Assembly: GCA_025058345.1 (NCBI GenBank)
Contig: JANXEN010000002.1
Coordinates: forward strand, 159,679-223,678
Origin: Sulfolobales archaeon
GTDB lineage: Archaea > Thermoproteota > Thermoprotei_A > Sulfolobales > NBVN01
DNA: 64,000 nucleotides
Direction: 5' to 3'
In this document: positions 1 through 64,000 of the stretch, one piece after another
Layout: every line of letters starts with the position of its first letter
Position numbering within the stretch: position 1 is the first letter of the stretch
Notes under the pieces: model-generated
Databases searched by the model: none
Told to the model about the DNA's origin: nothing
The model's input: only the letters and a program-made list of their open reading frames with translations
Position numbers and translations under genes: made by a program

Positions 1-48
1 ATATAGAGGTTCAGAAATAAATGAATTAGCTAGGAGGATGATCTAGTT

Positions 49-492
49 ATGGTTGTTAGGAGAGGTAAGAAAAGCAGGAAGTACAGAGGCTATAGAAATC
101 AGGGATACGGCAGTATAGGACAGCATAGAAAGAGTGGTAGCAGAGGAGGTAGAGGTGCTTCAGGACTTCATAAGCATAAGTCATCATGGCTCGTTAAGAA
201 CTTTCCTGACTGGTACGGTAAGCACGGATTCACTAGACCTTTAGCTACTGAATATAACGCAATTAACTTAGATCAGCTTAATGACTTAGTAAGTAAGTTG
301 GTGAAGGATGGTAAGTTAACATATGAGGGTGATAAGGTAGTGGTTGACTTAAATGCTCTAGGGATTAATAAATTATTGGGTAGGGGTATTTTAAACGGTA
401 AAGTTAAAGTAGTCGTTTATAGCGCTACGGAAAACGCTGTAAATAAGGTTAAGGAATCTGGTGGTGAGGTAGTTTTAACTGGGAAGAGGTAG
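49..492 (+). CDS. rpl15: Ribosomal protein uL15 (L15/L27Ae)
   Basis: Structural protein of the large ribosomal subunit. The 147-residue product has the family's basic Gly/Arg/Lys-rich N-terminal third (about residues 5-50, including SRGGRGASGLHKHK) followed by the globular C-terminal domain. The ATG follows an AGGAGG-like binding site at about 33-38. It lies ten bases upstream of secY, the usual end of the archaeal spc operon, so the rest of that operon should lie to the left of the window. Length and residues are typical and nothing is odd. Confidence 0.96.
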   Translation: MVVRRGKKSRKYRGYRNQGYGSIGQHRKSGSRGGRGASGLHKHKSSWLVKNFPDWYGKHGFTRPLATEYNAINLDQLNDLVSKLVKDGKLTYEGDKVVVDLNALGINKLLGRGILNGKVKVVVYSATENAVNKVKESGGEVVLTGKR

Positions 493-501
493 GGGTCTTA
501 T

Positions 502-1893
502 TTGGTCAACGTTTTAAAGTTTTTCTCAGTGATAGGGGATTACGTTCCATCACCACCTAAGCCGGCTAGGCGTCCAGACCTTAAGTTTAGGCTTTTATTT
601 ACGGCAGCCACACTAATTATATATTACGCTATGGCAAGCGTTATGGTCTACCCACTGAGTAAGTACAACATTCAAGGTATTCAACTACCTGCACTGATTA
701 ATGTGGTTTTTGCATCGCAGCAAGGCACTATCGCTCAACTAGGTATCGGGCCTATAGTTACTGCAGGTTTGATTCTTCAGATATTGGTTGGTGCTAAGAT
801 ACTTAACATAGATATGAGTGATCCGTCAAGCCGTAAGTTATTTACCCAATCTCAGAAAGGTCTAGCGATATTGATTGCGGTTGTTGAGGGTTTGGGTTTC
901 GCGATGTATTACAGGTTGAACCTACCACTAACACTAGCTATATTCATGCAGTTTTTTGTCGGTGCTTTAATTCTGTTAATACTTGATGAATCTATTCAGA
1001 AAGGTTGGGGTGTAGGTAGTGGTGTAAGCTTATTCATCTTAGCCGGTGTAGCAAGAACTATAGCTTGGGACGCTTTCGCACCTATTAAGGTTCCAGGAAC
1101 TGACCAATATCACGGTTTCTTCCCATACCTAATTCATGGATTATTTGGAGGTGGATTAAGCAGTGAGAGACTTTTTTACGGTTTAGCTGAAGGTGTTGAT
1201 AGGACATTACCTTCATTACCAGGCTTCATTACTGTGATAATACTTTCGGTAGTTCTTGTGTATCTTCAAAGTGTTAAGGTGAATATCCCAGTAACCACTC
1301 AGAGAGCTCCCGGAATTAGGACTAAAGTCCCTCTGCAGTTCTTATACGTTACTAACATACCAATTTTGCTGGTCGGTATACTATTCTCTGACCTAATCCT
1401 TTTCTACAATATATCGTCGACCTACCTAGCTAATTCAGCTCCTTGGCTCTCCGAAGCTCTTTCGGTTATGATTACCTACTTGGCGCCCCCTAATTCACTG
1501 TTGGAGATATACGTAAATCCGTTGAGGTTACTTATATATTCTATTTTACTTGTCGGTCTTGCTGTGGTATTTGGCTATATGTGGGTTGAGATCGCTGGTT
1601 TGAACCCAGCAACTCAGGCTGAGAACTTAATAAAGTCGGGTCTTGAGATACCTGGTATTAGAAGGAATCCTAAGGTTCTGGAATCCCTTCTAGCTAAGTA
1701 CATTTACCCTCTAACGATTCTTAGCTCCATCATAGTTGCGTTAGTTGCTCTTACAGCAGATATTTTCAGCGCGTTCGGTACAGGTACAGGCATACTCCTC
1801 TCGATAGGTATTATACAGCAATATTATACAACAATAGCTTATGAGAGGACTTTGGAGGCGTATCCCCTACTAAAGAGGTTAATTGGGGAGTAG
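502..1893 (+). CDS. secY: Preprotein translocase channel subunit SecY
   Basis: Pore-forming subunit of the SecYEG/Sec61 protein-conducting channel in the cytoplasmic membrane. The 463-residue protein shows about ten hydrophobic segments from residue 32 onward. The cytosolic loop TTQRAPGIRTKVPLQFLY (about 265-282) and the later loop ATQAENLIKSGLEIPGIRR (about 373-391) are the ribosome/SRP-receptor docking loops conserved in the family. The start is TTG just after uL15, and adkA follows after five bases, so the three genes are almost certainly cotranscribed. Many surface proteins encoded later in this window would depend on this channel. Confidence 0.97.
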   Translation: MVNVLKFFSVIGDYVPSPPKPARRPDLKFRLLFTAATLIIYYAMASVMVYPLSKYNIQGIQLPALINVVFASQQGTIAQLGIGPIVTAGLILQILVGAKILNIDMSDPSSRKLFTQSQKGLAILIAVVEGLGFAMYYRLNLPLTLAIFMQFFVGALILLILDESIQKGWGVGSGVSLFILAGVARTIAWDAFAPIKVPGTDQYHGFFPYLIHGLFGGGLSSERLFYGLAEGVDRTLPSLPGFITVIILSVVLVYLQSVKVNIPVTTQRAPGIRTKVPLQFLYVTNIPILLVGILFSDLILFYNISSTYLANSAPWLSEALSVMITYLAPPNSLLEIYVNPLRLLIYSILLVGLAVVFGYMWVEIAGLNPATQAENLIKSGLEIPGIRRNPKVLESLLAKYIYPLTILSSIIVALVALTADIFSAFGTGTGILLSIGIIQQYYTTIAYERTLEAYPLLKRLIGE

Positions 1894-1898
1894 GGGGT

Positions 1899-2516
1899 AT
1901 GCTTAAGACTATCATCGCTGTCGGCATTCCTGGAGTAGGTAAAAGTACGGTCCTTAATACAGCTATGAAGGAGTTAGAGTTAAGGGGTTACTCAGTTAAG
2001 GTCATAAACTTCGGTGACTTGATGTTGGATATGTTAATGAAACGTGGATTAGTTAGCTCTAGAGATGACATCAGAAATTTACCGCTCAGCATTCAGCGCG
2101 AGGTTCAGAGAGATGTTGCAGAGAGGATAGGCAGTGAGTTAAGGAGGATTAGAGAAGTAAGTGGTTCTAAGCCACATGTAGTAATCATAGATACGCATGC
2201 AGTCGTGAAGACAGGCACTGGTTACTGGTCAGGTCTTCCAGCTCATGTCATCACTAACATAATGCCTGATTCAATAGTTATTGTCGAAGCGAGTGTGGAG
2301 GAAATTCTAGGAAGGCAGGCTAAAGATTTTGAAAGGAGGAGGAGCGACTACAGTGATGCTGAACTTTTGAACGAATTACTATCTCTGAACAGGTATTTCG
2401 CTGTTTCGAGCGCCAACTTAGTTGGTGCTTCTGTTTACATACTACGTAATAGGGAAGGTAAGGTTCGAGAAACTGCTTCAGAACTAGTTAACTTAATCGA
2501 GAATTTGAGGGGTTGA
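1899..2516 (+). CDS. adkA: Archaeal adenylate kinase AdkA
   Basis: Catalyses ATP + AMP = 2 ADP. The 205-residue product is the short archaeal form of the enzyme, with the P-loop GIPGVGKST at residues 9-17 and a VVIIDTHA strand further on. It is not the bacterial Zn/LID type. The ATG lies five bases after secY, the standard archaeal order secY-adk. Its stop overlaps the start of the next gene (TGATG), which suggests translational coupling. Confidence 0.95.
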   Translation: MLKTIIAVGIPGVGKSTVLNTAMKELELRGYSVKVINFGDLMLDMLMKRGLVSSRDDIRNLPLSIQREVQRDVAERIGSELRRIREVSGSKPHVVIIDTHAVVKTGTGYWSGLPAHVITNIMPDSIVIVEASVEEILGRQAKDFERRRSDYSDAELLNELLSLNRYFAVSSANLVGASVYILRNREGKVRETASELVNLIENLRG

Positions 2517-2977
2517 TGATGTTTTTAGCTCTCTATGTGTTAATGATTTTCGCGATATTCACACCGTTCTCATTATTGTTGCGGTTTATACTTATGAAAA
2601 CAGGTGTTGATGCGGTTCTTAACGAGATTAAGGAATTGACTGAGAAAGCATCTAAGGTGAGCCCTAAGGATAAGAAGATGCGTATGATTAGGGAGAGGTA
2701 TGCTTTACTTAAGAGGAGGATTAGGAATGTATTCCTCATAAACTTATTCACTTTATGGATAGCTATATTCACTGCGGTTACACTATCTAACCTAGTACTC
2801 ATTACGCTGTCAACGAGTTACGGTGTTGCCCTAGGGTTTAGAAGTCCTCTGAGGATTCCTGGCTTAATCACTAATGGGGACCAGCTCAACATTCTCTTAG
2901 TAGTTATGGCAGTTATCATGGCCTATCAACCTATACATAATAAGATATCCACTATGCAGAAGATCTATGAAGCTTAA
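2516..2977 (+). CDS. EMC3/TMCO1 (DUF106) family membrane insertase homolog
   Basis: Small membrane protein of the archaeal DUF106 family, which is related to EMC3/TMCO1 and the YidC/Oxa1/Get1 insertase superfamily. It has one N-terminal transmembrane segment (about 3-24), a charged helical stretch rich in Lys/Glu/Arg (about 38-70) that matches the cytosolic coiled coil of the family, and two more membrane segments (about 75-97 and 122-142). The position after secY and adk is the conserved one in archaea and fits a role in membrane-protein insertion. The start used is the ATG overlapping the adkA stop. TTG at 2513 and ATG at 2519 are also possible. Confidence 0.85.
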   Translation: MMFLALYVLMIFAIFTPFSLLLRFILMKTGVDAVLNEIKELTEKASKVSPKDKKMRMIRERYALLKRRIRNVFLINLFTLWIAIFTAVTLSNLVLITLSTSYGVALGFRSPLRIPGLITNGDQLNILLVVMAVIMAYQPIHNKISTMQKIYEA

Positions 2978-3037
2978 CCCACTAGGCCTTAGATATGGTT
3001 TTAAGCTCAAACCTTAAGATCTTTTGGTGTGTTAGCT

Positions 3038-3277
3038 GTGGCTTACGGTCTAAAATCCCATAGCAAGCGTAGAAGGTCTGTCAAAACTCCTGGTGGGCAC
3101 ACTAAAATACACTACAGTAGGTTTAAGCAAGGGGTTTCTAAATGCGGTGTCTGCGGTATACCGCTTAACGGTATCGTTAGCGGTTCTAAGAGTGAGAAAA
3201 GTGTTGAAAGGCCTTACGGAGGCTACCTATGCCACAATTGTCTCGAATCATTAATAAAACTAATTGTTAGGACTTAA
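3038..3277 (+). CDS. rpl34e: Ribosomal protein eL34
   Basis: Large-subunit protein found only in archaea and eukaryotes. The 79-residue product has the basic N-terminus (HSKRRRSVKTPGGHTKIHY) and a zinc ribbon with two cysteine pairs, C36/C39 (CGVC) and C65/C68 (CHNC). The GTG at 3038 was chosen because it lies eight bases after GGTG at 3026-3029 and gives the usual eL34 N-terminus. An upstream GTG at 3029 overlaps that binding site. It is followed by cmk, a conserved archaeal neighbourhood. Confidence 0.93.
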   Translation: MAYGLKSHSKRRRSVKTPGGHTKIHYSRFKQGVSKCGVCGIPLNGIVSGSKSEKSVERPYGGYLCHNCLESLIKLIVRT

Positions 3278-3298
3278 TAATAATATGGGTGCTGTTTT

Positions 3299-3871
3299 TT
3301 GAAGGTATGTAGTAAGGAGTCATTAGTGATTGCTGTGAGTGGCAGGCCCGGTAGCGGTAAGACCACATTAGCTAAGTCGCTGGCTGATGCGCTAGGGCTT
3401 AGGTACGTATCTTCTGGAGGTATTTTCAGACGAATGGCTGAGAAATTAGGGTTATCCCTAGTTGATATGTCTAGAATTGCTGAAAACGATCTCAGCTTAG
3501 ATAGAGCCATAGACGAGGAGGCACGCAATGAGGCTATGAAGGGCGGGGTCGTCGTTGATGGCCACATAGCCGCTTGGATTCTTAAGGATATAGCCCATAT
3601 TAAGATATCGGTCATCGCACCATTGGAAATTAGGGTTAATAGGGTAGCGAAGAGGGATTCACTAAACTACGATGAGGCTTTAGGCGTCATTAAGGAGATT
3701 GAGGAATCTGAGAGCCGCAGGTTTAAAGCTCTATACGGCTTAGACCTCAGTGATAATACTGTCTTCGACTTAATAATCAATACACACACTTTTTCACCTA
3801 CAGAGTGCTTAAACATAGCTTTAGGTGCAGTTAATGAAGTCTTAAATAGGTGTACATCAGAAAATTTATGA
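3299..3871 (+). CDS. cmk: Cytidylate kinase (archaeal)
   Basis: Phosphorylates CMP/dCMP with ATP in pyrimidine nucleotide synthesis. The 190-residue protein has the P-loop GRPGSGKTT at 15-23, and the SSGGIFRRMAEKLGLSL segment that follows is typical of the short archaeal Cmk. The start is TTG at 3299, seven bases after GGTG at 3288-3291. It sits between eL34 and eL14, the normal archaeal arrangement. Length and motifs are ordinary. Confidence 0.94.
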   Translation: MKVCSKESLVIAVSGRPGSGKTTLAKSLADALGLRYVSSGGIFRRMAEKLGLSLVDMSRIAENDLSLDRAIDEEARNEAMKGGVVVDGHIAAWILKDIAHIKISVIAPLEIRVNRVAKRDSLNYDEALGVIKEIEESESRRFKALYGLDLSDNTVFDLIINTHTFSPTECLNIALGAVNEVLNRCTSENL

Positions 3872-3903
3872 AGGTAGTTATGGAGTAGTGTTAGGTGGTA
3901 TAA

Positions 3904-4227
3904 ATGCCTGCTGTAGAGGTAGGTCGTATATGTATTAAATTACGAGGTAGGGAGGCTGGTAAAAAGTGCGTGATAGTTGACGTGATTGACAATAATTACG
4001 TAGTCATCACAGGCCCTAAAGAGTTGAGCGGTGTTAAGAGAAGACGTACGAATATACGTCATTTAGAGCCTGTTGATAAGAAGGTTGAGGTTAGTAAGGG
4101 AGCTAGCGATGAGGAAGTTATTAAGGCTCTAGAATCAGCTAATCTACTAGATTTTATGAGGGAAAGACTTAAGGTTAGCAAGGAAATGCTGCTTAAGGTT
4201 AAGGCTTTGAGAGAGGGTGTTAGTTAA
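3904..4227 (+). CDS. rpl14e: Ribosomal protein eL14
   Basis: Large-subunit ribosomal protein. The 107-residue product begins with a KOW/SH3-like barrel (VGRICIKLRGREAGKKCVIV, residues 6-25) and continues with the RRRTNIRHLEP segment typical of archaeal eL14. A GGTGG site precedes the ATG by a few bases. The gene is directly upstream of cbf5, as in most archaea. Confidence 0.94.
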   Translation: MPAVEVGRICIKLRGREAGKKCVIVDVIDNNYVVITGPKELSGVKRRRTNIRHLEPVDKKVEVSKGASDEEVIKALESANLLDFMRERLKVSKEMLLKVKALREGVS

Positions 4228-4267
4228 TACTAATGGATCCTTCTGCAACAATTTTTCGGTGTTTTTA

Positions 4268-5332
4268 ATGGATTTAACTTCTGAAGGTTTTAAGTTCGTG
4301 TTAAGTCTTGATTCATACGGAGGCGTAGATAAAGGTTGGTTAATTAAGAGAGATGAAAGCACTGATGAGAAATTCGGGTATTTCCCACCACTAAGACCTC
4401 TAAGTCAGAGACTTAACTACGGTGTAATAGTTATTGATAAACCTCCAGGGCCTAGCAGTCATGAGGTAGTTTCATGGATTAAGACAATGCTAGGAGTCCA
4501 TAAAGCTGGTCATGGCGGAACCCTAGAGCCCACCACTTCGTAAGTGGCTGGGCGGGGACATCCTAGAGTCAGCGGCGTTCTACCAGTTACTTTAGGTTTT
4601 GGGACTAAAGCTGTTGGTATGTTGATGTTGGCTGATAAGGAGTACGTAGCTATCATGCAGTTACATGGTGAGGTGAGTGAATCAAGATTAAATGATGTTT
4701 TGAAGGAATTCACCGGCGAGATATACCAAAGGCCACCGGTAAGGGCATCCGTTAAGAGGGTCTTAAGGGTTAAGAAGATCTACGGAATTCAGATGTTGGA
4801 GTTTAGATATCCTTACGCGTTAATAGTTGTAAGCTGCGAACATGGAACGTATGTGAGGAAGTTAATCCATGACATAGGTGAGGTACTTGGTGTTGGGGCG
4901 CATATGCGTGAGTTAAGGAGGACTAAGACAGGTCCATTTAGAGAGGATGATAATTTAGTTACGATGCATGAGCTTTCTGAAGCATTATATAACTATAGAG
5001 AATTAGGTGATGACTCACAGTTAATGAGATGCATATTGCCTATAGAATACGCAGTTTCACATATTCCTAAGGTGATCATATCTGACGGAGCTGTAGATGC
5101 GTTAGCACATGGTGCAGACCTAGCAGTACCTGGAATAGTAAAGCTCCATAATAACATAAGGAAGGGGGAGAAAGTTGCGATCTTAACACTTAAAGGAGAG
5201 TTGGTGGCCTTAGGGAAATCTTTAATGACCTCGGAAGAAATCAAAGATTCAGATAAGGGTTATGCAGTAAAGAATCTAAGGGTAGTGATGCAGGCAGGGA
5301 CTTATCCAAAAAGGTGGGGTAAGTATAAGTAA
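4268..5332 (+). CDS. cbf5: rRNA pseudouridine synthase Cbf5 (dyskerin homolog), gene split by an intron
   Basis: Catalytic subunit of the archaeal H/ACA ribonucleoprotein, which converts uridine to pseudouridine in rRNA. Read without splicing, the frame stops at TAA 4541-4543. Removing 33 nt (4527-4559) joins exons 4268-4526 and 4560-5332 into a 343-residue protein that reads HGGTLDPRVSGVLPV across the junction, exactly the TruB-family catalytic motif with Asp at about residue 87. The C-terminal PUA domain covers roughly the last 80 residues. The chosen ATG is six bases after GGTG at 4258-4261; an in-frame GTG at 4217 overlaps eL14. The interruption is therefore an intron and not a mutation. 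It is the last gene of the ribosomal cluster. Confidence 0.95.
4527..4559 (+). other. Archaeal pre-mRNA intron in cbf5 (bulge-helix-bulge)
   Basis: The 33-nt insertion folds into the motif cut by the archaeal tRNA-splicing endonuclease. CCCU (4521-4524) pairs with GGGG (4554-4557) to form the four-base-pair central helix. It is flanked by three-base bulges AGA (4525-4527) and ACA (4558-4560). GCCCA (4528-4532) pairs with UGGGC (4549-4553), capped by CCACUU/AAGUGG. Cutting after the second base of each bulge removes 4527-4559 and rebuilds the codon GAU for the catalytic Asp. Introns in cbf5 are known in Crenarchaeota, and their length and fold vary. Confidence 0.93.
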
Positions 5333-5343
5333 GCTCGTGAATA

Positions 5344-5355
5344 ATATATATATAA
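5344..5355 (+). promoter_or_regulatory. TATA box of tRNA-Ser
   Basis: An alternating TA stretch (ATATATATATAA) is centred about 35 bases upstream of the tRNA start at 5385. This is the spacing expected for an archaeal TBP site serving a tRNA with a very short leader. Confidence 0.6.
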
Positions 5356-5384
5356 CCAGCCCTACCTTAAACTAATTAGGATTT

Positions 5385-5471
5385 GCCGGGGTGCCCGAGT
5401 GGTCTAAGGGGCTGGCCTTGAGAGCCAGTGGGCAACAGCCCGCGCGGGTTCGAATCCCGCCCCCGGCGCCA
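5385..5471 (+). tRNA. tRNA-Ser (anticodon UGA)
   Basis: A complete class II tRNA. The acceptor stem pairs GCCGGGG with CCCCGGC, followed by discriminator G73 and an encoded CCA. The D arm begins TGCCCGAGTGG. The anticodon stem CTGGC/GCCAG encloses the loop CTTGAGA, giving anticodon TGA. The long variable arm GGGCAACAGCCC and the T arm GCGGGTTCGAATCCCGC complete it. Class II shape, G73 and anticodon agree on serine (UCA codons). There is no intron. An antisense reading frame over this gene is spurious. Confidence 0.97.
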
Positions 5472-5642
5472 TATCCGACCCTCAAGAATGTACTCGGTAT
5501 TTTAATGGGTGTGTTCCTTACAGTAAGCTTCGGCAATACTTCTAAACTTCCAAACAATTGAAAAATACGTAAGCAGTTAATGTTACTTTCAAACGTATTT
5601 GGAAATTAATTTCCACACATATTTCTACCATGAAATGAAGTT

Positions 5643-6566
5643 CTATATTGCAGGAATCAGTTCCGTGAGCTCTATCGTAAACACGTCACCATCCTTCTCA
5701 ATAACATGCCAGTATACTAAGTAGTACGAATTAGGGATTAATTCAGCTGCCCTCCCCTCAATGCTCTTTATAATGGATTCTACGTCATTAACGTTGGTGG
5801 CCTTTCCGTAGTACCCTGAATACGTTCTCCCGCTAATGCTTATTCTTGTAGAACTAAATGCATCTACTAACCAACCATCCTTTACCGGCTTAACCAAACC
5901 ATCAAATACCACGAATTGAAATACCTCCCTTTGTCCATGACCACCTAATAAAATTATTAGACCTGACATAGCTCCTAAATGAGTTTTCCATGATATATCT
6001 GCATATGGACTTGGTATTATCTGACCATCCATTTGAGCCTGATGTGCTACCTCAAAGTTATGAGTAACCCAAAACCTATTAGCAATTTTTCTAATACTGT
6101 CTTCCTCAAAAGTTGTATCAATAACTATTACATCTTGTCCGCTAAACTCACCTTTAGTCCAATTATATCTAAATGTATATTTCTCGGTTTCCCGCGACGT
6201 TGAATTGAATATTGTGATACGTACTTCCCCAAGACTGTAGAGCTTTAGAAGTTCAGCAACATCGATTAGGCTAGCCATTATAATCCTTTCAGTAGGCGTT
6301 ACAGTAGGTGTTGGGGTTGGTGTAACTGTGACGGTTACCGTTCTAGGCGGTAGTGTTACTGTTGAAGTTACTGTCTGAGGAGGTGGGGTTATAGTTGAGG
6401 TAACAGTAACAGTAGCTGCTGCAGCAGTAGTAGTTACTGTTTGAGTGACTACTGAGGTTACAGTCCTCGGCGGTGGGACAGCTGAAGAACCTGCGAAATA
6501 ACCGCCAACACCAGCAACGATAACCAACACAACCAACACACCAACTAAGGACTTTTGAACACTCAC
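5643..6566 (-). CDS. Exported membrane-anchored protein of unknown function
   Basis: I do not recognise the main domain. The protein (307 residues from the GTG at 6566) starts with a hydrophobic anchor (about 6-27) ending in GGYFAGSSAVPPP, followed by a Val/Thr/Pro-rich linker of about 60 residues with repeated VTVT and TPTP units. A roughly 210-residue domain follows that should lie outside the membrane. The first 38 residues are identical in protein, and 96% identical in DNA, to the N-terminus of the TRAP binding protein at 28895. GTG 6566 is preferred because GGTG lies seven bases upstream and the same arrangement precedes the other copy; ATG 6590 is possible. Confidence 0.75.
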   Translation of the reverse strand: MSVQKSLVGVLVVLVIVAGVGGYFAGSSAVPPPRTVTSVVTQTVTTTAAAATVTVTSTITPPPQTVTSTVTLPPRTVTVTVTPTPTPTVTPTERIIMASLIDVAELLKLYSLGEVRITIFNSTSRETEKYTFRYNWTKGEFSGQDVIVIDTTFEEDSIRKIANRFWVTHNFEVAHQAQMDGQIIPSPYADISWKTHLGAMSGLIILLGGHGQREVFQFVVFDGLVKPVKDGWLVDAFSSTRISISGRTYSGYYGKATNVNDVESIIKSIEGRAAELIPNSYYLVYWHVIEKDGDVFTIELTELIPAI

Positions 6567-6570
6567 AATA
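6456..6570 (-). repeat. N-terminal cassette repeat, copy 1
   Basis: 115 bp covering the start, membrane anchor and first linker residues of the exported protein. It matches 28891-29005 on the opposite strand at 110 of 115 positions. All five differences are third-position synonymous changes. The downstream linkers are similar in composition but no longer align exactly. Confidence 0.9.
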
Positions 6571-6590
6571 ATACACCTTTTATTTAACAT

Positions 6591-7030
6591 TAATAAAGAT
6601 TATAAATTTTTATCTTAATTCTTCATATTTTCCAATATATTTTTATATACAATAATAACTAAAATAATTTTTAGTAATTATGTTGGTGGTATTGAAGTGA
6701 TCTTCTCTTGGTTAGATGTTTTTAAGTTCGTATATAGTAGCCAAATGGGTAGGTAAACAGAATTACGTCTTCTAAGATATTTATTCGGGTGATTTAGAGT
6801 ATTAAAAGTAAAATGAAAAGTACATCTATTAATCTTCTGGTCATGAACTTAAACATGATGTTTAAAGTTATTTTGAGTTATTCGCGTTGGCTATTTCGGA
6901 ATGTTTAGATTTACTTAGCACTTTATTTGGAGTTCCATATATATTTTAGGAATTTTGCATGTAGTTCGATTTGACTATTTACATTTATTAATTTTAGTAA
7001 CGAAATTAAAATATTTGAGGGAGGTATAAT
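6591..7030. other. AT-rich 440-bp intergenic region
   Basis: No convincing gene is present. Near 6600-6610 a minus-strand TATA-like element (ATTTATAATC) could drive the exported protein to the left. On the plus strand TTTTTATATAC (about 6641-6651) followed by GGTGG (6685-6689) and GTG at 6697 opens a frame of only 19 codons ending at 6756, which is either a micropeptide or the remains of a gene. The rest is AT-rich with no clear hairpins. GGGAGGT at 7019-7025 is the binding site of the next gene. Confidence 0.5.
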
Positions 7031-7336
7031 TTGAGTAAAGTAGGTTGCTTGTGTTGTTTGTATTTTAAGCCGCATATCTACGTTTCATCAGCTGGTTATT
7101 GCTCCTTAAAAGGTAGATGCGTCTTTGGTGATGGTGTTGTTTGTGGTGAGTACAGGGATAAGGTTATTGATGATTTAAAGAAAGTTCTTAGTGATGTTGG
7201 CTGGGTGTACTGTGTGACCTGTAGGAAGACGTTGGTAGATGAGTTTGAGTTAGAAGATCATTTTAATTCCCATGATGTTGTTGCCGATGTCTTAATCGAT
7301 GAAGCTGTATCTGATGAGGCGCCTTCAGCTGATTGA
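7031..7336 (+). CDS. Small Cys-rich zinc-finger-like protein
   Basis: I do not recognise a named family. The 101-residue protein has an N-terminal cysteine-rich part (C6, C8, C9, C23, C30, C38) and a C2H2-like finger at about 60-80, CVTCRKTLVDEFELEDHFNSH, with CxxC and HxxxH spacing. The acidic C-terminus ends by overlapping the first codons of the 2-oxoacid oxidoreductase frame. The TTG start follows GAGGT. The tight coupling suggests a partner, assembly factor or regulator of the oxidoreductase, but that is inference from position only. Confidence 0.75.
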   Translation: MSKVGCLCCLYFKPHIYVSSAGYCSLKGRCVFGDGVVCGEYRDKVIDDLKKVLSDVGWVYCVTCRKTLVDEFELEDHFNSHDVVADVLIDEAVSDEAPSAD

Positions 7337-7347
7337 GGTTTGGTATC

Positions 7348-9261
7348 ATGGAGCTTAATGAGGTATCTTTGATACTTGGTGGGGCTCAAGGCTCGGGATT
7401 AGAGGCTTCGATGTTAATCCTTTCGAGGGCTTTAGCCTATGGTGGTTATGGAGTTATTGCTGATAGGGAATATTATTCCAACATTACAGGTAGGCATAGC
7501 TACATACATATGAATGTTTCAGCAACCAATATTCCCAGGTCTCTTAGGTATCCTGTTAACTTACTTGCTGCAATGGATTCTGAGTCAATATTCACTCACT
7601 TTAACGATGTCGCGAATGGTGGAGTAATCATTTATGATAGAGGTGTTGATGGTAAAAGGATTTCTGACGTTCCCAGCATGGAGGATGCGCTGAAGTTAAG
7701 GGTTTTAAAACATCTTCAAGACCTCAATATAGAAAGTGACGTTGCATCTATTCTAACCTACTTAGAGAAGGAGAGGAGGATAACGCGTGTCGGAGTAGAC
7801 TTTACAAGGTGGTTGAGGATGTTGGCCAGTAAGTTCGAACTGCAGCCAAGGGTTCTCTCTAGGTACGTCAGCGGCATCATAGTTGTAACTACTGCCTTAA
7901 TATTGGGCCTAGACCTAGAGTACGTTAAGTATGGTTTTGAAGCTCAATTCGGTAATAGGAAAGAGATAGTTAAGGAGAACCTATATCTAATGGACCTCAT
8001 TAAGGAGGATCTAAACCAGTATGGGGGGCTTCTTCAAATTAAGAAACCAACGATAAACTCAGATAAAGTTATGTTAGCTACCGGCAATGATTTTGTGGCC
8101 ATTGGTAAGATAGTTGCTGGTGTTAGATATCAGAGCTACTATCCAATAACCCCAGCTGCTGATGAGAGCTTCCTCCTAGAAAAATTCGAAGTTATAGAAT
8201 ATGATGGGGATGTTATAGGGCCGATAATAGTTATGCAGACGGAGGACGAAATAGCTGCCATAACTTCTGCTATGGGGGCATCTTTAACAGGTTCTAGGAG
8301 TTCTACAGCTACGAGTGGCCCTGGCTTTGACTTGATGGTAGAGGGTCTTAGCTGGGCAGGTATGAACGAGGTTCCAATAGTTATAACTTATTATCAGCGT
8401 GGGGGACCTAGCACCGGTCAACCAACTAGGGGCAGTCAAAGCGATTTGTTTAACGCAGCTTTCTCAGCTCATGGTGAGTTCGCTAGAGTAGTCCTATCTT
8501 CTGGGGATCACTTAGAGGCGTTTTACGATACCGTAAATGCGTTCAATATTGCTGAGAGGTATCAGGTTCCAGTCATTCACCTGCTGGATAAGTTCCTAGC
8601 TAATTCGTTAGCAACAGTTCCTGTACCTGACCTTAGTAAGGTAACTATCGATCGGGGGTTCACAAGTAATGGTGGTAAAGACTATAAGAGGTTTGACCTC
8701 AATCACAAGATCTCACCTAGGGCATTCTTAGGAACTTTAAATACAGTGATGTGGTACTCCGGTGATGAACATGATGAATATGGACATATAGTTGAGGACC
8801 CTGAAAACAGGATTTCAATGTATTCGAAGAGGATTGAGAAGTTACAGATTATTGAGTCTGAAGTTCCTGAAGAAATTAAGTTGAGGTTATATGGTGAAGG
8901 CTCCCCCGACTACTTAATAGTTGGTTGGGGATCCGTAAAAGGGGTTGCTCTAGATGCGTTAGATGAGTTGAGGAAGGCTGGTTACAGAGGCATGTACTTA
9001 GATATGAAGATGTTATATCCATTCCCTAAGAAGGAATTCCTTAAAGTCATCTCCGGGGTGGACCCTAGTAGGGTAATAGCTGTTGAGCACAGCTATAACG
9101 TCAGTATCTCTGATTTGATATCCATGTCCACAAATGTCAAGATAGTTAAGAAGGTTGCTAAGTTTACTGGAAGGCCTATGGTGCTTAATGAGTTTGTTGA
9201 AGCTATCATCAAGTTACTCACATCTAAGGAAGAATACAAGGTGTTGAGATATGGTGCCTGA
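7348..9261 (+). CDS. 2-oxoacid:ferredoxin oxidoreductase, fused gamma-alpha subunit
   Basis: With the beta subunit, oxidises 2-oxoacids plus CoA to acyl-CoA and CO2 and reduces ferredoxin. It acts in the cytoplasm in peptide, sugar or pyruvate metabolism. The N-terminal part (about 1-190) is the gamma domain and the rest is the alpha domain. The alpha domain carries YPITP at 265-269, a signature of the crenarchaeal two-subunit enzymes with broad 2-oxoacid specificity. ATG 7348 gives 637 residues and follows GAGGT by eight bases; TTG 7333 is the alternative. Its last codons overlap the beta-subunit start. Substrate preference cannot be read from the sequence. Confidence 0.93.
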
Positions 9262-10204
9262 GGTTAATTCCTATAAGACAGACCTATGGGTTGATTGGTG
9301 CCCGGGCTGCGGTAACTTCGGAATATTGACCGCAGTTACTAAGGCGCTTGAAGAACTTAAGCTGGAGCCCTCAAGGACAGTAATAGTATCGGGTATAGGA
9401 TGTTCGGGTAAGATAGCTCACTTCGTCAACGTAAACGGTGTACATACCCTTCACGGAAGGGCTATACCCTTCGCCATGGGAATAAAGTTAGCGAATCCGG
9501 ACCTTACAGTGATCGTGCATGGAGGTGATGGTGATTTACTAAGTATTGGTGGAGCTCACTTCGTGGCATTAGGTAGGCGAAACTTAGATGTGGTGGTTGT
9601 GATGCATGACAACGGTGTCTACGGACTTACTAAGGGTCAGGCGTCACCAACGCTTCAGCTCGGTGTTAAAACTAAGTCTCTTGCGAAAACGAATATCCAA
9701 CAACCGGTAAACCCCATCCTGCTGGCCTTAGCTTCCGGCTACACATTCGTTGCGAGGGGATATGCCTTAGACGTTAACCATCTTAAGGAAATATTTAAGA
9801 AGGCTATTACGCATAGAGGTGCTGCGTTTGTCGATGTGCTTCAGCCATGTGTGACTTTCAACGATGTGTTAACCGCAGATTACTACAGGAAAAGAATACA
9901 TAAACTAGAGGATGAGGGTGGGTGGGACCCTCTGGTTAAGGATATAGATGATCGGCGTTCTAAGTTATTTAAAGCTATTGAGAAGGGGTTGGAGTGGGAC
10001 AGTAAGATCTACACCGGCATCTTCTACCTAGATAACTCAGTTATGGCTTTCGAAGAGAGGCTTTCTGAAAGGTTATCTAGGTACCCGCTGAGGAATCCCT
10101 CGAACTCAAAGATAGTTGCCGATAATTCAAGGCCTATCATAGGGAGCGATAATTTTGAGAAAATATTTAAGGATTTCGTAGTGTACGTGAGGAAGGGAGG
10201 TTAA
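9251..10204 (+). CDS. 2-oxoacid:ferredoxin oxidoreductase, beta subunit
   Basis: Thiamine-diphosphate-binding subunit of the oxidoreductase. WCPGCGNFG (about 16-24) holds the first two iron-sulfur cysteines. GGDGD from residue 90 and [11 protein letters not shown] from about 121 form the ThDP/Mg binding motif and the adjacent loop. A further Cys at about 198 (QPCVTFND) is the usual distal cluster ligand. The 317 residues match the crenarchaeal beta subunit. The ATG overlaps the end of the alpha gene, so the pair is translationally coupled. Confidence 0.94.
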
Positions 10205-10212
10205 GGTTATTG

Positions 10213-10860
10213 ATGAAGGTGCTTTGTGCGGAGATCTTCAATGATTTAGAGGGTTTTTCATATGGTTTTTCAGTAAGGCGTGGTAGGTTTCCTGAGGAGG
10301 AAAATATAGAAATTCACATCGGTTATGGCGATTTGTCGAGGAGGCTGATGATTATTAAAGTTTTTAGTGGGCGGCTACCTCACTATAGGAAGTGGGTAGA
10401 GGTATTTTCAATTAATTCTGCAGTAATGTTGGGGGAGAAATCATTTACGTTCTTAAACAGCGTATATGAGGATAGGTTGATAAGATGTATTTCTGAGTTT
10501 CTAGGTCCTGGGGAAAAAGTTTTTATAGAGTATACTTATGACGAAGATACTAGGAGGGCTGTGGAGGTCGGTATACCTCCACACCTAACGAGGCTTGGAT
10601 ATAAACTCTTTCAGCATGGATTTACATGGTTTAAGGATTGGTACTTTCCTGAGGGGTTCATGGAGGGTGGACCTAAACTCCAGGCAGAGAAACCGATTAG
10701 CGATGATGTAAGGACTAAGCATATAAGGGATTTATGTCTTCAATCGTTTAGTAGCGTTAATTTACTTGAGTCGTTGGGACGGAGTAGCAGTCTCTATAAA
10801 TTGATGCAGGGAGTTATTAAGACTTATCAGGAGTTTACAGGTAGGTATTGCCGCGATTAA
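10213..10860 (+). CDS. DUF1122-like protein of unknown function
   Basis: A 215-residue soluble protein. The C-terminal half contains IPPHLTRLGYKLFQHGFTWF and KDWYFPEGFMEGGPKLQAEK (about 116-157), which I recall as the conserved core of the DUF1122 family found in archaea and some thermophilic bacteria. The overall shape resembles an acyltransferase fold, but no function is established from what I can see. It starts nine bases after the oxidoreductase beta gene, using ATG 10213 after a GAGGTT site, and may be cotranscribed with it. Confidence 0.75.
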   Translation: MKVLCAEIFNDLEGFSYGFSVRRGRFPEEENIEIHIGYGDLSRRLMIIKVFSGRLPHYRKWVEVFSINSAVMLGEKSFTFLNSVYEDRLIRCISEFLGPGEKVFIEYTYDEDTRRAVEVGIPPHLTRLGYKLFQHGFTWFKDWYFPEGFMEGGPKLQAEKPISDDVRTKHIRDLCLQSFSSVNLLESLGRSSSLYKLMQGVIKTYQEFTGRYCRD

Positions 10861-10950
10861 CACCCATTAATTAACTCATCCCTAAGTCGTTATATTTCAT
10901 AAGAATGCATGAACCTCATATGCTTTTTAAAAGATCTTGGGGGATATACG

Positions 10951-11403
10951 GTGAGGTTGTGGTCCATAAATCCCAATTACTTAGATAGGGTGGGGCTTCT
11001 AGCTCTTTGGAGGGAAGGGCTTCTAGCTCAGAAGGTTCTTATGGGCTGCACTAGAGGGTATAGGAATCATCCTCAGCTAGTTAGGTTTAAAGGAGTTAGC
11101 GATCCATTATTAGCTATAGGTTCGTATCTCTATCACGTCTACCTCGAAGCTTCGAGTAGAGGGTATGGATTCTCGCTAAGTAAGATAAAGGTCTTCGACC
11201 ATTCTTTAAGGTCCTACATACCTGTAACTAGAGGTCAACTACACTACGAATTTAAACTCCTTCTAAAAAAGCTAAAGCTTAGAGACGTAAATCGTTTTAA
11301 TGCGTTGAAGCGGGTTCAGGTTATTGAACCTCATCCAATATTCTACGTGGTTGAAGGTGATGTAGAGGTTTGGGAGAAAGTTAAGGCTTTAGATTTAGGT
11401 TAA
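10951..11403 (+). CDS. Pyrimidine dimer DNA glycosylase-like protein
   Basis: The N-terminus MRLWSINPNYLDRVGLLALW and the following REGLLAQKVLMGCTRGYRNH with HPQLVRF are the hallmark of the Pyr_excise family, distant relatives of T4 endonuclease V that are proposed to cut DNA at UV-induced pyrimidine dimers. The GTG at 10951 was chosen because it yields this conserved N-terminus (150 residues) and lies eight bases after GGGGG; ATG 10909 would add fourteen unrelated residues. T4 endonuclease V uses an N-terminal Thr as nucleophile, and here residue 2 is Arg, so the activity is only inferred from family membership. Confidence 0.8.
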   Translation: MRLWSINPNYLDRVGLLALWREGLLAQKVLMGCTRGYRNHPQLVRFKGVSDPLLAIGSYLYHVYLEASSRGYGFSLSKIKVFDHSLRSYIPVTRGQLHYEFKLLLKKLKLRDVNRFNALKRVQVIEPHPIFYVVEGDVEVWEKVKALDLG

Positions 11404-11476
11404 GGGATAATGCAGTATTGTATTTAACAATACCTTATAGCTAGGCTCATAAATTAATCAAACTTCCGAACTAAAG

Positions 11477-11488
11477 AATTATAAATCT
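11477..11488 (+). promoter_or_regulatory. TATA box of the D-2-hydroxyacid dehydrogenase gene
   Basis: AATTATAAATCT lies about 30-40 bases upstream of the ATG at 11519. The expected transcript start near 11505-11512 would leave a short leader that includes GGTG at 11506-11509. Confidence 0.6.
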
Positions 11489-11518
11489 AGGTTTAGATGG
11501 TTCTTGGTGAGTAGATGT

Positions 11519-12508
11519 ATGAGTAAATGGGTTGTCTCTATAGTTACTATGAAGGATGCACCTATTCTTCAGGAGGCTGTTGAGAAGCTTAAGGAGGTGG
11601 GGGAGGTTAGGTACGTTTGGTCTAAGGGTTGGTTTGCTGATGAGGATGTTTTGAAGGGTGTTGCTGGTTCGGACGCCATTTTAGTTAGGAGGGGACGTGT
11701 CGATAAGTCCGTCATGGATGTATGCCCTAACTTAAAGATAGTTTCAATATACGGTGTTGGTATTGATAGGGTTGATGTTGAGGAGGCGACACGTAGGGGG
11801 GTCTTAGTAACTAATGGTAGAGGTAGTAATAGCACAGCAGTGGCTGAATTAACTATAGGTCTGACGATAATGGCTTTGAGGAATCTATATCAACTCGTTG
11901 ATAAAATGCGGGTAGGTAGTTGGGAGGAAGCTAATAAGTACGCTACAGGTTATGAAGTCTGCGGCAAGACAGTAGGTTTAGTTGGAATAGGTAATATCGG
12001 CTCACGAGTTGCTAAAATACTTAAGGCGATGGAGGCTAGGGTAATAGCCTACGACCCCTACGTATCTGCTGAGAAGGCTAAGGAATGGGGAGTTGAACTA
12101 GTAGACCTAGACACATTAGTCAAGGAGTCAGATATAATATCCATACATGCAATGCTGACTAAGGAAACCCAACACCTAATTAACGAAGACAAGTTAAGGA
12201 AGATGAAGAAAAGCGCGATAATAGTAAACACAGCCAGAGGCGGTATAATAGACACCGAAGCATTAGTTAAAGCCCTTAAAGAAGGGTGGATAGCAGGCGC
12301 AGCATTAGACGTTACAGACCCAGAGCCAATACCTCCAAACCACCCACTCCTCAAGCTACCGAACGTAATAATAACACCGCACGTTGGTGGGGGAACAGTT
12401 GAAAGCGCGAATAGGATGTCATTTATGGCTGTTGAGGAAATAATACGTGCGTATAGAGGACTACCTCCAATGAACCCCGTAAACCCAGAAGTACTTAAAA
12501 ATAAATAA
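11519..12508 (+). CDS. D-2-hydroxyacid dehydrogenase (phosphoglycerate dehydrogenase-like)
   Basis: NAD(P)-dependent oxidation or reduction of a D-2-hydroxyacid, most likely 3-phosphoglycerate or glyoxylate/hydroxypyruvate. The 329-residue protein has the Rossmann motif VGLVGIGNIGSRVA (about 153-166) and the catalytic Arg in NTARGGIID. Glu follows in TDPEPIP and His in TPHVGGG. There is no C-terminal ACT domain, so it is the short form. ATG 11519 follows GGTG at 11506-11509. It has its own TATA box and appears monocistronic. Family assignment is firm, exact substrate is not. Confidence 0.9.
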   Translation: MSKWVVSIVTMKDAPILQEAVEKLKEVGEVRYVWSKGWFADEDVLKGVAGSDAILVRRGRVDKSVMDVCPNLKIVSIYGVGIDRVDVEEATRRGVLVTNGRGSNSTAVAELTIGLTIMALRNLYQLVDKMRVGSWEEANKYATGYEVCGKTVGLVGIGNIGSRVAKILKAMEARVIAYDPYVSAEKAKEWGVELVDLDTLVKESDIISIHAMLTKETQHLINEDKLRKMKKSAIIVNTARGGIIDTEALVKALKEGWIAGAALDVTDPEPIPPNHPLLKLPNVIITPHVGGGTVESANRMSFMAVEEIIRAYRGLPPMNPVNPEVLKNK

Positions 12509-12652
12509 GATCTTAATTTAGAGGATTTTTAATTAATTACCTTAATTTAGAGAAATTCTTTACTTCAGATAGATAATTATACCCAGATTTTAGTGTTAAG
12601 GTATTTTTGATATGGATAGAAAAGCAAATAAATTGCATAGTCTTTCGCATTA

Positions 12653-12717
12653 TTGGAGTAATGTGTTTTCCCTGTGAAGGGATGCGTGGCATTCGGATGG
12701 GATTCACATTACTCTAA
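12653..12717 (+). ncRNA. Probable structured 5' leader or small RNA
   Basis: A 13-bp helix joins 12653-12665 (TTGGAGTAATGTG) with 12705-12717 (CACATTACTCTAA), with one G-U pair. Inside are two further hairpins: UCCCU-GUGA-AGGGA (12668-12681), capped by a GNRA tetraloop, and AUGC-GUG-GCAU (12682-12692). Together these form a compact three-way junction. It ends 18 bases before the ATG of the large surface-protein gene. An A/T-rich TATA-like stretch at about 12624-12635 would place the transcript start at the first helix. I recognise no known riboswitch class. It may be a regulatory leader or an independent RNA. Confidence 0.45.
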
Positions 12718-12735
12718 GTCCTTAAAGGTGGAAGG

Positions 12736-15564
12736 ATGCTTAGAACGTTCAGTAGAGTAGGACTTTACTTTCTACTAAGTCTTATAGTTATACCTTTTTC
12801 AGACGTCCTCAACCTAGGGAGTTACGTAGATGTATATGCTTATCCACATACAAGGTGGTCAACCATCTCTGAAGGCGTTAACGAATCTAGGTACGGGTAT
12901 ACCGTAATGGAGGTAGCATCTGCTGTCAAGTTCGTTCTCTACATGAATTCTTCAGGTGATGTAAACGAAGACTGGATTAAGATTGTAGTTTTCGGCGATT
13001 TAGTTAATGTTGAAGGTTCTGTCATATCTTATGATAGATATGTCGTTGGATACGTTAAAATAGGTTATGAGCGTGATGGGAGAGGAACCACCAAAGGCCT
13101 ACATGTGATATACTATATCTTACCTCGCATTACACACATAAGCTATGTTGAGTTAGTTCTCCACTCAGGTGGAGGTAATCCAAGACTTGATGTAGGGAGG
13201 TCTTGGGTAGAACCGCTAAACATAACATCCACGTACTGGATGTATGAGGATTTAGAAAATAGTCGAGGTACTTATTATTTAAACCTTACCTCCTACGATG
13301 CTGGTGAGCTACGTACTGCCTTGTTTTCGCAGGGAGGTCAGCAGAGTCAGTTGTCAGCATATTACGGCAGGGCATTTAAGCCAGAGATGGGTGGTACTGC
13401 CGACGTATACGTAGATGTTAGTTATATGGGGGGTTTCAACATAGCGCCTATGAGTTCCTACGGTACTGGTGAGTACACAGCTAAACTCGACGTAGGTGTT
13501 AAGCAATCTAACAGGCTAGACGACGTTTTAAAGTCTCCTGAATTTCAAACCGTTCTATATATGAAGGGGGGAGGTGGTTGGATTGAGATGCCTGTAGGAT
13601 TTGCTGCAGAAAGGGTTGAGGATTTAATGCTTGATCTAATAGTGGATTACGGGTTAGGGTTCATTAAATCGCCTTTAGGGAAGGCTGTCTTTAAATCTAT
13701 CCCTTATATAAACCAAATCGTTGAGTGGATAGAGCTGTTCTACAGTTTGACGTATGATGACCTTGTGAACAGTAGTATGAGAGTGGTTTTCCGAAACGTA
13801 AGCATAGACAGTAAGTCAGGAAACAACGTATATGTGTGGACGCGTTTCCTAGCTTATACTAAGTCTTACTTATTTTCAGCTAATTTAGTTAATTTCTGCG
13901 GTGACCCCCCATGGCAGAGTATCCTGGAGAAGTACTTCGGTGTAGATGTTTGGAGGCTTACTTACGGTGGTATATATGTGGGTGGCATCGTCCTTCACTA
14001 CTTTAACGTGCCTGAAGTTATTTCAGAACTGCCTGAGGGGGAGGTAAAATCAGCTACTGCTGATGTATTTGTGAGGTTCGACAAGCCTGTAGATAGAGGC
14101 TCTCTACCCCCCTTCGAGAACTCTATTAAGGTGTTAGTGGGCGGTGTTGAAAGACCATTCCTAGAATACTTTAGGTATGAACTCGACAGAAGTAATACAA
14201 CACTACGCATATACCCTAATTACCACCTCGATTACGGAAGGTCATACGTCATTGAGTTGACGCAAAGTATTAGAGGGGTTGACGGAACTAATCTAGTTAA
14301 ACCATATAGCATGTGGTTCTTCACTGAACGGAAGCAACAGATAGGTAATGTGACCTACTACGTATTACCTACCGCAGCTGCTGTAGAGTATAGAGGAAAG
14401 TTATTCAAGGCGCTTCACTACGACAACATCTCCGTAGGTGAGGTTGGGTTGAGGCATGCCGTTCTTCACCTAATGGAGAGCGGCTCGGATGTAAGGGTAG
14501 ATTATATAGGCGAAGCGGCATTCTATACAAATGATGTTAATATAGACTACTATGATGGAGGGTTTGGAAGGCTATACGTGGCTAACAATACTGTGTGGTT
14601 TATACCGTTTACAGCGCGGGATTTAGGACTTCCACCCCATAGTGCATCACTAGTATTCCGGTTAATCGACACCGCAACTATATTAAATCCTCAACCTGCA
14701 AGAATCGTTATATCTTGGTTGAAGGTCGGGAATTCTAGAGTGGAGAAGACTTTAAGAGATAGCGGAGTTTTTGAAGGAGCTCTTCTTGACCTAGAACCGG
14801 TTCCTGCAATGGATTACTCACTGATATCATCACTCAGTAAGGTTGGTGAGGGTGTGCTACTATCTGAGTCTGAATTAGGTATTAACGGCACACGCTTCCC
14901 CATATATCTAGTTACATCGCTAGATAGGCAGGTCCATGACCTAAGTAAGCTGTTGAGGAGTTACTCACCGTTGTACAGAGGCTTAGGCGGTATGCCGGTA
15001 GATGGTGACTTATTCATATTCACGATCGTCAACGCTACATATATGAGGGCTTGGAGATTAGCGCCTCTAGGTTACGTTAAACCCGTAGAACAGCCGAAGA
15101 TTAGCACCTACACAATTAAAGCTCCTGAACTACCTGCTGAAGTCACGTTAATTTCGAACAACACCATTAAAGGTGTGAATACCTCCAACATACGTCGAGA
15201 GGTTCAGGTAAGTGTTGAAGGGGTAGAGGGAAGTTACGGCTACCTAATAATCACAGTGCCTGAGCAAGCAGGCATAACAGTTAAGTCTGCCGTAGTTGAT
15301 GGAGTACCTGTAGAGATTGAGTGGTTAAATCAGACTATGTTTAAAGGTTATATAGGTGCAAAACTCACATATAGACTTGTACGGAAAGAGTCAACGATAT
15401 TCGTAACTTTCTCCACATTAAATACATCCGCAAGTCAGACCTACACCACACCGATTGGAGATAATACACAAACGCAGTTAACATTACCGATAACCGCAGC
15501 AGTAGTGATTGCGGTAATCATAGTGGCAGCTTTTATGTCTAAGGTAATCGTTAGGAGGTCATGA
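12736..15564 (+). CDS. Large secreted, C-terminally anchored surface protein
   Basis: I do not recognise the full-length family. The 942-residue protein has an N-terminal signal segment (about 8-30), a very long extracellular part with many N-x-S/T sites, and one C-terminal membrane helix (about 915-936) followed by a basic tail (KVIVRRS). A stretch at about 434-535 (VFVRFDKPVDRGSLPPFENS and the later YPNYHLDYGRSYVIELTQ) looks like a bacterial Ig-like (Big_5/SbsA type) domain. The ATG follows GGTGG by a few bases, after the structured leader. It may be part of the cell-surface layer or a receptor. A second anchored protein follows. Confidence 0.8.
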   Translation: MLRTFSRVGLYFLLSLIVIPFSDVLNLGSYVDVYAYPHTRWSTISEGVNESRYGYTVMEVASAVKFVLYMNSSGDVNEDWIKIVVFGDLVNVEGSVISYDRYVVGYVKIGYERDGRGTTKGLHVIYYILPRITHISYVELVLHSGGGNPRLDVGRSWVEPLNITSTYWMYEDLENSRGTYYLNLTSYDAGELRTALFSQGGQQSQLSAYYGRAFKPEMGGTADVYVDVSYMGGFNIAPMSSYGTGEYTAKLDVGVKQSNRLDDVLKSPEFQTVLYMKGGGGWIEMPVGFAAERVEDLMLDLIVDYGLGFIKSPLGKAVFKSIPYINQIVEWIELFYSLTYDDLVNSSMRVVFRNVSIDSKSGNNVYVWTRFLAYTKSYLFSANLVNFCGDPPWQSILEKYFGVDVWRLTYGGIYVGGIVLHYFNVPEVISELPEGEVKSATADVFVRFDKPVDRGSLPPFENSIKVLVGGVERPFLEYFRYELDRSNTTLRIYPNYHLDYGRSYVIELTQSIRGVDGTNLVKPYSMWFFTERKQQIGNVTYYVLPTAAAVEYRGKLFKALHYDNISVGEVGLRHAVLHLMESGSDVRVDYIGEAAFYTNDVNIDYYDGGFGRLYVANNTVWFIPFTARDLGLPPHSASLVFRLIDTATILNPQPARIVISWLKVGNSRVEKTLRDSGVFEGALLDLEPVPAMDYSLISSLSKVGEGVLLSESELGINGTRFPIYLVTSLDRQVHDLSKLLRSYSPLYRGLGGMPVDGDLFIFTIVNATYMRAWRLAPLGYVKPVEQPKISTYTIKAPELPAEVTLISNNTIKGVNTSNIRREVQVSVEGVEGSYGYLIITVPEQAGITVKSAVVDGVPVEIEWLNQTMFKGYIGAKLTYRLVRKESTIFVTFSTLNTSASQTYTTPIGDNTQTQLTLPITAAVVIAVIIVAAFMSKVIVRRS

Positions 15565-15693
15565 GTTATCCAAAGCACTATTGCTGATGCTGAGGTTAGG
15601 GACTGATTTCATATGTACGCATTATGTAAAATTAAGCTTATATATTAGTTACGAAAGTTACAGACTCGGTGGTTTGGTTTTAACATAACTAAA

Positions 15694-16548
15694 TTGGTTT
15701 TGGGTTTAATGGTCGTCTTAGGTTTGGTTGTGGGGGCGCTTTACTACGTTGTGAGGCCAACAGCCCCCTCCACGTCGACGACTCCAACACAAACTCCCTC
15801 ACCAACTCCTACACCACCATCAACAACTACGCCTTCCCTCAAAATAACTAACGTCACATTCGTGGAGTGGATTATTAACGAGCATAGGGAGGTATGTTGG
15901 AGGTTTAGAATTACTGGGGAAGTCGATCTAAGGGAGCGGGTTACGATTAACGGAGTTTACGGTAATTGGCTTGGTAGGATTCATGTTATACTGCCTAATG
16001 GAGAACTTGCTATGATCTTCGATCCGCCGAATTACGATACAGATGTGAGTCGATTTAAATATCTATCGGGGACTAAGACGTATGATGCATGCGTACTCGA
16101 CTTAGATGCTTGGTGGGGTAAATCTTACTTAAGCGGTACATACAGAATCTCGGTAATATTACACGGACCTTACGAAAATAGGTCAGTGCTTTTTGATAAG
16201 AACTTCACTTACTTAATGAAAGCGAATGTAACTATAGCTCCTACTGAATGGAGTACATGGAACCAGAGCCTATTATTAAGCATAGTAAATACTGGTGACG
16301 TACCGTTAGTCCTTCAGGGAGTTGGTATAGTGCAGTCTGGGACATCTACATCGCTAGGTACAGTTAAGATATCTGAGGTTGTAGTAATGTCTGGGAAGTT
16401 AAAGAACATAAACGCATCAATTCAAGTATTTGACTACACTAAGGAGAACTTCAGAGGTAAAAGTGTGCCAGTAGACTTCGTCTTAAGTTTTGCAGGAGCC
16501 GATCAACCCTACAAAGTAGCTATGAACGTAACCTTCCCAAAAACCTAA
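15694..16548 (+). CDS. Membrane-anchored surface protein with Pro/Thr linker
   Basis: Unknown function. The 284-residue product has an N-terminal membrane anchor (1-22), a Pro/Ser/Thr linker (about 23-48) and a beta-rich extracellular part with several N-x-S/T sites and two cysteines that could form a disulfide. The C-terminal portion (about 180-284) resembles an Ig-like or CARDB-type fold in pattern only. The start is uncertain: TTG at 15694 has no clear binding site, while GGTGG at 15668-15672 suggests translation may begin slightly upstream. It follows the large surface protein by 129 bases. Confidence 0.7.
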   Translation: MVLGLMVVLGLVVGALYYVVRPTAPSTSTTPTQTPSPTPTPPSTTTPSLKITNVTFVEWIINEHREVCWRFRITGEVDLRERVTINGVYGNWLGRIHVILPNGELAMIFDPPNYDTDVSRFKYLSGTKTYDACVLDLDAWWGKSYLSGTYRISVILHGPYENRSVLFDKNFTYLMKANVTIAPTEWSTWNQSLLLSIVNTGDVPLVLQGVGIVQSGTSTSLGTVKISEVVVMSGKLKNINASIQVFDYTKENFRGKSVPVDFVLSFAGADQPYKVAMNVTFPKT

Positions 16549-16725
16549 TCCTCCTCAAGTACATTACCCATTTTTTGGATTTATTTAACTCGTTGAGACG
16601 CTTATGTAGTTCATAAAGCCATAGATAAGTTAGTTAAAAACCCACCTACACATGTGTATGAAGTAGCTGATGATTACAGGCTTTAGCGTTTTAAGCAGTA
16701 AATTGATTTCGTATTATTTGAACAT

Positions 16726-17658
16726 TTATTTAAGTGCCATGCTGTATTTATATCCACTCAATTTTTCCTCACCAGGTTTTCTGAATATGTATAGCTTTTC
16801 ATGATATATTAGGAGGAAGTTTCTATTCCTCGATCTACTCCAAATCTCCCTAGTGGCCTTCATCTTATGCTGTACCTTAACTACCTCTTCCTTAAGGATA
16901 AAGCCTTCTTTAAGGAAGGCATTCATGACGTGGTGGGTTATTGGAACGTAGTGTTTACGGATCCTAGTATCCCCAACCAATATACCTAAGTACTTACCAG
17001 GTTTTAACACTCTATAGAGTTCTTTAGCAACCTCACTTATGAGTTCTAAGTAAGATTCTAAAGTGTTAGCGCATGATAGGTCTCCCTCTAAACACTTACT
17101 GCTATATTCGATGACCTTCCAATAAGGCGGGTGTGTAGCTATTAGATCTACTGAGGAGTCCTCAATTAGGCTGAGCTTTCTGGCATCTCCGTGAAATACT
17201 TTACTCCAACTACTGAGTACTCCACCTATATCTTCCGGCATATCCTCGAAATTCCTTACACTCTCTTCAAGCCAGTGAAGCCTATGATACGTCAGTATAG
17301 ATGCATCATAGTTTATGTCTACTGCTATGCAGTGCCTACCAAGGAGCCTAGCCTCAATACATGTTGTTCCAGAACCTGACATAGGGTCTAATACAACATC
17401 ACCTGGGGCAGTATACATCCCTATTAGAGCCCTTGGTATCTGAGGGGCCCAATTACCTCTGTAGTCACCTTTATGTGTAGCCCAATTACCTCTGGTGGGG
17501 AAACTCCATACAGTAGTCGTTAAATCGGTGAGCTCGCTCTCCTCTGGCACTATACGCCTAACCTTTATGGGATCTAGCGGTATTTCCTGCCCTTCAATGA
17601 TTACCTTACTCCGTCTCGAAATGTACTCTAAATATTCATCCTTCTTCAATTCCCTCAA
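16726..17658 (-). CDS. Orphan DNA (N4/N6) methyltransferase
   Basis: SAM-dependent methylation of exocyclic amino groups in DNA. The 310-residue protein has the SAM-binding motif DPMSGSGTTC at 91-100 and the catalytic motif HPPYW at 176-180. Before them is FPTRGNWATHKGDYRGNWAP (53-72), a segment found in a subgroup of N6_N4 methylases. Pro-Pro-Tyr preceded by His is an unusual form of the D/S/N-PPY motif. No restriction endonuclease or specificity subunit lies nearby. The TTG start is six bases after GGTG. It probably has a regulatory or protective role; the target site is unknown. Confidence 0.85.
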   Translation of the reverse strand: MRELKKDEYLEYISRRSKVIIEGQEIPLDPIKVRRIVPEESELTDLTTTVWSFPTRGNWATHKGDYRGNWAPQIPRALIGMYTAPGDVVLDPMSGSGTTCIEARLLGRHCIAVDINYDASILTYHRLHWLEESVRNFEDMPEDIGGVLSSWSKVFHGDARKLSLIEDSSVDLIATHPPYWKVIEYSSKCLEGDLSCANTLESYLELISEVAKELYRVLKPGKYLGILVGDTRIRKHYVPITHHVMNAFLKEGFILKEEVVKVQHKMKATREIWSRSRNRNFLLIYHEKLYIFRKPGEEKLSGYKYSMALK

Positions 17659-17779
17659 TTAAATCACCTACTCAACATTTCTTAAAGCACTAAATCAGTT
17701 TTCAACTTCAAGAATAATTGATTAAGGAATATATTAATAAAGGTGGTTAGGCATTCCTTAATAATTGCGTTAAACTAAA

Positions 17780-17788
17780 ATTTATAAT
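17780..17788 (+). promoter_or_regulatory. TATA box of the DHDPS-family aldolase
   Basis: ATTTATAAT lies about 25-30 bases upstream of a predicted transcript start near 17808, which supports the TTG at 17818 as the translation start over the ATG pair at 17794/17797. Confidence 0.5.
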
Positions 17789-17817
17789 TATCGATGATGA
17801 TCAATGTAGTGGTATAT

Positions 17818-18702
17818 TTGATTAGATTAGAGGGTATAATACCGCCCATTCCTACACCATTTAATGTTGATGGAGACCTAGATGAGTCCTTACTTAAGGG
17901 TTTAATTGATTGGTACTTAAGTATGGGTGTTCATGGAGTTGCTGTTTGTGGAAGTACAGGTGAAGGTTACGCATTACTGCTTGAGGAGTATTCTAAGGTT
18001 TGCGAAGTTGCTGTTAAGTCTGCTGGCGGTAGGGTACCGGTGGTTGCTGGGGTTATAGTAAATTCTCTGAAGCAGGCATTGGTCTATGGGAGAGTAGCTA
18101 AGGAAGTCGGGGTTGATGCATTAATGGCTACGCCGCCCCACTATATATTCGTACCGAGCGAGGAAGGTCTTTACCATTACTTCAAGACCTTGGCCGAAGT
18201 TCTTGAGATGCCTTTACTGGTTTATAACGTAGTTCCTCACGTTCCAGTTCCTCTGAAGGTGTTCATTAGGTTAGTTAAAGACGTTAAGTACTTAGTGGGC
18301 ATTAAGCAGAGCAGAGGTGATATTAGCGGGTTAGCAGACTTGGTTAAAGCGGTGGGGGATAAGGTCTCAGTGATGTCGGCGATTGATGATTTACTCTATC
18401 CTTCATTCGTAATAGGTGCTCGAGGGGCGTTAGCAGCGATATGTACGGTTGCTCCAGACCTCTGTCTAAAACTATATGAATGTGTTAAGAGAGGTGATTC
18501 ATTAAATGCGTTGAACATACATAATAAATTACTAGCTATTTGGAGGGTTGTAGGGCAATACGACATGCCGGCAAGAATTAAGGCAGCATTGAAACTGAGG
18601 GGTATTCAGTCAGGATATCCTAGAAGTCCACTACTTGCAGTATCTAAAAACGTTACGGAGGAGATCGAGCAAGTTCTTAAGGAGACGGAGATCATAGAAT
18701 AG
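17818..18702 (+). CDS. DHDPS/NAL family class I aldolase
   Basis: Schiff-base aldolase of the dihydrodipicolinate synthase/N-acetylneuraminate lyase superfamily. From TTG 17818 (294 residues) the features are IPTPF near the N-terminus, the carboxylate-binding GSTGE at 45-49, the catalytic Tyr in LVYN (136) and the Schiff-base Lys in VGIKQS (163). Members act on pyruvate-containing substrates such as KDG, KDPG or dihydrodipicolinate. No lysine-pathway genes are nearby, so a sugar-acid (2-keto-3-deoxy) aldolase role is as likely as DapA. It stands alone with its own TATA box. Confidence 0.85.
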   Translation: MIRLEGIIPPIPTPFNVDGDLDESLLKGLIDWYLSMGVHGVAVCGSTGEGYALLLEEYSKVCEVAVKSAGGRVPVVAGVIVNSLKQALVYGRVAKEVGVDALMATPPHYIFVPSEEGLYHYFKTLAEVLEMPLLVYNVVPHVPVPLKVFIRLVKDVKYLVGIKQSRGDISGLADLVKAVGDKVSVMSAIDDLLYPSFVIGARGALAAICTVAPDLCLKLYECVKRGDSLNALNIHNKLLAIWRVVGQYDMPARIKAALKLRGIQSGYPRSPLLAVSKNVTEEIEQVLKETEIIE

Positions 18703-18892
18703 GTTTTGATGCTTAGGCAATTATTCACTATTTTTTAGCAATTATCCCTAACTACATGTGTTAGACTCTTGAGTAATTTCTACGTAGTTACGCGTGGATG
18801 CTTGTGGAATTCAATAAATAACTGTAGTTCAGGATCTACGAAAGAGCTGATTTATAAGAGCTTTGATGGATTTGATATTAGGTTGCGATTGG

Positions 18893-19564
18893 ATGGAAGT
18901 ACCTTACGATGTTGTGCGTAGAGATGTGAAGTACCCCAGGCTTGTGTTCAGAGGTTTAAAACTTCTTGTAATTCTCCCCCACTTCATAAAGAGTCCTGAA
19001 GAGGTTGTAACTATGAATCGGGCGTGGATAGAGAGGAAATGGAGCCAAATACAGGAAGCTATTAAGGACTTAAATACGGGCGACTGCTTCATGATATTTG
19101 GGGAAAAGTATCATATAGAGAATTCGAATGTAGAAAAACCTTCTATACTTCATGAGGGTAAGAAAATATTCCTAAATAGAGGAAATCGAAAGCATAAGGA
19201 ACAAGTAATTAAGGCTTTGAAAAAACTCCTAGAAATTAAGCTTGAGGAAATAATTACTAAGTACTCGTTTAAGACCGGTTTAAAACCAAAGAAGATATCA
19301 ATAAAACATCAGAAAACACTATGGGGCAGTTGCTCAAGTAATGGAGTCATAAACCTGAACATAAAACTCGTATGTCTGCCTGAGAATATGATAAGGTATA
19401 TAACTTTCCACGAATTGATTCACCTAAAGCGTAGAAAACATGATAAGATCTTCTGGCATACCATAAGTCAAGAATTCCCAAACTATAAAGAGATAGAGAA
19501 AGAATTACAAATCCATTGGATTAGGGCAGAGAAATTATTCCAAAACCTACTAAGCGATTCTTAA
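18893..19564 (+). CDS. YgjP-like (DUF45) metallopeptidase
   Basis: Putative zinc metallohydrolase of the YgjP/WLM-related group. From ATG 18893 the 223-residue protein holds the family signature WGSCS (144-148), the zinc-binding HELIH (173-177) and a downstream His in KRRKHDKIFW. The substrate is unknown. The usual track start, TTG 18863 or ATG 18866, is only about ten bases from a TATA-like TTTATAAG at 18851-18858, so the later ATG, preceded by AGGTTG, is preferred. It is isolated between larger intergenic spaces. Confidence 0.85.
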   Translation: MEVPYDVVRRDVKYPRLVFRGLKLLVILPHFIKSPEEVVTMNRAWIERKWSQIQEAIKDLNTGDCFMIFGEKYHIENSNVEKPSILHEGKKIFLNRGNRKHKEQVIKALKKLLEIKLEEIITKYSFKTGLKPKKISIKHQKTLWGSCSSNGVINLNIKLVCLPENMIRYITFHELIHLKRRKHDKIFWHTISQEFPNYKEIEKELQIHWIRAEKLFQNLLSDS

Positions 19565-19814
19565 CGATAAGTAATTCCTACAAATTGCCTAGAGATTCAA
19601 CTGTCAAACCGTTGGTGTAAATCAATAAACTACTACTTCATCAATTCAGTTGTCGATATCCTCCACCGACGCACCTCGAAATATCTTACAGTATTTGATT
19701 TCGAAAAACTATAACCACTTATGAGTAGGACTCTAATGTGAAGTAATGATAACGATGAAAATCGGTGGTAAAGATTTATTTACTGGGTCTACAGACAATT
19801 AATCGGGTAGCAAT

Positions 19815-21287
19815 ATGAGATTTAATGTTTACTTCATTATTCTTACAGCCCTACTCTTAATTCAGATAGCGTCGTCATCAATCATTGAGTCAGGTAACGT
19901 CAACAGCAACTCAGTCGTCGAAGTGATCGCAAGTAATGAAACTTCCTTCAATCGGGCGTTAAAGGTTGCTGAGTCACGCGGTAAGGTTATATACGTGTTC
20001 CCTGAGTTGATGGGATTTGCAGCACATCTACCTAAGCAAAGTGTTGCTGTGTTGAAGGGCATCCCAGGTGTATCTGTGGCGGAGGCTGCGAGAGTTGAGG
20101 TGTTATCGGAGGAACTGCCTTCTAAGTGTGAATCGCACAATACAAACTTCACATGGAATTTAGATATCATTAACGTACCAACAGTTCATGAGGTGTACGG
20201 ACTTAGCGGTTCGGGAGTATATATAGCTGTATTGGATACTGGGTTAGAACCTCATTGGAGGAATTACTTCCCTGAAGATAGGGTTGCCGCTGAGTTCGGG
20301 GCAGCCTTCCTAGGCGCTATGGCTACATCCTACTTCGTTACTGGTAAGGTATTAAATCGAAATGCATGGGAAGCTGACACGGATGGCCACGGCATGCATG
20401 TAGTAAGCACAATCATAGGATTTAAAGTATATAACCTCTACACAGTTGATGGGGTTGCACCACACGCTAAGATCATCCCGGTCAAAGTAATCGGTAATGC
20501 TGGCTGGGGCTTCTCAACAGATGTTGCTGCAGGTATTTACTACGTAGCTAAACTATATGAGGAAGAACGCTCTAGCGGAGGCAACACCCTACCACCTAAT
20601 GGCGTAGTTAACCCAGTAATAATATCTATGAGTTTAGGGGGACCGTACCTATCACCTCTAGAAAAGGCAGCTATCGACTATGCGATTAGTAAGGGGGTTT
20701 TCATAGTTGCTGCAGCAGGTAATAGAGGTAATGCTGGGATGGACTACCCAGGAGGATATGAACCGGTGATATCTGTAGGTGCTGTAGGTTGGATTGGAGA
20801 GTGGTCAACACCTATGTGGTGGAGAAGTAGTGACGTGCCTGAAGATCTAGATCGTAAGGTATACGTCACAGACTTCAGTGCTAGGAAGAAGGTTAATCAG
20901 GACCTTGACGTACTGGCACCTGGTAGCTGGGTAGTAGGACCATACACTGCACGCGGGGCAGCACACCCGCCCTACTGGGCTAAAGGTGTTCCCGGTCAAT
21001 ACTACTTCCTCGGTGGGACGTCTATGGCTGCTCCTCATGTAAGCGGTGTATTAGCACTAGCACTACAGAAGGATATGGAGGACGGTATTATAGATCTCGA
21101 TCAACCAAGAGCTGAGGAGTTAATTGAGGCATCAACGCTTAAAATAACATGGTATAATGCATCGGTATACGACCCAATATCTATGACATACATAACATTA
21201 AACTGGGGGGAAGACGCTGTAGGTAGTGGATTAATACTTGCAGACCTCGTAATTCAGAAACTTTTAGAAACTGATGAAGTCCTATAA
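19815..21287 (+). CDS. Secreted subtilisin-family serine protease (S8)
   Basis: Extracellular endopeptidase. The 490-residue protein has a signal peptide (about 1-22) and an I9-like propeptide (about 34-97). The S8 catalytic domain has Asp141 in AVLDTGLEP, His192 in DTDGHGMHVV and Ser403 in GGTSMAAPHVSG. There is an oxyanion Asn in AAAGNRGNAG. All triad residues are intact. No C-terminal anchor is visible, so it is probably released or held by the S-layer. It fits a peptide-fermenting lifestyle together with the 2-oxoacid oxidoreductase and the nearby matrixin-like protease. Confidence 0.95.
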   Translation: MRFNVYFIILTALLLIQIASSSIIESGNVNSNSVVEVIASNETSFNRALKVAESRGKVIYVFPELMGFAAHLPKQSVAVLKGIPGVSVAEAARVEVLSEELPSKCESHNTNFTWNLDIINVPTVHEVYGLSGSGVYIAVLDTGLEPHWRNYFPEDRVAAEFGAAFLGAMATSYFVTGKVLNRNAWEADTDGHGMHVVSTIIGFKVYNLYTVDGVAPHAKIIPVKVIGNAGWGFSTDVAAGIYYVAKLYEEERSSGGNTLPPNGVVNPVIISMSLGGPYLSPLEKAAIDYAISKGVFIVAAAGNRGNAGMDYPGGYEPVISVGAVGWIGEWSTPMWWRSSDVPEDLDRKVYVTDFSARKKVNQDLDVLAPGSWVVGPYTARGAAHPPYWAKGVPGQYYFLGGTSMAAPHVSGVLALALQKDMEDGIIDLDQPRAEELIEASTLKITWYNASVYDPISMTYITLNWGEDAVGSGLILADLVIQKLLETDEVL

Positions 21288-21372
21288 AATAGAAACACTT
21301 ATATTTTCGGTAATTTTATTTATTAAACATTTATAATCGTTAAGTTGCATTAGATAATACATAGGTGTCGTC

Positions 21373-22134
21373 TTGGGAGTAATTGCTAAGGCTGTCTTCA
21401 TTATATCATATGTGATTACATTAGCGGTTAATTGGGCGGCTGCTTGGACTATGTTTATTGGGGGTATATCTACTGCTGAGGTATCTAATAAATACCCAAC
21501 ATTAATAACTCCTGAAGGGTACGTCTTCGCGATTTGGGGAGTTATATACTTTTTACTTGGTATTTTTGTGATTATGGCGATCGTAGATAGTAAGAGTAGG
21601 CACATCATTACTGGTAGGGTGGCAGTACTCTTCCCTACTGTTAACTTACTAAACGTCTTATGGATCTTCTTATGGCACAACTACCTGCTAGATCTGACAC
21701 TTGTCGTGATATACCTCCTGTTCATATCTCTCCTAATTCTCTACAGAAGCATTGATGTTAGGTTGTTTAAGATCAGTTTTAGGGATTGGCTAGTATATCA
21801 ACTTCCTTTCAGCACATACCTAGCTTGGATAGTAGTAGCTCTAACCGCAAATACCGCTGTGTATTTAGTGTCAGTGAGTTGGGATATGCTAGGACTTTCT
21901 GATGAGGTTTGGGCAGTATTCATTGTTGCTTTAACGACTATCATTGCATCAGCGGCTGGACTCAGTGAGAGGGACCCTATGTTCCCGCTAGTACTTCTGT
22001 GGGCGTTAACAGGAGTAAAACCCGGAGGCCAATACGGAACGTTAAACATGACGTTATTCATCGCTATTATCGTATTGGCAGTAACATCAACTATAGCCTT
22101 AATCCGCCTTATAAAGAAGTTAAGGAAAAGTTAA
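21373..22134 (+). CDS. TspO/MBR-like tryptophan-rich membrane protein
   Basis: Integral membrane protein of about seven helices and 253 residues. The first half shows the TspO/MBR pattern: TLITPEGYVFAIWGVIYFLL (about 43-62) and FPTVNLLNVLWIFLWHNY (about 88-105), rich in Trp. TspO proteins bind porphyrins and related ligands; the function of the longer archaeal type is not established. The TTG start lies five bases after GGTG at 21364-21367. It stands alone between the subtilase and a gene-poor stretch. Confidence 0.8.
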   Translation: MGVIAKAVFIISYVITLAVNWAAAWTMFIGGISTAEVSNKYPTLITPEGYVFAIWGVIYFLLGIFVIMAIVDSKSRHIITGRVAVLFPTVNLLNVLWIFLWHNYLLDLTLVVIYLLFISLLILYRSIDVRLFKISFRDWLVYQLPFSTYLAWIVVALTANTAVYLVSVSWDMLGLSDEVWAVFIVALTTIIASAAGLSERDPMFPLVLLWALTGVKPGGQYGTLNMTLFIAIIVLAVTSTIALIRLIKKLRKS

Positions 22135-22637
22135 GAAAAACCACTTAACCTCCCATATTCGTCTCTCACACCTAACAGACCAACCTATCTAAAACTAATT
22201 CCAGGGATTTAGTCTTAGGGTTGATTTAGGAGTCATGAAGAAATTTTATGGTAAACGTCATAAGCTCATTAATACCTGAAGTACTACTAAAACATAAATA
22301 TAGTTTCCTAAGTCTTGTATGCTCTTCAGCAACATTCGTCTTCTAACAATGGTATTAAGTTTATTATAAAAGGTGGTAACAGCCCTCTCAATAGCACCAA
22401 CAGCATATATGAGCTGAAGTTCATGGTACTACATCAATACCTTTTATCAATACTCCAGTTGTGGTTATTGATTATATTCTGTTTATAAGATGTATTGCTG
22501 TATAATGGAAATGGTTTTAATTAAGTAACTTAAATTATCAAAATTAGTGGTATTTAGCTATGAGGTTACGGTGTGCATCGTATGCTAGCTAAACTGAAGG
22601 CGATTAAGTGAAAATGATGAATCATGTATAAAAATTA
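22135..22637. other. Gene-poor 500-bp region with a possible decayed gene
   Basis: No intact gene. On the minus strand, 22440 down to about 22215 carries protein-like stretches in shifting frames: TTTGVLIKGIDVVP, then IYAVGAIERAVTTFYNKL and NTIVRRRMLLKSIQDL, then FSSTSGINELMTFTIKF. They are separated by at least two apparent frameshifts and would read as one product if repaired. I do not recognise the family. The remainder is AT-rich intergenic DNA upstream of nothing obvious. This could be an old pseudogene or chance. Confidence 0.3.
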
Positions 22638-23504
22638 TTAAGTTTTATTTTTACGGTAATAATCATAAACTTTCTGCACCCCGGCTATATCTCCAGGTTC
22701 TAGGGAGCGTTTCAACTCCTCACCATATTTTGAGTAGCCGTACATGGTCATCGCTGAGTATTTATTATCGTATAAGTCGGCTAATCCACATATATGTCCA
22801 GCTTCATGGGTTACTATATTTCTTATATCGAATTTCCCGCTTAGGTCTGCGGTTCCTTCATTTCCGTCAGCGATCCCCCATCTATAGTAGGAGTTGAGGA
22901 CTATATCTGCATCTACTATCTCTCCAGTAGATGTTACGTACCATATCACAGCATATGCTATTACACCTTTCTGAGCCCTACCCCAAGTGATTACATTCCT
23001 GTGGTCTGGTTTATTTGTACTGGCTTTAGCGTTATAATTTATTTGTGGAGTGTTGCTAAATAGCTCAACTCCATAAACGGTATTATATGGTGGTACGTAA
23101 TCATTTAGGTCTACCGCCTGATCCCACACTTCCATCGCCTCCTTAATCTCAGAGATTACTGAGGACGCGTCTAAGCCATGAGCAATGCCTCCGCTTGGAT
23201 TTATAATGTAGGGAACTCCGCTAGGGTACTTACTTAGGTCCCACCTTATCCCCATCAGCTCATAACCGTCTTGAGAACCGTCATTGTCAGGGTCCCCTAA
23301 ATCTACTAAGTAATGTATTACCGCTATCCTAGTAATTTCCCCAAATCTATCAACGACTTTTCTCTTACCGAACCACTCCCTAGGCATCTCATCATTACCT
23401 ACGGCCATCAAAGAGGCAGCGTGAGTAGCTAGAAATACTGCTAGAAGAGCTATGATTAAAGCAGTAATTACCTCCCTCAAGTATCCCACAGGATAATCTA
23501 ACAT
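22638..23504 (-). CDS. Secreted matrixin-like zinc metalloprotease
   Basis: Metzincin of the M10/matrixin type. The 288-residue protein has an N-terminal hydrophobic export signal (about 9-33), the zinc-binding helix THEAGHICGLAD (232-243) with third ligand position Asp as in some bacterial and archaeal matrixins, and a Met-turn around SAMTMYGY (250-257). The long stretch GVPYIINPSGG to AHGLDASSV matches the N-terminal part of matrixin catalytic domains. The propeptide is short and I see no cysteine switch. It is transcribed divergently from the UxaA neighbourhood. Confidence 0.88.
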   Translation of the reverse strand: MLDYPVGYLREVITALIIALLAVFLATHAASLMAVGNDEMPREWFGKRKVVDRFGEITRIAVIHYLVDLGDPDNDGSQDGYELMGIRWDLSKYPSGVPYIINPSGGIAHGLDASSVISEIKEAMEVWDQAVDLNDYVPPYNTVYGVELFSNTPQINYNAKASTNKPDHRNVITWGRAQKGVIAYAVIWYVTSTGEIVDADIVLNSYYRWGIADGNEGTADLSGKFDIRNIVTHEAGHICGLADLYDNKYSAMTMYGYSKYGEELKRSLEPGDIAGVQKVYDYYRKNKT

Positions 23505-23543
23505 TCAGCAATTATAAGGTCAGCGATATAGTCAATCTTTAAT

Positions 23544-23936
23544 ATGAGTGGATTAATATTAAATTCGGTAGATATTTTGAGTTATACCCTACCTAAATCT
23601 TCCGTTGGGGAGCTTAGTGAAGCTGCCACCATTTATTGCTGTAGGGATGATGAAGTAGTTACTTCGAAGGATACATCAACTGAGGAGGTTGTAGGAGCTT
23701 TCTACATAAATAGATGTCAGACTAACCAAGTGAACTCGGTTGATGTGGAGGTATTTTCAGGAAGTAAGATCGGTGTTAGCGGTATGAGTAATAACGGCTA
23801 CGTCTTCAAGCACCGCAGACGTATCGATTACGGGAATTCCTACGTGTTACGATCTTCTAAATTCACGTGCTTAAATTCAAGTTATTGGTTCACTGTCTTA
23901 AGGGAGTTCTTGGGGAGTGTTGTAAATGATTTCTGA
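23544..23936 (+). CDS. Uncharacterised protein upstream of UxaA homolog
   Basis: I do not recognise this 130-residue frame and cannot be certain it is translated. It has no signal peptide or membrane segment. Its position, overlapping the start of the UxaA-like hydrolase by eleven bases, is where the small SAF-domain half of altronate/galactarate dehydratases normally sits, yet the expected SAF motifs are not visible. The ATG has no binding site; a TATA-like GATATAG is only about 20 bases upstream, so a leaderless transcript is possible. If it is not a gene, the UxaA gene would have an unusually long leader. Confidence 0.45.
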   Translation: MSGLILNSVDILSYTLPKSSVGELSEAATIYCCRDDEVVTSKDTSTEEVVGAFYINRCQTNQVNSVDVEVFSGSKIGVSGMSNNGYVFKHRRRIDYGNSYVLRSSKFTCLNSSYWFTVLREFLGSVVNDF

Positions 23937-25095
23937 GAAGTATGGTATCAATGCTTTCTTACGGCCTGATAATAGCGTAGGGATTAGGAATCACGTATTG
24001 ATTATAGCTGCAGATTATATCTCAGGAACTGTCGCTTCGAATGTTGGGAGAATGGTTTACGGTGTTAAAGCTATTCTCCACCCATTTGGTAGGGTTCAAT
24101 TCGGTAAGGACTTAGAGATGCTGTTTGAGGTACTTTCTGGTTGTGGGTCTAACCCGAATGTTGCTGCAGTTGTAGTCGTGGGTGCTGATGATGTTTGGTC
24201 AGCCAAGATCGCTGATAGAATTGCTAGAACTGGCAAGCCGGTTGAGGCTTACGGAATTGCTGGACGTGGGGATATTAAGACCTTAGAGATTGTTGTCCGT
24301 AAGGCTAAGGAATTCGTTCAGTATGTAAGTGAGGTTAGGAGAGAGTCTTTAGACTTAAGCGGCCTTGTATTCAGCCTTAAGTGCGGTGAGTCTGACACGA
24401 CTTCAGGTCTTGCTGCAAATCCAGCCTTAGGTTACGTCGTAGATAAGCTATACGACTTAGGTAATACCATAATTTTCGGGGAGACTGTTGAGTTAACAGG
24501 GGCTGAGGACTTCATTGCTGAGAGAATAGTTATTCCTGAACTTAGGGAGAAGTTTCTAAGGATGTATAGGGATTACGTAGGCGTCGTTGAGAGCTGCGGG
24601 TTGGACTTACTCGGCTCACAGCCAACTGAGGGTAACATTAGGGGAGGACTATCAACTATTGAGGAGAAGGCTTTAGGTAATATACAGAAGATCGGTACGA
24701 AACCGATAAAGTGTGTTCTTGACTTCTTCGACCACCTACCTAAAAGTGGTGGTGGGCAACTGTGCTTCCTAAACAGTCCAGCGTCCGCAGAGCTCCTAAC
24801 TCTTGAAGCTGCTAAGGGCTCTGTAGTAAACCTATTTACTACAGGTCAGGGAAGCCTCTTAGGTAACCCGATAATGCCTGTAGTGAAGATCACGGCTAAC
24901 CCTAAGACGGCTAAAATTTTAGAAGACCACATAGATGTTGACATCTCTGACCTACTGACGTTGAGGGTGGAGTTAAGAGAAGCTGGGGAGAGGATATTTA
25001 AATACTTGATTAGAGTGTTAAACGGTAGGCTAACAGCCAACGAAGTCTTAATGCATGAGGAATTCGCACCTCTTAAACTACACCTCCCGGCTTAA
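23926..25095 (+). CDS. UxaA-family hydrolase (altronate/galactarate dehydratase-like, catalytic part)
   Basis: Homolog of the large C-terminal part of altronate dehydratase and related lyases that dehydrate sugar acids or cleave sulfonates such as sulfolactate. The 389-residue protein begins with FLRPDNSVGIRNHVLII (about 11-27), equivalent to the GYxRxDGRVGVRN start of the family. It continues with VESCGLDLLGSQPTEGNIRG and GNPIMPVVKITANPKT, both family hallmarks. It lacks a fused SAF domain; the preceding small frame may or may not supply it. Just downstream lies the TRAP/glycyl-radical region, which makes an organic-acid role plausible. Confidence 0.88.
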   Translation: MISEKYGINAFLRPDNSVGIRNHVLIIAADYISGTVASNVGRMVYGVKAILHPFGRVQFGKDLEMLFEVLSGCGSNPNVAAVVVVGADDVWSAKIADRIARTGKPVEAYGIAGRGDIKTLEIVVRKAKEFVQYVSEVRRESLDLSGLVFSLKCGESDTTSGLAANPALGYVVDKLYDLGNTIIFGETVELTGAEDFIAERIVIPELREKFLRMYRDYVGVVESCGLDLLGSQPTEGNIRGGLSTIEEKALGNIQKIGTKPIKCVLDFFDHLPKSGGGQLCFLNSPASAELLTLEAAKGSVVNLFTTGQGSLLGNPIMPVVKITANPKTAKILEDHIDVDISDLLTLRVELREAGERIFKYLIRVLNGRLTANEVLMHEEFAPLKLHLPA

Positions 25096-25123
25096 TGTTG
25101 AAGGGGTTTAACATATGTTCTAC

Positions 25124-25891
25124 TCAGTAGTCTAAAGTTATTACAGCTTTAACATCCTGAATCACTCGTGCCTTAACCCCATATACCCTCTCTATGTTTT
25201 CCTCCGTGAGTACCTCTTCAGGCCTCCCAACAGCAAATATCTTACCATTATTAATCATTATTATCTTATTAGAGTATCTATATGCGTGTGTTAAGTCATG
25301 AAGTGCCATTAAGGTCGTCATTCCTATCTTGCTTAATTCCCTCACAATCCCCAACACTTCTACCTGAAACCTTAGGTCTAGGTTTGAGGTCGGTTCATCG
25401 AGTAGTAGAACTTTAGGTTCTGATGTGAGGGCCCTCGCTATCATAACCCTCTGCAATTCACCACTGCTTAACTCATTTAAATCTCTCCCCACTAGGTGGT
25501 CAGCCCTAACCATCCTCAACTTACTAAGAGCTACATCAACATCCCTCTTAGTGGGTAGTAGATCTACATAAGGCCTCCTACCAGTTAGGACGAAATCGAT
25601 GACCTTAATTCCCTGCTGTAAGTTAACTAACTGCGGTACGTAACCCACAAGTTTGGCTAACTCCTTCTTAGGTATCCTACATACTTCCTTCATATCCACA
25701 TATACGCTACCCCTATAAGGCTTTAAGATCCCGTCAACGGTTTTTAGAAGTGTTGTCTTACCACTACCGTTTGGCCCGATGATGGATGTTACCTCACCCT
25801 CAGCAACCTCGAAGCTTAAGTCATCTAAAACATTTAGTGATTTATACTTTACCTCAATCCCTAAGACCTTAATGGCTACCGCGGCATTCAC
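25124..25891 (-). CDS. ABC importer ATP-binding protein (iron/cobalamin/oxyanion type)
   Basis: Energises the importer formed with the two following (upstream on this strand) gene products. The 255-residue protein shows Walker A GPNGSGKTT (about 39-47), the signature LSSGELQRVMIARAL (about 142-156) and Walker B VLLLDEPTSNLD. It is of the FecE/BtuD type that pairs with FecCD permeases. The only in-frame start is GTG, overlapping the permease stop, with AAGGAG immediately before it. Transported substrate is unknown. Confidence 0.93.
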   Translation of the reverse strand: MNAAVAIKVLGIEVKYKSLNVLDDLSFEVAEGEVTSIIGPNGSGKTTLLKTVDGILKPYRGSVYVDMKEVCRIPKKELAKLVGYVPQLVNLQQGIKVIDFVLTGRRPYVDLLPTKRDVDVALSKLRMVRADHLVGRDLNELSSGELQRVMIARALTSEPKVLLLDEPTSNLDLRFQVEVLGIVRELSKIGMTTLMALHDLTHAYRYSNKIIMINNGKIFAVGRPEEVLTEENIERVYGVKARVIQDVKAVITLDY

Positions 25892-26916
25892 CTCCTTAGA
25901 AGTAAGTAGAGGAGTAGCGGTGAGCCAATAATAGATATGGTTATACCTACTGGTAATATTACAGGTGAGATAACAGCTCTACCGATGCAGTCAGCAGCTA
26001 GTAATAAGGTAGAGCCTACTAACATCGAGGCAGGTAGTAGATATCTACTAGCACTACCCACTAGAAGCCTAGCTATATGTGGGGATATAAGACATAGGAA
26101 GGCAATGACACCTGCAAAAGATGTAGCTACAGAAACACCTAAGGCGGTAATTAACGAAACCTCAAACCTCAACTTCTTAGGGTCTACTCCAGAAGCTGCT
26201 GTAACATCGTCGCTTAATGAAATTAGGTCTAAGTCTGAAGATCTAAATACGTAATACAACGCTAGAGCAACACTAACTGCTAAAATTAACCATAACTCAA
26301 CCCATCCAACCCTCCCCACATCTCCGAAGGTCCAGAAAACAACTATGGATACCTGTAGTTCGTTAAGAATTAAATACTGTATTAAATAGAGAATGGCTTG
26401 GTAGTAGAACGACATAGCAATAGCGGCTAGAATCAATGCCCTTTCGCTAAGGCCTGCTCTATAAGCTAACATTAAGACCATTAACACCTGAATAAATGCG
26501 AATAGAAAAGCGAAGAGTGGGATTATATAAGGGTTATAGTACGTTAACACCCACCTACTTACCGTACCACCAACACCTGTGATTAAGGCGATTGCAACAC
26601 CTAAGGCAGCTGCATTAGCTATACCTAAAGTAAATGGTGAAGCCATAGGATTTCGGAGGACTGCCTGCATTGCCACACCACCACAAGCTAAGAGAGCACC
26701 AATAAAGATTGAGGTTAGAGCTCTCCTAAGTCTAAGCATTACGACCTCATTTAAGTCCCCACATGAATTACCTGAAATCATACTTAGTACATCTATAATT
26801 GTTATTTGGTAAACACCGACAGACAGTGATGTAGGTATGGTGATTAGGAGTAGCGAAAGTAGGATTAAGATGTGTATACGTCTGCTTCTAAAAACACGCT
26901 TTACGACCTCATACAT
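25888..26916 (-). CDS. FecCD-type ABC importer permease
   Basis: Membrane subunit with about ten hydrophobic segments. It has the family motifs LRLRRALTSIFIGALLACGG and GVAMQAVLRNPMASPFTLGI in its first third and GVIAFLCLISPHIARLLVG near residue 270. The start used is ATG 26916, four codons into the longest frame and just after the stop of the binding-protein gene. Three overlapping or abutting genes (binding protein, permease, ATPase) plus FmdE form one operon read leftward. Confidence 0.92.
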   Translation of the reverse strand: MYEVVKRVFRSRRIHILILLSLLLITIPTSLSVGVYQITIIDVLSMISGNSCGDLNEVVMLRLRRALTSIFIGALLACGGVAMQAVLRNPMASPFTLGIANAAALGVAIALITGVGGTVSRWVLTYYNPYIIPLFAFLFAFIQVLMVLMLAYRAGLSERALILAAIAMSFYYQAILYLIQYLILNELQVSIVVFWTFGDVGRVGWVELWLILAVSVALALYYVFRSSDLDLISLSDDVTAASGVDPKKLRFEVSLITALGVSVATSFAGVIAFLCLISPHIARLLVGSASRYLLPASMLVGSTLLLAADCIGRAVISPVILPVGITISIIGSPLLLYLLLRR

Positions 26917-26918
26917 AT

Positions 26919-28058
26919 TCAACCACATTTAAATGTCTCATCAAGCTGTAAGAAGCCTGGATATCCACCATTAATGAACTCTCTGTATAAGGGCTTACCT
27001 ACAAATGCCTTAAATATCTCGTCTGCCTTTATGGCAACGTCTATGTCTGCAAATTTATCTGGATATAGCACCTTACCTATGAAGTAGGCATTAGCTAAGG
27101 CTGTAGCTACGTTAGTGTGGTAGTAGTTGTAGGGGAGGGTACCGTATACTTTACCATCCTTAAAGGCATTAAGGATGCAGTACTTCGAGCGGTCCTTGAT
27201 GAAGTCATCTAAGACAACCTTCAAATTATTTTCGTCAATAAATACGTAGTCTGGTTGCATTTTCATGATATATTCGAAGTCCACCTGTATGAAACCACCT
27301 TTAGTTGAAAGCGAATCAACTATCGATGAAGTGTTGAGGAGGTGGAGAGGTGGGAAATCAACTTGGGTTGAGGTAAACGGTTGGGCTCCCTTATATGATA
27401 CAGCACCAACATAAACTTTAGGCTTACTCGTTACTTCGCTAGTTCTATTACGCAGATCGCTTATTAGATGATCTAAGTACCTCGATAATTGTGAAGCCCT
27501 TTCTTCCCTACCAAGGACCTTACCTAACAAGCTCATAGCATACTTAAACGAATCAACATCTAAGTACCCTGCAACTCCATAATCTATGACGAGCACTGGA
27601 GCTCCAACTTCTTCAGATAGTTTATCGGGTGAGTATAGTTCCGCGTATGTTCTGGTCATAATTATTAACTGTGGTTTAACGACTTTTAGCATTTCAGGGT
27701 TTGGAGGGGTGTTAGGTCCTCCTTGCCCGATAATGCTTAAATTCTTAAATAGTTGTTGATGCGCCATCGCGTAATCTCTACCAATAACGCTCCACGTTAC
27801 TTCAACCTGTTCGGCACCAACTATGAGGTCAGTAGCGTTTAGGTATGTGATAAGTCTAAGCGTTCCGGGACCTATAGCTACGACTCTTCCAACATTTTTT
27901 AAAACCTTCACGCTTCTGTTAAGGTAGTCTACGACCTCTACGTACTTACCGTTTGGAGATTCGCTCCTGACGCTTGGCTGATAAAGAGTATAAAGCGATA
28001 CAATACCTAACACAAATATGGCGGTGGTGGATAAAGCAATCAGATATAGGCGTCTCAT
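26919..28058 (-). CDS. Substrate-binding protein of the FecCD-type importer
   Basis: Cluster-A-like (TroA/BtuF fold) binding protein of 379 residues with an N-terminal membrane anchor (about 5-25) and two lobes joined by a long helix. The N-lobe segment VVAIGPGTLRLITYLNATDL and the region ending in PPNPEMLKVVKPQLIIM are typical of iron, cobalamin, molybdate and tungstate binding proteins. The neighbouring FmdE-like gene favours a metal or metal-oxyanion ligand, but the ligand cannot be read from sequence. Its stop overlaps the permease and its start overlaps the FmdE stop. Confidence 0.9.
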   Translation of the reverse strand: MRRLYLIALSTTAIFVLGIVSLYTLYQPSVRSESPNGKYVEVVDYLNRSVKVLKNVGRVVAIGPGTLRLITYLNATDLIVGAEQVEVTWSVIGRDYAMAHQQLFKNLSIIGQGGPNTPPNPEMLKVVKPQLIIMTRTYAELYSPDKLSEEVGAPVLVIDYGVAGYLDVDSFKYAMSLLGKVLGREERASQLSRYLDHLISDLRNRTSEVTSKPKVYVGAVSYKGAQPFTSTQVDFPPLHLLNTSSIVDSLSTKGGFIQVDFEYIMKMQPDYVFIDENNLKVVLDDFIKDRSKYCILNAFKDGKVYGTLPYNYYHTNVATALANAYFIGKVLYPDKFADIDVAIKADEIFKAFVGKPLYREFINGGYPGFLQLDETFKCG

Positions 28059-28741
28059 CTTATAACCACCTTATAGGGAATCCTATAGTCCTTTACAATA
28101 CCTCTCCCAACAACCGCTAAAGCATTACCATCAACGCAGCTTAAACAATACGGCCTACCACGTACGTATGAGGCCCTCACAGACATTACGAGTTCATTAC
28201 ATCTAACACACCTAACGCTCTCGAATATTGGAGCCCTCTCTAAATCTTTAACGACTTCAACCTCTTGAACTACTAACTCATCCTCAGGTAGTTCAGCCAT
28301 CTTATAACCCAACTCACTCCAAACCGCATCTAACCTTCTCACATCTTCCTCACTACCAACCCTCTCAACCACAACCCTCTTAAACAACTCTAAAACCTCT
28401 TCTGAGAAGTACTTAGACTTAATCGCTTCGGAGTCGACGTAAACCCTAACACCCCTCTTTAAACTTCTAGCTACTAAGGTGACCGCATTCTTACCTAAGT
28501 CAATGTAAACTAACGAGTTATTACCTAAAGTACAGCCGGTGGCTACCTGAACACCATCACTGAAGCAGTTATTCACTTCAACGAAGGCAATTATGTCCTC
28601 CATCACTGTTTCAGTAACTCCTGCCTTCACAGTATTCAACCTACTTAACGCGATTTCGGAAGCACGTAAACCTAGAGCTAGGAAAGGACATATATGCCCA
28701 TGGAACTTCCTTGCCTCCTCCAACAACTCCGAACTAACCAT
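28055..28741 (-). CDS. FmdE family protein with C-terminal zinc ribbon
   Basis: Homolog of subunit E associated with formylmethanofuran dehydrogenase operons, found widely in organisms that lack that enzyme. FHGHICPFLALGLRASE (about 12-28) and the Cys in NNCFSDGVQVATGC are the conserved metal-site residues. The C-terminal part has two CxxC pairs (CVRC and CLSC), a zinc ribbon. It is the first gene of the importer operon and may handle or sense the imported metal. ATG 28741 follows GGTG by a few bases. The role is inferred from context. Confidence 0.87.
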   Translation of the reverse strand: MVSSELLEEARKFHGHICPFLALGLRASEIALSRLNTVKAGVTETVMEDIIAFVEVNNCFSDGVQVATGCTLGNNSLVYIDLGKNAVTLVARSLKRGVRVYVDSEAIKSKYFSEEVLELFKRVVVERVGSEEDVRRLDAVWSELGYKMAELPEDELVVQEVEVVKDLERAPIFESVRCVRCNELVMSVRASYVRGRPYCLSCVDGNALAVVGRGIVKDYRIPYKVVIR

Positions 28742-28753
28742 AATCACACCAAA

Positions 28754-28782
28754 GGTACACCAAATTTTAGATATGGTACACC
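28754..28782 (-). promoter_or_regulatory. Candidate operator and TATA box of the fmdE-ABC operon
   Basis: Two copies of GGTACACC (28754-28761 and 28775-28782; GGTGTACC on the operon strand) are placed 21 bases apart, two helical turns, on the same DNA face. Each is a near palindrome, GGTnnACC. They lie between a minus-strand TATA box (TTTATATAGG, about 28782-28791) and the fmdE start at 28741, covering the expected transcript start. This is a typical repressor position. Confidence 0.5.
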
Positions 28783-28890
28783 TATATAAACTTTACTAAT
28801 AAAAACCTTACAGCTCTACGTAAACTTCCAGCAACGTTCCGTAGGTGTAAGACTTATTAGGCCTAAGTAAATTAATTAGTGAAAGGTGGT

Positions 28891-29005
28891 TATTGTGAGT
28901 GTTCAAAAATCTTTAGTTGGTGTGTTGGTTGTGTTGGTTATCGTTGCTGGTGTTGGCGGTTATTTCGCAGGTTCTTCAGCTGTCCCGCCACCAAGGACTG
29001 TAACC
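28891..29005 (+). repeat. N-terminal cassette repeat, copy 2
   Basis: 115 bp at the start of the TRAP binding-protein gene, 110 of 115 positions identical to 6570-6456 (minus strand). It encodes start, membrane anchor and the PPPRTVT beginning of the linker. Confidence 0.9.
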
Positions 29006-30100
29006 ACTACAGTTTCTGTAGGCGCTCCATCAACGGTTACCACTACTGTAACTACTAGAGTTACTGAGAGAGTTACAGTTACGGTTACAGTTACTCCCTC
29101 TCCAACTACTTCACCTACTCCTTCCCCAACCCCTACTCCATCTATACCACCCGGTAAGTATACATTACATGTTGCATGTGTTACGGCTCCCAATCCTTGT
29201 AATCTTAATCCCTACGGTGAGTGTGACCCTCACACGCTAACGCTTAAAGTGTTTAAGGATGAGGTTGAGAAGGCTACTGGAGGCGCAGTTCAAGTAGTTC
29301 TTCATCCGGCAGGTGAATTAGGTGATGAGTTAGATAGTATTGAGTTGCTCCGTGCTGGGGACTTATTCCTAGCTACAGCAGCAACTTCCAGGTTGTCAGG
29401 GTATACCAGTGCTTTACTTTTCGCTGACTATCCTGGACTTTTTAGAAATTTGGATGAGGTTAAGGCTTTCAGTCAGTCTGATGTTGCTAAGACAAGGCTT
29501 AGTAGGCTTGAGGAGTTAGGGCTGATCGGTGTTGGATTCAGCGTTGGAGGTACTAGATACTTCATAACAGTTCCAGGTAAGCCAATAAACTCTGTCAGCG
29601 ATTTAAAGGATATGAAGATCAGAGTCATGCCTACTCCAGTACACATAGAGGCTCTCAAGTATTTAGGTGCTTCACCAATATCGATGCCATATACGGAGGT
29701 CTACACAGCATTACAGACACGTGCTATTGATGGTTTAGAGAACGAACCGCCCTCATACCTATCTATGAGGTTCTACGAGGTAGCACCTAACTACGCATTA
29801 CTACCATGGTTTATAATTCAACACGTTACTTTGATAAGTAAGAAACAATATGACCAACTTCCACCGGTACTCCAGAAAATAGTTATTGATGCTGCTGTTA
29901 AGGCTACCAACTACAAAACTGAGTTCGTTATGATGTTTGAGAATAAAGCCATCGAGATTGTTAAGGAAAGGGGAGCTAACATAACTAAGCCAGACCCAGC
30001 GCCAATGTTTGAGAAGCTAAAAGCATTCATAGAAGCTAATAAAGAGAAAATAGGTTTAGATGTGATCCAGTGGTTAGAGAAATATAGAGCGTCTAAGTAG
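28895..30100 (+). CDS. dctP: TRAP transporter substrate-binding protein DctP
   Basis: Extracytoplasmic receptor of a tripartite ATP-independent importer for organic acids. From GTG 28895 (401 residues) it has a membrane anchor (about 6-27) and a Val/Thr then Pro/Thr linker to about residue 85. The DctP fold contains DMKIRVMPTPVHIEALKYLG and EVYTALQTRAIDGLENEP, where the Arg of KIRV normally binds the substrate carboxylate. Most DctP proteins are free or lipid-linked; here a protein anchor identical to that of an unrelated protein tethers it. It is followed closely by dctQ and dctM. The ligand is unknown. Confidence 0.93.
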   Translation: MSVQKSLVGVLVVLVIVAGVGGYFAGSSAVPPPRTVTTTVSVGAPSTVTTTVTTRVTERVTVTVTVTPSPTTSPTPSPTPTPSIPPGKYTLHVACVTAPNPCNLNPYGECDPHTLTLKVFKDEVEKATGGAVQVVLHPAGELGDELDSIELLRAGDLFLATAATSRLSGYTSALLFADYPGLFRNLDEVKAFSQSDVAKTRLSRLEELGLIGVGFSVGGTRYFITVPGKPINSVSDLKDMKIRVMPTPVHIEALKYLGASPISMPYTEVYTALQTRAIDGLENEPPSYLSMRFYEVAPNYALLPWFIIQHVTLISKKQYDQLPPVLQKIVIDAAVKATNYKTEFVMMFENKAIEIVKERGANITKPDPAPMFEKLKAFIEANKEKIGLDVIQWLEKYRASK

Positions 30101-30113
30101 GCGGTGCTGCTGT

Positions 30114-30611
30114 ATGAGTAATAAATTAAATTCTTTTTTAAAATTCGTAGATAAAGCCCTAACAGCTATTGAGATCCCTATAGTAGTCGTTTGCGGTACT
30201 TTGTTAATTGGGTTACTTCTATACGCTGCTCTAGGTAGATATTTCTTCCACATAGGTGTTCCCTACGAGGATGAATTATCTCGGCTGTTTTTTACCTGGC
30301 TCTCACTGCTTGGTGCTAGTTACTTACTTAGATCCGGTGAACATCCAACAGTATCTCTAATTAGTGATAGAGTTATTGCTAAAAGGAAACGCCTAGGTAA
30401 GTTTTACCAAACGTTCATATATTTATCAATAATCACGTTCTTGGTTATAATGCTGTATGCAACTCTTGACGTCCTACCTCTTTACTATAATTACTACACC
30501 ACTGTGCTACGGGCTCCAATGATTTACTACTACTATGCAGGTGTTGTAGGCCTTTCGTTCATGATTGTTCGGTACTTTATGAAGGCAGTAACGTTTGTTC
30601 TGGGTGATTAA
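30114..30611 (+). CDS. dctQ: TRAP transporter small membrane subunit DctQ
   Basis: Four-helix membrane subunit that bridges receptor and transporter. The 165-residue protein shows four hydrophobic segments and the DctQ pattern PYEDELSRLFFTWLSLLGAS (about 50-69). GGTG precedes the ATG. It is two bases from dctM, so the subunits are cotranslated. Confidence 0.92.
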   Translation: MSNKLNSFLKFVDKALTAIEIPIVVVCGTLLIGLLLYAALGRYFFHIGVPYEDELSRLFFTWLSLLGASYLLRSGEHPTVSLISDRVIAKRKRLGKFYQTFIYLSIITFLVIMLYATLDVLPLYYNYYTTVLRAPMIYYYYAGVVGLSFMIVRYFMKAVTFVLGD

Positions 30612-30613
30612 TT

Positions 30614-31927
30614 ATGTTGTTCGATCCTGCAATAATAATGAGTTTATTCTTCATGTTCTTCTTTATCTTCGTATTTTTAGGTATACCTATAACTTTCTCT
30701 CTAGGACTTAGCGGTCTAATATCACTACTTTTGGGAGGTGCTAAACTCTCCTTAGCTTTCAAAGCGATCTTTATGCCTTATGCATCATTCACAATGTTAG
30801 CCATATATCTATTCACTTTCATGGGTATTGTATTTCAGAAGACTGGGCTTGCATCATTGCTAATCGACGCGCTCGAACCTCTGGTGGCTAAAGTTAAGGG
30901 CGGTTTAGCTATAGTTACTGTTTTGGCAAGCGCGTTCTTCGGAACACTTACTGGGTCAGCAAATGCTACTGCCGCAACTTTCTCACGTCTAATTGGACCT
31001 GAAATGGTTCGGAAGGGTTACCCCAAACCGTTTGTGGTTTCCGTAATAGCTGCATCAGCGCCTCTAGGCTCATTCATACCTCCATCAATAACCGGTATTG
31101 TACTTTCAGTAGCAACTAATACTTCGGTTTTAACTAACTTCATGGCTGGTGCAGCCATAGGATTCCTCGTGATCGGTTTCCTCACATTGTTAATCCTCGT
31201 AATAGCAAATAGGTGGATGAAAGGACCTTCAGCCATATCTGAGGGAGGTTATAATAGAAAAGAAATTGCTGTAAGGATCATTAAGGCGTTTCCACTACTT
31301 CTTATGCCGTTAGTAGTTCTTGGAGGTATATATTTCGGAGTCTTCTCAGTCACTGAAGGAGGTGCAGCAGGTTGCTTAGCGGCATTGATACTTGCAACCG
31401 TTTACAGGAAATTAAACCTTAAGCTATTACGTGACGTCTTAGTTGATTCGGCAGTAACTACTGGAATGGTTATGCTCTTAGTAGGTGTCTCCTACCTTAT
31501 GAGCTATACCATGAGCCTTACAGGCCTTAATAAATCGTTCATCGATATGCTGAGGTCTATGTCCACTACAACTCCTTACTTAGCTTTGTTAACTCTAGTC
31601 GCGATCCTATTGGCTATGGGTTGCTTCATAGACGTAATAGTTCTTTGTATAGCTATGGCACCGCTAGCGGTAACTGCTTTAATGCCTCTAGGTATAAATC
31701 CCTACCACATCAACGCGTTATTCTTAGCAGGCAACTTGATAGGTAACGTCACTCCACCAGTTGGAACAGTGCTTTTCATATCGTTACAGTCACTGGGTGA
31801 GAAGATGGAAAATGTTTTCAAGGCATTATTACCATTCCTACTAATATATGTATTGATATATCTCATAATAACGCTGTTCCCTGAGACTATTTTATGGTTT
31901 CCAAGACTCCTAGGGCTCCCAATATAG
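30614..31927 (+). CDS. dctM: TRAP transporter large membrane subunit DctM
   Basis: Ion-coupled translocation subunit of 437 residues with about twelve hydrophobic segments. Conserved DctM elements include GTLTGSANATAATFSRLIGP (about 116-135), AASAPLGSFIPPSI and, near the C-terminus, GNLIGNVTPPVGT. It ends the dctPQM unit; a T-rich stretch (CCTTTTTAAATTTTATA) follows and may be a terminator before the glycyl radical enzyme gene, which has its own upstream AT-rich region. Confidence 0.94.
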   Translation: MLFDPAIIMSLFFMFFFIFVFLGIPITFSLGLSGLISLLLGGAKLSLAFKAIFMPYASFTMLAIYLFTFMGIVFQKTGLASLLIDALEPLVAKVKGGLAIVTVLASAFFGTLTGSANATAATFSRLIGPEMVRKGYPKPFVVSVIAASAPLGSFIPPSITGIVLSVATNTSVLTNFMAGAAIGFLVIGFLTLLILVIANRWMKGPSAISEGGYNRKEIAVRIIKAFPLLLMPLVVLGGIYFGVFSVTEGGAAGCLAALILATVYRKLNLKLLRDVLVDSAVTTGMVMLLVGVSYLMSYTMSLTGLNKSFIDMLRSMSTTTPYLALLTLVAILLAMGCFIDVIVLCIAMAPLAVTALMPLGINPYHINALFLAGNLIGNVTPPVGTVLFISLQSLGEKMENVFKALLPFLLIYVLIYLIITLFPETILWFPRLLGLPI

Positions 31928-32012
31928 ATAAACTTCCTTTTTAAATTTTATATTTAATTATGTGAAAATTAAAACATAAAAACGTTATCAACATTTTCTA
32001 ATCGATGATGAT

Positions 32013-34454
32013 ATGAATTCTTATAGGTTAGCTAGGTTAGTTGATGAATTCTATAATGAGATAATGAGGTTTAAGCCATCATTATGTCATGAAAGGGCAG
32101 TGATATTTACTGAATCGTATAAGGGAAGTGAGGGTCTACCTCAGGTGATTAGGAGGGCTAAGGCCGTTAAAGAGGTCTTAGAGAAGATGAGTATTTACAT
32201 CTTAAAGGGAGAGTTGATAGTAGGTAATCAAGCATCTAGGCCTAGGGCAGCTCCACTCTTTCCGGAATTCTCTGTATCATTTTTGATAAATGAGTTGGAA
32301 GAAATACCTAAAAGACCATTCGATTCTTTTACTGTAGACGACCATGTAAGGAACGCTGTACGTGAAATTTCTGGCTACTGGTTGGGTAAAACTCATGAGG
32401 ATAGGGTCAAGTACCTCACATCGCTCGTACTGCCTGACGAAGTATTAAGAGCATTTGATATCGATAGTTTCGTACTAAACGACGTTATATATGCAGGTGT
32501 TAGAAAGTCTTCAGGCGACGGGCACATAATACCTAACTACTCAAATCTTTTAAAGTTAGGCTTTCCAGGGATTCTCAAGAAAGTTGAGGATGAGATAAGC
32601 AAATTAGACCTGGCAAAGAGTGAAGCATTTAAGAAGAGGTTGTTTTTAGAAGCTGTCAAGATTGTATATGAGGGCGTTCTGAACTTTGTGGAGCGGTACA
32701 GCATTCTAGCTAAAGAAATGGCTGATGTAGAGTACGATGATGACTGGAGGAGTGAATTAATTACGATCTCAGAGGTTTGCAGTTCTCTGCTTAGCGGACC
32801 TCCTAAAACTTTTAGGGAAGCTCTACAGTTGATATGGTTTGCACACCTAATACTTCAAATTGAGTCGAACGGCCATTCAGTATCTTTAGGTAGATTAGAT
32901 CAATATCTTTACCAATTTTACAAGGATGATATACTTAGAGGTAAGATTAGTAGGGAAGATGCTTTAGAACTCATTAAATGCTTCTTAATCAAGATGAATA
33001 CCTTAAATAAAGTTAGACCTTGGAGTGAGACCAGATATAAGACTGGCTATCCCTTATTCATGACGATAACTTTAGGCGGGCAGACGCGGGAAGGATTCGA
33101 TGCAACTAATGAACTCACATATCTCTTCCTAGAAGCTTTGTCTGAAGTTAAACTCCCACAACCAACTATTATATTGAGAGTTCACTCTAGAACTCCTGAA
33201 AAGCTTTTAATCCACGCTACTAAGGCTCTAATAAAGCATGGCGGAGGATTACCTGCCTTCTTCTCTGACGAAGTTGTAATCCCAGCACTAATGAACATTG
33301 GTATTCGGTTAGAGGATGCTAGAGAGTACGCAATAGCTGGGTGTTCTGAAGCAATCATACCTGGTAAGAGTCTATCCTTCACCGGTGGGGACTGCTACTT
33401 CAACTTGCTAAAGATCTTGGAGATAACTCTGAATGAAGGATGCAATCCTAGGAACGGTTTACGCTTATTCCGAACTTCCAAAATGATGAGTGAAATTAAG
33501 TCCATAGATGAATTTATTGACGAATTTAGGAAGCAGTTAACTTTTTACGCTAAATTCATAGTACCTCTAACATCCGTAACATCTGCTATAGATGCTGACT
33601 TAAATCCAACACCATTTGCCTCATCATTAATAGACCATAGGATTGAATATGGTGCCGACATCAGTGAAGGTGGAGGTCCTAATAATGAGTATTCCCACAC
33701 AATAATTCAGGGTCATGGAATAGCCAATGTTGCTAATGCACTATATGTGATTGAAGAATTAGTGTTTAATAGGGGATTACTTACGTTAGAGGAGTTTAGA
33801 GACGTCTTGCTGAGTAATTGGGAAGGGGATAAGGGTAGGGAGTTGCGACGGCTTGCTATAAGCCTGCCTAAGTACGGTAATGATATGGATTGTGTAGACA
33901 AGTACGTTACGATAATTTCTAGGATGTTCTATGATGAGATAATGAAGTACAGACCCCTAAGAGGGGCAGTATTTGGGTTATCGCTTCAAGGTTTAACGGC
34001 TAATGTCCCAGAGGGTGAGGTAACAGGTGCAACACCGGATGGCAGATTTGCTGGTGAAGCGCTTGCTGATAACGCATCACCGCATCCAGGAACGGATAGA
34101 ACAGGGATTACAGCAACCCTTAAGAGTGTCTCAAAAATTGATCATTCACTCTTCGTCAACGGTAATATATTAAACATTAGGTTCCACCCAAGTGCGTTAA
34201 CTGATGCGTTCGGAAGTGTTGAGGATGCTAAGCTCATTCGATTCGTTAAGATGCTGACGACCTACTTAATAGATTTGAAGGGATTTCAAGTACAGTTCAA
34301 TACGGTATCTGCAGAAATTTTAAGGGCAGCGCAAAAAGAACCTTTAAAGTATGCTAACCTCATTGTGAAGGTCGCTGGTTATAGTGCCTACTTCACATCA
34401 CTTGATAAAAAGCTACAGGATCAGATAATCTTTAGAACCGAGCACATAATTTAA
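32013..34454 (+). CDS. Glycyl radical enzyme 1 (pyruvate formate-lyase superfamily)
   Basis: Oxygen-sensitive radical enzyme of 813 residues. The active-site Cys444 lies in AGCSEAIIPGKS with Glu446, the general-base position of the dehydratase/lyase branch. Gly789 in VAGYSAYF near the C-terminus is the radical site. PFL proper has adjacent Cys-Cys, so this is not a pyruvate formate-lyase. Related enzymes act on glycerol, choline, hydroxyproline or sulfonates such as isethionate. Val is the usual residue after Cys; here it is Ser. The gene follows the TRAP genes and precedes a paralog and the activase, suggesting the TRAP substrate is its substrate. Confidence 0.92.
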   Translation: MNSYRLARLVDEFYNEIMRFKPSLCHERAVIFTESYKGSEGLPQVIRRAKAVKEVLEKMSIYILKGELIVGNQASRPRAAPLFPEFSVSFLINELEEIPKRPFDSFTVDDHVRNAVREISGYWLGKTHEDRVKYLTSLVLPDEVLRAFDIDSFVLNDVIYAGVRKSSGDGHIIPNYSNLLKLGFPGILKKVEDEISKLDLAKSEAFKKRLFLEAVKIVYEGVLNFVERYSILAKEMADVEYDDDWRSELITISEVCSSLLSGPPKTFREALQLIWFAHLILQIESNGHSVSLGRLDQYLYQFYKDDILRGKISREDALELIKCFLIKMNTLNKVRPWSETRYKTGYPLFMTITLGGQTREGFDATNELTYLFLEALSEVKLPQPTIILRVHSRTPEKLLIHATKALIKHGGGLPAFFSDEVVIPALMNIGIRLEDAREYAIAGCSEAIIPGKSLSFTGGDCYFNLLKILEITLNEGCNPRNGLRLFRTSKMMSEIKSIDEFIDEFRKQLTFYAKFIVPLTSVTSAIDADLNPTPFASSLIDHRIEYGADISEGGGPNNEYSHTIIQGHGIANVANALYVIEELVFNRGLLTLEEFRDVLLSNWEGDKGRELRRLAISLPKYGNDMDCVDKYVTIISRMFYDEIMKYRPLRGAVFGLSLQGLTANVPEGEVTGATPDGRFAGEALADNASPHPGTDRTGITATLKSVSKIDHSLFVNGNILNIRFHPSALTDAFGSVEDAKLIRFVKMLTTYLIDLKGFQVQFNTVSAEILRAAQKEPLKYANLIVKVAGYSAYFTSLDKKLQDQIIFRTEHII

Positions 34455-34529
34455 TGGGTTGCCTTAGCTCTCTATTATCTAGCAAAATATAATATGCTAT
34501 AATATCATTAAATTACGTGGAGTTAATAC

Positions 34530-36959
34530 ATGTCATTTAAAGGTGATAAAGATTCAAGAGCTTTACGTATAAAACTACTTAAGAGTCACGTATTAATTGA
34601 TAGAGAAATCGACGTGAATAGAGCTCTATTAGTTACGGAGTCTTATAGAGAGACTGAGGGTGAGCCTCCACCAATTAGGAGGGCTAAAGCCCTACGTAAG
34701 GTATTGTCAGAAATGCCTATACATATATTAGATGGGGAATTAATAGTAGGTAATCAAAGCCATAAACCTAGGGCCGGCCCTCTCTTCCCTGAGTGGCAGG
34801 TAGACAAAATTTTAAACGAGATGCATTCATGGCCTACACGCCCAGGAGATAAGTTCAAGATAACTGATGAGGAGATGCAGTTGTTGAGGAAGACTTTGAG
34901 TTATTGGAAGGGAAAGACTGTAATGGATAGGGTCCTTACGTTACTTCCAGACACTTGTAAGAGGGCTATGAAGTACGGGGTCTTCAGCGTCTATAATTAT
35001 ATAACATCCGGACATGGCCATTTCGTTCCTGATTTCGAGAAAGTTCTTAAGTTGGGTCTTAATGGAATTAAAGATGAAGTGATTAATGCGCTGAATAATA
35101 TAGATGAGACCGACCCTTACTATTACGATAAAGTTATTTTCTATAAGTCTCTACTAATAACTGCTGATGCAGTAATACACTTCGCTAAGAGGTATGCCTC
35201 ACTTGCTAGGGAGTTGGCCGTTAAGGAGATGAACTTACGTCGTAAAATGGAATTAGAGAGGGTTGCTGAGATTTGCGACAACGTTCCTGCAAACCCTGCT
35301 AGGAATTTCTGGGAAGCACTTCAGTCTGTTTGGTTTATATTGCTTACGGCACAAATAGAACAGAACGGTCTCGCAGTGGCGCTTGGAAGGTTTGACCAAT
35401 ACATGTATCCCTATTATATAAACGACGTTAATAAGGGTCTATTGGATGATGAATCAGCTCTAGAGCTTATAGAGGCTTTCTACATAAAGACGAATGTAAT
35501 CAATAAAGTGTACGATAACGAAGGAGCGGTGATAAATGCGGGTCCAGCATTAGGTCAAGTAATAACTTTAGGTGGAGTTACCAGAGATGGTGAGGATGCT
35601 GTAAATGAATTAACTTATTTATGTCTTAAGGCAGACGCTGAAGTAGGTCTTATGCAACCAGACTTCGCCATAAGGCTACACCCGAAAATCTCTGAGGAAT
35701 TTTTGGTGTTCCTAACTAAGCACATAGCTAAGAACCCATCTAAAGTTAAGCTATTTAATGATATGGCGGTTATTCCAGCACTTATCAACGTTGGGGTTAC
35801 CTTGGAGGATGCTAGGGATTATGCTCTGTTAGGATGTTCTGAAGCAATAATCCCTGGCAAGACGTGTAGTGGTGGTAATTTTGGTCAGATAAACTTAGCT
35901 AAGTGCTTAGAGTTAGCACTAAATGAAGGAAGGGTTATGTGGTATTACGATGGTAAGGAATTCCATCTACATCCTAACAACGCCGACGTAATTGTTGGTT
36001 TACCGACCGGCAATCCCGAAGAGTTTAAGACTTACTATGATTTGTGGGACGCCTTTAGATCTCAACTATCCTACGCCGTTAAGTTATTGGTGACGACCGT
36101 AAACATAATTGATAGGGTTCAAGCAGAGTTAACACCGCATCCGCTCTTCTCGCTGGTTACTGAAGGATGCATAGAGAGTGGTTTAGACTTTACTAACGGC
36201 GGAGCGCTTTACAACTTCACAGCACCAATAGCTATAGGACCTATAACTGTCTCAGATTCCCTGGCCGCAATTAAGTATCTAGTATTCGATAAGGAGGAAA
36301 TTACTATGAAGGAATTAATGAAACAGTTGCGCAATAACTTTGAAGGTGGTGATGGAGAGTACTTAAGGTTAAGGCTCATTCATGAATCTCCTAAGTTCGG
36401 TAATGATAATCGGTACGTAGACGAAATTGCGTCTCAGGTAATTAGAGCTTACGTAGATGAGATAAGTAGATATGAAAATCCAAGAGGAGGTAGGTTCGTT
36501 GCCAGTGTTTACTCATTAACAGGCAACGTAAGCTATGGTTGGCGAACAGGTCCGACACCAGACGGTAGGAAAGGAGGCGAACCATTGAACGATAACATAT
36601 CTCCAACTATCGGTAGAGATCTGAAGGGCCCTACAGCAGTTATAAAGTCACTATCACGCATAGACTCCCAACTACTTCCTCAGGGCTACATCTTCAACCT
36701 TAAATTTTCACCTTCGATGATTAATGATGACACTAAAGTAATGAGATTTGTGTCCTTCATTAGGTCATTACTAGATTTTGGTATATTCCATACGCAGTTC
36801 AACATCATATCTGCGGATACCTTGAGGGAGGCTCAGAAACATCCTGAAAGGTATCGGGGTCTACTAGTTAGAGTCGCTGGTTATTGTGCTTACTTTGTAG
36901 AATTAAGCAAAGAGGTTCAAGATCACATAATAGCTAGAACTGAGCATGAAAACGTTTGA
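34530..36959 (+). CDS. Glycyl radical enzyme 2 (pyruvate formate-lyase superfamily)
   Basis: Second, clearly paralogous enzyme of 809 residues. Cys436 and Glu438 lie in LGCSEAIIPGKT, and Gly784 in VAGYCAYFVELSKEVQDHI. It shares the Ser after the active-site Cys with enzyme 1 but differs widely around the substrate pocket, so the two may act on different substrates or as partners. It is separated from enzyme 1 by 75 bases that contain TATA-like AATATAATATG, so separate regulation is possible. It is followed 21 bases later by the activase. Confidence 0.92.
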   Translation: MSFKGDKDSRALRIKLLKSHVLIDREIDVNRALLVTESYRETEGEPPPIRRAKALRKVLSEMPIHILDGELIVGNQSHKPRAGPLFPEWQVDKILNEMHSWPTRPGDKFKITDEEMQLLRKTLSYWKGKTVMDRVLTLLPDTCKRAMKYGVFSVYNYITSGHGHFVPDFEKVLKLGLNGIKDEVINALNNIDETDPYYYDKVIFYKSLLITADAVIHFAKRYASLARELAVKEMNLRRKMELERVAEICDNVPANPARNFWEALQSVWFILLTAQIEQNGLAVALGRFDQYMYPYYINDVNKGLLDDESALELIEAFYIKTNVINKVYDNEGAVINAGPALGQVITLGGVTRDGEDAVNELTYLCLKADAEVGLMQPDFAIRLHPKISEEFLVFLTKHIAKNPSKVKLFNDMAVIPALINVGVTLEDARDYALLGCSEAIIPGKTCSGGNFGQINLAKCLELALNEGRVMWYYDGKEFHLHPNNADVIVGLPTGNPEEFKTYYDLWDAFRSQLSYAVKLLVTTVNIIDRVQAELTPHPLFSLVTEGCIESGLDFTNGGALYNFTAPIAIGPITVSDSLAAIKYLVFDKEEITMKELMKQLRNNFEGGDGEYLRLRLIHESPKFGNDNRYVDEIASQVIRAYVDEISRYENPRGGRFVASVYSLTGNVSYGWRTGPTPDGRKGGEPLNDNISPTIGRDLKGPTAVIKSLSRIDSQLLPQGYIFNLKFSPSMINDDTKVMRFVSFIRSLLDFGIFHTQFNIISADTLREAQKHPERYRGLLVRVAGYCAYFVELSKEVQDHIIARTEHENV

Positions 36960-36980
36960 TAAGTCATTTAAAGTGGTTTT

Positions 36981-37910
36981 ATGCAGCAGATCAAAGGACT
37001 AATATTCAACGTCCAAAGATATTCGATACATGATGGTCCAGGCATACGGACCTTAGTGTTCATTAAAGGATGTCCATTAAGATGTCTATGGTGCTGTAAC
37101 CCAGAAGGTCAGCTGGCAAGACCTGAGGTCATGTACTTTAGAAATTATTGTACCAGATGTAGGAAATGTGTTGAGGTCTGTCCCGCTGGAGCAATTAAGT
37201 TACGGAACGGTGATGTGGTGTTTGATAAGAATTTATGTAATTCTTGCGGTACTTGTGTTGAGGTATGTCCTAATAACGCTAGGAAGTTAGTTGGTATGTA
37301 CGTAACGGTGGACGACATTTTAAAGGAAGTTCTGAAGGATATGAAATTCTATGCAAGGAGTGGCGGTGGATTGACAGTTGGAGGTGGTGAGCCATTCTCC
37401 CAACATGAGTTTCTTAAGGAATTACTTTGGAAGGCTAAAGAGTACTCCATACATACAGCTGTTGAGACGAGCCTTTATACGAGTACCAATCTAATCAGCG
37501 GTGTTATGAAGCATGTTGATTACTTATTTGTTGATATTAAACACATAGACCCAGTTAAACATATGAAGTTGACTGGGGTTTCAAATGAGCTAATACTCAA
37601 TAATATAAGGTACGTTATTGAAGAAGGGTTAATAGGTCCAAAGGATTTCGTAATAAGGATTCCGATAATACCTAACGTTAACGACGACCATGAAAATTTG
37701 AAGGGCATCTCCGAATTCATTAGTTCTCTTAAATATGAGGTATCGGTCGAACTCCTTCCATACCATGAACTTGGAAAGCATAAGTATGAAGCTTTAGGAA
37801 GAGATTACCCGCTTAGCAGTTTAACATCTGTATTCATACCGCCTAAAGAGCATATGATTAAGGTTATTGAATTCTTAACTTCATTAGGGGTTAGGATAGT
37901 TAATACTTGA
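36981..37910 (+). CDS. Glycyl radical enzyme activase (radical SAM)
   Basis: Installs the glycyl radical using S-adenosylmethionine and a [4Fe-4S] cluster. The 309-residue protein has the radical SAM motif C31-x3-C35-x2-C38 in KGCPLRCLWCCNPEG. After it is a two-cluster ferredoxin insert with Cys57/60/63/67 and Cys86/89/92/96, as in activases of the dehydratase/decarboxylase branch, which PFL-AE lacks. GGEPFSQ marks the SAM-binding GGE motif. One activase presumably serves both enzymes. It overlaps the start region of the flavoprotein. Confidence 0.94.
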   Translation: MQQIKGLIFNVQRYSIHDGPGIRTLVFIKGCPLRCLWCCNPEGQLARPEVMYFRNYCTRCRKCVEVCPAGAIKLRNGDVVFDKNLCNSCGTCVEVCPNNARKLVGMYVTVDDILKEVLKDMKFYARSGGGLTVGGGEPFSQHEFLKELLWKAKEYSIHTAVETSLYTSTNLISGVMKHVDYLFVDIKHIDPVKHMKLTGVSNELILNNIRYVIEEGLIGPKDFVIRIPIIPNVNDDHENLKGISEFISSLKYEVSVELLPYHELGKHKYEALGRDYPLSSLTSVFIPPKEHMIKVIEFLTSLGVRIVNT

Positions 37911-37921
37911 GGTGTTATTTG

Positions 37922-39664
37922 GTGGAAGTTCGTAGTACGGATGTGCTCATTGTCGGATGTGGAGGTGCTGGGTGTAGGGCAGCAATTGAGGCAAAGAAAG
38001 TTAAGGTTGATGTATTGATGTTATGTAGAGGTAAATTAGGTGTTGATGGATGCACGCCCAATTCCGCATCAGAATGGATGGCTTACTCAGTTGCTCTAGG
38101 GCTTGGCGATCCGAATGACAGTCCAGAAGAGCATCTTAAAGATATAGTTAATACTGGGGCTTACGTCTTAAATCAGGAACTAGCTAAGATCATAGCTTAT
38201 GAAGCAGTTGATAGGTTTTACGAACTAGTCAGTTATGGTGTACCTTTTCTTAAATCTAATGATGGGAAGTTCCTACAGTTGATGTCTGACGGTGCAACAT
38301 ATCCGAGGGCATGTGGAACAGGGGCTGATACGGGTAAAAGGATTATGGAGGTGTTAACCAAGGTAGTTAGAGATTCAGGAGTAGAGGTTCAGGAAAATTT
38401 TATGGTTGTAGACTTAATAGTAGACCAAAACCGTTGCTATGGTGTTGTCGGGGTTGACGTCAATAAACTTGAACCTAAAGTCTTCATAGCTAAGTCAGTA
38501 GTTTTGGCTACTGGCGGGTTAGGAGACATCTTCACACATAGCGTTTATCCTAAAGGGATGTCTGGTGATGGATATGCGATGGCATTGAGGGCCGGAGCAC
38601 GTGTTGTTAATATGGAATTCATGCAAATAGGCCCCTGCGTGACCTCTAACGTTAAATTTGATGTTGGGGGACCTCTTTGGAAATTAGGTCCAAAACTATA
38701 CAATAAAGATGGTGATGAATTTCTTTGGCGTTACCTGCCTAGCGGCGTCGATATTTATGACATATATAGGTGGAAGTCTGTGACTTTCCCATTCACTACT
38801 AGGAACCCCTCTGGGATCATAGATGTTGCTTGCTTTACCGAAATATTTGAAGGTAGAGGAACACCAGATGGTTGTGTATTTTTCGATCTCAGTCATGTAG
38901 GTGATGAGGTTGTTGATAAGGCACCATATGCGTGGAAATTCTTATCGATGCATGGATTAGATCTACGTAAAGGGCCGATAAAGATAGCGCCCGCTGTACA
39001 ACACCTAAACGGTGGTGTATTAATAAATGAAAGAGCTGAATCCGACATAAGGGGCCTATATGCAGCTGGAGAGGTTGCTGGAGGACAACACGGCTCTGAT
39101 AGGCCTGGAGGGAATTCGTTAGCCGATTGTCAGGTATTTGGGGCTAGGGCTGGCAGATACGCTGCAGAGTTTGCTAGGAACTCAAACATAGGTAATGAAT
39201 GGAGTAATGTGTCAGAGAAAATAATAGACAACATCAACAGTATTGCTGAATTGTCCGGGTCCCACGACCCGAAGAAGGTTAAGGATGAGTTAAAAGGTAT
39301 ACTATGGCTTAACGCTACCGTAATTAGGAGCGGTGAATCGCTGTCAAAAGCTTTAAATGATATAATTAGGTATAGGAATGAAGTTCTGCCTAACGTTGAG
39401 GTTAGAGGAAAGAACTTAATCACCGCCTTAGAGTTAAGAAACATGGTTGATACGTCAATTGCGATGCTTACTGCTATGTTGTTTAGGAAGGAAAGTAGGG
39501 GGGGACATTATAGGGTTGATTTCCCATTTAGAGATGATTTCAATTGGGTTAAGATTATAGCTATACGAAAAGTTGGGAATGAGTACTCTACTGAGTTGAT
39601 TGAGCCTAAATTCACGGTCTTGAGCCCAACTCCTAAAATTATTCCAGCTTTTTGGTATAGGTAA
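37922..39664 (+). CDS. Fumarate reductase/succinate dehydrogenase-like flavoprotein
   Basis: FAD protein of 580 residues in the FrdA/SdhA/AspB oxidase superfamily. The N-terminal dinucleotide-binding motif is VLIVGCGGAGCRAA. Further FAD contacts are in LATGGLGDIF and the late RPGGNSLADCQVFGARAG. HLNGGV is the active-site region. There is no signal peptide or haem motif and no iron-sulfur or membrane partner nearby, so it is cytoplasmic and probably takes electrons from a soluble donor or oxidises an intermediate. GTG 37922 follows GGTG by seven bases. Coupling to the activase places it in the same pathway. Confidence 0.88.
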   Translation: MEVRSTDVLIVGCGGAGCRAAIEAKKVKVDVLMLCRGKLGVDGCTPNSASEWMAYSVALGLGDPNDSPEEHLKDIVNTGAYVLNQELAKIIAYEAVDRFYELVSYGVPFLKSNDGKFLQLMSDGATYPRACGTGADTGKRIMEVLTKVVRDSGVEVQENFMVVDLIVDQNRCYGVVGVDVNKLEPKVFIAKSVVLATGGLGDIFTHSVYPKGMSGDGYAMALRAGARVVNMEFMQIGPCVTSNVKFDVGGPLWKLGPKLYNKDGDEFLWRYLPSGVDIYDIYRWKSVTFPFTTRNPSGIIDVACFTEIFEGRGTPDGCVFFDLSHVGDEVVDKAPYAWKFLSMHGLDLRKGPIKIAPAVQHLNGGVLINERAESDIRGLYAAGEVAGGQHGSDRPGGNSLADCQVFGARAGRYAAEFARNSNIGNEWSNVSEKIIDNINSIAELSGSHDPKKVKDELKGILWLNATVIRSGESLSKALNDIIRYRNEVLPNVEVRGKNLITALELRNMVDTSIAMLTAMLFRKESRGGHYRVDFPFRDDFNWVKIIAIRKVGNEYSTELIEPKFTVLSPTPKIIPAFWYR

Positions 39665-39679
39665 TATCTTTTTGATTAT

Positions 39680-40045
39680 TTATCTATTTAAAGGTGGGTC
39701 TTTCGCCTCATACATGTTTCTCCTAATCAGTTGACATAACTCGCAGAGCTTTATCTTCAGCTCATCAGGGCTTATCTTACCTAGGTAAATTCCCTCAGCT
39801 ATGTCGTGTATGTTTGGTTCGATCTGGTTTGACGCATTCTTAAACATTTCTAGGTATTTAAGCCCGCGTTTACTGTGGAGGTATTGACTTATAGCTGCTT
39901 GAGTTATGCCTAACTTCTTAGCTACTTCAATTTGGGTTAGGCCGTATTTCTCGATGAGTTCCTTAGCTATGTATGCCCTTACCACAGGTATGATGCGTTG
40001 ACCGTATAGTTCGCATGGCAGCTTCAAATTAACCACGTCATTCAT
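39680..40045 (-). CDS. HTH (XRE-type) regulator with cysteine motif
   Basis: A 121-residue DNA-binding protein with a helix-turn-helix at about 36-62 (LTQIEVAKKLGITQAAISQY). It has three cysteines, C11 and the C-terminal pair C101/C104 in KLCELCQLIRR, a pattern shared by a group of archaeal XRE-like regulators. It is the last gene of the Fe-S/sulfur operon and overlaps iscU by eight bases. Three cysteines could hold an iron-sulfur cluster, so it may be the operon's own sensor, analogous in logic to IscR or SufR. That is inference. Confidence 0.85.
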   Translation of the reverse strand: MNDVVNLKLPCELYGQRIIPVVRAYIAKELIEKYGLTQIEVAKKLGITQAAISQYLHSKRGLKYLEMFKNASNQIEPNIHDIAEGIYLGKISPDELKIKLCELCQLIRRNMYEAKDPPLNR

Positions 40046-40580
40046 TTCTTTCTATGTCGTTAGCTTGTGCTGTACTGCTTTGATGCCTTTCACTTCTCAT
40101 CTTGTTGGCAAGTATTTCCATGAGCATCTCCTCCTCTAACGCGTGTTTTTCCTCTTGAGTTTGTTCTTTCGGGAGCCATTCAGGTTTGGGTCTTTTCTCG
40201 TAGTACGCTCTGATAGCCCTCCTAAGGGCTCCCACAGCCAGTACTCCGCAGTGATACTTCACTGGAGGTAGGCCTCCTAACTCGTTGGATATGTCTCTCC
40301 ATGAAATGCCCCACGCTTCCTGAAGGGTCTTACCTTTAATCATCTCCGTTAGTATACTTGCTGCAGCGATGTTTGCAGCGCATCCGTAACTTTCAAACTT
40401 CGCATCTGTGATTAATCCATTACCCTCATCCACCTTCAGATATATAGCTATCATATCGCCGCATGCTAAGCTCCCTGCAAGCGCCTCTGCATCAGCGTCC
40501 TCAATCTTACCTAGATTCTTAGGATTTCTGAAGAGTTCTATTACCTTCCTACCGTAAGTTAGGGGAACTCGGCTTGACAT
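40038..40580 (-). CDS. iscU: Iron-sulfur cluster scaffold IscU
   Basis: Scaffold on which [2Fe-2S]/[4Fe-4S] clusters are assembled. The three ligands are present, C40 (ACGDM, with Asp42), C67 (YGCAAN) and C111 (KYHCGVLA). The C-terminus extends about 45 residues beyond the usual end and is highly charged. The protein is 180 residues long. The gene follows iscS by six bases. GAGGTG precedes the ATG. Confidence 0.94.
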   Translation of the reverse strand: MSSRVPLTYGRKVIELFRNPKNLGKIEDADAEALAGSLACGDMIAIYLKVDEGNGLITDAKFESYGCAANIAAASILTEMIKGKTLQEAWGISWRDISNELGGLPPVKYHCGVLAVGALRRAIRAYYEKRPKPEWLPKEQTQEEKHALEEEMLMEILANKMRSERHQSSTAQANDIERNE

Positions 40581-40586
40581 TCCTCA

Positions 40587-41822
40587 TCACCTCATGTGAT
40601 GCCTTATAGGGCTTAAAGACCTAATCCTCCCTACAGCCTTCGGCAATACCTCCAATACATACTCTATATCATCTACTGTGTGGAATGGTGATGTCTTCAT
40701 TAACAGACTTCCGTGAGCTTCCTCATACCTACGGCCGATTGCGAGGAGTATGTGGCTTGGTTCTAGTATACGGCTAGTGCATGCACTACCGCTCGACACG
40801 TATATTCCATTCATGCTTAATTCTACGGTTAAAGCCTCCCCCTCACAGTAGAGGAAGCTGATGTTTACGTTATCTGGAGCTCGTAGATTTCCACGCGGTC
40901 CATTAAGTAACGTATGTTCAACATTGCTTAGCACACCACTTATTAGGCGGTCTCTGAGATTAGCCATTCTTGAAGTAAATTCACTGAAGTTCGTGTACAT
41001 CATATCGACTGCTTTGGAGAAACCTATTATTGCCGGTACGTTTTCAACGCCAGGCCATAATTTCTGAGTACTTACTTGCCCATATAGTATCGGCTCCAAT
41101 TTCACTCCATCCTTGACGTACAGCACCCCAACTCCTTTCGGGCCATATACTTTATGGCTGCTGAATGACGCAAGATCTACATCTAATTTCTTCATATCTA
41201 ATGGTACCTTCCCTAGAGCGTCGCAGGCATCGGTGTGTATTAGAATGCCTTCATCCTTATCCCTAACTATATCTACGATTGCCTTCATGTCTTGAATAGT
41301 GCCTATCTCGTGATTAACGGAAGCCACGCTCACCATGAGTGTCTCACCATCTACGTTTCTAGAAAGTATGTCTAGGTCTATGAATCCCTCCTCATTAACA
41401 GGTATTTTCACAACTTTGTAACCGTATTTCCTAAACTTCTCTACTGGGAACATAACGCTTAGATGTTCGATGCTTGAAACCACTATTTTCTTCCTATTGG
41501 GTGAGACGCCTATTGAACCCATTATCGCTAAGTTGTTTGCCTCACTACCGCTATGTGTGTAGACTAACTCTTCCGGACTGCAGTTAATTGCTGAAGCAAC
41601 TCTTTCAGTAGCTTCGTAGAGGGATTGGTAGCTTACCCACCCGATTAGGTGGGATATCGATGGATGGCCCCTGCCTGAACTCTTGTAAGCACCTACCATA
41701 GCTTCTAGGGCTTCAGGGAAGACCATACCCGAGTTCTCATGGTCTAGGTAGACCTCCCTCCTAGGTACTCCATGAGACTCTATTAACTCGTTCACTGATT
41801 TAGATAGGTCGCTGTGGCTCAA
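40587..41822 (-). CDS. iscS: Cysteine desulfurase (IscS/NifS)
   Basis: PLP enzyme that takes sulfur from cysteine for Fe-S clusters and thiolation. The 411-residue protein has the PLP Lys224 in SSHKVYGP, the persulfide-forming Cys348 in SSGSACTS, and HTDACDALGK upstream. Start is TTG 41822, after GGAGG and overlapping the tusA stop. Gene order tusA-iscS-iscU indicates that released sulfur is shared between a TusA relay and the scaffold. Confidence 0.94.
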   Translation of the reverse strand: MSHSDLSKSVNELIESHGVPRREVYLDHENSGMVFPEALEAMVGAYKSSGRGHPSISHLIGWVSYQSLYEATERVASAINCSPEELVYTHSGSEANNLAIMGSIGVSPNRKKIVVSSIEHLSVMFPVEKFRKYGYKVVKIPVNEEGFIDLDILSRNVDGETLMVSVASVNHEIGTIQDMKAIVDIVRDKDEGILIHTDACDALGKVPLDMKKLDVDLASFSSHKVYGPKGVGVLYVKDGVKLEPILYGQVSTQKLWPGVENVPAIIGFSKAVDMMYTNFSEFTSRMANLRDRLISGVLSNVEHTLLNGPRGNLRAPDNVNISFLYCEGEALTVELSMNGIYVSSGSACTSRILEPSHILLAIGRRYEEAHGSLLMKTSPFHTVDDIEYVLEVLPKAVGRIRSLSPIRHHMR

Positions 41823-42049
41823 CCTAAAACCTCCAAATATATGTGGTAAGTATCATTTTCTTTTTCTACTTTAATGACTCTATGACCAACATGTGATGCC
41901 CACGCCTTAACGTCATTAGGTGCAGCAGGGTCCGTAGCTAATAACTCAATAACTTGACCGGGCTTCGACCTCATAACCGTGTTGACTAACGCCAACAAAG
42001 GACCTGGACACGACTTATACCTCGCATCAACTACCGCATCGGCCTTCAC
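41819..42049 (-). CDS. tusA: TusA-family sulfurtransferase
   Basis: Small sulfur carrier of 76 residues. The active Cys14 is in the CPGP motif near the N-terminus, as in TusA/SirA proteins. Start is GTG 42049 after AAGGTG. It lies between a DsrE-like protein and cysteine desulfurase and probably carries persulfide sulfur from IscS or to DsrE-type partners for tRNA thiolation or cofactor synthesis. Confidence 0.92.
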   Translation of the reverse strand: MKADAVVDARYKSCPGPLLALVNTVMRSKPGQVIELLATDPAAPNDVKAWASHVGHRVIKVEKENDTYHIYLEVLG

Positions 42050-42062
42050 TTAGATCACCTTC

Positions 42063-42473
42063 TTAGGAAATGAATAGAGTTATGTCTGAGTCCTTAGCAG
42101 AAGTTAAGAAGGTTGGAGCACCGGCGACACCATCTACGTATTCTGCTAGATCTTCAGTTTTGATGTTGAGTAGTTCCATAGTTGCTGAACAAGCGTAAAT
42201 CCTAAGTCTACCACTCTTCTTTCCCTCCATTATTAATGAGTGCCAGTTCGGTAGTGCCTCAGAGCTTATAGCCTTTCTTAAACTGTCTTCGAACCTCCTA
42301 TAGTCTGAACTAACTTCGTTTGGTATAAAGCCTTTCCTTAAGGCAAGAAGGCCCCAGAAGGTGAAGAACATCTCAGACTCCCAACCCATGACTGCAGCTG
42401 TAACGGCCAATGTCGCTGCAGGGTAGAGCTTATCCAGCCTCTCTGAAGCGACTATTATTGATATTTTACTCAT
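42063..42473 (-). CDS. DsrE/DsrF/DrsH-like sulfur relay protein
   Basis: A 136-residue protein of the DsrE superfamily. SIIVASERLDKLYPAATLAV and VMGWESEMFFTFWGLLALRK match the DrsE/DsrF-like members, and a conserved Cys lies in RIYACSATMELL. These proteins accept or donate persulfide together with TusA. ATG 42473 was chosen because GGTG lies five bases upstream; an ATG at 42542 would add 23 non-conserved residues. It heads the leftward operon, divergent from the uS13 operon. Confidence 0.87.
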   Translation of the reverse strand: MSKISIIVASERLDKLYPAATLAVTAAVMGWESEMFFTFWGLLALRKGFIPNEVSSDYRRFEDSLRKAISSEALPNWHSLIMEGKKSGRLRIYACSATMELLNIKTEDLAEYVDGVAGAPTFLTSAKDSDITLFIS

Positions 42474-42593
42474 TTCATCACCACTTATGTAATATATAAC
42501 GGCGTTATTAAATCTATCACACAATGATTTGGAGATATACATCTACGTATGTGGGGGATATGATGAGTGTTGATGGGTAGATTTATTTTAAAG

Positions 42594-42603
42594 CTTATAT
42601 ATC
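42594..42603 (+). promoter_or_regulatory. TATA box of the uS13 operon
   Basis: CTTATATATC about 45 bases upstream of the uS13 ATG, with GGTGG at 42631-42635 in the leader. It should drive the long ribosomal/RNA polymerase/isoprenoid transcript. Confidence 0.65.
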
Positions 42604-42644
42604 TTTTAGTGTATACTGAAAAGGCGTAATGGTGGTAATCACTA

Positions 42645-43094
42645 ATGCCTGAAGCTACGTTTAAACATATAGTTAGGGTAGCTGGCACTGATCTGAATGG
42701 CAATCTTAAACTGCAGTATGGTTTATTGAGGATTAAGGGGGTTGGCTACCAGCTAGCTACTTATGTCGTTAGGGTTTTAGGTCTGAGCCCTAGTTTACGT
42801 GTTGGGTATCTCTCAGATAGTGATGTTAAAAACATAGAAAGCGTTTTAGCTAATCCCCTGAACTACGGCATACCTCCTTGGGCTTTAAACAGGAGGAAGG
42901 ACTACGCATCAGGTAACGACCTACACTTCATCGGTGCTGACCTTATGTATGTTGCTAGAGAAGATATTGAGAGGGAGAAGAGGATTAAGTCTTGGAGAGG
43001 TATTAGACATGCTTTAGGTCTTAAGGTTAGAGGGCAGAGGACCCATACGACAGGTAGGTTAGGCCCTACCTTAGGTGTTAGTAAGAAGAAGTGA
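42645..43094 (+). CDS. rps13: Ribosomal protein uS13
   Basis: Head protein of the small subunit, in contact with the large subunit and P-site tRNA. The 149 residues include IKGVGYQLATYVVRVLGL (helix-two-turns-helix, about 30-47) and the basic C-terminus LKVRGQRTHTTGRLGPTLGV. First gene of the archaeal alpha-like operon rps13-rps4-rps11-rpoD, in the standard order. Confidence 0.96.
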   Translation: MPEATFKHIVRVAGTDLNGNLKLQYGLLRIKGVGYQLATYVVRVLGLSPSLRVGYLSDSDVKNIESVLANPLNYGIPPWALNRRKDYASGNDLHFIGADLMYVAREDIEREKRIKSWRGIRHALGLKVRGQRTHTTGRLGPTLGVSKKK

Positions 43095-43100
43095 TGATTT

Positions 43101-43601
43101 ATGGGAGATCCTAGGAAACCTCGTAAGAAGTGGGAGAGGCCGGGACATCCATGGATTAAGGATAGGTTGGCTAGGGAGTTAGAACTTATTGGTAAGTATG
43201 GGTTGAGGAACAAGAGGGAGATTTGGGTTGCTCAAACAGTACTTAGGGAGTTGAGGGGGAAGGCTAAAGCATTACTTTCTTTACCTCCTGACGTTAGGGT
43301 TGTTAAGGAAAAGCAGTTAATTTCGAAGGTCTATACTATGGGCCTTCTAGAAAGTGAAAACTCTGTTCTGGAGGATATCCTCGGCCTAGATGTTGAGCAT
43401 CTACTGGAGAGGCGGTTGCAGACCATAGTATTTAAGAAAGGTCTTGCTAAGAGCGTCTACCATGCTAGGCAGTTAGTAGTTCATGGTCATATAGCGATAG
43501 GTTCTCGTAGGGTTACCTCACCTGGGTATTTAGTCCCTAGAAGTGAGGAAAACTTAATTACGTTGGTCTCTAAGATACCTCAGGTAGCTGTTAGAGGGTA
43601 G
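43101..43601 (+). CDS. rps4: Ribosomal protein uS4
   Basis: Primary 16S rRNA-binding protein of the small subunit. The 166-residue product opens with the archaeal [15 protein letters not shown] motif and contains the S4 RNA-binding domain ([20 protein letters not shown], about 119-138). ATG directly follows uS13. Confidence 0.96.
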
Positions 43602-43609
43602 GTGGTTAT

Positions 43610-44008
43610 ATGTTCTCAGTCAGGGAGATTAAGTGGGGTATTGCACACGTCTTCAGCTCTTTTAATAACACCATAATCAACATAACTGACTTAAGTGGTG
43701 CTGAAACAGTATCTAAGGCTTCTGGCGGTATGGTAGTTAAGGCTGATAGGGAGAAACCATCTCCTTACACTGCTATGATGATCGCGTATAGGGCAGCTCA
43801 AGACGCTATGGATAAGGGTGTAGGTGCTATACACATTAAGGTTAGAGGTCCTGGAGAGCATGGACCTAAGATACCGGGTCCTGGAGCTCAAGCAGCTATA
43901 AGGGCTCTTGCTAGGGCAGGCTTCATAATAGGTAGGATTGAGGACGTAACTCCAATACCTCACGATACTACGAGAAGGCCTGGCGGTAGGCGCGGACGTA
44001 GAGTCTAG
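43610..44008 (+). CDS. rps11: Ribosomal protein uS11
   Basis: Platform protein of the small subunit. The 132 residues carry [38 protein letters not shown] and the C-terminal [19 protein letters not shown] signature. AGGTGG precedes the ATG. Order with uS4 and Rpo3 is the conserved one. Confidence 0.97.
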
Positions 44009-44017
44009 GTGGATTTA

Positions 44018-44842
44018 ATGGGTTTTAATATTAGTGTCGTGGAGAGTGGAAGCAACTATATAAAGATACTTTTTGATGGGGTCCCTCTACAGTTAATAAA
44101 CGCTATTCGGAGGGCTGCGTTAGCTGAGGTCCCATCTATTGCTATTGATGAGGTTATCTTCATCGATAACACATCAGCTCTGTATGATGAGATAATTGCC
44201 CATAGGCTAGGATTAATACCCTTTACATCGGATGAAGCTATTGAAAAGTATAAAGCTCCTGAGGAGTGTGCTGAGTGTAAGGAGGCGGAAGGATGTGAGG
44301 GTTGTTACGCTATCATAACGCTCGACGTGTCTGCAAAGGACGATATGCTAACTGTCTACTCCCGTGACTTAATCCCTCATGACCCCAGCATAAAACCTGT
44401 GAATCCCGACATACCTATCGTTGTGTTAGCTCCTGGTCAGAGATTGGCCTTCGAAGCTAGGGCTAGATTAGGTAGGGGTAAGGAACACATTAAATGGAGC
44501 CCCGCTACGGTTGCCAACATTACGTACTTAGCTAAGATATCTGTTGATGGAAATAGATGTAATTTATGTGGTAAGTGTATTTCGACCTGCCCGAGGAAGG
44601 TATTTAACTTAACTTCTAAAGGTATTGAGTTCGATGAGGGTAGATGCATACTGTGTAGGCAGTGTGTTAAAGTCTGCGATCAGGAAGCTATAGAACTCGG
44701 TTGGCATGATGGTAAGTACATGCTTTATATAGAGAGTAGCGGTGCGTTAAGTCCGGAAAGAATTTTTTCTGAAGCTCTTAAGATTATTGTTAATAAGTTA
44801 AGAAGTGTTTACGAAGAGATAGATAAGTTTGGAGGGAGTTAA
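44018..44842 (+). CDS. rpo3: RNA polymerase subunit Rpo3 (RpoD) with ferredoxin-like domain
   Basis: Archaeal counterpart of bacterial alpha/eukaryotic Rpb3, required for polymerase assembly. LINAIRRAALAEVPSIAIDE near the N-terminus is the dimerisation motif. An inserted ferredoxin-like domain (about 180-225) has two complete CxxCxxCxxxC sets, CNLCGKCISTC and CILCRQCVKVC, so two [4Fe-4S] clusters are possible. Another cysteine group (ECAECKEAEGCEGC) lies at about 86-99. ATG 44018 follows GGTGG; GTG 44009 is the alternative. Confidence 0.95.
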   Translation: MGFNISVVESGSNYIKILFDGVPLQLINAIRRAALAEVPSIAIDEVIFIDNTSALYDEIIAHRLGLIPFTSDEAIEKYKAPEECAECKEAEGCEGCYAIITLDVSAKDDMLTVYSRDLIPHDPSIKPVNPDIPIVVLAPGQRLAFEARARLGRGKEHIKWSPATVANITYLAKISVDGNRCNLCGKCISTCPRKVFNLTSKGIEFDEGRCILCRQCVKVCDQEAIELGWHDGKYMLYIESSGALSPERIFSEALKIIVNKLRSVYEEIDKFGGS

Positions 44843-44843
44843 T

Positions 44844-45206
44844 ATGAGGAGAACAGGTCCTACAAATATAATGTTGAGGAAGTTGATTAAGGAGTTAAAG
44901 AAAGCATCAAATAAGTATAAAGCACCTGTATGGGATTACGTTGCGGATTTACTCTCTAAACCAAGTAGGGATAGAGTTGTCGTTAACTTAGGTAGGTTAA
45001 ACCGATACGTGAGTGACGGTGATGTAGTTGTAGTCCCTGGTAAAGTATTGGGTGTTGGCAGTCTCAACAAGAAGATCACGTTAGCGGTGGCATCTATATC
45101 TTTAAGTGCTGCAGATAAGGTCAAGGCTTCTGGGAGTAGGTTAATGCATATTAGGGATTTACTTAATGAGGATCCGGAAGGTAAGGGTGTGAAGGTGATA
45201 GTATGA
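44844..45206 (+). CDS. rpl18e: Ribosomal protein eL18
   Basis: Large-subunit protein (120 residues from ATG 44844), starting RRTGPTNIMLRKLIKELKKA and including VVVPGKVLGVGSLNKKITLA. GGAGGGAG precedes the ATG. Its start lies immediately after rpo3 and its stop overlaps uL13, as in other crenarchaea. Confidence 0.95.
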   Translation: MRRTGPTNIMLRKLIKELKKASNKYKAPVWDYVADLLSKPSRDRVVVNLGRLNRYVSDGDVVVVPGKVLGVGSLNKKITLAVASISLSAADKVKASGSRLMHIRDLLNEDPEGKGVKVIV

Positions 45207-45646
45207 ATGAGGGTAAGGTCGTAGTCTTTGATGCTGAAGGAGCTATCTTAGGTAGATTAGCGACAGCTATATCTAAAGCATTGTTAAGTGGTTATAATGT
45301 GGTTGTAGTGAATTCGGAGAAGGCGGTAGTCAGTGGAAATCCTCACATGGTGATCGACTCATATAGAGTTTGGTTTGAGATTAAGACCTTAAGAAATCCT
45401 TATAAGTGGTCTCCTAAGAGGCCTAGGTCCCCTGTAGCAATAGTTAAGAGGGCTGTTAAGGGTATGTTACCTAAGGATAATTGGAGGGGAGTTATGTTGC
45501 TTAAGAACTTGAAGGTCTATGTGGGTTACCCAGAAGAGTTAAAGAAGTATGAAGCTGTTAGAGTTATTGATGCAGAAGCATCAAGACTTAATAGAGGATT
45601 TATAACTGTTGGTGAAATAGCTAGGATGCTTGGGTGGAAGAGTTGA
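45203..45646 (+). CDS. rpl13: Ribosomal protein uL13
   Basis: Large-subunit assembly protein of 147 residues with FDAEGAILGRLATAISKALL near the N-terminus and RAVKGMLPKDNWRGVMLLKN in the middle. The ATG overlaps the eL18 stop, and the stop TGA overlaps the TTG start of uS9. Confidence 0.95.
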   Translation: MNEGKVVVFDAEGAILGRLATAISKALLSGYNVVVVNSEKAVVSGNPHMVIDSYRVWFEIKTLRNPYKWSPKRPRSPVAIVKRAVKGMLPKDNWRGVMLLKNLKVYVGYPEELKKYEAVRVIDAEASRLNRGFITVGEIARMLGWKS

Positions 45647-46059
45647 GTGGGCGTCAACTAAAGATCGTTATATCGTCAAGTAAAAGGAAAACAGCAGTGG
45701 CTAGAGTTACGCTAAAGCCTGGTAAAGGCAGGGTATGGGTGAACGGAATCCCCTTAGAGATACTTCCTATCGAAATGGCACGGTTGAAGATTATGGAACC
45801 TTTACTACTTGCTGGGGAGGGAATATGGAATAGCGTAGATATTAAGGTTTCAGTCAGCGGAGGTGGTTATATGTCTCAGGCAGAGGCTGCAAGGACAGCT
45901 ATAGCTAGAGCTCTACTTCTCTTTACCGGTAGTGATGAACTTAAGCAACGCTTTAAGGAATACGGTAGGGCTATGTTAGCCGGAGACTCGAGACAGACAG
46001 AGCCTGAGAAGTGGATGAGGTATAGCGCAAGGAGGTGGAGGCAGAAGTCCTATAGGTGA
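45643..46059 (+). CDS. rps9: Ribosomal protein uS9
   Basis: Small-subunit protein whose C-terminal tail touches P-site tRNA; the 138 residues end in MRYSARRWRQKSYR, the diagnostic tail. SSSKRKTAVARVTLKPGKGR and VSGGGYMSQAEAARTAIARA are present. TTG 45643 is favoured over GTG 45634 since GGTGG (45633-45637) lies five bases before it. Confidence 0.95.
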   Translation: MSGRQLKIVISSSKRKTAVARVTLKPGKGRVWVNGIPLEILPIEMARLKIMEPLLLAGEGIWNSVDIKVSVSGGGYMSQAEAARTAIARALLLFTGSDELKQRFKEYGRAMLAGDSRQTEPEKWMRYSARRWRQKSYR

Positions 46060-46065
46060 TGTATT

Positions 46066-46269
46066 ATGGTCATTATACCAGTTAGATGTTTTACATGCGG
46101 AGCTGTAATCGGTGATAAGTGGGATGAATTCGCTAGGAAGGTTAGTGAAGGTGGGAAACCCGACGAGGTCTTAGACAACCTAGGTATTAAAAGGTATTGC
46201 TGTAGGAGGATGCTACTCTCACACGTAGACCTAATAAATGAGATAGTAATGTATTCGAGGAAGGTATAA
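46066..46269 (+). CDS. rpo10: RNA polymerase subunit Rpo10 (RpoN)
   Basis: Small zinc-binding polymerase subunit (Rpb10 homolog) of 67 residues. [15 protein letters not shown] and [17 protein letters not shown] contain the atypical CxxC...CC zinc site of the family. It sits between uS9 and uS2, the conserved archaeal position. Confidence 0.97.
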
Positions 46270-46271
46270 CT

Positions 46272-46931
46272 ATGTATAACCCATCTGACGAGAAAAAGGA
46301 GTTCGAAAAAGTATTAATTACCGAAAAAGGTACTATAGAGCTCTTAGTGCCTCTAGATATTTACTTAGCTGCTGGAGTACATATCGGGACACACATATGT
46401 ACAAAACATATGGAGGAATTCGTCTATAAGTTAAGGCCTGACGGTCTATACATTCTTAACGTAAGGTTGATAGATGAGAGGATTAGAGTTGCAGCTAAAT
46501 TCCTCTCTAGGTTTAATACAGGTTCGATAGTTGCCATATCAGCACGTCAATACGGTTTTAAACCTGTGGAGATGTTCGCTAAACTAACAGGAAATAAGTC
46601 ACTGACTGGTAGGTTTGTTCCGGGGACATTAACTAATCCGAGGTTGAACTCCTTCATAGAGAGTGACGTAGTTATCGTAACAGATCCTAGGGCGGATACT
46701 CAGGCGTTAAACGAGGCTGCTAAGGTAGGAATCCCAGTTATCGCTATATCAAGTACTGATAATAAGTTATCAGGTATTGATTTAGTTATTCCAGGGAATA
46801 ATAAGGGTAGGAAGTCATTGGCTGTTATCTACTGGCTGTTAACAAAGCAGCTACTAAGGGAGAAGGGTGTCCTACCACCTAACGGTGAGTTGCCGGTAGG
46901 TTATGAGGAGTTTGAAACTAAGGTGGGTTAA
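46272..46931 (+). CDS. rps2: Ribosomal protein uS2
   Basis: Small-subunit protein of 219 residues (archaeal S2/SA type). [36 protein letters not shown] and [20 protein letters not shown] are family signatures. The stop TAA overlaps the ATG of the MEMO gene. Confidence 0.96.
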
Positions 46932-47782
46932 TGGGAGTCTTAAAAAGGACTCCAGTGGTTGCAGGTTCTTTTTACGAGTCCTCGCAGGCTAAACTTATAG
47001 ATAGGATTAAATGGTGTTTCATCCATGAATTAGGTCCCCGCAATTTACCTGAGGTTGGTGCTAGGCGTAGGGAGAGTCATGGTTACGTAGTTCCTCACGC
47101 TGGTTACATGTATAGCGGTCCAGTAGCTGCCCATACGTACTTCAGGGTTGCTGTAGAGGGTAAACCTGAGGCCTTCGTATTGTTAGGTCCTAATCATACC
47201 GGGATAGGTACTGCCGTATCAATATATGATAGGGGATTGTGGAGCACCCCACTAGGTGATGTTGAGGTTGACTCGGACTTAGCTCAGGAGATTTTAAGGA
47301 ATTCCAACTACGTTGATGTAAACTATGACGCTCACAAATATGAGCATTCTATTGAGGTTCAGCTACCTTTTCTCCAATTTATATTTAAGAACTTCAAGAT
47401 AGTTCCAATAGTGATTGCTTATCAAGTACCTGAAATCGCTAAAGACTTAGCTAGATCTATAGCTAATGCTTCCAATAAGTTAGGGAGAGATGTGGTTGTC
47501 CTAGCTTCAAGTGATATGAGTCATTACGAACCTCAGACAACTGCCTACGAGAAAGATAGAGAGGTGTTGGAACACATCGTCAAGTTAAGTCCTGAGGACG
47601 TATTCGATGTCGTTAACGAGAGGAACGTAAGCATGTGTGGAGTTGGACCTGTTATGGCTTTGCTTTACTACGCACGAAGTATGGGTGGTAGTAGGGGCGA
47701 GGTCCTCAAATATGCAACCTCAGGTGATATTACTGGTGATTTAGATGCGGTTGTTGGTTACGCATCTGTGAGGATTTTCTAA
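46931..47782 (+). CDS. MEMO1 family protein
   Basis: Archaeal member of the MEMO family (AmmeMemoRadiSam system B), related in fold to class III extradiol dioxygenases. The 283 residues show VAGSFYESS at the N-terminus, VVPHAGYMYSGPVAAHTYF (about 57-75), LLGPNHTGIG and ASSDMSHYEP, holding the metal-binding histidines. Molecular function in archaea is not settled. In many archaea this gene opens the mevalonate-pathway run, as it does here. Confidence 0.93.
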   Translation: MGVLKRTPVVAGSFYESSQAKLIDRIKWCFIHELGPRNLPEVGARRRESHGYVVPHAGYMYSGPVAAHTYFRVAVEGKPEAFVLLGPNHTGIGTAVSIYDRGLWSTPLGDVEVDSDLAQEILRNSNYVDVNYDAHKYEHSIEVQLPFLQFIFKNFKIVPIVIAYQVPEIAKDLARSIANASNKLGRDVVVLASSDMSHYEPQTTAYEKDREVLEHIVKLSPEDVFDVVNERNVSMCGVGPVMALLYYARSMGGSRGEVLKYATSGDITGDLDAVVGYASVRIF

Positions 47783-47799
47783 AGTTCGAAGGGTTTCAC

Positions 47800-48585
47800 T
47801 TGCTTAATTTTAGTAACGAGGTCAACGTAAGCACCTGCGAATACTTCCCACTCTTCGGTATTTCTTTACCTCGGAAGCATAACCCAGTAATAGTTTCCCC
47901 AATTAGGAATTCTAAAATTTCAGTAAATGTTGAATTAATGCGTGATGAGGGATTAGAACTCATTGATGCTGGTGAGGCTTTAGAGAGATATCTCTTTAGT
48001 TTTTACCGATTTGTACGTGATGAGTTGAACTTCAACTACGGATTCAGGGTAGTTGTTGGAGGTCCACCTACTTATAAGGGATTTACTTACGTAGCCGTAA
48101 CTAACGCTATGGCTAGAATTCTTGCAGGGAGACTGACTGATGAGGTATACGGATTTCTAAACGTTGTTGATAGTAGGTTGGGAGTACCTGAATGCGTCAC
48201 AGCCTTAAGATTATACGACAGGGTTGTAGGTGCCTATATATGGAGATACGGTGATGAAGCGGTAAAGATAGAGGGGCTTGAGGCAAGCGTTAAATCAGTG
48301 TCATCGGTAACTAAAGCGATGTACAGGAATTCCATCGTTGGTAACGAGCAAGTAAGTAATGTATTGACCCACCTAATTGGGCAGGCAACCATAGAGGTGT
48401 TTAAATCCTTAATTAGTAGGGACGTTGAAATGCTACATGACTATATCAACCTTCTAAACAAAGTGTGGGAAAGCATATACGTACTTGATGAGCAATACCT
48501 ACGTAGCTATTCTTCAGGTAATACCTACTTATATGTTCGGGATTTCGATGAGGTGTTAATTCTTGAAATTGAGCTACGCCTGTAG
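47800..48585 (+). CDS. Uncharacterised protein in the mevalonate kinase position
   Basis: I do not recognise a family with confidence. The 261-residue protein lies where archaea usually encode mevalonate kinase (MEMO, this gene, IPK, IDI-2, prenyl synthase). It has the general layout of a GHMP kinase: an N-terminal beta segment, then GGPPTYKGFTYVAVTNAMAR (about 89-108) where GHMP kinases have the PxxxGLGSSAA ATP loop. The loop glycines and serines are absent, so it is either a very divergent or inactive GHMP relative or an unrelated protein. TTG start. Its end overlaps IPK by 23 bases. Confidence 0.7.
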   Translation: MLNFSNEVNVSTCEYFPLFGISLPRKHNPVIVSPIRNSKISVNVELMRDEGLELIDAGEALERYLFSFYRFVRDELNFNYGFRVVVGGPPTYKGFTYVAVTNAMARILAGRLTDEVYGFLNVVDSRLGVPECVTALRLYDRVVGAYIWRYGDEAVKIEGLEASVKSVSSVTKAMYRNSIVGNEQVSNVLTHLIGQATIEVFKSLISRDVEMLHDYINLLNKVWESIYVLDEQYLRSYSSGNTYLYVRDFDEVLILEIELRL

Positions 48586-49351
48586 AGTCATTAAGTTAGG
48601 TGGTAGCGTAGTAACTGTGAAGGATAAACCTATGAGTGTTAGGCATGATATTATCAAGTATTTGTCGTCTGAGTTAGCTAGCTTTTTAAATGAGCACCCT
48701 AACGTTCGGCTCCTCCTCATCCACGGAGGTGGGAGTTTCGGCCACTTCTCGATTAAGAAGTGCTTAAGTTCCGTAGGTGCGATAGACGTGAAGTGTTTTT
48801 CACACACCTCCTATATGATGATGTTGCTTAACACATACTTAGTTAACGAGCTCATAGAGGCTGGGTTAACTCCTGTGTCGATACCTCCTCACACGATCTT
48901 CTGGAAGGAAGGCGGTAAGCTTAAATACGAATTAGGTCTACTCAAGGAGTACTTAGCTAAAGGATTTACGCCAGTACTCTACGGTGATGTTATAATCAGC
49001 GATAACGTATTTGAGGTACTTTCTGGCGATACAATTGCATGGGTATTAGCTAAGGAATTAGATGTTAATGAAATAGTATTCGTCACAGACGTAGATGGTT
49101 TATTCGATAAAGATCCTAAGGTACATTCAGACGCTAAATTCATAGAAACCTTACGTGCTGAGGAGTTGAAGGACCTTAAGTTCTCGACAAGCGATTACGA
49201 CGTCACAGGATCTATGATGCTTAAACTTACAGAGGGCTTGAAGTATGGTGTGAAGGACGTAAGGGTACGGATAGTTAATGGTTTGGTTAAGGGGAACGTA
49301 TATAAGGTGTTGGTCGGTAGTTCTACCGTAGGTACGGTGGTTGAGTATTGA
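48563..49351 (+). CDS. ipk: Isopentenyl phosphate kinase
   Basis: Phosphorylates isopentenyl phosphate to isopentenyl diphosphate in the archaeal mevalonate pathway. Amino-acid-kinase fold, 262 residues: VIKLGGSVVTVKDKP (about 9-23), LLIHGGGSFGHFSIKKC with the catalytic His, and ITDVDGLFDKDP. TTG 48563 follows GGTG at 48551-48554. The stop overlaps the IDI-2 start. Confidence 0.95.
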   Translation: MKLSYACRVIKLGGSVVTVKDKPMSVRHDIIKYLSSELASFLNEHPNVRLLLIHGGGSFGHFSIKKCLSSVGAIDVKCFSHTSYMMMLLNTYLVNELIEAGLTPVSIPPHTIFWKEGGKLKYELGLLKEYLAKGFTPVLYGDVIISDNVFEVLSGDTIAWVLAKELDVNEIVFVTDVDGLFDKDPKVHSDAKFIETLRAEELKDLKFSTSDYDVTGSMMLKLTEGLKYGVKDVRVRIVNGLVKGNVYKVLVGSSTVGTVVEY

Positions 49352-50418
49352 GTTCTGGTAGTTCCAATCGTAAATTAGAGCATATAGATATATCATTGAG
49401 GGAGGATGTTGAGGGGCCTCTAAAGACTTTACTTGAATGTGTTCACATAGTACATAATGCTGTTCCTGAGTTGGATTTAAGCGACGTAGATCTTTCGCTT
49501 GAGTTCTTGGGGAAGAGGTTGAATCTACCGTTAATTATAAGCGGTATGACTGGAGGTGCACGCGGTACTGAAAACATTAATGCTGAGTTAGCAAAGATCG
49601 CTGAAGATGTAGGAATAGGGTTGGGTGTGGGGAGTCAGAGGGCTGCCATCGAGGATGAGTCCTTAAGATATACGTATGCTGTTGTCAGGGAATATGCACC
49701 TAAGTCCCCCATACTTGCTAATATAGGAATTTCTGAGTTCATTCGCTATGACTTATCATTAATTACGAAGATAGTTGACATGGTTAGTGCGGATGCTTTA
49801 GCTGTTCACCTAAACGTCGCTCAAGAACTCACACAGCCTGAAGGTTCACATACATTTAAGGGGTTTATTAAGAGACTTGAAGTAGTGATGAAGGAACTTC
49901 CAGTGCCTTTAATCATTAAGGAGGTCGGGTTCGGCATCTCTAAAGAAGTTGCTGAGGTACTTAATGGGATGGGAATCAAGTATTTCGATGTTGCTGGTTC
50001 CGGCGGGACTAATTGGGCTAAGATTGAGATGTTTAGAGCTAGATTAAGGAATGATAGGGTTAAGGAGAGGGTTGCTTCAGAACTCCTAAGCTGGGGAATT
50101 CCAACAGCAGCATCCATCGTTGAAGTTTGGAATGGGGCGCCTAAATCCACCATAATAGCTAGTGGCGGAATTAGAACCGCGTTAGACATCGTTAAGTCCC
50201 TAAGGTTAGGTGCCGATTTAGTTGGTTTAGCTCTACCGCTCCTTAAGGCATATCACTATGGTACTCTACAGGAGTATTTAGCGGGTCTTATTAAGTCTAT
50301 CAAGGCGTTAATGGTCCTCTCGGGTGCTAGGAACGTATATGAGTTGAGGAAGAAGCCTATAATCATTTACGACCCACTTAAGAGCTGGATCACTCAACGT
50401 GATTTAAAAATACCTTAA
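49348..50418 (+). CDS. fni: Type 2 isopentenyl diphosphate isomerase
   Basis: FMN- and NADPH-dependent interconversion of IPP and DMAPP. The 356 residues contain LPLIISGMTGGARGTENINA, VGSQRAAIED, SADALAVHLNVAQE and VAGSGGTNWAKIE, all typical of IDI-2 flavin and substrate sites. TTG start overlaps ipk. It feeds the following prenyl synthase for archaeal lipids. Confidence 0.95.
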   Translation: MSSGSSNRKLEHIDISLREDVEGPLKTLLECVHIVHNAVPELDLSDVDLSLEFLGKRLNLPLIISGMTGGARGTENINAELAKIAEDVGIGLGVGSQRAAIEDESLRYTYAVVREYAPKSPILANIGISEFIRYDLSLITKIVDMVSADALAVHLNVAQELTQPEGSHTFKGFIKRLEVVMKELPVPLIIKEVGFGISKEVAEVLNGMGIKYFDVAGSGGTNWAKIEMFRARLRNDRVKERVASELLSWGIPTAASIVEVWNGAPKSTIIASGGIRTALDIVKSLRLGADLVGLALPLLKAYHYGTLQEYLAGLIKSIKALMVLSGARNVYELRKKPIIIYDPLKSWITQRDLKIP

Positions 50419-50439
50419 CGCTTCTATTTTGGTGATTTG

Positions 50440-51438
50440 ATGGTGGATGAGTTACTTAGGTATGCATCGGTGATAGCTGAGAGGGTTAACCCTATCATCG
50501 ATGAAGTGATGAGGGGAGAGGAGAGAAAACTCTATAACGCTTCCCTACATCTCCTCAAAGCTGGTGGTAAGAGATTAAGGCCTCTACTTACGGTCTTATC
50601 TGCTAGGCTTTTCGGTCTTGATGAGGGTTTAGCACTATATCCTGCTGCCAGTGTTGAACTTCTTCATAACTTCACGTTAATCCACGACGATATAATGGAT
50701 AGGGATGAGTTTAGGAGAGGTGTACCAACAGTTCATAAGATTTACGGTGAGGCTATGGCTATATTAGCGGGGGATCTACTGTTTGCTAAGTCTTATGAGG
50801 CGATGTTAAGGTTGTGGGGTAGGGTCCCTGACAATTTACTCGTTAAGGCCTTAAGGGAGCTTACATGGGCTGCAGTCACCGTAGCAGAGGGTCAGTCATT
50901 AGATATGGAGTTTGGAAGTAGGGATGACGTTAGGATGGAGGAATACCTAACCATGATATTTAAGAAGACAGCCGCGTTGTTTAAGGCCTCCGCGTATATC
51001 GGTAGCGTAATTGCTGGTGCTAATGATGATGATTTAGTGAGGATTTGCGAATTCGCCAAAAGTGTGGGGATAGCATTCCAGATAAGGGATGATGAGTTAG
51101 GGTTAATAGGTGATGAGAAGGTGTTGGGTAAGCCCGTCTTCAGCGACCTCAGGGAAGGTAAGAAGACATTACTCATAATCTATGCATTAAATAACGTGAG
51201 TAGTAGTGAGAGGGAAGTGATACTTAAATATTTAGGTAAGTCCAACGCAAGTGAGGATGATCTTAGACGCGTCGCTAAGATAGTAGTGGATTCAGGGGCT
51301 TTAGAGTTCAGCAACAGAGTTGCTGAGGATTACCTTAAGAAGGGGTTAACGGCACTTGATGGTGTTAACGCGAAGGATTTAGAGGCTAAGAAGCTCTTGA
51401 TGGAATTCGCTTTATTCCTAACTAAGAGGTTGTATTAG
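50440..51438 (+). CDS. Polyprenyl diphosphate synthase (GGPP/FGPP synthase)
   Basis: Builds the C20 (or C25) isoprenoid diphosphate for membrane lipids. 332 residues from ATG 50440: AGGKRLRPLL (about 41-50), first Asp-rich motif HDDIMD at 82-87 followed by RRG, and the second motif FQIRDDELG. Phe at the fifth position before the first motif fits a product limited to about C20; exact chain length is not certain. GGTG precedes the ATG by five bases. Confidence 0.94.
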   Translation: MVDELLRYASVIAERVNPIIDEVMRGEERKLYNASLHLLKAGGKRLRPLLTVLSARLFGLDEGLALYPAASVELLHNFTLIHDDIMDRDEFRRGVPTVHKIYGEAMAILAGDLLFAKSYEAMLRLWGRVPDNLLVKALRELTWAAVTVAEGQSLDMEFGSRDDVRMEEYLTMIFKKTAALFKASAYIGSVIAGANDDDLVRICEFAKSVGIAFQIRDDELGLIGDEKVLGKPVFSDLREGKKTLLIIYALNNVSSSEREVILKYLGKSNASEDDLRRVAKIVVDSGALEFSNRVAEDYLKKGLTALDGVNAKDLEAKKLLMEFALFLTKRLY

Positions 51439-51440
51439 TA

Positions 51441-51926
51441 GTGGGTTTAACAACTAGGGTGAATAAGTTCTTAGATAGTATTTCGAAATATTATGAAGGA
51501 GTTTCCTGCTACGTACGTAGTAAGTATAAGCTCGGTAAGTGTGATGAGTTACTTCCTAAGGAGTTCTGTGAGGGGTTTGAGAGAATTGACTGTATCTCTT
51601 TGAGGGATTTAATTAATGGAGATGTTGTTAGGGATGAGCTGCTAGTACGTAATGATAGGTTAGATGTGCTTATTCATGTAAGTCGTGATGCTAAGGTATG
51701 TATTTTAGAGGTTTCTGCGCGTGAAGTCATCCTAGATGTTGATGAATGTATGAGGGTCGATGAAGGAGACTTATTGGCTTACTTAATCACCGGTAAGGGT
51801 GAGGTTAGGGGCTTCCAATCCAGATGTAAAGGCTATATAGTACTTATTGAGGAATTAGTTGGCAGACCCCAAACATATAAGATATACGTGGTTGGTGATG
51901 AGTATGTCAGAGAAGTTCGGCAGTGA
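51441..51926 (+). CDS. Uncharacterised archaeal protein (possibly DUF2118-like)
   Basis: 161-residue soluble protein. The C-terminal part (about 80-150: VREVILDVDECMRVDEGDLL is not contiguous with but near AYLITGKGEVRGFQSRCKGY) looks like a biotinyl/lipoyl-type beta barrel of the sort seen in DUF2118, but I am not certain. No lysine of a biotin motif is visible. GTG start two bases after the prenyl synthase, and it overlaps gltX at its end. Function unknown. Confidence 0.7.
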   Translation: MGLTTRVNKFLDSISKYYEGVSCYVRSKYKLGKCDELLPKEFCEGFERIDCISLRDLINGDVVRDELLVRNDRLDVLIHVSRDAKVCILEVSAREVILDVDECMRVDEGDLLAYLITGKGEVRGFQSRCKGYIVLIEELVGRPQTYKIYVVGDEYVREVRQ

Positions 51927-53676
51927 GGTTAGGGATTTAATCCTTAAACTAGCTCTTAAGAACGCCGTAGATCATGATGGTAAAGCCTCAGTGAAGCCTG
52001 TATTAGGTAAGGTGCTAGGGACTATGCCCGACTTGAGGAAAGTTGTTAAGGAATTAGAGGATTTAGTTTCTGAGATAGTTGCTGAAGTTAATCGTATGAG
52101 TCATGAAGATCAGATTAGGTTGTTGAGGGAGTATTTCCCAGACACCTTAGTTGAGAGGAAGGAGGCTCAGCTGAAGGTTTTACCTCCTTTACCGAATGTT
52201 GGGAAATATAAAGAGGTTAGGACTAGATTCGCACCTAATCCGGACTTCCTTATACATTTAGGTAATGCTAGGCCGGCCATCCTTAGCTACGAATATGCTA
52301 AGGAGTATAAAGGGAAGTTCATTTTAAGGTTTGAGGATACGGACCCTAAGACTAAGCAGCCGCTACCTGAGGCGTACTCAGCAATTAGGGAAGACCTTAA
52401 TTGGTTGGGAGTTAAGTGGGATGAGGAATACATACAATCTTTGAGGATGGGGGTTTACTATTCGGTGGCAAGGGAATTAATAAGTGTTGGAGGTGCTTAC
52501 GTAGACTTATGTAGAAGGGAGGAATTCATCAAATATAAGATTGGTATGAAGCCATGTCCACATAGAGATGCATCGATGGAGACAAACTTAGATCTCTGGG
52601 ATAAGATGGTCTCTAATTACTTCGGCGAAGGTGATGCGGTATTAAGGGTTAAGACAGATCTGCTTAACCCAGATCCATCGTTGAGGGATTGGGTTGCATT
52701 CAGAGTAATAAATACGGATAAGAACCCGCATCCAGTCGTTGGGTCTAAGTATTGGGTGTGGCCTACATATAACTTCGCTGCAGGTGTTGATGACCATTTA
52801 ATGTCAGTTACGCATATATTAAGAGGGAAGGAACACACCGTTAATACGCTTAAGCAGAAGTACCTATATCAACATCTCAATTGGGAGTATCCTGAAGTCA
52901 TTAATTTAGGTCGACTAAAGCTGGAGGGCTTCATCTTAAGTAAATCTAAGATTAAGGAGTTGCTAGCTAAGCATCCAGAGAGGTTTAAATCCATGGATGA
53001 CATAAGGTTTGGAACCATAGCATCCTTAAGGAATAGGGGGATACTCGCAGAAACTATTAGGAAGGTTATCCTGGAGGTCGGAGTTAAGTCTTCAGACGCT
53101 GCAATTAGTTGGGAGAACGTAGCGGCTATAAATAGGAAGTTAGTAGACTCAACAGCAAAGAGGTTAATGTTCGTTAGCCACCCACCTAAAAAGGTGTTGA
53201 TCTCTTCAGTACCTCAGGGCGTTGGTGAAGTTTCAATTCCTTTACACCCGACCAATAAGGAACTCGGTACTAGGAAAATAAGAACTAAGTTAGTGGAAGG
53301 CAAGCTGGAGGTATATATAGATAGTCATGACTTAGATAAGTTTAAGGACTTAGGTTATGTTAGGTTAATGGAGTTCATGAATATTAGGTATGTGGGTGAG
53401 GGTTCAGAAGGTGTTTTGGCTGAGTTCGTGAGTACGGACTTAAGTGATGCTAAGCGGTTTAAAGCCCCTATAATTCAGTGGATACCTAACGACGATTTTG
53501 TGAGGGTAATTATTTACAGGCCAGATAACTTAAACCTCCTCAGAATTAGGGGTTATGGTGAGAGTTATATGAAGATGTTGAGGGTTGGTGAGGTAGTTCA
53601 GTTAGTTAGGTATGGGTTTGTTAAGGTTAAGGGATTTGAAGGGAATGTTATGGAAGCTACTTACATACATGATTAA
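51904..53676 (+). CDS. gltX: Glutamyl-tRNA synthetase (archaeal GluRS)
   Basis: Charges tRNA-Glu and, in archaea without GlnRS, also tRNA-Gln. 590 residues from ATG 51904, preceded by GGTG. The class I signatures are HLGN in RFAPNPDFLIHLGNARPAI (about 112-130) and FILSKSKIKELL in place of KMSKS. The C-terminal beta-barrel anticodon domain is of the archaeal/eukaryotic type. It ends the long rightward gene run. Confidence 0.95.
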   Translation: MSEKFGSEVRDLILKLALKNAVDHDGKASVKPVLGKVLGTMPDLRKVVKELEDLVSEIVAEVNRMSHEDQIRLLREYFPDTLVERKEAQLKVLPPLPNVGKYKEVRTRFAPNPDFLIHLGNARPAILSYEYAKEYKGKFILRFEDTDPKTKQPLPEAYSAIREDLNWLGVKWDEEYIQSLRMGVYYSVARELISVGGAYVDLCRREEFIKYKIGMKPCPHRDASMETNLDLWDKMVSNYFGEGDAVLRVKTDLLNPDPSLRDWVAFRVINTDKNPHPVVGSKYWVWPTYNFAAGVDDHLMSVTHILRGKEHTVNTLKQKYLYQHLNWEYPEVINLGRLKLEGFILSKSKIKELLAKHPERFKSMDDIRFGTIASLRNRGILAETIRKVILEVGVKSSDAAISWENVAAINRKLVDSTAKRLMFVSHPPKKVLISSVPQGVGEVSIPLHPTNKELGTRKIRTKLVEGKLEVYIDSHDLDKFKDLGYVRLMEFMNIRYVGEGSEGVLAEFVSTDLSDAKRFKAPIIQWIPNDDFVRVIIYRPDNLNLLRIRGYGESYMKMLRVGEVVQLVRYGFVKVKGFEGNVMEATYIHD

Positions 53677-53719
53677 CCTCAAGTATTTGGAATTTATTTC
53701 GTCCGAAAGTATTTTTTAC

Positions 53720-53992
53720 CTAAACTATTGAAATGAAGTCGCTTTTCAATTCTACTCTAAAATCTGCTTCATCTATGTAGTAACTTAGGTCATTTAACGT
53801 ATGGATTTCCTTCCTTAGCAATTTACCGTCGACTATATCTTCAATAATTATTGAAGGTAATGCGATGTCGTCGGTTTCTGGGATATGGATGAGTTCTACA
53901 TTTCTGAGGTTTACGTTGTTGAGCCTTAATTTTCTAATTAATTCGTAGCTCTTGCTGTTGTATCCGAGGAAAAGCACTACCTTTCTCGCCAT
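53720..53992 (-). CDS. Small uncharacterised protein
   Basis: A 90-residue frame read toward gltX. It begins ARKVVLFLGYNSKSYELIRK, which looks like the first beta-alpha unit of a thioredoxin-like or Rossmann-like fold, but there is no CxxC. ATG 53992 is used; TTG 54004 is possible. Upstream AAGTAGTATAAG may be its TATA box. Function unknown. Confidence 0.6.
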   Translation of the reverse strand: MARKVVLFLGYNSKSYELIRKLRLNNVNLRNVELIHIPETDDIALPSIIIEDIVDGKLLRKEIHTLNDLSYYIDEADFRVELKSDFISIV

Positions 53993-54134
53993 TCTTGTAA
54001 CCAACTTGCTAGTACTTCTTATACTACTTAAAAGAGTGATGACTCATTAAGGTTAGTTAGAGTTTTAAGGGATTTTAATATTTTAGTGTAGTTGGTGGAG
54101 TGTATTTAGCGAGTATAGTGTAGATAGAAATCAG

Positions 54135-55202
54135 TTGAGGCAGATAATTAAGGAATTGAAGGGATGGAAATCACATGCAACTACGTTACTATCCTTATAC
54201 GTACCTGCAGGTAGACCTGTAAGCGACGTGATCACCATGTTGAGGCAGGAGTTAGCGATTACCGATAACATTAAACTTAAGAGGACTAAGGATAAGGTCC
54301 AGAGAGCTTTAACTGCAGCTATTGATAGGTTGAGTAACGTATCTAAAATCCCTCCAAATGGTTTAGTCCTCTTCTCAGGTGAGAACGATGATACTGAGGA
54401 ATTCGTATGTTTGATGTTTTCACCTCCGGAGCCGGTTACCGTCTATTTCTATAGAACTGATAAGAACTTCCACGTTGAGTTCCTTGAAGGCATGGTTGAG
54501 GAGACGGACGTGTATGGCTTAATTATCATCGAGCGTGATGAGGCAACTATAGGTCTGTTGAAAGGTACTTCGCTGGTCGTTCTGGAGGAGGTTGAGGGTT
54601 ACGTCCCCGGGAAGCATGGAAAGGGAGGTCAATCTCAAAGACGTTACGACAGGATTATTGAGGAATTAGTTGAGGATTTCTATAAAAGGGTCGGTGAGGT
54701 AGTGAATAAGAATTTCCTACCATATATGGAGGTTGGTAAGCTTAGAGGTATTTTAGTCGGAGGTCCTGGATACGCGAAAAACGATTTCTTAAAGGGTGAT
54801 TACATAGACTATAGGTTGAGGGAGAAGGTTATTAACTTCTTAGTTGATGTTAGTTCCCAAGGGGAGCCAGGCCTTAAGGAACTCGTCATGAGGGCGTCGG
54901 AGGCTATTAAAGGTCATAAATACGTTGAGGCAGTAAACGCTATAGAAGAGTTTAAGTATCACCTAGCTAAGGACGACGGGCTTGCCTTCTACGGCGTCAA
55001 CGAAGTTATAAATGCTTTAAACTCAGGTATGGTTAAGACTTTAATAGTTATTGAGAACAGTCCTAATATAGAGGTTTTACTCGACCTTGCTAAGAAGTCT
55101 GGGGCTGAAGTGTACGTCATTCCTGAGTCAATTCCTGAGTATATGTGGATTGAGAAAACTTTTAACGGAGTGGTAGCGATTTTAAGGTACAAGACGTTTT
55201 AG
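54135..55202 (+). CDS. prf1: Peptide chain release factor aRF1
   Basis: Recognises all stop codons and triggers peptide release. The 355-residue protein has GGQ in HGKGGQSQRRYDRII (about 157-172), the catalytic loop, and the NIKS-equivalent NIKLKRTKDKVQ at about 45-56, where Leu stands for the usual Ser. The C-terminal domain carries FYGVNEVINALNSGMVKTLI. Residues read upstream in frame (SEYSVDRNQ, from about 54111) look like natural aRF1 N-terminus, but no ATG, GTG or TTG exists there, so TTG 54135 is the first canonical start. Confidence 0.93.
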   Translation: MRQIIKELKGWKSHATTLLSLYVPAGRPVSDVITMLRQELAITDNIKLKRTKDKVQRALTAAIDRLSNVSKIPPNGLVLFSGENDDTEEFVCLMFSPPEPVTVYFYRTDKNFHVEFLEGMVEETDVYGLIIIERDEATIGLLKGTSLVVLEEVEGYVPGKHGKGGQSQRRYDRIIEELVEDFYKRVGEVVNKNFLPYMEVGKLRGILVGGPGYAKNDFLKGDYIDYRLREKVINFLVDVSSQGEPGLKELVMRASEAIKGHKYVEAVNAIEEFKYHLAKDDGLAFYGVNEVINALNSGMVKTLIVIENSPNIEVLLDLAKKSGAEVYVIPESIPEYMWIEKTFNGVVAILRYKTF

Positions 55203-55217
55203 TATTGTGGGAAGTTA

Positions 55218-57047
55218 ATGAGTGGCGATAAGAGGTTACGGCAACCTATAGTGGTTGTCTTAGGACATGTAGATCATGGGAAGACATCACTGTTAGATAG
55301 GATTAGGGGCACTACTGTAATAAAGAAGGAGCCTGGTGAGATGACCCAACATATCGGCGCTAGTTTAGTTCCCTCATCAGTTATTAACGAGTTAACTAAA
55401 CCTTTAAGGTCGGTATTCAACATACAACTTAAGATCCCCGGATTACTCTTCATAGATACTCCAGGACATGAAGCATTCAGCAACTTAAGGAGGAGGGGTG
55501 GAACAATAGCTGACTTCTCAATACTTGTCGTAGATGTTAATGAAGGACCTAAGAGGCAGACGATGGAATGTATCGAGATTCTAAGAAGTCGGAAAGTCCC
55601 TTTCATAGTGGCGGCCAATAAAATAGATAAGATTCCTGGCTGGAGACCTAATGCGAATGAGCCATTCTTACTTACAGTTAAGAAACAATCAACTCAAGTT
55701 ATTGAGGAGTTGGATAGGAGGATATATAGGTTGGTAGGTGAGTTAAGTGGCTGTGGATTTAACGCGGATAGGTTTGACAGAATTAAGGACTTCACTAAAA
55801 CTCTAGCCATAGTTCCCGTATCAGCTAAGACCGGTGAAGGTATTCCTGAACTACTGGCTGTACTCGCAGGTCTAGCTCAGAGGTATTTAACGCAGCAGCT
55901 AATGTTTACCGAAGGTCCTGCAAGTGGTGTTGTACTCGAAGTTAAGGAGATTTCAGGGTTAGGGACCTGCATAGACGTCATAGTCTATAACGGTATTTTG
56001 AGGAGAGGTGATGAAGTAGTCGTAGGCGGGTTAAACAAACCTATAGTAACTAAGGTCAGAGCATTGTTGATGCCTAAGCCGTTAGATGAGATGAGGGCTC
56101 CTGAAGGTTCCTTCATATCAGTTGATGATGTTGTAGCTGCTAGTGGGGTGAGGATTAGCGCCCCTGGGTTAGATGACGCCATAGCTGGTGCTCCGGTGTA
56201 TGTAGTGCCTGAAGGTGCTTTGGTGGATGATTACGTTAAGAAGGTTTCTGAGGAGGTTGCTCAGGTGAGGGTTAGGAAGGAGGTTGATGGCGTTGTAGTT
56301 AAGGCTGATGCTTTAGGTACTTTAGAAGCTATTATGAATTCCCTTGAAATTAGGGGAGTCCCAATAAGGATCGCTGATGTTGGTCCGTTAACTAAGAGGG
56401 AAGTAGTTGAGGCATCGGTAGTTGCTAAGAAGAATAAGTATTTAGGTGTTATCCTCCTGTTCAACGTTAAGGCATTGCCGGATGCTGAGGAATTAGCGAT
56501 TAAAGAGGGAATTAAGATCTTAAGCGATAATCTCATATATAAGTTGATGGAGTCCTACGATAATTGGATCAGTGAGTTAAGGAATGAAGAGAGGAGGCGT
56601 GAGATGCTTAAAATAGTTTTTCCATGTAAGTTTAAGGTACTTCCCGGATGCGTTTTTAGGAGAAGTGATCCAGCAATCGTTGGTGTTGAGATATTGGAGG
56701 GGGTTCTAAGACCTGGTTACCCCATCATCAGATACGATGGTAGGGAGTTGGGGACAGTTATGCAGATTCAGGATAAAGGTAAGAACGTCAACGAAGTGAG
56801 GAAGGGTGCTACGGTTGCTGTTTCAATTAAGGGGAACGTGATGGTTGGTAGACACTTTGACGAGAATGATCTCATCTACACTAATCCGGATGAGGATGAT
56901 TTAAAGGTTATAATAACCAAGTATCCTGAAACCATAGACGATAACGTTGTGGAACTCATTAAGGAGTTAATTAAGATTAAGCAGAGGAGTAACCCAACTT
57001 ACGGATTATCAATCCTACAGATGATTAAGAACTTATCAGTGAAGTAG
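55218..57047 (+). CDS. infB: Translation initiation factor aIF5B
   Basis: GTPase that promotes subunit joining. 609 residues with G1 GHVDHGKTS (about 16-24), G3 IDTPGHEAF and G4 AANKID, followed by the beta barrels and C-terminal domain that bind initiator tRNA (FPCKFKVLPGCVFRRSDPAI near 476). No intein, unlike some archaeal copies. ATG sixteen bases after aRF1. Confidence 0.96.
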   Translation: MSGDKRLRQPIVVVLGHVDHGKTSLLDRIRGTTVIKKEPGEMTQHIGASLVPSSVINELTKPLRSVFNIQLKIPGLLFIDTPGHEAFSNLRRRGGTIADFSILVVDVNEGPKRQTMECIEILRSRKVPFIVAANKIDKIPGWRPNANEPFLLTVKKQSTQVIEELDRRIYRLVGELSGCGFNADRFDRIKDFTKTLAIVPVSAKTGEGIPELLAVLAGLAQRYLTQQLMFTEGPASGVVLEVKEISGLGTCIDVIVYNGILRRGDEVVVGGLNKPIVTKVRALLMPKPLDEMRAPEGSFISVDDVVAASGVRISAPGLDDAIAGAPVYVVPEGALVDDYVKKVSEEVAQVRVRKEVDGVVVKADALGTLEAIMNSLEIRGVPIRIADVGPLTKREVVEASVVAKKNKYLGVILLFNVKALPDAEELAIKEGIKILSDNLIYKLMESYDNWISELRNEERRREMLKIVFPCKFKVLPGCVFRRSDPAIVGVEILEGVLRPGYPIIRYDGRELGTVMQIQDKGKNVNEVRKGATVAVSIKGNVMVGRHFDENDLIYTNPDEDDLKVIITKYPETIDDNVVELIKELIKIKQRSNPTYGLSILQMIKNLSVK

Positions 57048-57059
57048 TTCCTACCTCAA

Positions 57060-57320
57060 CTACCTACGAGCTATTAATTTCCTGGCCTCCCTCTCAGTTT
57101 CTCTTAGAATTATTATATCTCCAACTCTGACAGGTCCTTTAACGTTTCTCGTAATTATTCTGCCTTTATCTCTTCCCTCCAAAACCCTCACACGTACCTG
57201 AGTTATCTCGCCGGTAACACCTGTACGTCCGATGATCTGTATCACCTCTGCAGGGAATCCGAACTCCTCAATCACGTTAACCTCTGGTTGATTGATGACT
57301 ATCTTAGTCTCCTCACTCAT
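57060..57320 (-). CDS. rps28e: Ribosomal protein eS28
   Basis: Small-subunit protein. 86 residues from ATG 57320 with [39 protein letters not shown] and the terminal [15 protein letters not shown]. In-frame ATG 57338 would add six residues but lies close to the expected transcript start. A TATA box (TTATAAGA, 57353-57360) lies upstream, separating it from eL24 as its own transcript. Confidence 0.94.
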
Positions 57321-57435
57321 GGGTGTACACTCTACCATTTAATTGTGTTGGGTCTTATAAGCTCTTCTGAAGTACTCTTTTACCTTACTGAGAATTACTA
57401 AAGATTAGTTATGCCTAAACACTACTTCAGATCAT

Positions 57436-57615
57436 TTACTTCGGCGAATACTTTAATGTCCACGGCAATTTCCTAGGCTCTCTACCAAGTCTAAAATTCT
57501 TTAAGCATTTACTTGAGCAGAACCACATTATGTTTCCATCATTCCTCACGTACATTAATCCGCTTCCGGCCTCTACATCATTACCGCAAAATGAACACTT
57601 AACCATCCTCGGCAT
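57436..57615 (-). CDS. rpl24e: Ribosomal protein eL24
   Basis: A 59-residue protein, shorter than the usual listing threshold. It begins PRMVKCSFCGNDVEAGSGLM and contains WFCSSKCLKNFRLGREPRK, giving the CxxC...CxxxC zinc ribbon of eL24. GGTG lies five bases before the ATG at 57615. It sits between eS28 and NDK, the conserved archaeal L7Ae-S28e-L24e-NDK neighbourhood, although here NDK is on the opposite strand. Confidence 0.93.
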   Translation of the reverse strand: MPRMVKCSFCGNDVEAGSGLMYVRNDGNIMWFCSSKCLKNFRLGREPRKLPWTLKYSPK

Positions 57616-57746
57616 CTTAACACCTAATACATTAGGTAATAACTAGGATATAAAAGCTATTAGGACGTATTGGCTTACGTTTTAATAGCTTAGTAAGTAA
57701 TTAAGTTTATATTAATAGGTTCGTTATGAGTGTTGATGGTAGTTAG

Positions 57747-58175
57747 GTGTCTAATTTGGTTGAAAGAACTTTAGTTATAGTTAAACCTGATGGCGTCCGC
57801 AGAGGGTTGATTGGGGAGGTCATTTCAAGGTTTGAGAGGAAGGGATTTAAAATTAAGGCACTTAAAATGATTAAGCTCTCTAAAGATTTGGCTATGAAGC
57901 TATACGATATCCATGTTGGTAAGCCGTTTTTCAACGACTTAATTGACTATATGACATCATCTCCTGTAGTTGCTATAGTTCTTGAAGGTAATGATGCTGT
58001 TAACGTCGTTAGGCTGATGATCGGTCAGACTGACGGCCGTAGAGCACAGCCTGGGACTATTAGAGGAGATTACTCATTATCAATTGGTGAGAACGTCGTA
58101 CACGCAGCAGATAGTTCTGAGAGAGCCGATTACGAAATAAGCGTCATATTTGACAGTAGTGAGATTGTTGATTAA
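57747..58175 (+). CDS. ndk: Nucleoside diphosphate kinase
   Basis: Transfers the terminal phosphate between nucleoside tri- and diphosphates. 142 residues with [20 protein letters not shown] near the N-terminus, [15 protein letters not shown], and the phosphate-accepting His119 in [12 protein letters not shown] start. A TATA-like TTTATATTAAT lies at 57705-57715. Confidence 0.96.
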
Positions 58176-58228
58176 GTAGTGATTCTGAAAAAATAGTCCA
58201 TATGGAGGTTTATAATTTAACGTTGGGA

Positions 58229-58618
58229 TTATTTTTTGGCGGTCTTAGATTTCAATTCCTGGAAGGTTTTAGATAGCTCTTCTATTGAGTCCTTAGCTCC
58301 ACCAGCCTCAATTACTGCGACGCTGGCAGCACCCACCTCTATACCAACACTTTCCCCTAACCTCTTCTTACTGGGTACGTATAGGTAGGGGACTTTCTTC
58401 TCATCGCATAGTAACGGTAGATGCATTACTACTTCGGGAGGATCTACGTCTTCAGCTATCAACACCAACTTAGCTATACCTCTCTCGACAGCTTTAGTTG
58501 TTTCGTTAGTTCCTTTCTTTACCTTCCCTCCAGACTCTTTAACCTTCTTCAGCGCTTCGTACGCCTTCTCAGCCACTTCTGGAGGTACTTCAAACCTTAC
58601 GTAGGAAGGTTTACTCAT
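58229..58618 (-). CDS. rpl7ae: Ribosomal protein L7Ae (eL8), kink-turn binding protein
   Basis: Binds kink-turns in 23S rRNA, box C/D and H/ACA guide RNAs and RNase P. 129 residues from ATG 58618, which follows GGTG by eight bases. [20 protein letters not shown] (about 35-54), [20 protein letters not shown] and [12 protein letters not shown] are the conserved RNA-binding surface. In H/ACA particles it would be the partner of Cbf5 encoded earlier in the window. Confidence 0.96.
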
Positions 58619-58770
58619 CCTCATTCACCTGTCGTCATTGGATAGATATGTAGTAGTGCTTAAAAGCTTATTTATAGGTATGGTGTACTTACCTTATAAT
58701 TAATGACCCATATGGGATCATTTAATGAATGATTAAAGCGTCACTCATCCCAAATTACTGATGTCGTATA

Positions 58771-59145
58771 TTACTGCTCAGCCTGCTTCCTATACGGGCA
58801 GTCAGCCCAGTATTGATTGCATAGACGGGCTTCATAGATGTTTAAGTACCTCCTAAGTAAATGGCATGCAGCTAGGTAGTTACCGCTTTCATGGGTGAAT
58901 AGTCTGTAGAACCTGCAGTCAGACTTTTCTGGTTTACTTAAGCCATGTATCATTAGTATTGGTCTACCGTACTCCCTACCTACCTGATCATGCATTAGGT
59001 TAGGACTTATCTGTGAGTTCCTAAAATATCTACATGAGGCGTATTCAGACGGGCTTAAACATCTGCTCGTAAGTGTTACATCGCTTGAAGGCTTATCAAG
59101 CGCTGTAGATGTGCATAGACCGTTCTTGTACCATGGACAGGGCAG
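58771..59145 (-). CDS. Cysteine-rich archaeal protein with probable CTG start
   Basis: Unknown function. A frame of 124 residues carries CPWYKNGLCTS, SRCLSPSEYASCRYF, KSDCRFYRLF, AACHLL and LCNQYWADCPYR; ten cysteines suggest zinc or iron-sulfur binding. The conserved-looking N-terminal third extends well upstream of the first ATG (58995), and the frame is closed by a TAA just before 59160, with no ATG, GTG or TTG in between. GAGGGT (59152-59157) lies six bases before CTG 59145, the best start candidate; ATA 59151 is less likely. TATA-like TTATAAGCT lies upstream. It faces the divergent gene at 59225. Confidence 0.7.
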   Translation of the reverse strand: MPCPWYKNGLCTSTALDKPSSDVTLTSRCLSPSEYASCRYFRNSQISPNLMHDQVGREYGRPILMIHGLSKPEKSDCRFYRLFTHESGNYLAACHLLRRYLNIYEARLCNQYWADCPYRKQAEQ

Positions 59146-59224
59146 TGATATACCCTCGAATGTGTAAGATTAATAAGCTTATAAGTGTTTTAGGAGTTAT
59201 GAATATGAGTACGAGGGTTGAGGC

Positions 59225-59509
59225 ATGAGTCTAGGTGAAGACGAGTTTGAGGAGGGTGCGAGGAAGTTAAAACTTAAGGTGGTTTACGAAGATACTGATG
59301 TCCTCGTTGTTACTGCACCTAACGAGGACGAGTTAATAAAGATACTTTTAGATTTGCTAAAGGATAAACCTATGAGCGTTAAGGAGTTGCACACTATTCT
59401 CTCAGGTTTGGCAAGCGAGGATAAGATACGGAGAGCTCTTATCCGTCTAGTCAACGATGGCGTAGTTTACATGCAAACTGATGGTAGGTTCATAGTTGCA
59501 GGTATTTAA
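59225..59509 (+). CDS. Small winged-helix-like protein
   Basis: 94 residues. The C-terminal half (DKPMSVKELHTILSGLASED, then KIRRALIRLVNDGVVYM and a beta hairpin) has the pattern of a winged helix DNA- or RNA-binding domain. The N-terminus is acidic. GAGG precedes the ATG, and TATA-like CTTATAAG lies about 45 bases upstream. I do not recognise the specific family. Confidence 0.7.
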   Translation: MSLGEDEFEEGARKLKLKVVYEDTDVLVVTAPNEDELIKILLDLLKDKPMSVKELHTILSGLASEDKIRRALIRLVNDGVVYMQTDGRFIVAGI

Positions 59510-59581
59510 ATACCCCTAACTTCGACATACTAAAAATAAACTTATAAGTAATGACGCTATAGAAGACAACAGGTGATGGTA

Positions 59582-59902
59582 ATGTCTATGGTTACTGAGG
59601 ATGAGTTGAAGAAGGCTTTATCAACAGCCATCATCGAGAAGAAAGACCCTAAAAAGCGTTGGTTAGAGAGAATAATCAAGAGCGCTAAGTCATACCATAA
59701 GATATGTCCGTATTATGATAAGAGGTTGGGTAACTGCTTCTTAAGGCAGTTAAATGAGAAGAAAGGTAAGTGTGAGAGGGAGGGTAAATTCGACGGCTGT
59801 CCTGTATTTATGGATTTCCTTGAAAGCAGTTATGATAAAATCGTTAATCAGGGTAGGATACCGCCAATCGATTTTAGGGACCTATCATCAAGTGTTTATT
59901 GA
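59582..59902 (+). CDS. Small Cys-containing archaeal protein
   Basis: 106 residues from ATG 59582, which follows GGTG by six bases (several in-frame starts exist). After a helical N-terminus, four cysteines occur in CPYYDKRLGNCFLRQ, GKCERE and GCPVF (about 46-82), suggesting a metal site. A following gene is argS. No family recognised; the type resembles other small archaeal C4 proteins. Confidence 0.72.
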   Translation: MSMVTEDELKKALSTAIIEKKDPKKRWLERIIKSAKSYHKICPYYDKRLGNCFLRQLNEKKGKCEREGKFDGCPVFMDFLESSYDKIVNQGRIPPIDFRDLSSSVY

Positions 59903-59934
59903 TGCTAATTCTTCACTGATTTTGAGGGTTGGAA

Positions 59935-61875
59935 ATGGGATTTGATGATCTATACACGTATGTAGTTAATTCTTTCGCGAAATCCGTCTATGACTTAATT
60001 AGCGGTTCATGCAGTAAGGTTTCGTTTGATGATGTGGTTTCTTATGTTGAGGAGCCTTCTAGGAGGGAGTACGGGGATTTAGCTCTACCTCTGCACAGAC
60101 TTTCTAAGGTTTGCGGTATTGGGTTTAATGAGTTTCTGAGGTTGGTGAGTGGGTTAAGGCTTAATGACTTGTTTTCTAGGTCTGAAGTTGTAGGTGGGTA
60201 CTTAAATGCCTTCTTTGATGAGGTCAACTACGCTAGGGCTTTATCTGATTTGATTAAGAGTAGGGGGGAGAGATACGGCTTTGTGGACGATGCTAGGAAG
60301 TTGAAGGTAATTATTGAATTTGTGAGTGCTAACCCAGTCCACCCTCTCCATATAGGGTCTGGGAGGAATGCAGTTCTCGGTGACTTCCTATCAAGGGTTT
60401 TTGAGGTTAGAGGTCATAGAGTTCAGAGGAGGTACTACGTCAATGACTTAGGCCGTCAAGTAGCTGTACTCGTATATGGTTACATTAAGTTAGGGAGGCC
60501 TGAGGTGCCGAACGGTTTAAAGCCTGATGAGTGGTTCGGCTTCCTCTACGCAGTTACAAACACTATAGTGGATATCGTTAGGTTGAGGGGGGAATTATCT
60601 AGTTTAGGTATAGGTGATGATGCATACTTAACTAAGCAGTCTGAATTAGATGAGTTGATGGGGGTTCTTTCTGAGCTTAGGTTGAAGGATGAGTCGCTAG
60701 TTAATCGTTTATTAGAGGAAATCTCTGCTGATGAGGACCCTGAGGGAAGTATTGAGGAATTGATGAGGATGTATGAGGAGGGCAGACCAGAGGTTAAGGA
60801 AGTATTTAGATATGTAGCAGGTAAGGTTCTCTCAGGTATTAACTCAACCTTAAGTAGGTTAGGTATATCTTTCGATAAGTTGGATTGGGAGAGCGACTTA
60901 GTATTCTCAGGTATGGTTAAGGAGGTTCTGGAAATTGCTAAGAGATCTGATTTCTTCACATCCCATAAGGGGGCTCCTGCTCTTGACTTCTCTAAGATAC
61001 AGAGGGATCAGTCAGTTAAATCATTACTTAAGCTCCCTAAGAGTATTGAGATACCTCCATTAATTCTTATGAGGAGTGATGGAACCACCCTATACGTAAC
61101 TAAAGACATCGCTTATTCGTTAATGAAGTTTAGGGACTTTAACGCTGACTTAGTCATAAATGTTGTTGGTAATGAGCAAACGCTTGCTCAAGCCCAACTG
61201 AGGTTAGCGCTATATACGTTAGGATTTAAGGATGAGGCAAGTAAGTTGCTTCACTACTCTTATGAGTTAGTTACGTTACCAGGAATTAAGATGAGCGGTA
61301 GGAGGGGAAGGTACGTAAGCGTCGATCAAGTTCTTGATGGCTTGGAGGTAAGGGTTGAGGAAATAATGAAGTCTCGAGGAATTGTTGTTGAAGATCGGGT
61401 TAAGAAGGCAATAGCTGTAGGGGCCTTCAAATATATGATGCTCTCATCCTCATCTACTAAAGTAATAAATTTCGATCCAGATGCAGCGCTTAACTTAAAT
61501 AGGAATTCAGCACCTTACCTCCAATACACCTACGCTAGGGCGTCAAGTGTCTTAAGGAAGTATGGAAGGGATATAGAATGGGATTTAATAGACTTCACAT
61601 CAGCGAGGAACCCGGTGAGGAGGGAAATACTTCATCTAGTAAGTAAGTTCCCCTACATAGTTAGGAAGGTCTATGAAGACCTAGATCCTGAGTTACTAAC
61701 TACCTACCTTAACAGGTTGGCTGATGTCTTTAATTCCTGGTATGATGTAGAACCAATAATTCATGAAGTTGATGAAGGTGTTAAGCAGTTTAAGCTATTC
61801 CTCACATATTCTGTGGGGGTAGTGATTAAAAACGGCCTCTACGTGATGGGTATAGATGTTTTAGAGAGGATTTAA
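59935..61875 (+). CDS. argS: Arginyl-tRNA synthetase
   Basis: Class I enzyme charging tRNA-Arg. 646 residues from ATG 59935, five bases after GAGGGT. The HIGH-equivalent is in SANPVHPLHIGSGRNAVLGD (about 132-151), and LPGIKMSGRRGRYVSVDQVL holds the KMSK-equivalent. The C-terminal DALR domain ends the protein (NRNSAPYLQYTYARASSVLR to YSVGVVIKNGLYVMGI). The N-terminal Add1 domain is present. Typical length. Confidence 0.96.
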   Translation: MGFDDLYTYVVNSFAKSVYDLISGSCSKVSFDDVVSYVEEPSRREYGDLALPLHRLSKVCGIGFNEFLRLVSGLRLNDLFSRSEVVGGYLNAFFDEVNYARALSDLIKSRGERYGFVDDARKLKVIIEFVSANPVHPLHIGSGRNAVLGDFLSRVFEVRGHRVQRRYYVNDLGRQVAVLVYGYIKLGRPEVPNGLKPDEWFGFLYAVTNTIVDIVRLRGELSSLGIGDDAYLTKQSELDELMGVLSELRLKDESLVNRLLEEISADEDPEGSIEELMRMYEEGRPEVKEVFRYVAGKVLSGINSTLSRLGISFDKLDWESDLVFSGMVKEVLEIAKRSDFFTSHKGAPALDFSKIQRDQSVKSLLKLPKSIEIPPLILMRSDGTTLYVTKDIAYSLMKFRDFNADLVINVVGNEQTLAQAQLRLALYTLGFKDEASKLLHYSYELVTLPGIKMSGRRGRYVSVDQVLDGLEVRVEEIMKSRGIVVEDRVKKAIAVGAFKYMMLSSSSTKVINFDPDAALNLNRNSAPYLQYTYARASSVLRKYGRDIEWDLIDFTSARNPVRREILHLVSKFPYIVRKVYEDLDPELLTTYLNRLADVFNSWYDVEPIIHEVDEGVKQFKLFLTYSVGVVIKNGLYVMGIDVLERI

Positions 61876-61925
61876 TTACTGTATCACCTATCCGCTTCTA
61901 GGTAAGTATTTAGGGTTCTAATTAA

Positions 61926-64000
<2,075 letters not shown>

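Follow-up and report, generated by a model that had tools for sequence, protein, structure and literature searches.

The window analysed here is a stretch of 64,000 nucleotides from a Sulfolobales archaeon, in which two genes on opposite strands open with almost the same DNA (Table 1). One of them encodes the receptor DctP; the DctQ- and DctM-like ORFs (30114..31927) follow directly 3' of it, and the three form one operon. The stretch 28895-39664 starts with this TRAP operon and continues with two glycyl-radical-enzyme-like proteins of 813 and 809 aa, one protein like a radical SAM activase, and one flavoprotein like a fumarate reductase; judging from names read from the sequence, the region is likely an anaerobic catabolic cluster. 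The other gene lies on the minus strand, and an intact ORF is observed there. At lower coordinates, a cbf5/truB-type pseudouridine synthase gene (4217-5332) contains a short in-frame interruption with a stop codon between the motifs HGGTLEP and RVSGVLPV. The corresponding gene of the congeneric genome G001 (L038:1153-2272) is interrupted at the same position, and the interruption resembles the known crenarchaeal cbf5 intron.

Table 1. Genes and shared segments at the two sites of the window
Feature	Position	Strand	Remarks
Cassette copy 1	6456..6580	-	ribosome-binding site, likely GTG start at 6566, MSVQKSLVGVLVVLVIVAGVGGYFAGSSAVPPPRTVT (putative membrane helix), start of linker
Gene of unknown function	5643..6566	-	intact ORF; anchor, Thr/Val linker ~6300-6460, soluble domain ~5646-6300
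Cassette copy 2	28880..29005	+	ribosome-binding site, likely GTG start at 28895, same peptide, start of linker
DctP, TRAP-transporter solute receptor (bears cassette copy 2)	28895..30100	+	PF03480, E=7.1e-62
DctQ-/DctM-like membrane subunits, same TRAP transporter	30114-30611, 30614-31927	+	assigned by position and hydrophobicity

The preliminary description of this DNA had claimed that the two genes share 115 bases. This is confirmed: positions 6570-6456 of the minus strand and 28891-29005 of the plus strand are identical at 110 of 115 bases, and all five differences are synonymous. A gapped match is wider, extending over 6580-6456 with 94.4% identity over 125 nt and taking in the GGTG ribosome-binding site. 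The identity breaks off sharply, at the ribosome-binding site and start codon on one side and in the Thr/Val-rich linker on the other. Both genes likely start at the GTG codons listed in Table 1, with the ATG at 6590 as another possible start for the minus-strand gene. The shared peptide has the look of a membrane anchor at the N-terminus, with a Thr/Val/Pro linker after it. The mature domains are unrelated, as had also been stated. DctP belongs to PF03480 (E=7e-62), while the soluble domain of the minus-strand protein has no Pfam match, its NCBIfam hits are spurious and far below the cut-off, and a single-sequence structure model of it was useless (mean pLDDT 36.9). When the codons of the same 36 residues were chosen independently according to the codon usage of the host genome, 29 +/- 3.7 base differences were expected, and none of the 200,000 simulations gave 5 or fewer, the number observed.

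The host genome (G000) is a Sulfolobales MAG of 1.36 Mb in 54 contigs, 82.6% complete, from the Zestosphaera family, to which Zestosphaera tikiterensis also belongs. Cassette DNA is present in only 4 of the 31 genomes of this family, namely G000, G001 of the same genus, and G004 and G006 of other genera; all four are incomplete MAGs, with one genome per species. A search of the whole host genome, proposed in the preliminary description, revealed at least six near-identical copies and, in addition, four that have diverged. Four of the near-identical copies lie outside the window, and window copy 1 is 92-99% identical to them. Apart from DctP and the minus-strand gene, the near-identical copies head two TAXI-type TRAP receptor genes (contigs C44 and C1) and two genes truncated by contig ends (C50 and C51). 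The C51 gene probably encodes a TctC-type receptor, because its upstream region matches the G001 contig C8, which is linked to the TctC contig C26: the cassette end of C8 overlaps the start of C26 exactly over 94 nt, and the linker recurs in the TctC gene that C26 carries. G001 has its own version of the cassette at about 8 places, and G004 and G006 each have their own version as well. In total, the genes that bear cassettes are of the DctP, two TAXI, TctC, and LivK-like receptor types, together with the one minus-strand protein of the window. In other genomes of the family, only weak signs of homogenisation at the DNA level were found (70-72% in G005). Anchors of other receptors in G005 and G009 lie near contig ends (L073 = G005:C55, L075 = G005:C12, and L089 = G009:C88), hinting at repeats there, with the DNA identity of the G005 copies found being only 70-72%. 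Additionally, a truncated ORF in G004 (48 aa; L046:2919-3014, on C77) resembles the cassette and is probably a decayed receptor gene.

Copies that are numerous, dispersed, and found on both strands might be expected of a small unit that transposes or integrates, or of a programmed switching system, and the right end of a 23.4-kb difference between G000 and G001 falls at the DctP cassette. However, neither terminal repeats nor a recombinase were seen beside the two window copies. Each near-identical copy opens an ORF in frame, no free copies away from gene starts were found, and all orthologous sites tested carry the cassette with their flanks unchanged. A mobile origin is thus very improbable, and the active reuse of a cassette, as the preliminary description put it, gains no support.

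The receptor genes TAXI-A and TAXI-B are ideal for separating the history of the anchor from that of the binding domain, because both are present in G000, G001, G004, and G006. The binding domains of TAXI-A and TAXI-B are 34-39% identical within a genome, compared to 74-85% between orthologs of different genomes. The anchor-plus-linker DNA of the two genes is 95% identical over 244 nt in G000, 98% over 237 nt in G004, and 92% over 247 nt in G006, and it differs from genome to genome. It can be seen that the binding domains group strictly by orthology, whereas the anchor-plus-linker DNA groups strictly by genome. In AU tests, a clade of all TAXI-A cassettes was rejected (p=2.6e-8), and for the binding domains every within-genome pairing was rejected (p=1e-6 to 5e-81). 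Both the identity matrix and the AU tests indicate that the copies of one genome resemble each other more closely than orthologous copies from different genomes do. Even the unrelated LivK-type and TctC receptors of G004 are 94.5% identical over 218 nt. A comparison of synonymous divergence, which had been recommended at the outset, agrees with these results: dS is 0-0.54 for cassettes within a genome versus 1.2-1.7 for the binding domains of orthologs from the two congeners. Because a single cassette measures only about 90-120 nt, few branches are resolved in trees built from the anchor alone. An ancient N-terminus shared by distant orthologs was not found; the architecture is common, and the DNA is specific to each genome. 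Recent segmental or whole-gene duplication was rejected, given that the identity ends in the linker and that the binding domains are either 34-39% identical (TAXI-A and TAXI-B) or unrelated.

In G000, the differences between anchors are almost exclusively silent, with 0-2 amino-acid changes versus 1-8 silent changes per pair, and therefore purifying selection on the helix also acts. Selection on the peptide combined with biased codon use could in principle account for such silent differences without any recombination. This is exceedingly improbable, and codon bias or protein-level selection alone is refuted by the genome-specific silent sites: the five observed differences stand against 29 expected, and synonymous sites are held in common within genomes, not between them. 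Moreover, the identity extends into the Thr/Val linker, whose peptide sequence can vary freely from genome to genome. Nor is there convergence among control receptors from these genomes. BMP-type and LivK-type controls have similar helices and Thr/Val linkers, and their anchors follow orthology, in all four genomes for the LivK type and between the two congeners G000 and G001 for BMP.

The genes around the cassettes have remained in place. The upstream genes of TAXI-A, TAXI-B, and C51 in G000 match those of the G001 cassettes at the end of C29, the end of C3, and the start of C8, respectively, and the downstream genes of TAXI-A and TAXI-B also match between the two genomes. The continued orthology of the flanking genes fits replacement in place rather than insertion or exchange of flanks. 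Within the cassettes, the copies are mosaic. In a four-gamete test of the variable sites of G000, 10 of the 15 informative pairs failed, with all four combinations being present. The G001 cassettes at the two ends of C29 have the anchor and upstream bases in common (97% over 158 nt); their linkers differ, one being the TAXI-B linker and the other the TAXI-A/TctC linker. The cassettes at the ends of C29 (L034/L035) point outward, and recombination between them could invert this 27-kb contig. Upstream of position -21, most of the G001 DctP cassette (dS 0.54) has escaped conversion, and therefore homogenisation is incomplete.

Gene conversion was one of several options named in the preliminary description, and it is the one that these results strongly favor: anchors cluster by genome, mature domains cluster by ortholog, flanks are kept, and copies are mosaic. 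The 115 shared bases very probably belong to a set of dispersed anchor segments that evolve in concert through ectopic, non-reciprocal homologous recombination. In each genome, several genes for exported receptors start with an anchor-plus-linker segment, about 110-250 bp long and homologous among them, and repair or recombination would copy this segment from gene to gene. The tracts would be limited by the limits of homology, at the ribosome-binding site upstream and the linker downstream, so that promoters and binding domains would retain their own ancestry. The process may well be ongoing and may depend on RadA-type homologous recombination, and selection on the anchor peptide would keep the copies alike enough for recombination to continue. 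Read from the sequences, the pattern is very probably one of concerted evolution confined to a small module, together with purifying selection that acts on the anchor peptide. In rRNA operons and other repeats, gene conversion makes the similarity within a genome exceed that between species. Unlike the rRNA operons, in which whole functional units are homologous, the module here measures 0.1-0.25 kb and lies inside different genes.

Recent domain shuffling, in which each gene was newly fused to a copied anchor as its 5' end, had been suggested as well, and it is unlikely. The DctP, TAXI-A, TAXI-B, and TctC genes of G001 already possess such an anchor and linker, the DctP binding domain being 86% identical to its ortholog on G001 contig C9. 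TAXI genes in G004 and G006 and the TctC gene in G004 are anchored likewise, and the flanks of the TAXI genes are conserved. Since orthologs in relatives carry the same kind of anchor and linker, the architecture predates the identity in sequence. Shuffling is therefore unneeded for these four receptors, whose orthologs are anchored and whose anchor sequences were overwritten genome by genome. A possible exception is the minus-strand gene of the window, whose protein occurs with the cassette only in G000 and has no ortholog in the other cassette-bearing genomes, G001, G004, and G006; a one-off capture is possible for it. Relatives of this protein with 22-31% identity were found in G005, G008, G009, and G011, from four other genera of the family, and they have different anchors wherever the N-terminus can be read. 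The gene may have received its cassette once, either in a capture event or because an older anchor was converted.

The minus-strand gene also lies inside a segment of 23.4 kb (5471-28894), between the 3' end of a tRNA-Ser gene and the start codon of DctP, which is absent from the same site in G001; this counts in favor of a one-off capture of the anchor by this gene. G001 contig C9 is collinear with positions 2-5470, 28895-39552, and 42582-50627 of the window, and in it DctP follows directly after tRNA-Ser. The right border of the segment is the DctP cassette itself, and a chimeric join at this border is possible. Two other origins of the difference were rejected. An inversion through both window cassettes has the wrong geometry, and the segment lacks a collinear counterpart in the examined part of G001; an integration at tRNA-Ser with duplication of the 3' end would leave a repeat at the other border, which has none.

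Draft contigs end inside cassettes, twice in G000 and at seven ends in G001, with several exact overlaps of 141 nt, and some joins of nearby genes are unsure and could be wrong. An assembly artefact, with copies created or homogenised by repeat collapse or chimeric joins, is nevertheless barely conceivable as the source of the pattern. The same pattern recurs in four separately assembled genomes, of which those traceable to a named record stem from different projects; copies within long contigs differ at distinct silent sites, and breaks of this kind are expected of true near-exact repeats. The TAXI genes of G004 and G006 and both window copies are read through without interruption, and the central result is therefore independent of the doubtful joins.

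Possible roles of the anchor are suggested by systems described in other archaea. Sulfolobus receptors with class III signal peptides have been reported to form a bindosome (PMC4371748, PMC2910488). Those receptors come from the same order and have an N-terminal hydrophobic segment, and the PibD-type peptidase and pilus-type ATPases are matched here: a gene of a prepilin-type peptidase (PF01478) is present in G000 (C11:39509) and also in G001, G004, and G006, alongside pilus-type ATPase genes. The residues before the helix are QKS-L or QRS-L in G000 and QKS-L in G001, which is compatible with cleavage by a prepilin-type peptidase. In contrast to the Sulfolobus case, the cleavage-type motif is confined to the G000 and G001 anchors and absent from those of G004 and G006, and the receptors here are known from sequence alone. 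Tentatively, and with rather low probability, the anchor might serve as a common assembly or sorting tag, whereby an identical helix, maintained by gene conversion, would let receptors of unrelated folds co-assemble in a bindosome-like surface array or use one partner, and the module would spread to new exported proteins such as the minus-strand protein. It is more economical to regard the homogeneity as a by-product of recombination between constrained sequences than as selected co-assembly. Among the Haloferax volcanii adhesion pilins PilA1-PilA6, the N-terminal hydrophobic domain is almost completely conserved (PMC4371748), and a set of exported proteins has it in common, as here. However, those are pilins in which this domain drives pilus assembly, whereas the present proteins are receptors of several unrelated families; the likeness rests on the conserved hydrophobic domain, and the genome-specific identity at the DNA level was shown for the receptors. 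In the mtrA-1 and mtrA-2 genes of methanogens, long-lasting gene conversion is confined to one domain (Wang et al. 2015, PMC4632066). This is also a domain-limited conversion in archaea that gives transmembrane and soluble parts separate histories. In those two genes, which are homologous and lie in one operon, the soluble domain is homogenised while the membrane parts differ, whereas here it is the membrane anchor that is homogenised, across many dispersed genes with mostly non-homologous soluble domains.

Concerted evolution is a known process, and what is new is its limitation to a module across mostly non-homologous receptor genes. In the literature searched, no report was found of signal or anchor peptides that evolve in concert among unrelated proteins of archaea. 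Most discussions of gene conversion deal with whole duplicated genes, and in the present case it concerns about 110-250 bp joined to main domains that are mostly not homologous. One protein thus contains two separately readable histories, a situation replicated in four genomes with controls built in. The finding is also a warning that N-terminal similarity is unfit for inferring the kinship of such receptors, and the cassettes account for the breaks at receptor genes in draft assemblies of these uncultured, heat-loving archaea. Moreover, they constitute a natural gauge of the minimal homology that recombination needs in this group. Should selection maintain the homogeneity, it would point to a common partner or a common assembly of archaeal surface receptors.
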